Assembly (NCBI GenBank): GCA_029973975.1
Contig: JARKQF010000072.1
Location: 1 to 42,750 of the forward strand
DNA: 42,750 nt
Source: Paludibacter sp.
GTDB taxonomy: Bacteria > Bacteroidota > Bacteroidia > Bacteroidales > Paludibacteraceae
Direction of reading: 5' to 3'
The notes beneath the pieces were generated by a model. That model ran no database searches and was not told the DNA's origin. It was given only the letters and a program-made list of their open reading frames with translations. Within the stretch, counting starts at the first letter, position 1. Each line of letters starts with the position of its first letter. Positions 1 through 42,750 of this stretch are shown here, piece after piece. Position numbers and translations under genes: made by a program.

Positions 1-356
1 GAGCATGCAGAGAAGTTGTCGCCGTCGAATTAAACGACAAACACGGAGCTTTTATCCGCAAGGTTTGCAGTGAATTGAAAATCGACAATTATTTTCTTCA
101 TAAAGCGGATGTATTCAGATTTATACCGGTTTGTCACAGTACGTTCGATTTAATTTTCGCTGACCCTCCCTATGACCTTGATAAACTGACAACACTGCCG
201 GATTTAATTTTCGGTCATGATTTGCTGGAAGAAAACGGACTCTTTATCCTGGAACACGGGGCAAAACATCAATTTGACACCCATCCGAATTTTCTATTCC
301 ACCGGAAATACGGCAATGTCAACTTCAGCTTTTTTGAAAAAAATACAGACGCTTAA
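1..356 (+). CDS. rsmD: 16S rRNA (guanine966-N2)-methyltransferase RsmD, 3' part
   Basis: C-terminal part of an RsmD-family SAM-dependent methyltransferase, which methylates G966 of 16S rRNA during 30S assembly in the cytoplasm. The reading frame is open from base 3, so the true start lies before the window. The diagnostic catalytic motif FADPPY (D/N-PP-Y of N2-guanine methyltransferases) is encoded near bases 156-173. Before it, VVAVELNDKHG is the acidic loop that binds the SAM ribose. The visible part gives about 117 residues of a protein usually about 180 long, so the SAM-binding GxGxG region is missing only because of the window edge. It ends 4 bases before the convergent lipoprotein gene. 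The family call is firm; the symbol rests on motif and size. Confidence 0.88.
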   Translation, partial: ACREVVAVELNDKHGAFIRKVCSELKIDNYFLHKADVFRFIPVCHSTFDLIFADPPYDLDKLTTLPDLIFGHDLLEENGLFILEHGAKHQFDTHPNFLFHRKYGNVNFSFFEKNTDA

Positions 357-360
357 ACTT

Positions 361-885
361 TCAGGGTTTAATTGGAGTTTTCAGCTTTAAGATAGCATAA
401 TTAGAACCATACCCTCCTCCATCAAACTTCGCATCAGAAACAACCGTCATTTCAAGTCGGGCGTCATTTCCCGGCTCTAATGCAACATAACTGAACACCA
501 TAAACAATGAACTATAAAGAGGATCCAGATAAAAATCCCCTTTATCATAATCTGAATTTGAATTAAAAGTCGAATCCAGGTTTTCAACCGGAGGCAATAT
601 TATTTTTGCAGCATTAGCCGGCGTATGTTTCAGGCTCAATGCTGTCAAACGGTTTGCATAAGCCTCCATTCGCATCACAAAACGCACTGTATCTCCCACT
701 TGTATGGTATCCAGCAACAACAAATCCTGTTCTCCGGCAATGCCAACTCTGATTGTATCCTTACTGTTTTTTATTGGAGACTGCAGGAAAAAAATACCAG
801 GTGTATAATTTGATTCCCCCGAAAAATCACAGGAAACAAAAAAAAATGTGACCACGAACAACAAAAGGGAAAATGCTTTTTTCAT
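361..885 (-). CDS. Putative lipoprotein of unknown function (174 aa)
   Basis: I do not recognise this protein. It starts with a lipoprotein signal peptide: MKK, a hydrophobic stretch at residues 4-17, then a lipobox ending at Cys19 (FVSC), followed by D-F-S-G. A surface or periplasmic lipid-anchored protein is therefore expected. The rest looks beta-rich, with several GD/DT/RV alternations and a glycine-rich segment (DGGGYGSNY) near the end, but no known catalytic motif. It stands alone between rsmD (convergent, 4-base gap) and tRNA-Pro. Its leader, directly upstream of the ATG, is nearly identical to that of the GH28-like gene at 30890-32182. No operon partner is visible. Confidence 0.75.
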   Translation of the reverse strand: MKKAFSLLLFVVTFFFVSCDFSGESNYTPGIFFLQSPIKNSKDTIRVGIAGEQDLLLLDTIQVGDTVRFVMRMEAYANRLTALSLKHTPANAAKIILPPVENLDSTFNSNSDYDKGDFYLDPLYSSLFMVFSYVALEPGNDARLEMTVVSDAKFDGGGYGSNYAILKLKTPIKP

Positions 886-957
886 ACGTTTAAATTTTGT
901 TTTTAGTTAAACACCAAGGTTATTGTGTTTAGAGAGTTTAGAAGAGCTTTGAAAAAG

Positions 958-1030
958 TCGGGGTGACAAGACTCGAACCTGCGACCTCTACGTCCCGAAC
1001 GTAGCGCGCTACCAACTGCGCCACACCCCG
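958..1030 (-). tRNA. tRNA-Pro (anticodon CGG)
   Basis: The minus strand folds into a full cloverleaf. The 7-bp acceptor stem is CGGGGTG/CACCCCG. The D arm contains AGTTGGTAGCGC. The anticodon stem CTACG/CGTAG carries the 7-base loop TTCGGGA, whose anticodon is CGG. The T arm contains GGTTCGAGTC. Base 958 gives discriminator A73, and CCA is not encoded. A run of five T follows on the transcribed strand and may act in termination. The tRNA reads proline CCG codons. It stands alone between the lipoprotein gene and the HAD phosphatase gene, with no integrase or attachment-site duplication nearby. Confidence 0.96.
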
Positions 1031-1094
1031 ATATTAATTTGGAGTCGCAAAAGTACAAAGTTTTTTTCAATAATGAAACAAGACGGACTGTATT

Positions 1095-1129
1095 TTTGTT
1101 AGAATTTAAACTGAAAATAAGTATCTTTG
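1095..1129 (+). promoter_or_regulatory. Bacteroidetes-type promoter for the HAD-porin-hisDC block
   Basis: TTTG at 1095-1098 and TATCTTTG at 1122-1129 match the -33 TTTG and -7 TAnnTTTG elements of the primary Bacteroidetes sigma factor, with a 23-base spacer. The -7 box ends 19 bases before the ATG at 1149, giving a short leader. No equally good promoter was seen in front of the porin gene or hisD, so this site may serve all four genes. Confidence 0.6.
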
Positions 1130-1148
1130 CAAAAAATAATTTTTACAA

Positions 1149-1892
1149 ATGTTTATCCCTGAGATTAAAAAATTCATTCAACAAAATAAATATCCTGAAT
1201 TTCAACTAAAAGCGGTCTTTTTCGACATGGATGGAGTCCTGCTTGATTCGATGGAAAATCATTCGCAGGCCTGGGTAAAAACAATGAACGGACTCAATAT
1301 ACCGTTTACAATCGAGGAAGCATACCTGAACGAAGGACGTGTAGGCCATGATACCATCAACAATGCTTACATGAGAACATTCGGCAGGACAGCGACGCTT
1401 GAAGAACAGGAAAATATATACGAAACCAAGACACAACATCTGGAAGCGCTGGGTGAGATATTATCCATGCCTTACTCGCATGATTTACTTAAAAAGGTAA
1501 AACAACAGGATCTGACAATTTTTCTGGTAACGGGCTCCGGGCAGCCCTCTCTGTTGAACAGTCTTGATGATTATTTCCCTGATATATTCCTGAAAGAAAG
1601 GATGATAACTGCTTTTGATGTAAAACAAGGCAAACCGTCACCGGAACCCTATTTAAGAGCTCTGGAGAAATCAGGATTGAATCCATGGGAAATTGTGGTA
1701 ATAGAAAATGCTCCATTAGGAGTTGAATCTTCAGTAGCAGCCGGCTTGTTTACCATTGCGATTAATACAGGTCCTATTCATCCTGACGCACTGATATCAA
1801 AAGGAGCCGATATTGTGTTAGAGGGTGGTATGGAAGAACTTTATCAAAAATGGGATGATTTTTATGCATCTTCCTTGTCTGTAAAAATTTAA
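1149..1892 (+). CDS. HAD-superfamily hydrolase, beta-phosphoglucomutase-like (247 aa)
   Basis: Haloacid dehalogenase-fold phosphatase or phosphomutase of subfamily I with an alpha-helical cap. Motif I is DMDGVLLDS, with nucleophile Asp26 and general acid/base Asp28. Motif II is the threonine of LVTGSG (Thr128). The motif III lysine lies in QGKPSPEPY (Lys162). Motif IV is VVIENAPLG (Glu186-Asn187), the ENAPxG form typical of beta-phosphoglucomutase and sugar-phosphate phosphatase relatives. The cap lies between residues 35 and 105. No signal peptide, so cytoplasmic. The substrate cannot be read from sequence. It starts an apparent operon: 14 bases to the porin gene, which is followed 49 bases later by hisD. 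A role in histidinol-phosphate dephosphorylation is conceivable from the context only. Confidence 0.85.
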   Translation: MFIPEIKKFIQQNKYPEFQLKAVFFDMDGVLLDSMENHSQAWVKTMNGLNIPFTIEEAYLNEGRVGHDTINNAYMRTFGRTATLEEQENIYETKTQHLEALGEILSMPYSHDLLKKVKQQDLTIFLVTGSGQPSLLNSLDDYFPDIFLKERMITAFDVKQGKPSPEPYLRALEKSGLNPWEIVVIENAPLGVESSVAAGLFTIAINTGPIHPDALISKGADIVLEGGMEELYQKWDDFYASSLSVKI

Positions 1893-1906
1893 TTTAATTA
1901 CAATAC

Positions 1907-2920
1907 ATGATCAGAAAACTAAACATCTTTTTTTTAGTAGCAATCAGTACAATTTTAACTGCACAGGAAAAAAACAATTATATACCGGAGATCGACGGAA
2001 CCATAAGGGGAAAATATGAGTATTTCACTGAACTTGATGAGCACCGTTTTCAGATTCGTAATGCCAGATTCAGTGTCAGAGGGAATATCTCTCCCATTGC
2101 CGCCTATAAAGCAGAGATTGATCTTTCCGATGAAGGCAGAACCCGTATGCTGGATGCATTCGTAAGACTACAAACTGTTGATTGGATGAGTTTTACAATC
2201 GGGCAACAGAAAGTTCCGTTCAGTACAGATAATTTAAGGTCACCGCATCAGTATTATTTTGCAAACAGATCGTTCATGGGAAAGCAATTGACCAATTTAC
2301 GCGATGTGGGTATTTCCTTCAATATTACGAATGAGAAGGCTGTTCCTTTTGACATGACACTGGGCATCTACAACGGGCTTGGCCTGTACACACAGGATAA
2401 AACGCTTAAAATGAACGAACTGAGCTATGCTGCCAGGGTTATGCTCTTCCCGGGTAAACCTATACAATTATCACTGAATGCAAATACCATAAATCCGGAT
2501 TCAATCCGGATGACTTATTATAATGCCGGAATAAGTGCCGAATACCAACAATTTCATTTTGAAACTGAATATATCATTAAAACCTATGGTGAAAACAATT
2601 TATTGGACAGCAAATATACCACAGGCTATTTAGTGATGGCAAAATATGACATTAAGACGCCTAAATCAGAACATATTACTAAGATTTCTCCTGTTCTGAG
2701 ATATGAAGGAATGACCAGAAATCTGAAATACGAAGTACAAAACTCGACTTCCATCGTTCCCAAAATGGATGAAGCCAGAAGCAGAATCACAGGTGGTTTA
2801 ATTATCAGCCTGAATAAACCTTTCATTAACGATATCCGTTTGAATTATGAGCGTTATTTCTGGAAGGACGGATCACATGCCGACACCAAGTTTGTCGCCG
2901 AGTTCGTTGTAAAATTCTGA
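1907..2920 (+). CDS. Phosphate-selective porin O/P-family outer membrane protein (337 aa)
   Basis: Outer-membrane beta-barrel porin of the OprO/OprP-like family. A signal peptide (MIRKLNIFFLVAISTILTA, then QEKN) is followed by a first strand region with RNARFSVRGNISP and YKAEIDLSDEG, and by a segment with FTIGQQKVPFS. This order (RxARxxxxG, then a strand pair, then GQxKxPFS) is typical of Porin_O_P proteins. Amphipathic strands alternate to the end, and the chain closes with the aromatic-terminated strand FVAEFVVKF, the signal recognised by the barrel-assembly machinery. At 337 residues it is somewhat shorter than many family members. It probably carries small anions or solutes across the outer membrane. 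It lies 14 bases after the HAD phosphatase gene, which suggests co-transcription. Confidence 0.85.
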   Translation: MIRKLNIFFLVAISTILTAQEKNNYIPEIDGTIRGKYEYFTELDEHRFQIRNARFSVRGNISPIAAYKAEIDLSDEGRTRMLDAFVRLQTVDWMSFTIGQQKVPFSTDNLRSPHQYYFANRSFMGKQLTNLRDVGISFNITNEKAVPFDMTLGIYNGLGLYTQDKTLKMNELSYAARVMLFPGKPIQLSLNANTINPDSIRMTYYNAGISAEYQQFHFETEYIIKTYGENNLLDSKYTTGYLVMAKYDIKTPKSEHITKISPVLRYEGMTRNLKYEVQNSTSIVPKMDEARSRITGGLIISLNKPFINDIRLNYERYFWKDGSHADTKFVAEFVVKF

Positions 2921-2969
2921 TATGCAATCATCTCACGTTCAGATAAAACTTTAAAAAACCGGTTGAATT

Positions 2970-4247
2970 ATGCAAATTATCAAATATCCCTCCCGTGACA
3001 GTTGGAATAGCCTGCTTACCCGTCCGGTATTCGACAGTTCCAGCCTTTTTGAAACTGTAAGTAAGGTACTGGATGATGTACGTGCAAATGGCGACAGTGC
3101 CATAAAAAAATATACCCAACAATTTGACGGGGTAAATGTCGATACTGTTGAAGTCACCAGGACGGAAATTGAAGCGGCAGACAAGCTGGTTTCGCCGTTA
3201 TTGAAACAGGCGATTGAAATGGCCAAACGAAATATCTGGAAATTTCATTCGGAACAACAACCCGAACTAAAGGAGATCCAGACTTCACCCGGTGTTTATT
3301 GCTGGCAGAAAGCCATAGCTATCGAAAAAGTGGGGTTATATATCCCCGGCGGAACAGCTCCCCTGTTTTCAACGGTACTGATGCTGGCCATCCCTGCTCA
3401 AATAGCAGAATGTAAGGAAATCATCCTTTGTTCTCCTCCTGACAAAGAAGGTAATATTCACCCCGCTGTGTTATATGCAGCAAAAGTTGCCGGTGTGCAT
3501 CGTATTTTTAAAATTGGAGGTACACAGGCAATTGCAGCAATGGCCTATGGAACGGAAACGGTGCCCAAAGTATATAAAATTTTTGGTCCGGGTAATCAGT
3601 ATGTCACTGCTGCCAAGCAACTGGTCTCGCTTAGGGATGTAGCCATCGACATGCCTGCCGGTCCATCGGAAGTAGAAGTACTGGCTGATGAAACAGCCAA
3701 CCCGGCTTTTGTGGCCTCTGACCTGCTTTCACAGGCAGAACACGGTGTCGACAGTCAATCCATTCTGATAACGACAAGCGAAGGACTGATTGACAAAGTG
3801 CTGGAAGAGATCGATATTCAGTTACAGGAACTACCCCGCAGGCAATTTGCGGAAAAAGCACTGGAAAACAGCAAAATAATCCTGGTTAAAACCATGGAAG
3901 AGGCGGTTGAAATGACAAATAATTATGCTCCTGAACATTTGATTATTTCGACAAGATATTTCAAAGGTGTTGCTGAAAATATTGTCAATGCCGGGTCAGT
4001 ATTCCTGGGAAATTATACCCCTGAAAGCGCCGGCGACTACGCTTCAGGCACGAACCACACCCTGCCGACCAATGGTTATGCCAAAGCATACAGTGGTGTG
4101 AATCTGGATAGTTTCCTGCGCAAAGTCACATTCCAGGAAATTACGAAAGAAGGTTTGACCAACCTCAGCAATGCTATCATCCTGATGGCCGAAAACGAAG
4201 AATTACAAGCACATAGCAATGCGGTTAAGATCAGGCTGTTTGAATAA
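2970..4247 (+). CDS. hisD: Histidinol dehydrogenase (425 aa)
   Basis: Catalyses the last two steps of histidine synthesis, oxidising L-histidinol to L-histidine with two NAD+. All active-site residues are present at a constant offset of 4 from E. coli HisD: zinc ligands Gln255 and His258 (SQAEHG), catalytic Glu322-His323 (APEHL), zinc ligand Asp356 (GDYASGTNH) and His415 near the C-terminus (HSNAVKIR). The family signatures GPGNQYVTAAKQ and MPAGPSEVEVLAD are intact. Length is normal. The start at 2970 gives MQIIKYPSRDSW, the usual N-terminus of Bacteroidetes HisD. hisC follows after 175 bases. hisG is not upstream as in the common Bacteroidetes hisGDCB order; a porin gene is there instead. 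Cytoplasmic. Confidence 0.97.
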   Translation: MQIIKYPSRDSWNSLLTRPVFDSSSLFETVSKVLDDVRANGDSAIKKYTQQFDGVNVDTVEVTRTEIEAADKLVSPLLKQAIEMAKRNIWKFHSEQQPELKEIQTSPGVYCWQKAIAIEKVGLYIPGGTAPLFSTVLMLAIPAQIAECKEIILCSPPDKEGNIHPAVLYAAKVAGVHRIFKIGGTQAIAAMAYGTETVPKVYKIFGPGNQYVTAAKQLVSLRDVAIDMPAGPSEVEVLADETANPAFVASDLLSQAEHGVDSQSILITTSEGLIDKVLEEIDIQLQELPRRQFAEKALENSKIILVKTMEEAVEMTNNYAPEHLIISTRYFKGVAENIVNAGSVFLGNYTPESAGDYASGTNHTLPTNGYAKAYSGVNLDSFLRKVTFQEITKEGLTNLSNAIILMAENEELQAHSNAVKIRLFE

Positions 4248-4422
4248 GCGAATAGCTGTTAATTGTGATTAGTGGTGAGTGATAGAAAACATTCATCAGA
4301 ATGAAAGTGGGGTAGTGTTTATGAACATTTATGAGTTCTTACTCGAAAAAGATAGTTTGAAAGTGTAAAAGGATGATTGAAAAATAAAGTTAGTGGTTAA
4401 TGGCTAAATTTTTAACAAAAAC

Positions 4423-5460
4423 ATGAACATCAAGAATTTATTAAGAAAAAACATTGCAAATTTGCAACCTTATTCCTGTGCACGGGATGAGTTCAAGGGA
4501 GAAGCATCGGTATATCTGGATGCAAACGAGAATCCATACAATGCCCCATATAACCGTTACCCGGACCCTTTGCAATGGAAAGTCAAGGAGGCTATTTCGG
4601 AAATCAAGCACGTTCCGGCAACCAATATTTTCTTGGGAAATGGCAGCGACGAACCTATCGACCTGTTATACAGGGCGTTTTGTGAGCCTCGTGTCGACAA
4701 TGTGGTAGCCATAGAGCCAACATACGGGATGTATAAGGTGTGTGCCAACATTAACGACATCGAATACCGCAAGGTATTGTTAAACAACGCTTTTGATTTT
4801 TCTGCGGATGAAATGTTGCTCGCTGCTGATGAAAATACGAAACTAATGTGGTTGTGCTCGCCGAACAATCCAACGGGCAATACGCTGAATCAGGATGAAA
4901 TCATTAAACTACTTGGGCATTTCAGAGGTATTGTTGTTGTCGATGAAGCTTATATTGATTTTTCATCTCAACCCGGATTTGCAACAAAGCTCCATGAGTT
5001 TCCAAATTTAGTCATACTGCAAACATTCTCAAAAGCCTGGGGTAGCGCGGCGATTCGCCTCGGTATGGCTTTTGGTTCTGTTGAAATAATTCAGGTACTT
5101 AATAAAATCAAATACCCTTACAATATCAATATACTGACACAGAAACAGGCATTGAAGGCGTTGCAAGAAAAAGAACTTGTCGACAATTGGGTAGAAACAC
5201 TTACTTCGGAAAGAAGCTGGTTAATCGAAGAACTACAAAAACTGGATATCATCCACCACATCTACCCTACCGATGCCAATTTTGTGCTGGTAAGAGTTGA
5301 TGATGCCAATGCGGTGTATCAATATCTGGTAGATAAGAGCATCATTGTGCGAAACCGCAACACTGTATCGTTATGCCTGGGTTGTATCCGTATCACTGTA
5401 GGAACCAGAGAAGAGAATAAAGTGTTGATTGAAAGTCTGAAAAACATTGGTGTTATTTAG
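4423..5460 (+). CDS. hisC: Histidinol-phosphate aminotransferase (345 aa)
   Basis: Class I/II PLP-dependent aminotransferase that converts imidazole-acetol phosphate and glutamate to histidinol phosphate and 2-oxoglutarate. Visible motifs are LDANENPY (substrate binding), RYPDP, LGNGSDE (cofactor phosphate binding), [19 protein letters not shown] (Asp174 contacts the PLP pyridine, Tyr177), the Schiff-base lysine in TFSKAWG (Lys204) and IRLG. The length is typical. It lies 175 bases after hisD; that gap is filled with AT-rich, TAGTG-type low-complexity sequence and has no gene. The expected next gene, hisB, is absent: the 3' end overlaps by 8 bases the end of the convergent LVIVD gene. So hisD and hisC form a detached part of the pathway. 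Confidence 0.96.
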
Positions 5461-6739
5461 ACTGATTTATTTTTATGTGACTTATTGGGACGATATTCTG
5501 TAGATCTGAATAATCATACTGATGAATGCCGTCATCTGCAATCATCATCAGTACATTGTTGTAAGGGATAACATCGTAACCATCAAATCCTGTGCTGAAA
5601 TGTTTTATCAGATGCTTATCAATAGCTGTTACATCTGTCACATCATATACTTTCAGGCCATTATCACAGACAAACAATGTTTTATTATCAATACCCAGTC
5701 CTTTAGGACCATTCATCGGATAGGATTTTATCCTTTGCGGTTTTTCTTTATCACTTACATCTATCACAATAAGCTCATTATCTTCCTGTCCGCATTCATT
5801 TCCCGACCTGACTGTAACATAAGCAATATCATCGGCCACCACCACCGGGTCACAGCCATAAGCATGTGTAATCGTCGATTTCCAAACCGGTAAAACCGGA
5901 TTCTCCACCGAATATATCAGCATACCGGTAGGGGTTCCTAAAAACAAATGATTCCCGTAACTGAAGATAGTTTCAACATTGAATCCGACAGGTAAACTTT
6001 CAACCACTCGCTGCGGAGATACTCCTGACAAATCAAACACCTGCATTTGGTTATTGATGACCACATATAAATTCTGCTGATAAAGTGCAAATCTCGACAT
6101 GGAACCATTGATACTGTTTCCTCCCGTATTTACATCAATATTTGTATCAGGTGTTGCATACACATCACCTTTCAACCATCTCCAAAACCATCCTTTATCA
6201 TAGTCATCCACCTCTTCTGTCCTTTTCACTTTATTCCACCCGACCACGACCTTATCCTCATCTCTGTTGATATAGGTCATTTCGTAATCTATGCCGAATT
6301 CGTTTTCCACAAAGGGAATAGCCTCGGGAAAAACATTCTCCAGCCTACCGTTAAAAACCGGTTTAGCCGGATTGCTGACATCAAACCAGACTAAATCAAT
6401 ATAAGAATCAGCATAAAGAATGTTATCACGAATTGATAAATCGGCATTTCCCATTAATTCAATATAACCTACAACTTCAGGTTTTGAGGGGTTCTGATTA
6501 TTGATGATGTGAATTCCTTTCCCTGGTTCCGACATATACAGATAACCATTGTAAAAACTAATTTTTCCATAACCGGTAATTTCATGGCCAACCTGACTGA
6601 TTTTCAATGAATTTCTGAAAGTATGGGCATCCATAAAAACCGGCTCATTAACCCAATAAGTAACGGTTTGCGACAACCGCTCCTCACAGGCAGTCAGCGT
6701 AATCAACAACATTATGAAATAAAAATACAACCTTTTCAT
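5453..6739 (-). CDS. LVIVD-repeat beta-propeller lipoprotein (428 aa)
   Basis: Secreted lipoprotein built of repeated blades of the LVIVD type, as in segments [55 protein letters not shown] and LKVYDVTDV. The open frame extends to 6784, but the ATG at 6739 is preferred because it starts the signal peptide [18 protein letters not shown] with its lipobox cysteine; the 15 extra residues before it are polar and would spoil export. Function is unknown: LVIVD proteins are probably surface proteins with roles in binding or adhesion. It is the last gene of the sigma factor/OMP cluster, 45 bases after the OMP gene, and may be the target or partner of that envelope system. Confidence 0.8.
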
Positions 6740-6784
6740 CTGTTTACAATTAATTCTTTCGGCTTCTCCCGGAATTTTTGACAA

Positions 6785-8080
6785 TTAAAATGACATTCTT
6801 AATCCTGTATTCAAACTAACCAGAACGGGCAATTCTTTCCGGATACTATAAGGTTGATCATTTTCAAAATAATACGATAGTTTAGGATCGAAAAACAATG
6901 CGATATTTTTTTGCAATAGATAACCGATTCCCAATGTCCCATTCAACGACCACTGTACTCCATCCACGTCAGTATTAGCTGATGTCTTCATTTCCACATC
7001 GTCCCAATTCTGATATTGCTTAAATTCTGTCCGGATACCTTTTTCTATCATCCCGCCACCGGAAACATACATTTCCCATTTATGCTGTTTAAAAAATGAC
7101 CAAACCAAATCCGCCGGGATTCCAAGGTAATGCAAATTGACCTCAGCTCTGTAATCTCCTGCTCTACTACCCGACAAACGGGTCATAAGATTGGTGTACA
7201 TCATACCTGATTTTACCGAAACTTGTTCATTTAGCGGTATTTGAGCACTTAATCCTGCAGTAAACGGGGGCAGATAATCTTTATTTCTGAAATGATTGGG
7301 TGTTAATACATTAGAAACTCCGGTCGGCAGACTCACCAGACCTTCGGAACGGTAAGCACGGGATCTTCCAGGTACAGAAACCGAAGAACTGGCAACGCCG
7401 GACCCCATTTCCAATGCCAGCGAAACTGATTTTCTTTTCTTCTTAACTGTCGATGCTGTCCAGTCCGCATGCTTTTCTTCCGGCAAGGGCAAGTTTCTGA
7501 TCTGCTTTCTCTGTGCAGGTTCAGTTCTGACTTTTTGCTCCGGTATAACTTCAGCTACAATTGTTTTCTCTTCAATAACTTCCTCTTGTGAAATTTCAGA
7601 GGTAACTGTTATATTTTCAGGCACTTCTTCCGTCGGAATTGATTGTAATCTATCGGCAATTGAGATTTCTGCGGGTTCAGATACCGGTACGCTTTTCGTA
7701 GTAGATTGCTGAACGTGCGCCACACTTTGTTTCTGAGGCGCTGCATCCGGTGTCGCACCAACAGATTCCCTCTGAACCGGTTGCTCAGGAGTTACAACAA
7801 ATTGCTGTGCTTCCTTCCTGTGTTGAGCAATTTCCTCCGAAACAGGAATTAAATCATCACGCAAATAAATAAAATTACCCACTGAAAACAGCAGCGCCAG
7901 TCCGGCCGCAACAGCGACAGACATATACAACCATGCCGGAACAATGCGTTTCGGAGTAGCCATACGTTTCTGAATTCCTTTCCAAATATCAGCATCCACC
8001 GGCATCGTATGATTTTCCAGCTTCTGTCTGATTTTTTCAGAAAAAACGTCGGGATCTTGATTATGTTTAACTTCTTCCAT
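6785..8080 (-). CDS. Anti-sigma-like transmembrane protein with outer-membrane-barrel-like C-terminal domain (431 aa)
   Basis: Three parts are visible. Residues 1-46 are charged and cytoplasm-like (EKIRQKLENHTMPVDADIWKGI). A single membrane segment spans about 47-72 (AWLYMSVAVAAGLALLFSVG). A long linker, about 75-215, is rich in P, E, Q and V. From about 218 to the end, alternating strands resemble an 8-strand outer-membrane barrel (OMP_b-brl family; LEMGSGVASSS, FTAGLSAQIPL, SVKSGMMYTNL, closing LVSLNTGLRMSF). The start codon lies inside the ECF sigma gene (14-base overlap), so the two are translationally coupled. By position the N-terminus is probably the anti-sigma factor. How a membrane helix and an outer-membrane-type barrel work in one chain is unclear. 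Confidence 0.8.
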   Translation of the reverse strand: MEEVKHNQDPDVFSEKIRQKLENHTMPVDADIWKGIQKRMATPKRIVPAWLYMSVAVAAGLALLFSVGNFIYLRDDLIPVSEEIAQHRKEAQQFVVTPEQPVQRESVGATPDAAPQKQSVAHVQQSTTKSVPVSEPAEISIADRLQSIPTEEVPENITVTSEISQEEVIEEKTIVAEVIPEQKVRTEPAQRKQIRNLPLPEEKHADWTASTVKKKRKSVSLALEMGSGVASSSVSVPGRSRAYRSEGLVSLPTGVSNVLTPNHFRNKDYLPPFTAGLSAQIPLNEQVSVKSGMMYTNLMTRLSGSRAGDYRAEVNLHYLGIPADLVWSFFKQHKWEMYVSGGGMIEKGIRTEFKQYQNWDDVEMKTSANTDVDGVQWSLNGTLGIGYLLQKNIALFFDPKLSYYFENDQPYSIRKELPVLVSLNTGLRMSF

Positions 8081-8630
8081 TTTGACTCAATAATTGTATT
8101 GCATATTGCAGTGATTTTCTGGCTCTTAAAAACAAGGTTCTTGAATTAACCTCCGTAATATCCAATATCTCTGCAATTTCAGCATGTGTATAGCCTTCCA
8201 GTGCGAACATGTTAAAAACCATGCGGGAAACATCCGGCAACTCCGCGATCAGCGCCATCAATTCGTCAGCCGATATTTTATCAATCACGCTGACATCACT
8301 CTCAGGCAGGTTGTATTCCGAATCATCAATCGGATTACTCATTCTCAACGCGGTCTTCTGCCGGAGATATTCTAAACAGGTCGTTACAAAGACCCTCCGC
8401 ACCCATCCGGCAAACGCGCCTGTTCCTGCATACATGTCCAGTTTGGTAAACAACTTCACAAAACCATCCTGCAACAAGTCTTTAGCCGTCTCCGAGTCAC
8501 CTGCATATCGCCAGCAGACACTCATCATGGAAGATGCATAGGTCTCGTAAATTTTACGCTGAGCCTTCGCGTCTCCCTTCTTCGCTGCTGCTATGATCTG
8601 TAGTTCCTCTTCTAAGCGGTTATCAGACAT
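8067..8630 (-). CDS. ECF-type RNA polymerase sigma factor (187 aa)
   Basis: Sigma-70 family, extracytoplasmic-function class. Region 2 spans about residues 25-90: YETYASSMMSVCWRYAGDSETAKDLLQDGFVKLF binds core polymerase and the -10 element. Region 4 spans about 125-180 and holds the helix-turn-helix YTHAEIAEILDITEVNSRTLFLRARKSL, which reads the -35 element. Regions 1 and 3 are missing, as usual for ECF factors. The gene is followed with a 14-base overlap by the membrane protein that is its likely anti-sigma factor, and then by the LVIVD lipoprotein. The S9 peptidase gene lies 69 bases upstream on the same strand, so it could be co-transcribed or separate. Target promoters are unknown. Confidence 0.93.
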   Translation of the reverse strand: MSDNRLEEELQIIAAAKKGDAKAQRKIYETYASSMMSVCWRYAGDSETAKDLLQDGFVKLFTKLDMYAGTGAFAGWVRRVFVTTCLEYLRQKTALRMSNPIDDSEYNLPESDVSVIDKISADELMALIAELPDVSRMVFNMFALEGYTHAEIAEILDITEVNSRTLFLRARKSLQYAIQLLSQNGRS

Positions 8631-8699
8631 TATTTACCCTAAAGATGATTAAACGGTGTGAAATGTTGCAATTAATTAGAAAAAAGAGTATTAAGCGGG

Positions 8700-10778
8700 T
8701 TATTTCAGCCACTTGTCGAGCCAGGAGGCAAATGTTCTTTGCCACAAAATGCCGTTTTGCGGTTTCATGATCCAGTGGTTTTCATCAGGATATACGAGTA
8801 ACTGTGCCGGTACGCCTCTTAATACCGCAGCATTGAAAGCCGCCATACCTTGTGATGCCAGGATACGGTAATCTTTTTCTCCGTGTGTTACTAAAATCGG
8901 GGTATCCCATTTATCAACCAACAAATGTGGAGAATTGGAGTATGTACGTTGTGCCACAGCATTTTCCTTATCCCAGTACGGACCACCCATATCCCAGTTG
9001 GCAAACCACATTTCTTCGGTTTCGAGATATTGTTGTTCTAAATTGAAAATACCTGCATGAGCGATGAAAGCTTTGAAACGTTTTTCGTGGTGACCGGCTA
9101 ACCAAAACACGGAAAAACCACCATAACTGGCTCCCACACAACCTAAGCGGGTTTCATCCACAAATGGTTCTTTTGCCACAGAATCTATGGCAGATAAATA
9201 ATCCTGCATGTTTTGTCCGCCATAATCGCCGCTGATCTGCTCCAGCCACTCCTGTCCGAAACCCGGTAAACCACGTCTGTTCGGCGCTACGATGATATAT
9301 CCGTTAGCTGCCATGATCTGTAAATTCCAGCGATACGACCAGAACTGACTTACCGGCGATTGCGGTCCCCCCTGACAATATAATATTGCCGGGTATTTCT
9401 TAGCCGGATCAAAATGAGGCGGATAAACCACCCAGACATGCATCTGTTTGTTATCAGTCGTGGTCACCCAGCGTTGCTCTACCCTGCCCATCTCCAGTTC
9501 ATCCAGTATTTCTTTATTTTCAAACGAGAGTTCCTGTTCCGATCCGGTTCCTTTGTTGACAGCATAAATCTCGTCCGGTTTACTCATCGAACATTTAACC
9601 CCAATGAGCACATCGCCGGCAGAATAAACGGATTTATAATCGTGCATACCCGATGTCAGTTGTTTGATTTCTCCGCTTTCGATGTCGGCACGATAAATTT
9701 GTGAAACAGCATGCCATACGCTCACGAAATAAATCGATTTACTGTCTTCAGACCAGGCCAGCGATTCCACATGCTGATCGAAACTCACCGACAAGTCTTT
9801 CTTTTCGCCGGTGGCGATATTCATCAGGAACAAGCGGTGTTTATCAGCTTCATAACCATCGCGCTCCTGACTTTCCCAAGCTAACCATTTTCCATCGGGA
9901 GAAAACACCGGATTTAGATCGTAACCCTGCATTCCGTTTGTGGCATTCGTTGTTGAGCCACTTTCTATCTCATAGAAATAAATATCAGAGTTAGTAGACA
10001 CAGCGTATTCTTTACCGGTTTTCTTGCGGGAAGTATAAGCAATAATTTTCCCATCGGGACTCCAGGCCAACTGTTCAATTCCACCCATAGGTTTAACCGG
10101 GCTTTCGTAAGGTTCTCCTTCGAGCACATCCTTTTCTCCGGAAATTTTCTCTCCGTCGAAGTCAGCAACAAAAGGATGTGGAGCCGAACTTACCCATTCA
10201 TCCCAATGCTTATACATCAAATCATCGGCAATAACACCTGTTGCCTGAGGTAAATCAGGATGCATGTCTGTCACTGTATTTTTCGTCTTTACATCAGCAA
10301 CAAAAAGAATCTTCTTTTCATCAGGAGCAAACATAAAATCGCTGATACCTCCTTCTCTATCGGTTATCTGCCTGCGTTTCTTCCCGTCTTCACGCATGAT
10401 CCAGAGTTGCGAACTACCACTTTCATTGGAAATATAAGCGATATGTTTGCCGTCGTTCATCCATTTGGCTGCATTCTCACGGGAAGCAGTTTGCGTCAGT
10501 TGCTTTTTGTCCGACCCATCTATATTCATGACGAATATCTCGGTATTACCTTTATTCTCCTGAATGCTGTAATAGGTTACAGTATAAAGTAGTTTTGACT
10601 TGTCGGGAGAGAGATTGACTCCTCCGATGCGACCAAAAGCCCATAATACCTCGGGAGTCAGAATACCATTTTCAATTTTCGGCTTTTGTTTACCGATTAT
10701 ATCTGTTTTTTGGGAAGAGTCACATGATGATGCAAGAAGGGTTGCGGCCATAATAGAAATGATTAAAAAACGATTCAT
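8700..10778 (-). CDS. Prolyl oligopeptidase (S9) family serine peptidase, lipoprotein (692 aa)
   Basis: Exported peptidase related to acylaminoacyl peptidase and dipeptidyl peptidases. The signal peptide ends in a lipobox (LLASSC, Cys19). Residues about 45-425 form a TolB/WD40-like propeller with repeated SPDG and S.D.K turns (LAWSPDG, VFSPDGKWLAW, LAWSEDSK). Residues about 440-692 are the alpha/beta-hydrolase domain. The triad can be placed: Ser551 in GASYGG, Asp636 in HGEKDYRI and His668 in DENHW. The oxyanion region is CQGGPQ (468-473). It cleaves short peptides, probably in the periplasm or at the cell surface. The upstream region carries a TACATTTG -7 element. It lies 69 bases before the ECF sigma gene on the same strand. 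Confidence 0.93.
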   Translation of the reverse strand: MNRFLIISIMAATLLASSCDSSQKTDIIGKQKPKIENGILTPEVLWAFGRIGGVNLSPDKSKLLYTVTYYSIQENKGNTEIFVMNIDGSDKKQLTQTASRENAAKWMNDGKHIAYISNESGSSQLWIMREDGKKRRQITDREGGISDFMFAPDEKKILFVADVKTKNTVTDMHPDLPQATGVIADDLMYKHWDEWVSSAPHPFVADFDGEKISGEKDVLEGEPYESPVKPMGGIEQLAWSPDGKIIAYTSRKKTGKEYAVSTNSDIYFYEIESGSTTNATNGMQGYDLNPVFSPDGKWLAWESQERDGYEADKHRLFLMNIATGEKKDLSVSFDQHVESLAWSEDSKSIYFVSVWHAVSQIYRADIESGEIKQLTSGMHDYKSVYSAGDVLIGVKCSMSKPDEIYAVNKGTGSEQELSFENKEILDELEMGRVEQRWVTTTDNKQMHVWVVYPPHFDPAKKYPAILYCQGGPQSPVSQFWSYRWNLQIMAANGYIIVAPNRRGLPGFGQEWLEQISGDYGGQNMQDYLSAIDSVAKEPFVDETRLGCVGASYGGFSVFWLAGHHEKRFKAFIAHAGIFNLEQQYLETEEMWFANWDMGGPYWDKENAVAQRTYSNSPHLLVDKWDTPILVTHGEKDYRILASQGMAAFNAAVLRGVPAQLLVYPDENHWIMKPQNGILWQRTFASWLDKWLK

Positions 10779-10803
10779 AAAACAGGTATTTGAGATTTAA
10801 ACG

Positions 10804-10811
10804 CAAATGTA
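10804..10811 (-). promoter_or_regulatory. -7 promoter element of the S9 peptidase gene
   Basis: On the minus strand this reads TACATTTG, a full match to TAnnTTTG, 26 bases before the start codon at 10778. A correctly spaced TTTG -33 element is not visible, so only half of the promoter is supported. Confidence 0.4.
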
Positions 10812-11189
10812 ATGAATTTCCGCAGAAAAACATATACCACATTTGTCACAAAGTAGTGAATAGTGAATAGCGAATCAGGAGTTGAAAATTAGATCCTTCG
10901 CTGCGTTCCCTTAGATCCCTCACTTCCGTTCGGGATGACAACGACTCAGTAAGGTCAAATACCGTCGCACTATCTTTCTATTTATTATTAGATTCTTTAC
11001 TGCGACGGTTCGGGAACTACAGCACCCGTCGCTGTAAAAATAGAATAGTTTTTGCAGACTTCTGCCGACGGGCAATATTAATAAAGTGAAAATTGTCATC
11101 CCGAACAGAAGTGAGGGATCTAATTTTCCACTCCTGATTCGCATGATTCCCTATTCCCTATTTATTATTCGCTATTAGTTATTCGTTAT
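10812..11189. repeat. Non-coding region with a large imperfect inverted repeat
   Basis: This stretch between the divergent S9 peptidase and methyltransferase genes holds no credible gene. A 31-base arm at 10911-10941 is repeated inverted at 11093-11123 with one mismatch. A further arm pair, 10871-10896 and 11116-11141, is also inverted (CGAATCAGGAGT.GAAAATT type) with one mismatch. The left side has about 22 extra bases (10897-10918) that partly duplicate GATCC. Between the arms, ACCGTCGCA (10961-10969) pairs with TGCGACGGT (11001-11009), and GCGACGG (11002-11008) can instead pair with CCGTCGC (11026-11032), giving alternative hairpins. The right arm is partly repeated at 39305-39326. It looks like a non-autonomous dispersed repeat. 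Confidence 0.75.
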
Positions 11190-11221
11190 TTTGCGTTTTA
11201 AGAAATGTATAATTATCTTTG
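11190..11221 (+). promoter_or_regulatory. Bacteroidetes-type promoter of the methyltransferase gene
   Basis: TTTG at 11190-11193 and TATCTTTG at 11214-11221 match the -33 and -7 elements with a 20-base spacer. The ATG follows 21 bases after the -7 box. This is the best-formed plus-strand promoter in the window. Confidence 0.65.
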
Positions 11222-11242
11222 TTTCGAAAATAGAATAATTAT

Positions 11243-11848
11243 ATGACAGACCATTTTGCACACCGGGCAGCCGACTGGGATCAGCCTTCAAAAATAAAGA
11301 TGACGGATAAGTTTGTTGAAGAACTGCTGCTTAACCTGGATCTCAAATCTGACTGGAAAGCGCTCGAGATAGGCGCCGGAACCGGACTTGTCGGGCTCAA
11401 ACTCCTTCCGTTGCTGAAAACCGTGGTTTTCGAGGATACTTCTCCAGCCATGCTGGAAGTGCTGAAATCGAAATTAAAGGGTGACGAACTGGTAGAATTG
11501 GTACAGGGCGAAATCTTCGAATATCAGAAACAGGATATCGATCTGGTATTCTCCTGCATGGCTTTTCATCACATACCTGATTTGGACAAAGCCTTGTCAC
11601 ATCTGGCATCTGTTACAAAAAAGAATGCTTATGTTGTTATCGGTGACCTGATTGAAGAAGATGGATCTTTTCATCGTTTCGAACCAATACCACACAAAGG
11701 TTTCAATCTGAAAGCATTATCCGGGAAATTCAAAACTGCCGGTTTTGAGGTGAAGAATGCCTATATTTATGATACCCTAGAAAGAGAAAGAATTGAAGGA
11801 AAAATATCAGCTTATGAGCAATTTATATTGATTGCACAAAAAATATAA
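11243..11848 (+). CDS. Class I SAM-dependent methyltransferase (201 aa)
   Basis: Small cytoplasmic methyltransferase of the Methyltransf_11/25 type. Motif I is ALEIGAGTGLVGLKL (about residues 46-60), which binds SAM. The acidic motif II is VFEDTSPAML (about 68-77). The region after it, LVFSCMAFHHIPDLDKALSHL, is the usual post-motif that ends strand 4 and starts the next helix, and VVIGDLIEEDGSFHRF follows. No substrate-specific domain is present, so the acceptor is unknown. It is a single-gene unit with its own promoter, and it converges with the last gene of the PUL, from which it is separated by a shared hairpin. Confidence 0.88.
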   Translation: MTDHFAHRAADWDQPSKIKMTDKFVEELLLNLDLKSDWKALEIGAGTGLVGLKLLPLLKTVVFEDTSPAMLEVLKSKLKGDELVELVQGEIFEYQKQDIDLVFSCMAFHHIPDLDKALSHLASVTKKNAYVVIGDLIEEDGSFHRFEPIPHKGFNLKALSGKFKTAGFEVKNAYIYDTLERERIEGKISAYEQFILIAQKI

Positions 11849-11885
11849 CCTATGCAAACAAGCAAGCGATGCTGGTTTACATAGG
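11838..11885 (-). terminator. Intrinsic terminator at the end of the PUL
   Basis: CCTATGCAAAC (11849-11859) and GTTTACATAGG (11875-11885) form an 11-bp stem with one C/A position that becomes a G-U wobble in the minus-strand RNA, and a 15-base loop. On the minus strand the stem is followed by TTATATTTTTTG. It begins 17 bases after the GH109-like stop codon and overlaps the stop of the convergent methyltransferase gene. Confidence 0.6.
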
Positions 11886-11902
11886 TAAATGCACGTCAAT
11901 TA

Positions 11903-13381
11903 TTATTCGGCCAGTTTCAGACCCGTCAGTTTATTCCATGCTCCCCTTGTAAAATCAGGGATCTTCACAGGAGCTGAATTATTTCTAACCGAAACTTCTG
12001 TCAGTTCAACCAGACAAGACCATTCGGCTGCATCATAGACATCCTGATCTAAAGGCAAACCATTACGTAAACAATAGATCAGGCGATAGTCCATAATAAA
12101 ATCCATTCCACCATGACCACCCACCTTTTTTGCCTGCTCCTTGATTTTCGTAACAAATGGAAATTCATAAGCGTTCACTACCGAATCGCAAGCCTCTTTT
12201 GATAATGAATGATGTGCATTGGGTTCAAATGCCAGTTGCATGGTTGGATATTTTCCTGCAAAACCTTTTGTTCCACTAATTGTGTGAATACGGCTATAAG
12301 GGCGCGGACTTGTTACATCATGCTGAATCATAATGGTTTTCCCTTTTGCGGTTTTAATCATGGTTGTATTCATATCGCCCATTTTATACACTTGTTTAGC
12401 TTCCGGAGAATCTTCTCCATATCTGTCCTTTGCATAATTACTCATGCCAAACTGATCCGACGACATGGACACAAGATAATCCATTTTATCTCCGCGGTGG
12501 ATATTCAATATCTGGCAAACCGGTCCTAATCCGTGAGTCGGATAAGCGTTCCCATTGTGTTCCTGATTGTATTTCAATCTCCAGAAATCATAATATCCCG
12601 AAAGTCCGGGTCGCTTCTGTTTATCTCCCTGCCCAGGCGTTAACCCCGGATTGTAGGAAGATTCTTCCGATAATCTTTCGTTGAAATTAAGGCTTCTCAA
12701 ATCATGGATATAAGCGCCCTCCACATGCACTATTTCCCCGAACAAACCTTGTTGCGCCATATTCAGCGTTGCCATTTCAAAGAAATCGTAGCAGCAATTC
12801 TCCAACATCATGCAATGTCTGCGGGTCTTCTCTGCCGTATTAACCAACTGCCAACATTCGTCAATTGTCATTGCAGCAGGAACTTCTACAGCCACATGCT
12901 TCCCTTGTTCCATCGCATAAACCGACATGGGTGTATGCGTTCTCCAGTCGGTACAGATATAAACAAGGTCAATATCATCACGCTCACAAAGTTTCTTCCA
13001 ACTGTTTTCATTTCCTGTGTATTCATCTGCCTTCGGTAGATTTGCCTCTGACAATACCAATTGCGCCCCATCCAGATTGTACTGTTCCATATCACAAAAC
13101 GCCTTGATTTCAACACCCTCAAGATGCGTAAATCGCTTTACCGCATTTATTCCCCTCATTCCGATACCAATGAACCCGACCCGAACCACAGGTATCGGCT
13201 CGCATTTCAAGAGCAAAACATCTTTCTGCTCTTTCGGCCGGACAGGTTCGTTGTAAACAATCATTTCACCTGCAAAGATGAAATTTCCGGACAACAGGAC
13301 GAATCCGGCAATAATTGCCATCTGGATTTTTATCGAATGTAAGAAATTCTTTCTCATACAAGGATGACTACTGGGAACCAT
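11903..13381 (-). CDS. Gfo/Idh/MocA-family protein, GH109-like (492 aa)
   Basis: Exported NAD-dependent protein related to glycoside hydrolase family 109, whose members cleave alpha-N-acetylgalactosaminides by a redox mechanism with bound NAD. The Rossmann motif is [12 protein letters not shown] (about residues 66-77). [17 protein letters not shown] follows, typical of GH109 and other Gfo/Idh/MocA members. The C-terminal domain has [12 protein letters not shown], with the histidine conserved in GH109. A signal peptide is visible from the second methionine (start 13357: [10 protein letters not shown], then [14 protein letters not shown]); either this ATG or 13381 may be used. No twin-arginine motif. 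It is the last PUL gene, 5 bases after the T9SS beta-helix gene, so it is co-transcribed. Specificity for GalNAc is not shown by sequence. Confidence 0.78.
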
Positions 13382-13386
13382 AATAC

Positions 13387-14982
13387 TTATTTCACAAATT
13401 TGAATGCATATCCTTTTACTCTCACAACATAAGTTCCCGACGGCAATCCGGCTATACGGACAGGATTCAAAAGAGATTGAAAAGATGATTTTACTTTTTG
13501 TCCTGATGAACTATACAAGCTAATCTCTGCATATTCTTCATCAAATCCGGCCAACTGAACAGATGTACCTCTATCTAAAAGAATAATTCCTTTATGCGGA
13601 AGATTAAATGAAGTACATAAATCCGAAGTACTTCCCTCACCATTAATCTCATACGAACCTACAGAAGCCCATGTGGATACACGACGTTTCAAAAGTTGAT
13701 CATACGCAGGAGCAAACATCCAGCTTTCTATAGTCTCCCGGGGGATAACGCATAAATAACTGTTTTGGATTGCGATATCGTTAGATGGTAACAAAACACC
13801 TTCAGAAGTAGGAGTTGAAGTTGTCAAAGGACTTGAACCCCATTCTTTATAAACAATATTCCGGGGAGAAGATGATAATTTAGCATCACTAAAATTAACC
13901 CCGAAGTTATTTAATTCCGAAAAGATATTATATCCTAAAAGAAGAAGCGAATCTTCAGGTAATGTAGCGGAAGATGAGCTACCCATTGCAATATCACTAA
14001 CCAGACTTCCGTTTTGATTCAGATTATTTCCAAACAAGGCACCTCCAAGTTCTAATCTTCTACCTGCAACGTTGACCATTGCCATTTGTGTCGAAGAAGC
14101 TGTTGTTGAGATATTGCCGACCATCGTACATCCAATTATACGGGTATAAGCATTATTCGAAAGACTCAAATTGGACACAAGTGTACCGACTGCATTACCT
14201 TTATTTCCGGTCATGGTACAATTACGTATTTCCACACATGAATTATTCCCTGTCTCGGTTGCAGAAGAATTGACAAAAACACAAGCTCCACCGGCGTATG
14301 TATTATTACCTTCAAAATAACATGCATCAATAAGGGTTTCCTTAAACGGCCAAATTGAAACAGCCGAACCTCGCCGTCCGAAATTATTTATAAATTTACA
14401 CTTCCGCACGGTCAATGATGTTCTTCCTGCAACGGGACAAATTATTGCGCCCTGTATTGAAGAGCCTGTTGTGATATTATTTACATAAAAAATATTGTCG
14501 CGAAATTCGCAATTTTCAACAACGACAGTACCGTGATTGATATACAATGCCCCCATATTAGCTGATATATAATCATTCACACAGATATTTTGAAATGTCA
14601 CGCCCCGGATAATAAAATAATTTGTACCATACCCTTGCGATCCATCAATCAAAATATTGATCCGTTTTGGAGAAGCGGCTTTGAAACTACCATCAAAAAT
14701 AACATTTGAGGATAAATTTGATGCATCAATTGTCAAAGATGCATTTGTCTTAAGTTTCACTCCGGTTTCAAAACAGATAACCTGCCCGGCCAATTCAGGT
14801 GCGAATGTTATCACATCATCCGCTGTATATTTTTCGATACAGTATTTCAGGTCTCCTTTATTGGCACGTCCTACACCCGCTGACGATGTTACCGGATTAG
14901 TATTTGAAACAATCCATACCCTGTGAGCATATCCGTGCAAAAAGAGACAGCAAAACAGTCCTATACTTATAATTACCCTCAT
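13387..14982 (-). CDS. T9SS-exported parallel beta-helix protein (531 aa)
   Basis: Secreted protein with a signal peptide ([19 protein letters not shown]). The middle is a right-handed parallel beta-helix: repeated short turns such as VEVENC-type rungs ([47 protein letters not shown]). The helix is preceded by a CSLREAI-like entry region ([24 protein letters not shown]) and closed by VGSYE, as in choice-of-anchor-Q proteins. The last 75 residues form a T9SS type A sorting domain ([14 protein letters not shown], then [22 protein letters not shown]). The expected location is the cell surface. Closely related to the next gene upstream (15050-16627), probably by tandem duplication. Catalytic residues cannot be named; it may bind or cut polysaccharide. 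Confidence 0.82.
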
Positions 14983-14996
14983 TACAATGTTTTAAG

Positions 14997-15040
14997 AAAG
15001 AGAGACTTCAAATGCACATTCACAGATAAAGTCTCTCTTT
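14997..15040 (-). terminator. Hairpin between the two T9SS beta-helix genes
   Basis: AAAGAGAGACTT (14997-15008) and AAGTCTCTCTTT (15029-15040) form a perfect 12-bp stem with a 20-base loop. On the minus strand it starts 9 bases after the stop of the 15050-16627 gene and ends in CTTTCTTAAAA. It stands 14 bases before the start codon of the next gene. It can act as a leaky terminator or as an RNA-stabilising element that lowers expression of the two downstream genes. Confidence 0.65.
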
Positions 15041-15049
15041 TATACTTGA

Positions 15050-16627
15050 TCAATATCTGAATTTAATATTTGAGATCAGACCCTCGTTATCAACTATTTT
15101 AGCTAAATAGATTCCTTTAGATAAGCCTTCAAGTGAGAATGCAGACACGTTAGTTACTCTACGAACATGTTGACCTGAAAGTGAGATAATATCGACTTGT
15201 TTAACCGATGTTGATATATGCATCATATTATCTAACATCCAGGCATTAACAGCATTTGTTCCAATAATTTTTTCAGTCGACGTAACAGGAACACGAGCAT
15301 CCTCATACGCGCCAATACAAACATAATTATCTGAGCGTGTCACCCCACGTTGATCTACAGGAGTAGCACCCAACCAGGTTAAAGAAGCTGAAGGAATAAC
15401 TTTAACATACTGACTGTAAAGACTAATATTGTCCGTAGGAACCATCATCCCGTCAACCACTGGTTTAACCAATGGATTTTCAGCCCAATCGGTGTATTTT
15501 ACGTTGTGTGTAGCATCCAATTTTTCTTGTGTTATAGGAGTAGCGTAATTACGTGGACTTGAAAAAATGTTATAGCCAGTCAACACCAAAGAATCTTCGG
15601 GCAGAACGGTTGCCATAGCAGAAGCAAATCCTATTTCGTTGTTAAGCGTCGGTGGTGTAGCCTGATTATAGTTCCCGGCAAAAAGATTACCGGCAAGGTG
15701 CATTCTCCGGTACTTGGTTGCCACAAGAGGAATTTGAGCTGAACTACTTAAAGTTGTTGTATTACCAACCATGGTGTTATTATATAATTGCATGTATGGA
15801 CCTGTTGCAGGCGCTTCGCTCAGGATTAAAGACCCGAGTTGGTTTCCGGTATTTCCGGTAAGCACATTGTTTCGAATTATTACGGTTGATTCTCCTCCTT
15901 TTGTTGTACCTGAAGTTAAGGAATAAATACATGCTGCTCCTGAAAGAGCAGAATTGTTACTAAAGTAGCAGTTCTCAACTACGGTGAAAGCCATTGGCCA
16001 CAAAGTAACACTAGCTCCTTTACGTCCGGTATTATTAATAAAACGACAACCTTTCACAATAAGGTTATTCTTAGTAACTGAGGCTAAAATCGCACCCTGA
16101 ACATATGAACCACTTGAGGTTGAAGGGCCATAAAAATCATTATCAATAAAATCACAGTTTTCTACATGCAAAGAACCGTATTTTGAATTAATACAACCCG
16201 CTTCTGCATTTGTTGTCGGAGAAACAATCAGATTCTGAAAAACAATATTTTTAACCGTAAACACTGTAGCTGGATCTGCATTATTTGGCAAACTACTGAA
16301 GAAACACAAAATATTATTAATCGGAGTAGCAGCTTTTCCACTGGCATCGAATATAACTTTCGATGTAAGTTCAGAAGCATCGATTGTCACGCTTCCTTTT
16401 TTTAGTTCCCAGGACGTCTCAAAGAAGATTGTTTTACCAGCCATAACCGGAGCAAATTTAATCACGTCATCAGCATTGAAATTCATCAATGCATGTTGCA
16501 GACTACCTTCAAAAGGAGTTCCATTGGTGGAATTGACGGGATCATCATACTCAACAACCCATTCTACACCCGACGCCATGCCAAAGCTCAACAAAAGAGC
16601 CAACATAAAAATAGTAACTTTTTTCAT
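15050..16627 (-). CDS. T9SS-exported parallel beta-helix protein, paralogue (525 aa)
   Basis: Same layout as its neighbour: signal peptide (MKKVTIFMLALLLSFGMASG), entry region (GSLQHALMNFNADDVIKFAPVMAGKTIFFE), beta-helix rungs (LHVENCDFIDNDF, LIVKGCRFINNTG, TVVENCYFSNNSA, VIIRNNVLTGNTGN), closing VCIGAYE, and a T9SS type A sorting domain at about 455-525 (VDIISLSGQHVRRV, then LEGLSKGIYLAKIVDNEG). The two proteins align along their whole length with many identical blocks ([23 protein letters not shown]). It has its own upstream region of 127 bases with the paired 11-bp motif also found before susC, so it probably starts a separate unit under the same regulator. Role unknown: surface glycan binding or depolymerisation. 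Confidence 0.82.
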   Translation of the reverse strand: MKKVTIFMLALLLSFGMASGVEWVVEYDDPVNSTNGTPFEGSLQHALMNFNADDVIKFAPVMAGKTIFFETSWELKKGSVTIDASELTSKVIFDASGKAATPINNILCFFSSLPNNADPATVFTVKNIVFQNLIVSPTTNAEAGCINSKYGSLHVENCDFIDNDFYGPSTSSGSYVQGAILASVTKNNLIVKGCRFINNTGRKGASVTLWPMAFTVVENCYFSNNSALSGAACIYSLTSGTTKGGESTVIIRNNVLTGNTGNQLGSLILSEAPATGPYMQLYNNTMVGNTTTLSSSAQIPLVATKYRRMHLAGNLFAGNYNQATPPTLNNEIGFASAMATVLPEDSLVLTGYNIFSSPRNYATPITQEKLDATHNVKYTDWAENPLVKPVVDGMMVPTDNISLYSQYVKVIPSASLTWLGATPVDQRGVTRSDNYVCIGAYEDARVPVTSTEKIIGTNAVNAWMLDNMMHISTSVKQVDIISLSGQHVRRVTNVSAFSLEGLSKGIYLAKIVDNEGLISNIKFRY

Positions 16628-16720
16628 AACTTTTTTTTTAATGAATCACTTTCATGATCCAAGTTAACAATACATTAATTTTGCTGTAAATTTAAATATA
16701 GTAAGTATCTCCCCTTTAAT

Positions 16721-16753
16721 AATATTGTTCATATTATTATTCAGTTTTGTTCA
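16721..16753 (-). promoter_or_regulatory. Candidate HTCS operator, copy 2 (paired 11-bp motif)
   Basis: AATATTGTTCA (16721-16731) and AGTTTTGTTCA (16743-16753) are direct repeats exactly 22 bp apart, read on the plus strand. The same pair, with the same 22-bp spacing, lies upstream of susC at 30771-30803. They lie 94-126 bases upstream of the start at 16627. AraC-family regulators bind such direct repeats two helical turns apart. TAAATATA at 16693-16700 (minus strand TATATTTA) could be the -7 element, one base off consensus. An AATAATAT/ATATTATT palindrome surrounds the first copy and overlaps the putative end of the GH3 transcript. Confidence 0.6.
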
Positions 16754-16754
16754 A

Positions 16755-19535
16755 TTATCTCTTTATAAGGGGCGATTCCAGCCCATCAACACCACCTTTA
16801 CCCTTAACTATCAATATTCGCATTTCCGAAGCATTGGTTAAAGGGAAAGAATACCGGGATATATTTTCATCAATTTCGACTTTACCTTTATAGACGGTCA
16901 GGAACTGTCCTCCTCCGGAAGTTAATTGAATTTCAAAATCGCAATATGTATTCTTTGACCATTGAACGTCAATATAATCTACACGAGCGTTTTCAACAAG
17001 AGGAAATGTAAAATACTCGTTTGCTTTAAACTTCCAGGGCAATGCGTCAAGAAACGATTCTGTTTTTTTTGCCGCCTTACCGGAAACAATGGTTAGTTTA
17101 TTACGTAAACGAATATCTTCAGACGAAGCTCCAACCATCACATCAAAATCACCGGGTTCAATAACCCAACGCATATCCAGATCGAGCAATGCCAGCTGTT
17201 TGGGACTTATAACCATATTGATACGTTTTGTTTCTCCGGGAAGAAGATGAACACGTTCAAATCCACATAGATTTTTCTCGTACGTAGTTACACTTGACAC
17301 TTTGTCACGTACATATAACTGTGCAATTTCATCCCCAGCACGGTTACCGGTATTGGTAACATCAAAAGAAACCGAAACCGGTTCTTTATCTGTTGCAACA
17401 GCCGGAGTTAACGTCAGGTTATTGTAAGCAAAGGTCGTATAACTCAATCCGTATCCAAAATGATATAATGCTCCATTAACACGACTTTGATTTCCCTTAA
17501 CACCCGGTTTTATATTACCATCAACATTAGCAGCCGGTTTAGACGGAAAGTTAAATGGAATCTGTCCGACATGGCGAGGAAATGTAACAGTCAGTTTTCC
17601 ACCCGGATTATATTCTCCAAACAGCACGTCATACACGGCTTGTCCTCCATGTGCACCGGGATACCATGCTTCAACAATAGCCGGCACATGTGCATCAGCC
17701 CAGTTGATCGAATTTGGTCTTCCATTAATCATAACTAATATTACCGGTTTACCTGTTGCATGTACTGCCCGAAGAAGATCTTCCTGACGACCGGGCAATT
17801 CAAGGCTTGATCGCGATTTATTCTCACCGCAGGTACGTTCGCCTCCTCCCAATACGATAACAGCAACATCACTTTCTTCAACAACCTTTACCGCTTTGTT
17901 AATCCCCGCACGTTCATCAGCCGTCAATTCTTCACGAAAAATTTCTGATAATGGCCAGCGGTCATCAACCAGGGTACAACCTTTTTCGTACACCACTTCA
18001 CATTTCCCATTTAAGTTTTGAGATAATCCTTCCAGTACAGAAGTAACCTTTGCTGCAAGAGGGCCATAATGTAACAAAGCAAAACTACGCTCGTCGGCAT
18101 TAGGACCAACAACTGCAATCCGTTTTATTTTAGATGCATCCAACGGAAGTAAATTATTCTCATTCTTCAGTAATACAATAGACTCACGTGCAGCCTGAAG
18201 TGAAACCTTATTATTTTCTTCGCCATCTACTTCAAGATCGGCTGCTTTCAAATCCATCTGATAAGGAGAGTCAAACAGGCCTACCAAAAATTTAACTCGC
18301 AAGACATCACGTACACGGTCGTTGAGAGTTTCTTCACTCACAGCCTTTTCCTGCACCAACTCACGCAAAGGTAGAATATAGGTATCTGGAGCGCTAAATG
18401 TGCAACGAACATTAAGACCAGCCTCAAAACTCTGACGTACAGCCTCTTTCATATCATCAGCAGTATTATGCTTATTATAAAGATATTCAACAGACCCACT
18501 GTCGGAAACAACATAACCACGAAAACCCATTTCGCGACGGAGCCGTTGCGTCAACCAATAAAAGCTCCCCTGAATGGGAACACCATCATAATCATTATAA
18601 GCGCACATAATACCTAATAATCCGGCACGCCGTATTACTTCTTCAAAAGGACGCACATGAATACTTTCTACTTCACGGGGAGGTATTTGCGGGTCGACTC
18701 TTGCCATACCTTCCCTCGCTCCTTTATTATTACTGTATGCAACAAAATGTTTGGCAGTTGCTGCTACCTGATAATTTGTCTGTAACCCCTTAGTCATTGC
18801 CACTCCCAGCTCCGATACCAGATAAGGACATTCGCCATAAACTTCTTCATAACGTCCCCAGCGTTGATCACGGCCCACATCAAGTATAGGAGCATATACA
18901 TTGGTATAGCCCAGTAATCGTGCTTCACGACCAGTAATAAAACCGACCTTTTTAATCAAGTCTCTGTTCCATGTATGTCCCAGTCCCAACTGAGTTGGAA
19001 AATTTGTAGCGCGAAAAGCTTCAACACCTCTTATACCCTCATTGGTCATATCAGCAGGAATACCCAAACGTGTTTCTTCAATAAAAAAACGTTGCACTTC
19101 ATTTATAGCCCATGCATGACGGGATGCCGGCCAGCAGTTCGGATTATCAGAAGGCGGAAGTCCCCACTGCTGAAATCCATTCAAATGTTCATCAATAGCA
19201 CCAATACCATCTTTCCATATCATCTCTTTCCATTTCGGAGTAGGAAGGTCATCCTGGAGTACTCTTTTATAGCCATAAAGTGTAGCTAACTGACAAGTCT
19301 TTTCCTCAAGAGTCATCTGCGAAAGTAAATCTTCAATCCTGTCATTTAACTGTGCAGAAGGATTTTCGTAAATATCCATCTTCCCGTTTTTATTAAAATC
19401 AATCCATCCCTTTTTATACATGGGATTCTTTCCCAACTTCCACTCTTTAACAGGTTTTCCTGCTTCCGGCATCTGAACAGCACTAACGTTTAGTGTTAAC
19501 GACAACACTACAAAACACAACAATAGTTTTCTCAT
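16755..19535 (-). CDS. Glycoside hydrolase family 3 enzyme, beta-glucosidase/xylosidase-like (926 aa)
   Basis: Secreted GH3 exo-hydrolase, probably periplasmic, removing sugars from non-reducing ends of imported oligosaccharides. A signal peptide (MRKLLLCFVVLSLTLNVSA) is followed by an EF-hand-like loop at about 46-57 (DFNKNGKMDIYE). The N-terminal TIM barrel contains AKHFVAYS (about 261-268) and the nucleophile motif VVSDSGSVE with Asp345. The alpha/beta sandwich holds GGGERTCGENKSRSSLELPG, the loop region that normally supplies the acid/base. A fibronectin-III-like domain follows (about 690-790: GDEIAQLYVRD...VTTYEKNLCGFERV). About 110 further residues look like a discoidin/carbohydrate-binding domain. 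Substrate sugar cannot be fixed from sequence. It sits 18 bases after the GH-A gene in the SusCD operon. Confidence 0.93.
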   Translation of the reverse strand: MRKLLLCFVVLSLTLNVSAVQMPEAGKPVKEWKLGKNPMYKKGWIDFNKNGKMDIYENPSAQLNDRIEDLLSQMTLEEKTCQLATLYGYKRVLQDDLPTPKWKEMIWKDGIGAIDEHLNGFQQWGLPPSDNPNCWPASRHAWAINEVQRFFIEETRLGIPADMTNEGIRGVEAFRATNFPTQLGLGHTWNRDLIKKVGFITGREARLLGYTNVYAPILDVGRDQRWGRYEEVYGECPYLVSELGVAMTKGLQTNYQVAATAKHFVAYSNNKGAREGMARVDPQIPPREVESIHVRPFEEVIRRAGLLGIMCAYNDYDGVPIQGSFYWLTQRLRREMGFRGYVVSDSGSVEYLYNKHNTADDMKEAVRQSFEAGLNVRCTFSAPDTYILPLRELVQEKAVSEETLNDRVRDVLRVKFLVGLFDSPYQMDLKAADLEVDGEENNKVSLQAARESIVLLKNENNLLPLDASKIKRIAVVGPNADERSFALLHYGPLAAKVTSVLEGLSQNLNGKCEVVYEKGCTLVDDRWPLSEIFREELTADERAGINKAVKVVEESDVAVIVLGGGERTCGENKSRSSLELPGRQEDLLRAVHATGKPVILVMINGRPNSINWADAHVPAIVEAWYPGAHGGQAVYDVLFGEYNPGGKLTVTFPRHVGQIPFNFPSKPAANVDGNIKPGVKGNQSRVNGALYHFGYGLSYTTFAYNNLTLTPAVATDKEPVSVSFDVTNTGNRAGDEIAQLYVRDKVSSVTTYEKNLCGFERVHLLPGETKRINMVISPKQLALLDLDMRWVIEPGDFDVMVGASSEDIRLRNKLTIVSGKAAKKTESFLDALPWKFKANEYFTFPLVENARVDYIDVQWSKNTYCDFEIQLTSGGGQFLTVYKGKVEIDENISRYSFPLTNASEMRILIVKGKGGVDGLESPLIKR

Positions 19536-19553
19536 TTTATATTATTCTTCTTA

Positions 19554-21077
19554 TTATTTTCCGTCAAAAAAATCAATTAATGGATATGTATTTACATGCA
19601 TAACTTTCATGGCCTCAACAAACTCTTCGTAGGGTTTGTAATCCAGGCTTACAATTCCTTTGTTCGTTATGTCGCCGTTCAGATTAAGATCACGATAATT
19701 AAAATGTAACCAACCTACACAATTCTTTGCTTTTAACAAACCAACACACATATTCTGGTAATAGTATCCACGCTCTTTTTGTCCACGCACAATCCATCCT
19801 CCACCATCGTTATTTGCAACAGGAGCGCCATTAAACCTCGCATCAGCTCCTTTGGCATAAAACTCAGTGACAATGAACGGAGTATCGTTTGTCCATTCTC
19901 TGATATTGTTAACATAGAAGTTCTCTACACTCCATGTGTTATAGTAATTAATCGAAATTACATCGCAATAACGGGCACAGGCCTGCAGAACAACTTTATT
20001 GTATTTGTTCTGGTCATATAATCTGGTTCCAAGAATCAGGTGATTGCTGTCATAACGTCGGACAGCTTCTGTGGTTGTACGAAAATAATCATCAGCAACG
20101 ACGGCACTAAATGCTTCAATATCCGAATCAGTAATCTCAATAAGGGGTTTTTCTTTTAGCTGAGTTTTCCAAAACTCAACTGCCTTGTCACGAATGCGTG
20201 ATCCGGTCAGCGAACCATCCGCATTTTCCAAAATAGAGTAAATGTTTATGCCCCTTTGCGGCGACTGGTTGTTATACGCTTTATGATTTAACTCATTATC
20301 AATCATATACCCCACAAAATGAGGATCATTAACATAAAGTGCACATTTTGTTCTCGCCCAGTTATCAATAAAATTCAGATAATCATCTTCATAAATCATG
20401 TAGAGCCGGTTGTGTTTAGTGTCATCAAAACTGAAAGAGCGATTGGCCTTTGATTGCCAGATAAAGGTGCGCAACATGAAAAGAACCTCCATATATGCTA
20501 CTTTATTTGCTCCATTATTGGGGCGTAAAATATTTTCTGCTATTTCTGACGGCATACTAACAGGATACAACCCGCCGTATATAGTACAATTAAAGCCATT
20601 TTTCACCAGGTACTCACCGGTTTTCTTACTCCATTCGGCATCTCCACCGGGAAAAGCAGATGCATAGTGACTATCATTAAAAGGCCGGACATCCTGTGTA
20701 CCTCTGATGATGTTCCCTTTACCGGTAGGATCAATAAAATACCAACGGCCATTATTCTTCCCTATTCTGAAAAAACCTTCTTTCCCTTTAATATCTGTAA
20801 ATGTCAGGTTATCAGGACGACTTCCCCACTCATTTGCCACCTGAATATTGCGAACCGGATAACGTCCTATATTTTCAACCAACAAAGTATTCAAAGAATT
20901 CACATCAGTTGTCCAGGCAGAAGACAAATTCTTTTTGTACTCAACAGGAAAAACGAAATCTTTGTCATACTTTGGTGGGTTAGCTCCTTCCGGAACTAAT
21001 TCGGGTTTATCTGTACATCCTATATTAATGTAACATAGCAATAAACAGATAAAAATCTTAAAAAAACGGAATATCAT
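19554..21077 (-). CDS. Clan GH-A glycoside hydrolase-like lipoprotein (agarase/GH50-like or GH5-like) (507 aa)
   Basis: Lipoprotein with signal peptide and lipobox cysteine Cys21 (CYINIGC). The body resembles a (beta/alpha)8 enzyme of clan GH-A. GRWYFIDPTGKGNIIRGTQDV (about 110-130) is the barrel-entry pattern of agarase-like and GH42/GH50-like proteins. HFVGYMIDNELNHK carries Asn261-Glu262, the NE pair expected for the acid/base at the end of strand 4. FIVTEFYAKG carries Glu405, the probable nucleophile on strand 7. GWLHFNYRD closes strand 8. The family cannot be fixed; a GH50-type match is my best guess from memory, and the protein may belong to a divergent or unlisted family. It lies 11 bases after the large beta-helix gene and 18 before GH3, inside the SusCD operon. 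Confidence 0.65.
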   Translation of the reverse strand: MIFRFFKIFICLLLCYINIGCTDKPELVPEGANPPKYDKDFVFPVEYKKNLSSAWTTDVNSLNTLLVENIGRYPVRNIQVANEWGSRPDNLTFTDIKGKEGFFRIGKNNGRWYFIDPTGKGNIIRGTQDVRPFNDSHYASAFPGGDAEWSKKTGEYLVKNGFNCTIYGGLYPVSMPSEIAENILRPNNGANKVAYMEVLFMLRTFIWQSKANRSFSFDDTKHNRLYMIYEDDYLNFIDNWARTKCALYVNDPHFVGYMIDNELNHKAYNNQSPQRGINIYSILENADGSLTGSRIRDKAVEFWKTQLKEKPLIEITDSDIEAFSAVVADDYFRTTTEAVRRYDSNHLILGTRLYDQNKYNKVVLQACARYCDVISINYYNTWSVENFYVNNIREWTNDTPFIVTEFYAKGADARFNGAPVANNDGGGWIVRGQKERGYYYQNMCVGLLKAKNCVGWLHFNYRDLNLNGDITNKGIVSLDYKPYEEFVEAMKVMHVNTYPLIDFFDGK

Positions 21078-21088
21078 AACTTCTTCGA

Positions 21089-23857
21089 TTATTTATTAAT
21101 ATCAATTACATAAGTAGCTGTACTTTTCCACACCTCATCTATGCTGGTAGTATATTTTCCGGAGAAATCAAAATAGAGTTTATTGTAGCCGTCCTGTGCA
21201 GTATACATACTGCACATAAAGTTATTCCCGGGAAGAAGGGGAGAGAAAGCTGTTGATAGTGATGCAGATATACCACTTGCTTCACCCCAAACATTTGCTG
21301 AACGGACATTGGCTCCTTTAAACGGCAAAGATGCATTGGGTACCCCGATATTAAAAACAGTCGGATTTCCTTCCATCGTTCCCCTGTCGGTAATAGCTGT
21401 TCCATCAGGAAGACTCCTTGCTATAGGTAACATTGCTAAATATGAGTTAACCACGTCAATTGATTTTAACCATTTAACTTCCTGATAAAGGTGGATTTTG
21501 TCTTTACTAAAAACATAGTATTTAAGATGCTCCGCCACCGGATTTTTCGTACCATATTCATACAGAACTGAAGTTTGTTGAACTGTTACATTATAAGCAG
21601 TAAGGTTGACTGTTGAACCTAACACGATTTCCTTACCATCCGCCCAGGCTTTTGCTTCAGTTAATTCCTCATAACCATGAAAACCTCCCATAAAGTCGGC
21701 TTTGGGCACACCGTTTACCGTTTGTTTGATAGCACATTCCCACTCACCACTATAAATAAATTCTTTAGACAGGATATTTGAAAAAACGTATTTACCGGTA
21801 CGTTCTGCGAGATAAGAATTCACGACCCTCCAAACATTCAGATTCTTAGCGGTATTTTTCGCATTATATAACCGGTGCTGTATATACTTATTACTTTCCT
21901 TTTTAGATCCTTTGACATATATATTAAGGGCAAGCGAGGAACCAGTAACAACCAATTCATAGGGATTATAATATCCAGAGGGAACATCACCCACGTTATT
22001 ATTTATCGTAATATTGGATGTTGTTTCCGGATCGACATACAAGCCTGTCTCGTATGATTCACCTGCGTTGTAAAAAACATTGTCCTCTATCTTTATGTCA
22101 GCCGAATTTAAGACGAACATATTACCTTTTCCAGCAAAGCGGGTTTTTGAAGGACTTTTATTGCTGTTTATAAACCGGTTGCCAAGCACATGTACATTTT
22201 TGGCTGAGAAAATTGCAAAAGCCGACCATGTGGAGTTTTCAACCGTATTGCCTTCGACCAGCACATCCCTGGTTGAATGATAGTTTACCGGATAATAATC
22301 AGAAGGATTGTAGTCATAACCGGCTCCGACAAATAAAGAAGAAGGATCCCGTTTGTCTGTATTGCAATCTTTCAGATAATTATTCCGGATAATAACATTG
22401 CTAACCGGAGTTCCCAGATACCATTTACTCCATCTTACTACTGTATTCAGAATAAGAGAAGGATATGCCATATTTGTAATCGTATTTCCTTCAATAGTTC
22501 CATTACTCATGCCAATATAAAGAGCGTGACACAAGCCTTTACTGAACGAATTATTCCGGATAATAAAATTACCTCCCATTAATTCGCTATTCCAAAGAAT
22601 AGATTTTGTATCCAGGGAGGAAGGTAGTGGATCTGCAAATTTTATCTTTGCACGTGTCACCCCTGTAGAAGAGTTATATTCCGAAGTCGACTCCAGTATT
22701 TCCGAGCTCCAGCCGAGGGGTTCATACTGATCGGAATATAATTCCAGATGATGTCCGGGAGCCGTAAGATCAATACTTGTCCATGTTTGCAAGTTTTCAC
22801 AATAGACCGTATTATCATCAACGCGTGTTAGTCCTCCGCCCAGGAAATGATTGGATAAGTGGAGCTGATCATCTCCCGTTCCATCAATCACACAGTTCTC
22901 CAAGCGGAAATTCCGATAATGTTCGTGAATTTCCATACAACCGTAGGTTGAAAATAAACGATCTGTACCGGGTTTGGGACGTACTTGCGAGTTAATGATT
23001 TGAAGATTATCACACGACATGGATGCAAAAGACTCATAAGGAGCGCTCCATATATTCACATGATCAAATGTAATGTGAGAACTATATTCAATGCGAATTC
23101 CTGAAGCATTACGCTTAGGAGTGAAAACCACCTGAGCCATTTGCCCAACACTCAACTTATTTACATCCGATAAATTCTTGTAATTGGCAACCATCGTTCG
23201 GTCGCCTGTTTTTTCATACGAATTAACTGCAGATGATAAGGGAAATGCAAAACCTACATTAGCATCGCGATTATTAATTGAAGGGTCCCATGCCCGACAT
23301 ACGCCAGGATTAATCTCCTCAGTAGGAGGCACATTGCATCCTGTAAAAGAGAACGTCACCCTAAGATTAGACTTGTCGATATTTGTTACCGTTGCCAGGC
23401 CAAAGAGTCCGAAACGATTCCAGTCCCAGTCGAGGGAAAGGTTACAGATTTTTATTCTTTTACAACGGCTTATTAACATATATGCGCCTTTTTTACCAGT
23501 TTCCGACTCCGGGATAATGAGCTCAGAACCTTGTCCGTCGATGGTTAAATTCTCAATATTCATCAAAGTCAACTGATAAGCTTCATCGTTATCAATATAG
23601 TAAGTTCCTTTAGGAATAATGACCTTAGGGATACGAAGGATACGTGCACGTTCTATAGCCCCCATAAAGGCTTTTTGATTTTCTTTACCACTTTTAGCCG
23701 GATGAGCTCCAAAATCTGCAACAGAAACATACAACTCGCTTTCAGCAGGTTCCATTACGGTAAACTCTTGCGCACCTGTAATTTGCTGTGCATTTACTGA
23801 AATTGCACATAAACCGGTCAAAGTAATAAAAATTGCTTTATATAGTATTCTCATCAT
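21089..23857 (-). CDS. Secreted parallel beta-helix protein, GH110-like layout, with extra C-terminal domain (922 aa)
   Basis: Signal peptide to about residue 23 (CAISVNA, then QQ). Residues 41-650 form a pectin-lyase-like right-handed beta-helix. It opens with VSVADFGAHP and VIIPKGTYYI (the usual start of pectate-lyase-superfamily proteins), then LTIDGQGSELI. An acidic cluster in GTGDDQLHLSNH (Asp329, Asp330, His333) is followed by an inserted beta domain (about 345-425). Later rungs include FIIRNNSFSKGLCHALYIGM and VLVEGNTVENSTWSAFAIF. Alpha-1,3-galactosidases of GH110 have a DD...H motif and a barrel insertion at this place, so a distant relation is possible. About 270 C-terminal residues (ADFMGGFHGYEEL region) form a further unknown domain missing in the paralogue next door. 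A hydrolase or lyase role is inferred. Confidence 0.68.
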   Translation of the reverse strand: MMRILYKAIFITLTGLCAISVNAQQITGAQEFTVMEPAESELYVSVADFGAHPAKSGKENQKAFMGAIERARILRIPKVIIPKGTYYIDNDEAYQLTLMNIENLTIDGQGSELIIPESETGKKGAYMLISRCKRIKICNLSLDWDWNRFGLFGLATVTNIDKSNLRVTFSFTGCNVPPTEEINPGVCRAWDPSINNRDANVGFAFPLSSAVNSYEKTGDRTMVANYKNLSDVNKLSVGQMAQVVFTPKRNASGIRIEYSSHITFDHVNIWSAPYESFASMSCDNLQIINSQVRPKPGTDRLFSTYGCMEIHEHYRNFRLENCVIDGTGDDQLHLSNHFLGGGLTRVDDNTVYCENLQTWTSIDLTAPGHHLELYSDQYEPLGWSSEILESTSEYNSSTGVTRAKIKFADPLPSSLDTKSILWNSELMGGNFIIRNNSFSKGLCHALYIGMSNGTIEGNTITNMAYPSLILNTVVRWSKWYLGTPVSNVIIRNNYLKDCNTDKRDPSSLFVGAGYDYNPSDYYPVNYHSTRDVLVEGNTVENSTWSAFAIFSAKNVHVLGNRFINSNKSPSKTRFAGKGNMFVLNSADIKIEDNVFYNAGESYETGLYVDPETTSNITINNNVGDVPSGYYNPYELVVTGSSLALNIYVKGSKKESNKYIQHRLYNAKNTAKNLNVWRVVNSYLAERTGKYVFSNILSKEFIYSGEWECAIKQTVNGVPKADFMGGFHGYEELTEAKAWADGKEIVLGSTVNLTAYNVTVQQTSVLYEYGTKNPVAEHLKYYVFSKDKIHLYQEVKWLKSIDVVNSYLAMLPIARSLPDGTAITDRGTMEGNPTVFNIGVPNASLPFKGANVRSANVWGEASGISASLSTAFSPLLPGNNFMCSMYTAQDGYNKLYFDFSGKYTTSIDEVWKSTATYVIDINK

Positions 23858-23908
23858 GGTATAAAGTATTTAATTTCATTTAAAGATCATCTTAACGATT
23901 TACTGTTC

Positions 23909-25804
23909 TTAAAAGCCTTTGTTTTTCCTGCATCTGACATTCGTGGTTGTCAATGAATCGATAAAACATCCTTTATCCAGACTTTTTTCCCCATCCACGA
24001 TCACATTTTTCTCAAACAGAATATTCCGGGCATGAGTGACATAGACTGAACCGAAGCCATTATATCGGTTGTTGCGTGGATAAGTATTACTGTTAATAAA
24101 ACGGTTTTTACGTACCACGATATTTTCAGAAGAGAAAGTTCCAAAAGCCGACCAGGTAGAGTTTTCTATGGTATTATTCTCTATCAGGACGTTTGTTACA
24201 ATGGGATAATCAACCGGAGTATAATCAGAAGGCTGAGCATCGTAACCGCCACCAACAAACAAAGAAGCAGGATCCCGCCGGGCAGTATTGTTGTTGGTCA
24301 GCACATTATTCCGGATAATAACATTGTTAATAGGAGTTCCCAGATACCAACGTCCCCAACGATGAACCGTATTCAGTATCAATGAAGGATAAGCAAAATT
24401 ATTAAACTGATTATTTTCTATTGTACCATTTGCCAGTCCGATGTAAAGGGCATGACATAAACCATTACGGAACTCATTGTTACGGATTATAAAGTTACCT
24501 TTGTTCATATCGCTATTCCACAACATATTATCCTCTTCAAAATCAGCAGGTAACGGATCTTTAAATCGTAACTTCACCCGGTGTGCATTGAGACTTTTAT
24601 GTACATTATACTCATACTCGAAGCTTTCGATTTGGGAACTCCAGCCTGTCGGCGAGAAATTTTTTCTTCGCATTTCAAAAGAAGCACCTTTCCATAACAG
24701 GTCAACACTCATCCAGCGTTGCAGGTAATTTGCATATACGGTATGGTCATCTATTTTGGTGAGACCTCCGCCCAGAAAATGGTTCGACAAATGCAGATTA
24801 TCGTCACCGATTCCATCGAGCACACAATTTTCTAACCGGAAAAAACCTTTGATAGAATGAATCTCCAGGCCTCCATACGTTGAGATACGATGACCTGTTC
24901 CCGGACGGGGCTCAATACGGCAATTAATAATCTGTAAATACTCCACACCTCCTGTATTCATTGCTTCATACGGAGACGAGTATATTGTAACATTATCGAA
25001 TGTAATGTGTTTGCTCTGGTTTATCCTGAAAGCAGAAGGAGTTCCGTAAGCTGGTTTAAAGCTAAGTTGTACGAATTGTCCTTTCTTCGCCTTTTTTATA
25101 CAGTTAGTATCAATTACAGTCAAAACAATCCTGTCGGCAGCAGTCTTTTCCAATCTTTCACGTTCTGCCGGCTGAGGAAAAACAAAACCTTTACCCGGAT
25201 TACGGTTATTTATTTCAGGATCCCATTCCCTGTTCACTCCTACCAGAAGAGGTTTCTCATCAGGAATTTCAGGAGTTGTAGTTTGAAATTCAATTGTACG
25301 AGAGTTCTTGTCTACACCTATTATCCGTGCAATAGCAAAAATTGGAAAATCATCCCAGTCCCAATCAACAATAAGATTTTTAATGGTTATTGTATTACAT
25401 TCTTTAAGAGCTATATAGGCTTCGTGTTTAACCTGCTGATGACGACTGAAAATCAATTCCGAGCCCAAACCATCAATCACGACATTCCGGAGATCTTTCA
25501 GCAGAATATCTGCCGGTTGTTCCATTCTGATTCTGTATCTGCCGGTTGGAATGATTAATTTAGAAGCTCCTGTAAGGCGAACTTTTGAAATCGCCTTTTC
25601 AAAAGCCAGGCCATTCTCATTAGCCGGCATATCAGGATTAGCTCCAAAATCAGCTACTGAAACGACAAGCTCATTAAGGATTGGTTGTTGAACCTTAAAG
25701 CTTTCAGCTCCCGTGATTTTAATATCAGAAGCAGAAATATAGTTTGATGTACTAAATACTCCTAAAAAGGAAACAAGCAGTACGACTGACAATTTAATCC
25801 GCAT
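23909..25804 (-). CDS. Secreted parallel beta-helix protein, paralogue without the extra domain (631 aa)
   Basis: Paralogue of the 922-residue neighbour over nearly its whole length, sharing blocks such as VSVADFGA.P, IDG.GSELI, DWDW, ITFD.V.I.S.PYE, GDD.LHLSNHFLGGG and WYLGTP..NVIIRNN. The open frame reaches 25822, but the ATG at 25804 is preferred: it begins the signal peptide MRIKLSVVLLVSFLGVFS and overlaps the 3' end of susD by 11 bases, giving translational coupling. The acidic pair is Asp334-Asp335 with a histidine three residues on, as in the neighbour. It stops after the last rung, so it is a pure beta-helix protein. As first gene after susD it is likely a core enzyme of the locus. 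Specific activity is unknown. Confidence 0.7.
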   Translation of the reverse strand: MRIKLSVVLLVSFLGVFSTSNYISASDIKITGAESFKVQQPILNELVVSVADFGANPDMPANENGLAFEKAISKVRLTGASKLIIPTGRYRIRMEQPADILLKDLRNVVIDGLGSELIFSRHQQVKHEAYIALKECNTITIKNLIVDWDWDDFPIFAIARIIGVDKNSRTIEFQTTTPEIPDEKPLLVGVNREWDPEINNRNPGKGFVFPQPAERERLEKTAADRIVLTVIDTNCIKKAKKGQFVQLSFKPAYGTPSAFRINQSKHITFDNVTIYSSPYEAMNTGGVEYLQIINCRIEPRPGTGHRISTYGGLEIHSIKGFFRLENCVLDGIGDDNLHLSNHFLGGGLTKIDDHTVYANYLQRWMSVDLLWKGASFEMRRKNFSPTGWSSQIESFEYEYNVHKSLNAHRVKLRFKDPLPADFEEDNMLWNSDMNKGNFIIRNNEFRNGLCHALYIGLANGTIENNQFNNFAYPSLILNTVHRWGRWYLGTPINNVIIRNNVLTNNNTARRDPASLFVGGGYDAQPSDYTPVDYPIVTNVLIENNTIENSTWSAFGTFSSENIVVRKNRFINSNTYPRNNRYNGFGSVYVTHARNILFEKNVIVDGEKSLDKGCFIDSLTTTNVRCRKNKGF

Positions 25805-27452
25805 ATCCTGCATTCTGAACAAAATTTGAGTTTACTTCTATCTGAATTTGTGGAACCGGATACCATATCTTATACTCCGACCAGTTATTTTTGAGCAATT
25901 GGATACCTGTACGTAAATTTAAAGTACCCTCCTCCGGAAGTGTTTCTATAGTAGAAGTCATTTTTCCGAAGCGCATTAAATCGATTCGTCTTTTGGCTTC
26001 AAAACAAAGTTCACGTCCGCGTTCTTCAAGTAACTCCTCAACAAAATCATCCCGCTTGTATGCCGCAGTAATATCTTCAATCGACAATGTACCTTTAATT
26101 CTATCACGGATAGGGATAAATTGTTGACGTGCCAACGGCTCATTTCCCGTGAAATAAAGAGCTTCTGCATAGTGTAAAATTACATCCGCAAAACGGATAA
26201 GAGGATCGTTCATAGCACACTGACTCTGGAGCAACATAGAACCACTTCCCTGGTCGCTGATACGGAATTTACCCGTTGAGAAGAGCTGATAGGAAGAATT
26301 ATTCGATGTTCCGGAACTGGGGCGTGGAATATAGTAAACATATCCATCAACGGTTTCCTGTTGCGGAGCCGGACTGGTTGTATACATTCCGGTTATAAAC
26401 ATGTCACGGCGAATATCACCTTCAGTATATGATTTATACAACCTCATGGTAGGAAACATGCGTTGCCAGGTACCTCTGACAGTAACCGATCCTGCAGGAG
26501 CCAATACCGTATATACCGTTCGTGCATCAGATGTGTTCTTTGAAGACCATTCCGACATCAACAAGCATTCTTTATACTGAGTATTTTTACTCATTTCATA
26601 AAACAATTTCTTATATTCAGAAGCGTCTACCAGAATGTAAGGACAGTTATTAACAACATCCTCCAGCACGGTCTTTGCAGCTAAGCTTGTAGCATCCGCA
26701 TCAACCCAGGCGAAGCTGTTCAAAGGACATCTGTCCAATAATGTAACACCTACATTATAGCGTTTACAACTGGCTAAGTAGTTATATACCATTCCCAAAT
26801 AAGCACCTGCACCCCATTTATCAATACTGCATTTCAGAATCTTCTCTTCCGAATGATTTTCATACGCGTATTTGAGGTCAGAAATGATCAATGAATAAAT
26901 TTTCTCCAGATTTTCACGTGGAAGGCGAGGATCAACTGCAGGCTCAACACAATACGGAAGTCCGCCAAACAAAGAAGCCAGATGATTGTAATAGAATGCC
27001 CTGAGGAAACGCGCTTCAGCTGTAAACTGGATTTGTTGCTCCGGAGTCAGTTCTCCCTTGGGAGCCCTGTCGATCAAATAGTTGCAACGTGATATCCCGG
27101 TGAAAAATGCTTTCCAGAACGAATTAACATCTTGTGATTCAGTATTGTAATCTGCACGAAGCATACTCATAAGCGTAGCACTTGCTGTTGTTCCGATAAC
27201 ATTATCCGAACATCCCTCCAAGAAATATTGCAAGCCCTGGGAATAGGTTCCTCCCGATATATTTGAACCATCTGAAATAAACATTGCATTGATTACCTCA
27301 TAGCATCCCGCAAGTGCTATTTTGAAATCATTTTCATCCTTATAACTGTTTTCAGGTGAAGATATCGAGTAAGGTACTTGATCCAGAAAATCACATGCAT
27401 TACCGAATAATATCAGGGCAATAATTGCCATATATTTTGTTATTTTTGACAT
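25794..27452 (-). CDS. SusD/RagB-family outer membrane glycan-binding lipoprotein (552 aa)
   Basis: Surface lipoprotein that forms the lid of the SusC transporter and captures oligosaccharides. Signal peptide with lipobox Cys20 (FGNAC), then DFLDQVPYSISSPENSY, the classic SusD start. TPR-like helices follow (FTAEARFLRAFYYNHLASLFGGLPYC). The C-terminal SusD domain has IRFADVILHYAEALYF, ELLEERGRELCFEAKRRIDLMRFG and the ending WYPVPQIQIEVNSNFVQNAGY, all typical of the RagB/SusD family. It lies 33 bases after susC, and its stop codon is overlapped by the start of the beta-helix gene. Binding-site aromatic residues cannot be placed reliably, so the glycan is not predictable from this protein. Confidence 0.96.
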   Translation of the reverse strand: MSKITKYMAIIALILFGNACDFLDQVPYSISSPENSYKDENDFKIALAGCYEVINAMFISDGSNISGGTYSQGLQYFLEGCSDNVIGTTASATLMSMLRADYNTESQDVNSFWKAFFTGISRCNYLIDRAPKGELTPEQQIQFTAEARFLRAFYYNHLASLFGGLPYCVEPAVDPRLPRENLEKIYSLIISDLKYAYENHSEEKILKCSIDKWGAGAYLGMVYNYLASCKRYNVGVTLLDRCPLNSFAWVDADATSLAAKTVLEDVVNNCPYILVDASEYKKLFYEMSKNTQYKECLLMSEWSSKNTSDARTVYTVLAPAGSVTVRGTWQRMFPTMRLYKSYTEGDIRRDMFITGMYTTSPAPQQETVDGYVYYIPRPSSGTSNNSSYQLFSTGKFRISDQGSGSMLLQSQCAMNDPLIRFADVILHYAEALYFTGNEPLARQQFIPIRDRIKGTLSIEDITAAYKRDDFVEELLEERGRELCFEAKRRIDLMRFGKMTSTIETLPEEGTLNLRTGIQLLKNNWSEYKIWYPVPQIQIEVNSNFVQNAGYAD

Positions 27453-27485
27453 AGCTTTATGTATTTAACAGTTAATTAAAATCTC

Positions 27486-30400
27486 TTAGAAATTGACATT
27501 AATACCAAATGAATAATTACGTGTACGAGGATACGATGTTTGGTCTAATCCACGAAGAAACACTTCAGGAGAACGAACATCAGGATCAAGTCCGGAATAA
27601 TTTGTAAGAAGCAACACATTGTCAAGATTAACAAAAATACGCAGGGATGAAATATTAATTTTATTCAAAATACTTTTACTAAAATTGTATCCAAGATTTA
27701 CATTTTTCAATCGGACAAACGACCCGTCTTCTACAAAATACGAAGAAGCCCAGTTATTTGTTTGATTCAAAACACGAGCGTATTTATTTGAAGGGTTCGA
27801 CACAGACCAGCGATTCTCCCACGAATCACGCGTAATGTTATTTGTTAGGTTATTCAACCCGGGTTCACTCATTACTTTGAATGAATTCAACAAATCGAAA
27901 CCGTATGAACATTCGAGAAAAAATGCGATGTCAATATTGCCAATTTTAAATTCATTATTAAGTCCAAAGTTAAATTTGGGACTTGAATTACCAATAATAG
28001 TCCGGTCGTTTACATCAATCACATTTTCTTCACCATCAATATTTTTATATTTTCTGTCACCCGGGGCAACAGTCATCCCGTTAATTTTCGTCACCTCATC
28101 TTTGAGTGTATATCTGTAATTACTCATATTTTCATCGGTAATAACCGAGGCATCAACCGGTTCTCTTGTTGTACGATCAATCCAGTTAAAATCATCAACC
28201 TGATAATTGCCATCATACACGTAACCATAAATAACTCCAATAGATTCACCTACCTGTACGCGACCGATAGGCATGTCATAGAAAGGTCCGTATCTTGCAG
28301 TAACAGGAAAAAATGTTTCACCACCTAATTCGAGAACTTTGTTTTGGTTGTGATCAAAGTTAATGGTTGTAATCCATGAAAACTTCTTTTTTACGATGTT
28401 ACGTGTAACAAGCGTTAACTCAATTCCCTTATTAGACAAACGACCGATATTTTGCCATTGCTTAGCGAATCCGGTATGTGCTGCCACATTGGCATTATAA
28501 AGCATATCGTGCGTGTCTTTGTTATAATAATCCGCCACAAGACTTACTCTGCTTTTGAACAAATCAAGATCCACACCCAGGTTATACTGACGCGTGGATT
28601 CCCATTTCAGGGCAGGGTTTTCTGAACCGTTAGGAGCCATCCCAAATATTTTGTCATCGCCACCGGCGTATTGATTTGTTCCCATTGTTGCCATATACCG
28701 GTAAGCGGGAATACGGTCGTTCCCGGTAGTTCCGATACTGGCACGGAATTTCAGATTTGTGAGGTCTTCAGCCCAGCGCATAAAAGATTCGTCACTGGCT
28801 CTCCATGCAATAGAAACAGAAGGAAAGTAACCAACACGTGACAACGGACCAAAATTGGATGACGCATCAGCTCTCATATTAAAATTAGCATAGTAGCGCC
28901 CTTCATAATCATAAGTTAAACGCCCGAAAGCCGACATCCGATTGGTCTGTGTGACGTTAGTAGAAGGAGTTTGAACAATTTGCCCTTTACTTATATCGAA
29001 CACACCTGTTGACTGATCCTCGAATTTATCGGCACGCATGTAAGTCGACTCATAATGATACGAGTTTACCTCCCCCCCTATCATGGCATTAATCTTATGC
29101 TTTTTGGCCAGTGTTTTATAATAGTTGGCAGTAAGGGAAACGGTATAACCATCGGTATTGATTGCATTGACGGCAGCCCGACCCTCTGTAGCACGTCCCC
29201 ACCGGCTTTGTGTGGTATAGAACTCCATCATCTTTGAGTAAGTATTGGAGGTAGAACCACTCAATCGGATATTTAATTCCTGAATGGGTTTATATACAAT
29301 ATAGGCATTCCCAAGAAGACGGTCGAACTTAGTGTTTTTATAAGTTTCGTCGCTTACCATACTTGTAAGCGGTGTATATCCGTAAGCCAGTTCATCATCC
29401 ATTTCTGAATTGGTATAAAGATTAACAGGACGCTCGAGATACATGAGTTGGACGACACCTGTAAAAGCGGATGTTCCGGATTGCGATCCACTACTTATTG
29501 CTCCGTTCGAATTCGTACGACCCAGTGTAAGTGATCCCCCTGTAGAAAGTTTTTTTGAAATTTCATGATCTAATTTTAGCCGGCCGGAATACCTATCAAA
29601 GTTATTACTGAGAATTACTCCTTTTTGGTTCAGATAGCCTAAACTGGAAGAAAATCTGGTTTTATTTGATTGACCGTTCATTGAGATATCATAATTCTGA
29701 GTGACTCCAAGTCTTGTCATCTCTTCTTGCCAGTTATAATTATTAAGCCCCTCAAGAATAACATTTTTCGGCACAAGCCCCTCACCATAATCTTTACCCC
29801 AAACATCCTGATCGCCTCCTCCACGCGAAAATTTATAATCAACGTAGCCCTGCGCATCTAGCATATTATGGCCTTTGGCAATCTCATTAAATCCTACCGA
29901 AGCATTAACTGAAATATCAGTTCTATTCGAGGAAGCTCCACTTTTAGTAGTAATAATAATTACACCGTTAGCTCCGCGAGAACCGTAAATTGAAGTTGCC
30001 GAAGCATCTTTCAAAATATCAATCGAAGCGATATCATTGGGATTAAGGCTTGATAACGGATTATAGGTAGCCTGTCCCCCAACAGAAGAAGTTGCAACTT
30101 CCGATTCATTGATATCGATTTGCATGCCGTCAATTACATATAAGGGATAAATACCCGCATTCAAAGAATTGGCACCGCGGATAACGATATCCATTCCGGC
30201 ACCGGCCTCTCCGGAGGAAGTCCTTACCTGCACCCCGGCCACGCGACCTTGTAAGGCTGCAGAAATATCAGTAGCTCCGATTTTCGTTAAGTTCTCTGAT
30301 TTAATTGCAGAAATGGATCCCGTCAGATCTTTCCGCTGTGATTCACCATAGCCTATAACAACCACTTCATCCAGCGTTTTTGTATCTTCTTCTAAAATGA

Positions 30401-30695
30401 TACGATAATCTTTTTTATCACTGATCAGTATCTCACGTGATTCATACCCAATGTAAGAAACTAAGAGTGTTGACCCAACCGGAGCATCCAACGTAAACTT
30501 TCCGTCAAAATCCGTAATTATCCCTTTCTGCGCTCCCTTAATAATTAAGTTAGCTCCTATAAGAGCTTCACCAGAATGGTTAAGAACTACACCATTAATC
30601 TTAATTGTTCTCAATGAACTTGTTTGTGCCAGCACACCTGTTGTACACAAAAATGCACAGAACAAGATGCTAACGCATAGTTTTATAGATTTCAT
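27486..30695 (-). CDS. SusC/RagA-family TonB-dependent outer membrane transporter (1069 aa)
   Basis: Imports oligosaccharides across the outer membrane with energy from TonB-ExbBD. Signal peptide to about residue 23 (GVLAQ). A carboxypeptidase-D-like domain spans about 30-110 (INGVVLNHSGEALIGANLIIKG...GIITDFDGKFTL). The TonB box LDEVVVIGYG follows at about 113-122, then the plug domain with the SusC signature SIDILKDASATSIYGSRGANGVIIITTK, and a 22-strand barrel ending in RNYSFGINVNF. Length is usual for SusC. No N-terminal secretin/TonB short domain, so signalling through an anti-sigma factor is not expected; the HTCS is the regulator. It is preceded by a candidate promoter (30738-30745) and a paired 11-bp motif (30771-30803), and followed by susD after 33 bases. 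Confidence 0.97.
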   Translation of the reverse strand: MKSIKLCVSILFCAFLCTTGVLAQTSSLRTIKINGVVLNHSGEALIGANLIIKGAQKGIITDFDGKFTLDAPVGSTLLVSYIGYESREILISDKKDYRIILEEDTKTLDEVVVIGYGESQRKDLTGSISAIKSENLTKIGATDISAALQGRVAGVQVRTSSGEAGAGMDIVIRGANSLNAGIYPLYVIDGMQIDINESEVATSSVGGQATYNPLSSLNPNDIASIDILKDASATSIYGSRGANGVIIITTKSGASSNRTDISVNASVGFNEIAKGHNMLDAQGYVDYKFSRGGGDQDVWGKDYGEGLVPKNVILEGLNNYNWQEEMTRLGVTQNYDISMNGQSNKTRFSSSLGYLNQKGVILSNNFDRYSGRLKLDHEISKKLSTGGSLTLGRTNSNGAISSGSQSGTSAFTGVVQLMYLERPVNLYTNSEMDDELAYGYTPLTSMVSDETYKNTKFDRLLGNAYIVYKPIQELNIRLSGSTSNTYSKMMEFYTTQSRWGRATEGRAAVNAINTDGYTVSLTANYYKTLAKKHKINAMIGGEVNSYHYESTYMRADKFEDQSTGVFDISKGQIVQTPSTNVTQTNRMSAFGRLTYDYEGRYYANFNMRADASSNFGPLSRVGYFPSVSIAWRASDESFMRWAEDLTNLKFRASIGTTGNDRIPAYRYMATMGTNQYAGGDDKIFGMAPNGSENPALKWESTRQYNLGVDLDLFKSRVSLVADYYNKDTHDMLYNANVAAHTGFAKQWQNIGRLSNKGIELTLVTRNIVKKKFSWITTINFDHNQNKVLELGGETFFPVTARYGPFYDMPIGRVQVGESIGVIYGYVYDGNYQVDDFNWIDRTTREPVDASVITDENMSNYRYTLKDEVTKINGMTVAPGDRKYKNIDGEENVIDVNDRTIIGNSSPKFNFGLNNEFKIGNIDIAFFLECSYGFDLLNSFKVMSEPGLNNLTNNITRDSWENRWSVSNPSNKYARVLNQTNNWASSYFVEDGSFVRLKNVNLGYNFSKSILNKINISSLRIFVNLDNVLLLTNYSGLDPDVRSPEVFLRGLDQTSYPRTRNYSFGINVNF

Positions 30696-30737
30696 AATAT
30701 TAAAAATTGATTAATTAGATTTTGTATTTGAGACAGG

Positions 30738-30745
30738 CAAATATA
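30738..30745 (-). promoter_or_regulatory. -7 promoter element of susC
   Basis: The minus strand reads TATATTTG, a full match to TAnnTTTG, 42 bases before the susC start codon. At the -33 position (about 30768-30771) the minus strand has TTTC rather than TTTG, a weak site as expected for an activator-dependent promoter. The paired motif begins directly behind it. Confidence 0.55.
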
Positions 30746-30770
30746 CGTGGAAACAACGCTGTAATTTGAA

Positions 30771-30803
30771 AATTTTGTTCATAAATATAACTAATATTGT
30801 TCA
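30771..30803 (-). promoter_or_regulatory. Candidate HTCS operator, copy 1 (paired 11-bp motif)
   Basis: AATTTTGTTCA (30771-30781) and AATATTGTTCA (30793-30803) are direct repeats exactly 22 bp apart on the plus strand. Together with the pair at 16721-16753 the consensus is ARTWTTGTTCA. The pair lies 76-108 bases upstream of the susC ATG and just upstream of the expected -33 element, where an AraC-type activator would touch RNA polymerase. The regulator is most likely the HTCS encoded at 32714-36754. Confidence 0.65.
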
Positions 30804-30881
30804 ATGTTGCACCTATTATGCAGTTAACTACATACATCACCATTTTTATTCATTTAGCTGAAATTATTCACATCCTAAAAC

Positions 30882-30901
30882 ACGCTGGTTTATTCCAGCG
30901 T
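30882..30901 (-). terminator. Hairpin over the stop codon of the GH28-like gene
   Basis: ACGCTGG (30882-30888) and CCAGCGT (30895-30901) form a perfect 7-bp stem with a 6-base loop that contains the stop codon. On the minus strand GTTTTAGG follows, a short T-run. It should separate the GH28-like transcript from susC, which agrees with susC having its own promoter. Confidence 0.6.
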
Positions 30902-32182
30902 AACTTCTGTATTTGTTAATTGAAACACGGAATCTTTTGAATTAACAACATGCCTGCCTTTTACAAGAAAATTCTTAAAGCTTACATTTTTGATTCCACC
31001 TTCTTTTTTAGCCAGTATTACGACAGGAACATCTTTGCCGTTTGTATAGCTTACATTCTCAAAGCGAATATTTTCAATAACTCCTCCACCACTTCCCCAT
31101 GCACTACTTTCTTCCGGTTTAATCTGTTCTATCCAAATAAGATTTTCATCAACCGACTCAATGCGTATATCCTGATAAAGGACATCCGACACTTTACAAT
31201 TTCCGATATGATGAATAGATATTGCAGCCCTTTTAAAAGGATGAGAAAAGGTCTGTTTACGAATGATATCTATGTCCTCAAAGCGAATATTACGAACAAA
31301 ATCACCATCCAGTTCCCATCCTATTTCTAAGGCATTACCTCTGACTCCACTCCAAAATACAGAATTTGCTATGTAAACATTTTCCACATTACCTCCGAAT
31401 GACCATTTTTTTGTTTTGATAGAAATACCATCATCCTCGTTACGAACAAATAAATCTTTAATTACCACATCATTTGTTGCCAGTATATCAATCCCATCAG
31501 AAAACACCTGAGAAGCAAGAATCTTAGTATTGATTATTTTAACGTCATTACATTCAAATAAAGAACACGTCCATCCATTCTGACTTAATAATACGGGACC
31601 ATTGATTTCAATATGTCTGCTTTTTTCAAAACGGACTGCACGCCTGGTTTCACGGCCATCAATAATCCCATAACCTAATATTTTTACATTCGTATTTCTA
31701 TACCCAATAAAATACCCCTTAATCACAGCGCCTTCTTCGAGAAAAATCGTAACATTATCTCCTTTGATATCATAACGTCCTATGTGGTGTACTCCTTTGC
31801 CAAACCGAATGGTTTCTGCAGGTAGATTGTTCCACTCCGCACGTTGCGGTATGTCGGCAAAAAGGTATATCGGACTATCATAATTATCGTTGAATGTTAC
31901 CGCAATCTTACTTCCCGGAAGAACTCCCTTCAGTTTAACAATATTATTTTCTATGCTGTATTTCACACCATACTTAACCGGTTTAATCTGAACGCTCTTC
32001 ACCCCGGAAGGCGCTTTTAACTCGACATTAACAGGTTCTTTGACTGTAAAACGCGCAAATCGACCGACTTCCGTCATCTCTGTTGAAAAATGAACACCTT
32101 CCTTTAATAACAAAAGGTCTGCTCCTGAAATACAAACACAGTAAAATAATGCAGAAATCACGAATAAAGATTTAACTTTCAT
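30890..32182 (-). CDS. GH28/GH49-like beta-helix glycosidase (430 aa)
   Basis: Exported protein with a signal peptide (MKVKSLFVISALFYCVCISG). Residues about 22-120 form a beta-sandwich-like N-terminal domain. From about 125 a right-handed beta-helix begins (IRFGKGVHHIG, VTIFLEEGAVIKGYF, VKILGYGIIDGRE). This two-domain order resembles GH49 dextranase/isopullulanase and some GH28-like proteins. Three acidic sites sit where the catalytic aspartates are expected: Asp229 and Asp232 in SDGIDIL, and Asp250-Asp251 in RNEDDGISIK. The GH28 motifs GHG and RIK are not seen; GNALEIGWE takes the GHG position. So hydrolase activity is likely, but the family and substrate are open. It stands between the HTCS and susC with its own terminator; no copy of the paired motif was found upstream. 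Confidence 0.72.
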   Translation of the reverse strand: MKVKSLFVISALFYCVCISGADLLLLKEGVHFSTEMTEVGRFARFTVKEPVNVELKAPSGVKSVQIKPVKYGVKYSIENNIVKLKGVLPGSKIAVTFNDNYDSPIYLFADIPQRAEWNNLPAETIRFGKGVHHIGRYDIKGDNVTIFLEEGAVIKGYFIGYRNTNVKILGYGIIDGRETRRAVRFEKSRHIEINGPVLLSQNGWTCSLFECNDVKIINTKILASQVFSDGIDILATNDVVIKDLFVRNEDDGISIKTKKWSFGGNVENVYIANSVFWSGVRGNALEIGWELDGDFVRNIRFEDIDIIRKQTFSHPFKRAAISIHHIGNCKVSDVLYQDIRIESVDENLIWIEQIKPEESSAWGSGGGVIENIRFENVSYTNGKDVPVVILAKKEGGIKNVSFKNFLVKGRHVVNSKDSVFQLTNTEVTLE

Positions 32183-32713
32183 ACGTTTAAATTTTATTTT
32201 TTAGTTGTAGTATGGAAATCTCGATGAACTAATTTAATCATTCAATAAATTTAGCTGTTTCTCGCGACTCGGCATAAACCGAACAAGTTCGGTTCTGCAC
32301 TCACTGCTCAAAACATTCGCATGAGCGAAATAATTGATTAAATTAGTTCATGTTCGTTTCATAACTTAATCTTGAATATTTAAAATAGAATATAATATCT
32401 GAAATGTTGATTTATTTCGGGTATCGTTATCCTGAATTGAATAATTGTGTTTGAAGAACATTCTTAACAAACCAATTAGACATTAACAACAGACGAACAT
32501 CGAACAAAATTAGATATTAGGGGTAAAAGTTCTGAAACAATTTTGACCATAAATGTGGGTGTTTTTAGACATTTATCTTGTGTCAGAACAAAAGAATATA
32601 CTTTTCATGGCAAAGCAGCATTAAAAAGAGTATCGGGAGAGTGGATAATAAATGCCTGCTGATATTTACCCATTTCTCAAAAAAACAATTGAGGAAAAAG
32701 AAATAGTATTGTA
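32183..32713. other. 531-base intergenic region between the HTCS and GH28-like genes
   Basis: No gene of useful length is present. The part next to the GH28-like ATG (32183-32206) matches the leader of the lipoprotein gene at 361-885. A large inverted repeat occupies 32224-32351. Further right the sequence is AT-rich; CGAACAAAATT at 32501-32511 is a 10-of-11 match to the inverted candidate operator motif but has no partner at 22 bp. No clear TAnnTTTG box for the GH28-like gene was found. The end next to the HTCS stop has only a weak CTCAA/TTGAG hairpin. Confidence 0.6.
32224..32351. repeat. 128-base inverted-repeat element
   Basis: ATGAACTAATTTAATCA (32224-32240) is repeated perfectly inverted at 32335-32351 (17 bp). 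At its centre AACCGAAC (32277-32284) and GTTCGGTT (32287-32294) form a perfect 8-bp hairpin with a two-base loop. The arms show weaker symmetry between these (ATTTAGCT against AGCGAAAT). It could be a miniature inverted-repeat element, a structured leader RNA, or a regulatory hairpin. Confidence 0.6.
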
Positions 32714-35700
32714 TTATGTTATATTAATATTGCTACAATCATTCTTTAAATCTGTCGGACTTTTCCCAAAATGTTTTTTAAAACGAATACCAAAATAACT
32801 AAGCGAACTAAAACCTAATTCATAGGCAATATCTGAAACGCTTTTTTGAGGTTCATTCAGAATCATCCAGGCCGCACGTTTCATTTTTAAGGTTTGAATA
32901 AACTCTGCCGGAGATTGTTTGGTTATTTTCTTTATTTTATTACTTAGTAATGTTTTAGACATAGCCATCTCTGCACATAAGAAAGGAACCCCTAATTTTT
33001 CATCATTTATGTTTTCCTCAATAACAGAAACTAGCTTCTGTAAAAAAAGCGTATCCTGAGTACTGCTTGCTATTGTATCGGCAGATGTTGAAATTGAATG
33101 ACGATATTTGTGAATCAAAGCATCCCGGTTACGAAGTAAAGCATTGCACTTGGCAATTAATATTTCAATACTGAAAGGTTTTATGATATAATCATCTGCT
33201 CCGGCACAAATTCCCTCGATATTCTGATCTTCGGTTGAACGTGCCGTTAAAAGCACTACGGGAATATGTGAAGTCTCCAATGTTCCTTTAATTTTAGAGC
33301 ACAATTCCAAACCATCCATCACCGGCATCATCACATCACTGACAATAATATCCGGTTGTTGTTCTTCCGCCAAAGCAAATGCATCCAGTCCGTTAGATGA
33401 CTTTAGCACATTAAAGACCGGACTGAATACTGAAAACAGTAGATTTTGCAATTCCGGATCATCCTCTACAATCAAGATACTTTTCTTTTCTGCCTTTACA
33501 CCACTTTCAACAACTGTCTGTTCCCCGGCAGGCAATTCATCATCAATACTGTCATCAAATTCGACATTGAGTGAACTATTTAATGGAGTCGAATCGTTCT
33601 GAATCTCTTCGTTAATCCTTGAATCATTCTTAAACCAGTATTTATCAATTGGCAAAGCTACCATAAAAACCGTACCCTCTCCTTGTTTGCTTTCTGCCCG
33701 GATAAGTCCGTGATGTTGTTCAATGATGTTTTTCGCAATTGACAAACCAATCCCACTACCTTTGTTGTATTTATCATGTGAGAAGTTAGTTGAATCCTGA
33801 TAAAAAGGATCAAATATCTGGTCAATTATCTTACTTGAGATACCTTGTCCGGTATCCGTAACCCTGACAGTTAGCATTCTGACACAAGACTTCTTCCTGA
33901 CTTTATAAAACAAAGAGGTCAGTTTGGGCCAGATTAAATCCGGCTTAGGTTTATTGACTGCAATATCTACATCTTCAAGATTTACTCTAACGAAAATACT
34001 TCCTCCTTTCGGAGTATGCATAAAAGCATTCATAAGTAAGTTGAAAAAAACTTTCTGAAGCTGTGTGTAATCATAATAATAACATAAGTTCTCTGCTTCA
34101 ACCTCAAGTTTAAAGTTGATTTCCCGGTAGATTGCATATGATTGAAATGAATTATAGATATTATTAATAAACTCCGAGAAATCTTTGTTTGAAACAGACA
34201 GGAGTTTGTATCCCAGCACTTGCTTTTCGAAATCGAGCAGTTCAGTAACCAGTTCCTGCATTTTTTTTGCATTCTCAAATGCACTTTGTAAGCTTTTGCT
34301 CCTTGACTTACTATTATTAACGACCATTTCCAGATTACCGGTAATAAGCGTTAAAGGAGTTCTGATTTCATGTGAAACATTTGTAAAGAAGCGAAGCTTA
34401 GCCTGTGCATTGGCTTCTTGCTGTTTCAATTTTTCACGAAAGAGAATACGCGAATAAAAGAAATAAAAAACACCAAAAACAAACAACAAGAATAAAACAA
34501 AATAGCCTGTTTTTGCAAGCAAAGTATCATACCAGGGGGGTAATGCACGAATCGGCAACTTTATTTCCTTGACATCACTCATTTCAAGATCAGAATAAGC
34601 CCTCACTTTCAGCACGTATTTCCCCGGAGGTAAGTTCATGTAAATAACTGGTGACGAGAGAGAAAAACGTGTCCACTCAGTTTCATATCCTTCCAGACAA
34701 TATTCATAAAATGTGTGTTGAATATGTGAATAATCCGTAGAAGCAACCTCAATTGCAATATTCTTTTGCAAATGGTTTAGTTCAATTCCTTTTGTATAAG
34801 TAAGAGAAAGTTTATCTACAGATATCCGGTCGAGGACATCAATATTCTGATTATTAATCCTTAGCCGGTCAAAATAGATTGATTTGGGTTGTTCTACATC
34901 TATCAGATTATTGGACAGCATAGCTATTCCTGTTGTCCCCCCAACAAGTATTTCCCCATTGGCCCGTTGCAAAATGTATCCGTTACGGGTCGAACGGAGG
35001 GGGTATCCATTTGACTGATTGTACGCAACGCTACGCCTTTTTTCGGGAAAGAAAAGTGAAAACCCGCTGTTTGTTCCCAGTAAAATGACCCCATCCTTTG
35101 TTTGACTTATGGTACTGATAAATTCATCTCCTATACCAACATTGTGTTTGTTATAGAGTGCTGACTGATTGTTATCAATCATTAGAAGTCCATAACGCAA
35201 CACTGACATCCAGATACGACCAACATCATCCTGAAAAATCCCTTTGAACTGAACGTCATCAGGAAAACTCTGGAGCATTTCATTTAAGACCCTTTCTGTC
35301 GTTCTTTTTGTAAAATTATATTTATACACACCAACTCCTGTTATCCACAGATTACTGTCTTTATCTATCAACAACGAATGCACAAGAGACCGGTACGATG
35401 AAACTGGATATGCCTTATCCGTATTATCCATGTCTATTGCAAATACGCCATTGGAGGTACCCAGATAGAGTGTCCGTTCGTGATTTACAATATCATTTAT
35501 TACGACTATATCCTTATTCATTTGCTCAACAGCAAACTTAACTTTTGTAAGCTTGTTCCGAGCTATTGAGTAACAGTACAAACCCTCCAAATACGTTCCA
35601 ATCCATATTATATCCTTATCACGGTCATAATATGCCGATTTTGTTTTTTTTATATCAGACAAAATCAACTGCACATTACCTTTCCTTTGTTGACGAAGGA

Positions 35701-36754
35701 CACCAAAACCGTCGGTAAATATCCATAAATCTCTTCTTTTATCTTCTAACAAACGATTAACCATAGTTACTCTTTCGTCAGTAGTATAACGAGAAAATAC
35801 TGCTGTTGAGGAATTGAAAAAATACAATCCGGAATAATATGTACCCACCCAGATATTACCCTGTCTATCCGGATACAATGCCCATGTTGATTTTTCATTC
35901 GTGGACCCGACTGAAAAGCTTACGGTCCTTTTTTGAATAAAATTAATAACATTTACACCATCCAGGGTAGCCATCCAGATTTGTCCGTTTCTATCTTCAC
36001 AGAAGGATCTGATAAAATTATTGGATATTTTTTGTTCATCTCTTTCTCCTGAAGAATACCTTTTTTTTATTACCCCATTTCGATCGAGAGAATAAGCCCC
36101 GTGAGAAAAAGTTCCGACCCAAAGGTAAGCTCTTGAATCGATATATAATGCAGTTATTTCACTTGGGAATGCAGCTACAGCATCAATATTTCCTTCTGTA
36201 GAAGTCCGGTATAAGGTTCCTTTTTGTGTTCCTAACCAGATCACACCTTTTTCATTTGTATGTATGTGTGAAACTTTTTCGTTTAATGGTAAGAATATCT
36301 CTTCTTGAAATACTGTATCTTTATAAATTTCAACAGTATTACCATGAGCAACAAATAAATAGTCATTAAAAATAGAGATGTGCGAGCTGTCACCGTTAAC
36401 TCTATCCTTTAGAATTATTTCTTTTTCATTGGTCTTGATATTAATTCTCAATAACGCATGGTTCATTGAGCAGTAAACAAAATCACGATTCCCTACAATC
36501 GGTTTCATTCCTAGCGGATAAGCCACCACTTCAGCCCGGTTTCCATTGAATCGGACTAATCCCGCGTTCGAATTTATCCACATTACTCCATTTTCACTCT
36601 GATAAAAGGAGGATACACTATTGTTAGCTAAAAGATCCAACTCTTTAATAACCGTAAACTGATAAGCCCCATTTTGAGAAAAAAGGTTAGCAGATAAAGC
36701 CAAAAGCACTAAGCAAATGAAATATTTTTTTAATATAGATGTGATTTCAAACAT
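32714..36754 (-). CDS. Hybrid two-component system sensor/regulator (HTCS), AraC type (1346 aa)
   Basis: Inner-membrane one-protein two-component system that controls the PUL. A signal/anchor segment (YFICLVLLALSANLF) is followed by about 14 two-component-regulator propeller repeats (VSSFYQSENGVMWINSNAGLVRF, then IWLGT, LWVGT, IWMATLDGV, IWVGTYYSG) and a Y_Y_Y domain (FYEYCLEGYETEWTRFS...LPPGKYVLKVRA) in the periplasm. A membrane helix lies at about 750-770. In the cytoplasm come HisKA (phospho-acceptor His795 in NVSHEIRTPL), the HATPase (LMNAFMHTPKGG, DTGQGIS, GSGIGLSIAK), a receiver with Asp1140 (VSDVMMPVMDG) and a C-terminal AraC helix-turn-helix (VSDIAYELGFSSLSYFGIRFKKHFGKSP). All key residues are intact. 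The ligand is probably an oligosaccharide; the paired ARTWTTGTTCA motif is its likely DNA target. Confidence 0.95.
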   Translation of the reverse strand: MFEITSILKKYFICLVLLALSANLFSQNGAYQFTVIKELDLLANNSVSSFYQSENGVMWINSNAGLVRFNGNRAEVVAYPLGMKPIVGNRDFVYCSMNHALLRINIKTNEKEIILKDRVNGDSSHISIFNDYLFVAHGNTVEIYKDTVFQEEIFLPLNEKVSHIHTNEKGVIWLGTQKGTLYRTSTEGNIDAVAAFPSEITALYIDSRAYLWVGTFSHGAYSLDRNGVIKKRYSSGERDEQKISNNFIRSFCEDRNGQIWMATLDGVNVINFIQKRTVSFSVGSTNEKSTWALYPDRQGNIWVGTYYSGLYFFNSSTAVFSRYTTDERVTMVNRLLEDKRRDLWIFTDGFGVLRQQRKGNVQLILSDIKKTKSAYYDRDKDIIWIGTYLEGLYCYSIARNKLTKVKFAVEQMNKDIVVINDIVNHERTLYLGTSNGVFAIDMDNTDKAYPVSSYRSLVHSLLIDKDSNLWITGVGVYKYNFTKRTTERVLNEMLQSFPDDVQFKGIFQDDVGRIWMSVLRYGLLMIDNNQSALYNKHNVGIGDEFISTISQTKDGVILLGTNSGFSLFFPEKRRSVAYNQSNGYPLRSTRNGYILQRANGEILVGGTTGIAMLSNNLIDVEQPKSIYFDRLRINNQNIDVLDRISVDKLSLTYTKGIELNHLQKNIAIEVASTDYSHIQHTFYEYCLEGYETEWTRFSLSSPVIYMNLPPGKYVLKVRAYSDLEMSDVKEIKLPIRALPPWYDTLLAKTGYFVLFLLFVFGVFYFFYSRILFREKLKQQEANAQAKLRFFTNVSHEIRTPLTLITGNLEMVVNNSKSRSKSLQSAFENAKKMQELVTELLDFEKQVLGYKLLSVSNKDFSEFINNIYNSFQSYAIYREINFKLEVEAENLCYYYDYTQLQKVFFNLLMNAFMHTPKGGSIFVRVNLEDVDIAVNKPKPDLIWPKLTSLFYKVRKKSCVRMLTVRVTDTGQGISSKIIDQIFDPFYQDSTNFSHDKYNKGSGIGLSIAKNIIEQHHGLIRAESKQGEGTVFMVALPIDKYWFKNDSRINEEIQNDSTPLNSSLNVEFDDSIDDELPAGEQTVVESGVKAEKKSILIVEDDPELQNLLFSVFSPVFNVLKSSNGLDAFALAEEQQPDIIVSDVMMPVMDGLELCSKIKGTLETSHIPVVLLTARSTEDQNIEGICAGADDYIIKPFSIEILIAKCNALLRNRDALIHKYRHSISTSADTIASSTQDTLFLQKLVSVIEENINDEKLGVPFLCAEMAMSKTLLSNKIKKITKQSPAEFIQTLKMKRAAWMILNEPQKSVSDIAYELGFSSLSYFGIRFKKHFGKSPTDLKNDCSNINIT

Positions 36755-36861
36755 ATTAGATGTTATCTTAAAAACTATATAATGACAAATCCGGCTAATA
36801 CCCTGTAATTTATAGAATCATTACGCAATTTTGGTACTTTATCAAGGGTGCATACAAGTTA

Positions 36862-36889
36862 CAAATATAATAACATTATTCAGAACAAA
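36862..36889 (-). promoter_or_regulatory. Promoter candidate for the HTCS gene
   Basis: On the minus strand TATATTTG (36862-36869) matches the -7 element and TTTG (36886-36889) the -33 element, with a short 16-base spacer. The HTCS start codon is 107 bases downstream. Confidence 0.4.
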
Positions 36890-36904
36890 CACTGTTTTAC
36901 ATTC

Positions 36905-36953
36905 AGATTAATAACAAACAACAGCAGGCCGCCATCTCCGACAACCTGCTGTT
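36905..36953 (-). terminator. Terminator of the EF-G paralogue gene
   Basis: AACAGCAGG (36920-36928) and CCTGCTGTT (36945-36953) form a perfect 9-bp stem with a 16-base loop. On the minus strand it follows the EF-G stop by 32 bases and is trailed by GTTTGTTATT. On the plus strand a run of nine T follows the stem, so the hairpin could also stop plus-strand RNA. Confidence 0.65.
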
Positions 36954-36985
36954 TTTTTTTGATTCTGAACCACAAAATAATAAAT

Positions 36986-39145
36986 CTATTCTTCCTCTTT
37001 CTTCGATGCTTCGTATTCTTTCAGCAACTTATCCTGAATATCCATCGGAACGAGTTCATAGCTGGCAAATTTCATGCTGAAAGAAGCACGACCACCGGTC
37101 AGTGAACTCAAAGAGGTAGAATAATTACCCAATTCTTTCAAAGGTACTTTGGCGGAAAGCTTTTCAAATCCTTTCTCACTTTCCATACCCATGATTACAC
37201 CGCGACGACCTTGCATGTCGCTCATCACATCTCCCAACCGGTCGGATGGAGCATGTACCACCACATCATATATCGGTTCCAGCAATTTCGGACCCGCTTC
37301 TTTAAAAGCCTGAGCAAAAGCATTTCTACCTGCCAGACGGAACGAAATTTCATTTGAATCCACCGGGTGCATCTTTCCATCGTACACGATCACACGAACA
37401 TCACGGGCATACGAACCGGTCAGCGGCCCCTGCTCCATGCGGTCCATTACCCCTTTCAGTATGGCCGGCAAGAAACGGGCATCAATAGAACCACCTACGA
37501 TTGAATTGATAAACACCACCTTACCTCCCCATTCAAGTTTTATCTCCTGGGTATCACGCACAGAAATTTTATATTCCTGTCCGCCGAAACGATAAGTTTC
37601 GGGTGTTGGCATCCCTTCAAAATAAGGTTCAATGATCATGTGTACCTCGCCAAACTGTCCGGCGCCCCCAGACTGCTTCTTATGGCGGTAATCGGCACGG
37701 GCCATTTTGGTAATGGTTTCCCTGTACGGAATTTTGGGTTCTTTGAATTCAATGGCTATTTTATCATTGTTTTCAATTCTCCATTTTAACGTACGCAGGT
37801 GAAATTCTCCTTGTCCGTGCACAATAGTTTGTTTGAGCTCTTTCGATTGCTCTACAATCCAGGTCGGATCTTCTTCTCGCATGCGGGTCAGAATTTCACT
37901 CAGTTTTTCTTCATCTGATTCAGAAACTGCTCTAATAGCACGGCGATACTTGGGAGCCGGAAAATCAATGTCTTTGAAATCGTATTCGCAACCTTTGGCA
38001 TTCAAGGTGTTACCTGTACGGGTATCTTTCAGCTTCACCGTAGCGCCGATATCACCGGCAACCAGCATATCGACATTCGTACGAATCTGTCCGGCAACAG
38101 CAAACAACTGACTCAACCGCTCTTTCGAACCACGATTGATGTTCAACAAATCATCACCCGCTTTCAGCGTACCACTCATTACCTTAAAATAGGAAACTTC
38201 ACCGATGTGTGGTTCCACACTGGTTTTGAAAACATATATACTGGTCGGTGCGGCCGGATCAGCAGTAACCTCTTCACCGTTTTTGGTCTGCGGTTTTACA
38301 GTTACATTTACATTGGGCACCACATTCCCGAGGAACTCCATCAAGCGGCGAATGGCCATGTCTTTCTGAGCACATACACAGAACACGGGGAACATGTCGC
38401 GATGCAATAATCCGGCACGGATACCTACACGCATTTCTTCTTCATCCAATGACCCCTGATCGAAGAATTTTTCCATCAACGCTTCATCGTGTTCGGCAGC
38501 AGCTTCTACCAGGGCATTGTGTAATTCCTGCGCTTTATCCATTTCTTCAGCAGGAATATCTAAAATCTCAGGAACACCACCTTCGGGCTTCCATTTGTAT
38601 AATTTCATTTTCAGGACGTCAACAAGGGCGTTGAACTGTGGACCCACATTCACCGGATACTGAACCGGAACTACTTTACTCCCGTAATTTTCCTTTAACT
38701 GTTCCAGGGTACGGTCGAAATCAGCTTTCTCCTGATCTAGCTGATTTACAACAAAAATAACCGGTTTGTGAAATTTATCCGTGTAGCGGAAGTGGTTGTT
38801 GGTGCCGACTTCAACTCCGTACTGAGCGTTGAGCAAGATGAGTGCGGTATCGGTCACGTTGAGGGAGGTAACTACTCCACCGATAAAGTCATCCGAACCC
38901 GGACAATCGATGAAGTTTAATTTTTTTTCAAGCCATTCCGTTTGTGCAATCGTAGAAAAAACGGAATAACCATAGTCCTTTTCAACAGGAAAATAATCGG
39001 AAACTGTGTTCTGTGCGTCTACAGAACCTCTGCGTTTTATAACACCACTCTCGTAAAGCATCGCTTCTACAAGAGTGGTTTTCCCAGTGCCGGAACTTCC
39101 CAGGATTGAGATGTTCTTAATAGCATTTGATTGATATACTTTCAT
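36986..39145 (-). CDS. Elongation factor G paralogue, EF-G2 type (719 aa)
   Basis: Translation-factor GTPase homologous to EF-G along its whole length. The G1 P-loop is GSSGTGKTTL (16-25). G3 is DCPGSDDF (80-87), where canonical EF-G has DTPGHVDF: the catalytic histidine is Ser84. G4 is NQLD in place of NKxD. Domain II (about 300-400), domain IV (RHKKQSGGAGQFGEVHMIIEP) and domain V (GRRGVIMGMESEKGFEKLSAKVPLKELGNYSTSLSSLTGGRASFSMKF) are complete. The sequence closely resembles what I recall of Bacteroides thetaiotaomicron EF-G2, reported to support translocation without GTP hydrolysis and to aid gut colonisation under starvation. This gene is probably its orthologue and not the main fusA. Monocistronic, with a terminator downstream. 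Confidence 0.92.
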   Translation of the reverse strand: MKVYQSNAIKNISILGSSGTGKTTLVEAMLYESGVIKRRGSVDAQNTVSDYFPVEKDYGYSVFSTIAQTEWLEKKLNFIDCPGSDDFIGGVVTSLNVTDTALILLNAQYGVEVGTNNHFRYTDKFHKPVIFVVNQLDQEKADFDRTLEQLKENYGSKVVPVQYPVNVGPQFNALVDVLKMKLYKWKPEGGVPEILDIPAEEMDKAQELHNALVEAAAEHDEALMEKFFDQGSLDEEEMRVGIRAGLLHRDMFPVFCVCAQKDMAIRRLMEFLGNVVPNVNVTVKPQTKNGEEVTADPAAPTSIYVFKTSVEPHIGEVSYFKVMSGTLKAGDDLLNINRGSKERLSQLFAVAGQIRTNVDMLVAGDIGATVKLKDTRTGNTLNAKGCEYDFKDIDFPAPKYRRAIRAVSESDEEKLSEILTRMREEDPTWIVEQSKELKQTIVHGQGEFHLRTLKWRIENNDKIAIEFKEPKIPYRETITKMARADYRHKKQSGGAGQFGEVHMIIEPYFEGMPTPETYRFGGQEYKISVRDTQEIKLEWGGKVVFINSIVGGSIDARFLPAILKGVMDRMEQGPLTGSYARDVRVIVYDGKMHPVDSNEISFRLAGRNAFAQAFKEAGPKLLEPIYDVVVHAPSDRLGDVMSDMQGRRGVIMGMESEKGFEKLSAKVPLKELGNYSTSLSSLTGGRASFSMKFASYELVPMDIQDKLLKEYEASKKEEE

Positions 39146-39286
39146 ACATACTAAAATTAAGAAGATTAATATTTAAGTCTGTTTTTAGGAGCGGCAATGT
39201 ATGAAATCTACCTGAAATTTAAATTGGTAAATGTATGTTTTACAACATTATTTTTATTTGGCGGGTTAAATTACGTTAATGCACAC

Positions 39287-39326
39287 GCCCTGAAAGGGCA
39301 AAATAATTTTCAACTCCTGATTCGCA
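39287..39326. repeat. Short dispersed repeat fragment
   Basis: GCCC and GGGC (39287-39299) make a small hairpin in CGCCCTGAAAGGGCA. Directly after it, 39305-39326 repeats the right part of the inverted-repeat region of 10.8-11.1 kb (AATTTTCAACTCCTGATTCG; one base differs from 11122-11141). It lies just behind the stop of the PAP2 gene. Confidence 0.55.
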
Positions 39327-39330
39327 TAAT

Positions 39331-39963
39331 CTATTCTTTCCGAATAATCTTAAAACCTTTGATGTCGTAATTATTCCAAATCCATTCATTGAGTTTGTAG
39401 CTCAGAAAAGCACTTCCGGCACCAAGGGCAGCACCGGCCAAGACATCCGTAGGATAATGCATACCGAGGTGCATACGCGAGAGACCGACGGATGTTGCCC
39501 AAACATAGGCAGGAACAACCACATACCATTCGGGATATTTCAAACTCAGGGCAGTAGCCGTGGCGAAACAGCCGGAAGTATGACCAGAGGGCATCGCGTA
39601 ATCGGTCTTGAGTTTATACATCGTAATATCATCCGGATAGGTATATCCCGGTCGTTCCCGTTGAATGCTTCGCTTCAGAACTTCTGTCATGCCCAGATTA
39701 ATGCCCGAAGCCAAGGCAATACCAACAGCATCTTTGATTAAATTCTTATCCTGATTAATCAAACCGTAACCTCCTATTACAACAGGCACTGCCAGATTAA
39801 GCGGCACAGCTGTTTCAGACAGAAAAACAGATACTGGCTTCAATCCCGGAGCTGCATGGTGTACTCTTTTCAGTAAATTGATATCGGCATTTTGTGCCGA
39901 CAGTTCCTGACTGAAAACAAAATAATTGCTTAAAAGCAGAATAATTATCGTAAATTTGCGCAT
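39331..39963 (-). CDS. PAP2-family phosphatase (210 aa)
   Basis: Membrane or periplasmic phosphatase of the type 2 phosphatidic acid family, with substrates such as undecaprenyl pyrophosphate or lipid phosphates. All three signature parts are present: KRSIQRERP, PSGHTSG with the catalytic-site histidine, and SRMHLGMHYPTD with the nucleophile histidine. The open frame reaches 40035, but the ATG at 39963 is chosen because it begins the signal peptide MRKFTIIILLLSNYFVFSQ and because a full promoter lies between 39980 and 40013, inside the longer frame. With this start the protein has one N-terminal signal segment and only moderately hydrophobic helices, like periplasmic PAP2 enzymes. Monocistronic. 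Confidence 0.9.
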   Translation of the reverse strand: MRKFTIIILLLSNYFVFSQELSAQNADINLLKRVHHAAPGLKPVSVFLSETAVPLNLAVPVVIGGYGLINQDKNLIKDAVGIALASGINLGMTEVLKRSIQRERPGYTYPDDITMYKLKTDYAMPSGHTSGCFATATALSLKYPEWYVVVPAYVWATSVGLSRMHLGMHYPTDVLAGAALGAGSAFLSYKLNEWIWNNYDIKGFKIIRKE

Positions 39964-39979
39964 TGTATTCGATTTGTGA

Positions 39980-40013
39980 CAAAAGTAATAAATAAACATT
40001 AATGTCTGACAAA
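39980..40013 (-). promoter_or_regulatory. Promoter of the PAP2 phosphatase gene
   Basis: On the minus strand TACTTTTG (39980-39987) is the -7 element and TTTG (40010-40013) the -33 element, 22 bases apart. The -7 box ends 16 bases before the ATG at 39963. This position rules out the longer start at 40035. Confidence 0.7.
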
Positions 40014-40023
40014 CCTTTTCACA

Positions 40024-40080
40024 TAGATTTCTCACTGCGTTCGAAATAAATCGTTGTCATTCTGAGCGAAGCAAAGAGTA
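40024..40080. repeat. Imperfect palindromic repeat between divergent promoters
   Basis: TAGATTTCTCACTGCGTTCG (from 40024) and GTCATTCTGAGCGAAGCAAAG (40056-40076) are imperfect inverted arms. They resemble degraded versions of the arms found at 10911-10941 and 11093-11123. The element sits between the promoters of the PAP2 gene and the NadR-like gene. Confidence 0.5.
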
Positions 40081-40085
40081 TAATG

Positions 40086-40093
40086 TATATTTG
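40086..40093 (+). promoter_or_regulatory. -7 promoter element of the NadR-like gene
   Basis: TATATTTG matches TAnnTTTG, 21 bases before the ATG at 40115. No well-placed TTTG -33 element is seen. An alternative TTG start at 40091 would lie inside this box and is therefore unlikely. Confidence 0.45.
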
Positions 40094-40114
40094 TCAGACG
40101 ACATTAATTATAAA

Positions 40115-40648
40115 ATGTATAAAATAGCGGTAGTCGGACCGGAATCAACGGGAAAGTCTGTTTTGGCATCAGAATTAGCCGCACATTACGGTTCCCCCTG
40201 GGTGCCGGAATACGCCCGGACCTATGTTGAACAACTATCGGAACCTTATAATTTTGATGACATTTGTCACATTGCACACAAACAGATTGAGCAGGAAATC
40301 GCTTTCGAAGGAAACAATCCGGCTCCTTTTGTATTTTTTGATACGGATCTGATCATTACAAAAGTCTGGTTTTCCTATTGCTATCAGCAGGTTCCTGCTT
40401 TTGTAGAAGACCGGCTGCAAACCGGATTTTTTGATTTATATTTGCTGTGCGAACCTGATTTACCCTGGGAACCCGATCCGGTACGGGAACACGGCCATGA
40501 TCGTGGTTTTTTCTTCGACTGGTACAAAACGGAGATTGAGAAACTGGGAAAACCATATTTACGCATCAGCGGAACCGGCAAAGATCGTATCCGGCAGGCA
40601 ATTAAAAAGATTGATTATTTCATAAGCAACACACAAACAGGCAGATAA
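40115..40648 (+). CDS. NadR-like AAA ATPase/kinase (177 aa)
   Basis: Cytoplasmic P-loop protein like the kinase domain of NadR, which phosphorylates nicotinamide riboside to NMN in NAD salvage. Walker A is VVGPESTGKSVLASEL (about residues 7-22). PEYARTYVE (about 32-40) is the strongly conserved NadR/AAA_28 motif. FVFFDTDLIITKVW (about 71-84) contains the Walker-B-like acidic residues, and DRGFFFDWYKTEI follows. The adenylyltransferase and HTH domains of full NadR are absent, as in many Bacteroidetes proteins. The ATG at 40115 is used: the frame is open to a TTG at 40091, but that lies in the promoter. cysE follows 12 bases later, so the two are co-transcribed. Confidence 0.82.
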   Translation: MYKIAVVGPESTGKSVLASELAAHYGSPWVPEYARTYVEQLSEPYNFDDICHIAHKQIEQEIAFEGNNPAPFVFFDTDLIITKVWFSYCYQQVPAFVEDRLQTGFFDLYLLCEPDLPWEPDPVREHGHDRGFFFDWYKTEIEKLGKPYLRISGTGKDRIRQAIKKIDYFISNTQTGR

Positions 40649-40660
40649 CCTGATAACATT

Positions 40661-41536
40661 ATGAACTCAAAAGAAACACTCGAAGCCATCAAAAAACTGG
40701 CTGATACCGGCAATATCCGGGAGGTTTGTCACAAACAGACACACAACAACCCCATGCCTTCAGTCGAAGTGCTGAAAGAAATTGTCATGCTGATCCGTTC
40801 GGTTCTTTTTCCGGGCTATTTCGGAGACGCCGGAGTCAACTCTAAAACGATGCTATACCACATCGGGGTCAACGTTGACAAATTACAGTTGTTACTACAG
40901 CTTCAAATCAAGGCTGGCTTATGCTTTGACTCCAGATCCGAAGAACAAATATGTGCTGAAATTGAACGTATTGCGGAGGAAAAAACGATTGAGTTTATAT
41001 CTCAGCTACCCGAGATCCGTGAAAAACTGTATACAGATATCATTGCTGCCTACAACGGCGACCCGGCTGCCAAAAGTTTTGGTGAAGTTATTTTCTGCTA
41101 TCCCGGTATCCGAGCTATCAGCAGTTACCGGATTGCCAATGCCCTGTTGCGTTTAGGAGTCCCCCTAATTCCCCGTATCATCAGCGAGATGGCACATTCG
41201 GAAACAGGCATCGATATCCACCCGGGTGCAACTATTGGCGAATACTTCACTATAGATCATGGAACCGGCGTAGTGATTGGAGAAACATCCAAAATCGGTA
41301 AAAATGTAAAAATGTATCAGGGAGTAACCCTTGGTGCCAGGAGCTTTCCGTTGGATGAAAAGGGCAACCCCATCAAGGGTATAGATCGTCATCCGAAAAT
41401 AGGAGACAATGTTATCATCTATTCCAATTCAACCATCCTGGGCAACATTACTGTTGGTGATGGCGCTATAATCGGGGGTAATATCTGGGTAGATCAGGAT
41501 GTTAAACCCGGAGCAAAATTGGTGCAGAAGAAATAA
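40661..41536 (+). CDS. cysE: Serine O-acetyltransferase (291 aa)
   Basis: Makes O-acetylserine from serine and acetyl-CoA, the first step of cysteine synthesis. An N-terminal helical domain (about 1-165) is of the longer EpsC-like type. The left-handed beta-helix of hexapeptide repeats begins at about 180: IDIHPGATIGEYFTIDHGTGVVIGETSKIGKNVKMYQGVTLGA. It contains the catalytic HPG and DHGTG histidines, and continues with RHPKIGDNVIIYSNSTILGNITVGDGAIIGGN. The C-terminal tail is short (DVKPGAKLVQKK) and lacks the usual Ile-ending peptide that binds cysteine synthase, so complex formation with CysK is doubtful. 12 bases after the NadR-like gene. Confidence 0.93.
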   Translation: MNSKETLEAIKKLADTGNIREVCHKQTHNNPMPSVEVLKEIVMLIRSVLFPGYFGDAGVNSKTMLYHIGVNVDKLQLLLQLQIKAGLCFDSRSEEQICAEIERIAEEKTIEFISQLPEIREKLYTDIIAAYNGDPAAKSFGEVIFCYPGIRAISSYRIANALLRLGVPLIPRIISEMAHSETGIDIHPGATIGEYFTIDHGTGVVIGETSKIGKNVKMYQGVTLGARSFPLDEKGNPIKGIDRHPKIGDNVIIYSNSTILGNITVGDGAIIGGNIWVDQDVKPGAKLVQKK

Positions 41537-41541
41537 TAACC

Positions 41542-41594
41542 GTCTACAGACTACAGTCAACAGACAGTAGACTGTAGACTGTAGACAGTAGACA
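41542..41594. repeat. Hairpin and tandem 7-base repeat between cysE and the RNA methyltransferase gene
   Basis: Four tandem 7-mers, GTAGACT twice and GTAGACA twice, fill 41567-41594. GTCTACAGACTACAGTC (41542-41558) pairs with 41570-41586 with one mismatch, giving a 17-bp stem with an 11-base loop. The block ends 4 bases before the next start codon. It may end the cysE transcript or influence translation of the next gene, and tandem copies could vary in number. Confidence 0.65.
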
Positions 41595-41598
41595 AAAA

Positions 41599-42750
41599 AT
41601 GAATAACGAACAACAATATATCGCCAAAACCCTCAAAGGTCTGGAAGAAATTCTGGCAACCGAACTAATTGCGCTGGGGGCAGATAATGTCGAAATACAA
41701 CGCCGTGCCGTGGCATTTACTGGCAACAAAGCTTTGTTGTACAAAGCCAACCTGCATTTACGCACCGCATTGCGCATCCTGAAACCCATCGCTTCTTTCA
41801 ATGCAAGTAAACCCGATGAAATTTACGCGGAAGTGAAGAAAATCAACTGGGAAGAATTCATGGATCTCAATACCACATTCGCCATCGACTCTACAGTTTA
41901 TTCTGAAGAAATTACGCATTCCAAATTTGTGGCCTACCGGGTAAAAGATGGTATTGTGGACTGGTTCAGGGAAAAATACGACAAGCGTCCGTCGGTAAAA
42001 TTAGACAACCCGCAACTGCGCTTCAACGTGCATCTTTCGCATAACAACTGCACTATTCTACTCGACAGTTCAGGAGAGTCGTTGCATAAACGCGGCTATC
42101 GCGCCAATCAGACTGAAGCTCCCATCAGTGAAGTGCTGGCAGCCGGCATGCTGCTCATGGCCGGATGGAACGGACAATGTAACTTCATCGACCCTTTCTG
42201 TGGTTCAGGGACATTTCTGATAGAAGCTGCTCTGATAGCACTGAACATTCCACCGGGTTTGTATCGTCCGTCTTTCGGTTTCGAAAAATGGAAGGATTTC
42301 GATCAAGATTTATTCGACGAGATTTATCAGGACGACAGCGGAGAACGTGAATTCAAATATAAGATATACGGATCGGATATTTCCCGCAGGGCTTTACAAA
42401 TTGCCGAAGAAAATGTAAAAAGCGCCGGGTTGAACAAGTACATTCTGTTACAGACAAAATCCGTCAGCGAACTGGAAGCTCCTGAAGGAGATAATCTGAT
42501 CGTAACAAATCCACCTTACGGCGAACGTCTGAACCCAGATGACATTGCCGAAGTGTACAGCACATTAGGCTCTGTTTTGAAGCATCGTTTTCCCGGCACA
42601 TCGGCCTGGGTCATTAGTTCGCAGGAAAGTTTACTCGACCAAATCGGACTGAAACCTTCAAAAAAAATCAGATTGCTGAACGGAGCATTGGACTGTCAGT
42701 TCAATCGTTACGATATTTTTGCCGGAAAACGGAAAGAGTTTTTATCGAAA
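41599..42750 (+). CDS. rlmL: THUMP-domain 23S rRNA (guanine-N2) methyltransferase, RlmL type, 5' part
   Basis: First 384 codons of a gene that runs past the window end without a stop. The N-terminus (YIAKTLKGLEEILATELIALG) starts a ferredoxin-like/THUMP domain (to about 160) that binds RNA. LHKRGYRANQTEAPISEVLAAGML follows, a family signature. The catalytic domain has FIDPFCGSGTFLIEAALIA (SAM-binding motif I, about 195-213), GSDISRRALQIAEENVKSAG (acidic loop) and the N2-guanine methyltransferase motif TNPPYGERL (about 306-314). It methylates G2445 of 23S rRNA by family inference. Whether the C-terminal RlmK half of E. coli RlmKL is fused cannot be seen; Bacteroidetes proteins usually end near here. 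Start chosen at the ATG at 41599, just after the 7-mer repeats. Confidence 0.9.
   Translation, partial: MNNEQQYIAKTLKGLEEILATELIALGADNVEIQRRAVAFTGNKALLYKANLHLRTALRILKPIASFNASKPDEIYAEVKKINWEEFMDLNTTFAIDSTVYSEEITHSKFVAYRVKDGIVDWFREKYDKRPSVKLDNPQLRFNVHLSHNNCTILLDSSGESLHKRGYRANQTEAPISEVLAAGMLLMAGWNGQCNFIDPFCGSGTFLIEAALIALNIPPGLYRPSFGFEKWKDFDQDLFDEIYQDDSGEREFKYKIYGSDISRRALQIAEENVKSAGLNKYILLQTKSVSELEAPEGDNLIVTNPPYGERLNPDDIAEVYSTLGSVLKHRFPGTSAWVISSQESLLDQIGLKPSKKIRLLNGALDCQFNRYDIFAGKRKEFLSK

Follow-up and report, generated by a model that had tools for sequence, protein, structure and literature searches.

The closest described relatives of the system considered here are the hybrid two-component systems (HTCS) of Bacteroides thetaiotaomicron, where Ravcheev and co-workers (2013; PMC3878776) predicted DNA motifs for 16 of 36 regulators. 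According to that study, all 16 motifs consist of direct repeats with an average distance of 21 bp, which are read as sites for dimers two helical turns apart, and HTCS with similar domains had similar motifs. In the light of these predictions, the premise of the first-pass annotation of the present DNA, that HTCS targets are for the most part not known, is partly out of date. Experimentally, EMSA has been reported for two HTCS fragments on susCD promoters (PMC11253607), ChIP-seq placed a chimeric HTCS at its own PUL (PMC3404733), and an S/CHIP motif in the HTCS receiver has been linked to inhibition of the DNA-binding domain (PMC11253607).

We analysed a stretch of 42,750 nucleotides from Paludibacter sp. 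(hereafter the window, meaning this stretch at its full length), in which two pairs of direct repeats accompany an HTCS gene and probably serve as operators of the encoded HTCS. The layout has been known since 2013, and the present predicted site fits the published kind exactly: as in the B. thetaiotaomicron operators of PMC3878776, two conserved sites enclose a less conserved spacer at about two helical turns (21 bp there, 22 bp here), and, as in those predictions, they stand before susC/susD and enzyme operons of a locus that encodes an HTCS. The comparison is one of layout, not of logos, and unlike in the published set the sequence and the regulator are different ones. SusR-like operators, as described in the same source, are similar in being direct repeats before sus operons and differ in that their centres lie 67 or 77 bp apart and their regulator lacks an AraC-type domain (PMC3878776). 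The addition made here is a further predicted operator, belonging to an HTCS for which the genomes searched yielded no close orthologue.

Two repeat pairs in an HTCS-encoding locus

On the minus strand, which is the strand of the genes, both pairs read TGAACAAWAYT-N11-TGAACAAWAYT, with a step of 22 bp from repeat to repeat. The susC site (30803-30771) is TGAACAATATT-agttatattta-TGAACAAAATT, the distal repeat TGAACAATATT occupying 30793-30803 and the proximal repeat TGAACAAAATT, 22 bp from it, 30771-30781; on the plus strand this appears as AATTTTGTTCA at 30771-30781 and AATATTGTTCA at 30793-30803, again with the 22-bp step. Direct repeats exactly 22 bp apart had been claimed before susC, and they are found at 30771-30803. 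The second site (16753-16721, minus strand) precedes the gene at 15050-16627 and reads TGAACAAAACT-gaataataata-TGAACAATATT; its distal repeat TGAACAAAACT (16743-16753) begins 1 bp past the stop codon of the GH3 gene (16755-16757), its proximal repeat TGAACAATATT lies at 16721-16731, and the plus strand (16721-16753) carries AATATTGTTCA and AGTTTTGTTCA in the same orientation and spacing as at susC. Both pairs are intergenic: the GH28 gene (30890-32182) and susC (27486-30695) flank the first, the GH3 gene and gene 15050-16627 the second. The core, orientation and spacing asserted for the second pair were thus recovered, and the label of its gene as a T9SS beta-helix gene holds weakly, with TIGR04183 at 25.2 bits (cut-off 23) and Beta_helix at 24.2 bits, below its cut-off of 25.9.

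A promoter box had also been placed downstream of the susC pair, and a candidate -7 box, TATATTTG, does lie at 30745-30738 (minus strand), 25 nt past the proximal repeat and, by script count, 50 nt before the ATG; the -7 consensus is TAnnTTTG as quoted in PMC7366714. Gene 15050-16627 has two overlapping imperfect candidates (16687-16700, minus strand), of which TAAATTTA, at a gap of 26 nt, fits the helical phase and TATATTTA, at 20 nt, is out of phase.

The protein proposed to bind these sites is a 1346-aa HTCS (P0001; 32714-36754, minus strand) with a Reg_prop sensor, Y_Y_Y, HisKA, HATPase_c, Response_reg and HTH_18 domains, all above Pfam cut-offs, that is, a complete HTCS in one chain. This agrees with the AraC-type HTCS claimed for the locus, and of the 25 window proteins scanned, none but this one, encoded at 36754-32714, is an AraC-type regulator. 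Its receiver has a SHIP motif (TSHIPVVLL, read by eye in the translation), and the closest solved chain by sequence is 12aw_A, titled hybrid two-component system protein. The first proposed target is the susC-like transporter gene (27486-30695, minus strand; TIGR04056, 879.8 bits), followed in the proposed operon by a susD-like gene (25794-27452, minus strand) and then by two beta-helix genes, one gene of unknown family and the GH3 gene (16755-25822, minus strand). The second proposed target unit (11903-16627, minus strand) comprises two T9SS-tailed genes and a GH109/Gfo-Idh-like oxidoreductase gene. One pair therefore precedes each unit, before susC and before gene 15050-16627, within the locus that encodes the HTCS. 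With GH28, beta-helix proteins and GH3 in the locus, a pectin-like or other plant-type glycan would be our guess for the substrate. An ECF sigma factor gene is present in the window at 8067-8630, as is a tRNA gene (958-1030, minus strand), the sole Rfam match in the window at gathering thresholds.

A separate element, a palindromic repeat at 32222-32353, is found before the GH28 gene, with arms ACATGAACTAATTTAATCA and its complement, and looks like a REP- or MITE-type element. At up to two mismatches the arm pattern has 35 matches in the same genome and the control none; both arms occur together at 11 places. The window copy is longer in its centre, with arm starts 113 bp apart, compared with 38-39 bp at eight of the ten other places and 20 bp at two of the ten, and this copy folds well as single-stranded DNA (z -4.9). 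Another copy (22913-22969 of contig G000:C310, locus L170) sits directly before a predicted HTCS start (ORF 9987-14405, minus strand, in L170).

Occurrence of the pair in the window, its genome and other genomes

At up to three mismatches the two pairs are the sole matches to the full pattern in the window, in keeping with the earlier claim that it holds no others; in 100 dinucleotide shuffles the mean was 0.02 and the maximum 1, a rate that is flattering because the pattern was derived from the same data. There being no third pair at this tolerance, none lies upstream of the GH28 gene (30890-32182) or of the HTCS gene. Since the motif had been picked after inspection, we added a neutral statistic that counts any 7-mer recurring at one and the same distance, anywhere from 10 to 33 bp, in two or more of the 17 intergenic segments of the window (4122 bp in all). 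A single class emerged, TGAACAA at 22 bp, and at least one class of any kind arose in 3 of 1000 dinucleotide shuffles.

A whole-genome pattern search had been proposed in the first-pass annotation, and in the draft genome from which the window comes (G000; 3,557,181 bp in 358 contigs, 85.69% complete, 5.72% contaminated) two perfect pairs occur, both before units of this locus and none elsewhere in this draft. The 7-mer core pair likewise has two matches, both in the present locus, and its reversed control pattern one. With three mismatches allowed, the full pattern has five matches against 0 for the control, and the locus pairs alone have fewer than three mismatches. The three others have three mismatches each, two of them within ORFs and one intergenic (G000:C247:7094-7126).

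Orthologues of the HTCS were sought at several depths. The best 80 of 588 relatives from a contig search had best-segment identities of 23-33%, the best near-full-length match in 60 relative genomes was 32% identical, and a search with the DNA-binding domain under strict E-value limits in 48 genus, 393 order and 395 phylum genomes, each set including the genome under study, found none above 47%. With no close orthologue in the genomes searched, alignment or footprinting of orthologous promoters was therefore not an option.

Scattered matches to the pair occur elsewhere. One-mismatch matches in three genomes of the genus (G062, G020 and G070) were dropped, as they fall at the start of one conserved ORF, which we take to be cytochrome c oxidase subunit II. 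At the level of the order there are nine one-mismatch matches in 8 of 392 other genomes, compared with two for the reversed control, both in one genome; the midpoint is within an ORF in five and outside in four. Of these four, L201 is beside a susC/susD pair, L204 is at a gene edge, and L202 and L203 are short contigs of one genome of the order (G094), whose 22-bp TGAACAA pairs stand before a beta-helix/SprB gene (L202, 2876-2908) and before an MMPL gene (L203, 5017-5049). No HTCS was matched in the stretches around L201-L204, three of the four being whole short contigs.

HTCS with related DNA-binding domains

In place of the missing orthologues, HTCS whose DNA-binding domains resemble that of the locus HTCS were compared. 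The set consists of 83 HTCS whose readable upstream region is 120 bp or longer, 16 of them near (domain score of at least 93 bits, a cut chosen after the scores were known) and 67 far. Upstream regions shorter than 120 bp or duplicated were left out, as were the truncated L159 and L166 and ORFs below 800 aa, a limit that also removed the best-scoring domain, that of L152 (a 233-aa ORF).

A YGAAC pair with a step of exactly 22 bp precedes the start of the HTCS gene itself in 4 of the 16 near-domain cases (L151, L156, L161 and L168; 44-47% domain identity); the upstream regions of the other 12, including the top-scoring L153 and L154, have no such pair. The sites are CGAACAATACA-N11-TGAACAAATTT in L151, a paralogue in the same genome (G000:C247), CGAACGATACA-N11-CGAACAATTTT in L168, CGAACAAAAAT-N11-CGAACAAAATT in L161 and TGAACAATATT-N11-TGAACGGAACT in L156, the last of which (47% domain identity) is identical to the susC site at 27 of 33 positions. 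When the six sites are aligned, 6 of 11 and 5 of 11 columns are invariant in the repeats and 1 of 11 in the spacer. It should be noted that L151, L168 and L161 look orthologous and are therefore not independent.

The L151 pair is the intergenic match at C247 mentioned above, located between an HTCS gene (2962-7008, minus strand) and a divergent sulfatase gene, and the DNA-binding domain of this HTCS, 44% identical to that of the locus HTCS, is the closest among the own-genome matches listed. The C247 promoter and its likely orthologues L168 (in G069) and L161 (in G029) resemble the susC promoter in having the YGAAC pair at 22 bp, in the same orientation to the -7 box and with a related DNA-binding domain (44%). 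Unlike the susC pair, these pairs stand before the HTCS gene itself and one helical turn further from the -7 box; their neighbours are the sulfatase gene (L151) and heparinase-like genes (L168, L161). Downstream of the proximal repeat, the TAnnTTTG box follows after 25 nt at susC, compared with 36 nt in L151, 36 in L168, 35 in L161 and 36 in L156. This difference of 10-11 nt between susC and the four relatives corresponds to one helical turn, so that the orientation of the protein towards the polymerase would be preserved, and a candidate phase rule to the -7 box is a possible addition to the known picture of HTCS operators.

Counted as two copies of TGAACAA with at most two mismatches at 22 bp, a threshold that leaves out L168 because of its three mismatches, the pair is present in 3 of the 16 near upstream regions (shuffle mean 0.21; three or more in 0 of 300 shuffles), and at 21-22 bp in 5 of 16 (mean 0.47; five or more in 0 of 300). 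The far set is at chance level at 22 bp (1 of 67; mean 0.63) and mildly raised at 21-22 bp (4 of 67; mean 1.37; four reached in 1 of 60 shuffles). A 29-bp step also occurs in 3 of the 16 near regions. When all intergenic DNA was counted, the 19 near-domain loci yielded 8 pairs at 21-22 bp, compared with an average of 1.6 for each of the other distances (38 pairs spread over 24 distances), with one palindromic site, in L164, entering the count twice, and the 80 named loci yielded 11 compared with 4.0 per distance; the test on upstream regions is the cleaner one.

At the susC genes beside near-domain HTCS in L162, L167 and L169 the TGAACAA pair was not found, nor was it in any of the six gaps between the genes of L205, which contains the best domain match beside a susC gene at the level of the order, and where the best candidate has three mismatches at 21 bp. 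A domain alignment indicates that the recognition helices of the YGAAC group and of the locus HTCS are related, not the same, and L158, L160, L162 and L163, with domains nearly equal to that of L156, have no pair before their own HTCS gene; a residue-to-base rule for the half-site was for both reasons dropped.

Two further patterns were seen among these loci. A 21-bp TGAACAA/TGAACGA pair, nearly the same in both, lies before a gene other than the HTCS gene in the near-domain loci L163 (2667, minus strand, in G021) and L165 (11229, plus strand, in G004). Upstream of the HTCS genes of L155 and L157, whose DNA-binding domains score as near the locus HTCS, a common block, GTGCAAAAAARGT...ATTATGCAY, was read by eye and may represent a sister operator type with a TGCA half-site.

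A candidate operator and its alternatives

The combination of perfect pairs that are confined to the HTCS locus of an 85.7% complete draft with an enrichment of 22-bp YGAAC pairs at HTCS of related domain upholds, as a sequence-based prediction, the earlier claim that the pairs are operators of the locus HTCS. We consider it probable that both are activator sites of this regulator; binding, dimerisation, activation rather than repression, the extents of the operons and the ligand are the parts of this model that we infer. According to the model, an oligosaccharide would be sensed in the periplasm by the HTCS sensor, a phosphorelay would run inside the HTCS chain, and the DNA-binding domains would be released once the receiver is phosphorylated. 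One AraC-type domain would occupy each TGAACAAWAYT repeat, the 22-bp step of two helical turns would set the two domains on one face of the DNA, and the HTCS dimer, placed just upstream of the promoter, would switch on the susC-susD-enzyme operon and the unit of T9SS enzymes.

Alternatively, the pairs could belong to a different AraC-type regulator encoded in this genome, such as the C247 HTCS or an unlinked AraC protein, with the locus HTCS binding elsewhere. The full-length HTCS search lists 24 own-genome matches, so other AraC-type domains exist, and the C247 HTCS resembles that of the locus in its DNA-binding domain and is preceded, at its own gene, by a related pair. However, that pair differs in carrying CGAAC in the distal repeat, with three mismatches to the pattern, and the perfect pairs are limited to a locus with an HTCS of its own, and we regard this explanation as improbable. 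Even less credence is given to chance matches in AT-rich promoter DNA: repeats are common in such DNA, and there are the order-level matches (nine in 8 of 392 other genomes, five with midpoints within ORFs), yet chance fits poorly with the presence of two perfect copies within a single locus of a single genome, with 3 of 1000 shuffles in the neutral test and with 0 of 300 in the relatives test.

Finally, the locus HTCS might bind the pairs and mainly repress, or the pairs might serve in both directions. BT0366, an HTCS, is reported to repress other PULs and activate its own (PMC3404733), and this published case of an HTCS at its own PUL is one of activation; moreover, the pair lies upstream of the -7 box and not over it, which suits an activator, and we hold a mainly repressing role to be very unlikely.

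Activation by the locus HTCS thus remains our preferred reading. A wider generalization, which we offer tentatively and would not expect to hold, is that HTCS with such a DNA-binding domain share an operator rule, namely that the half-site is YGAAC, that the step measures 22 bp and that the helical phase relative to the -7 box is constant (25-26 or 35-36 nt), and that the two HTCS of this genome that follow the rule could cross-regulate. If this shared rule were true, the pectinase-like locus would be tied to the sulfatase-linked C247 locus.

The general picture of HTCS function is unchanged by the candidate operator. If it is right, however, a DNA target will have been named for an HTCS where the usual alignment of orthologous promoters fails, the target being deduced from a pair of promoters and from HTCS with related DNA-binding domains, and the locus would serve as a small test of how HTCS operators can be read from the sequence of the protein. 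The operator would also define a regulon of two units, in which surface uptake by susC/susD and the T9SS-exported enzymes would be under the control of one switch.
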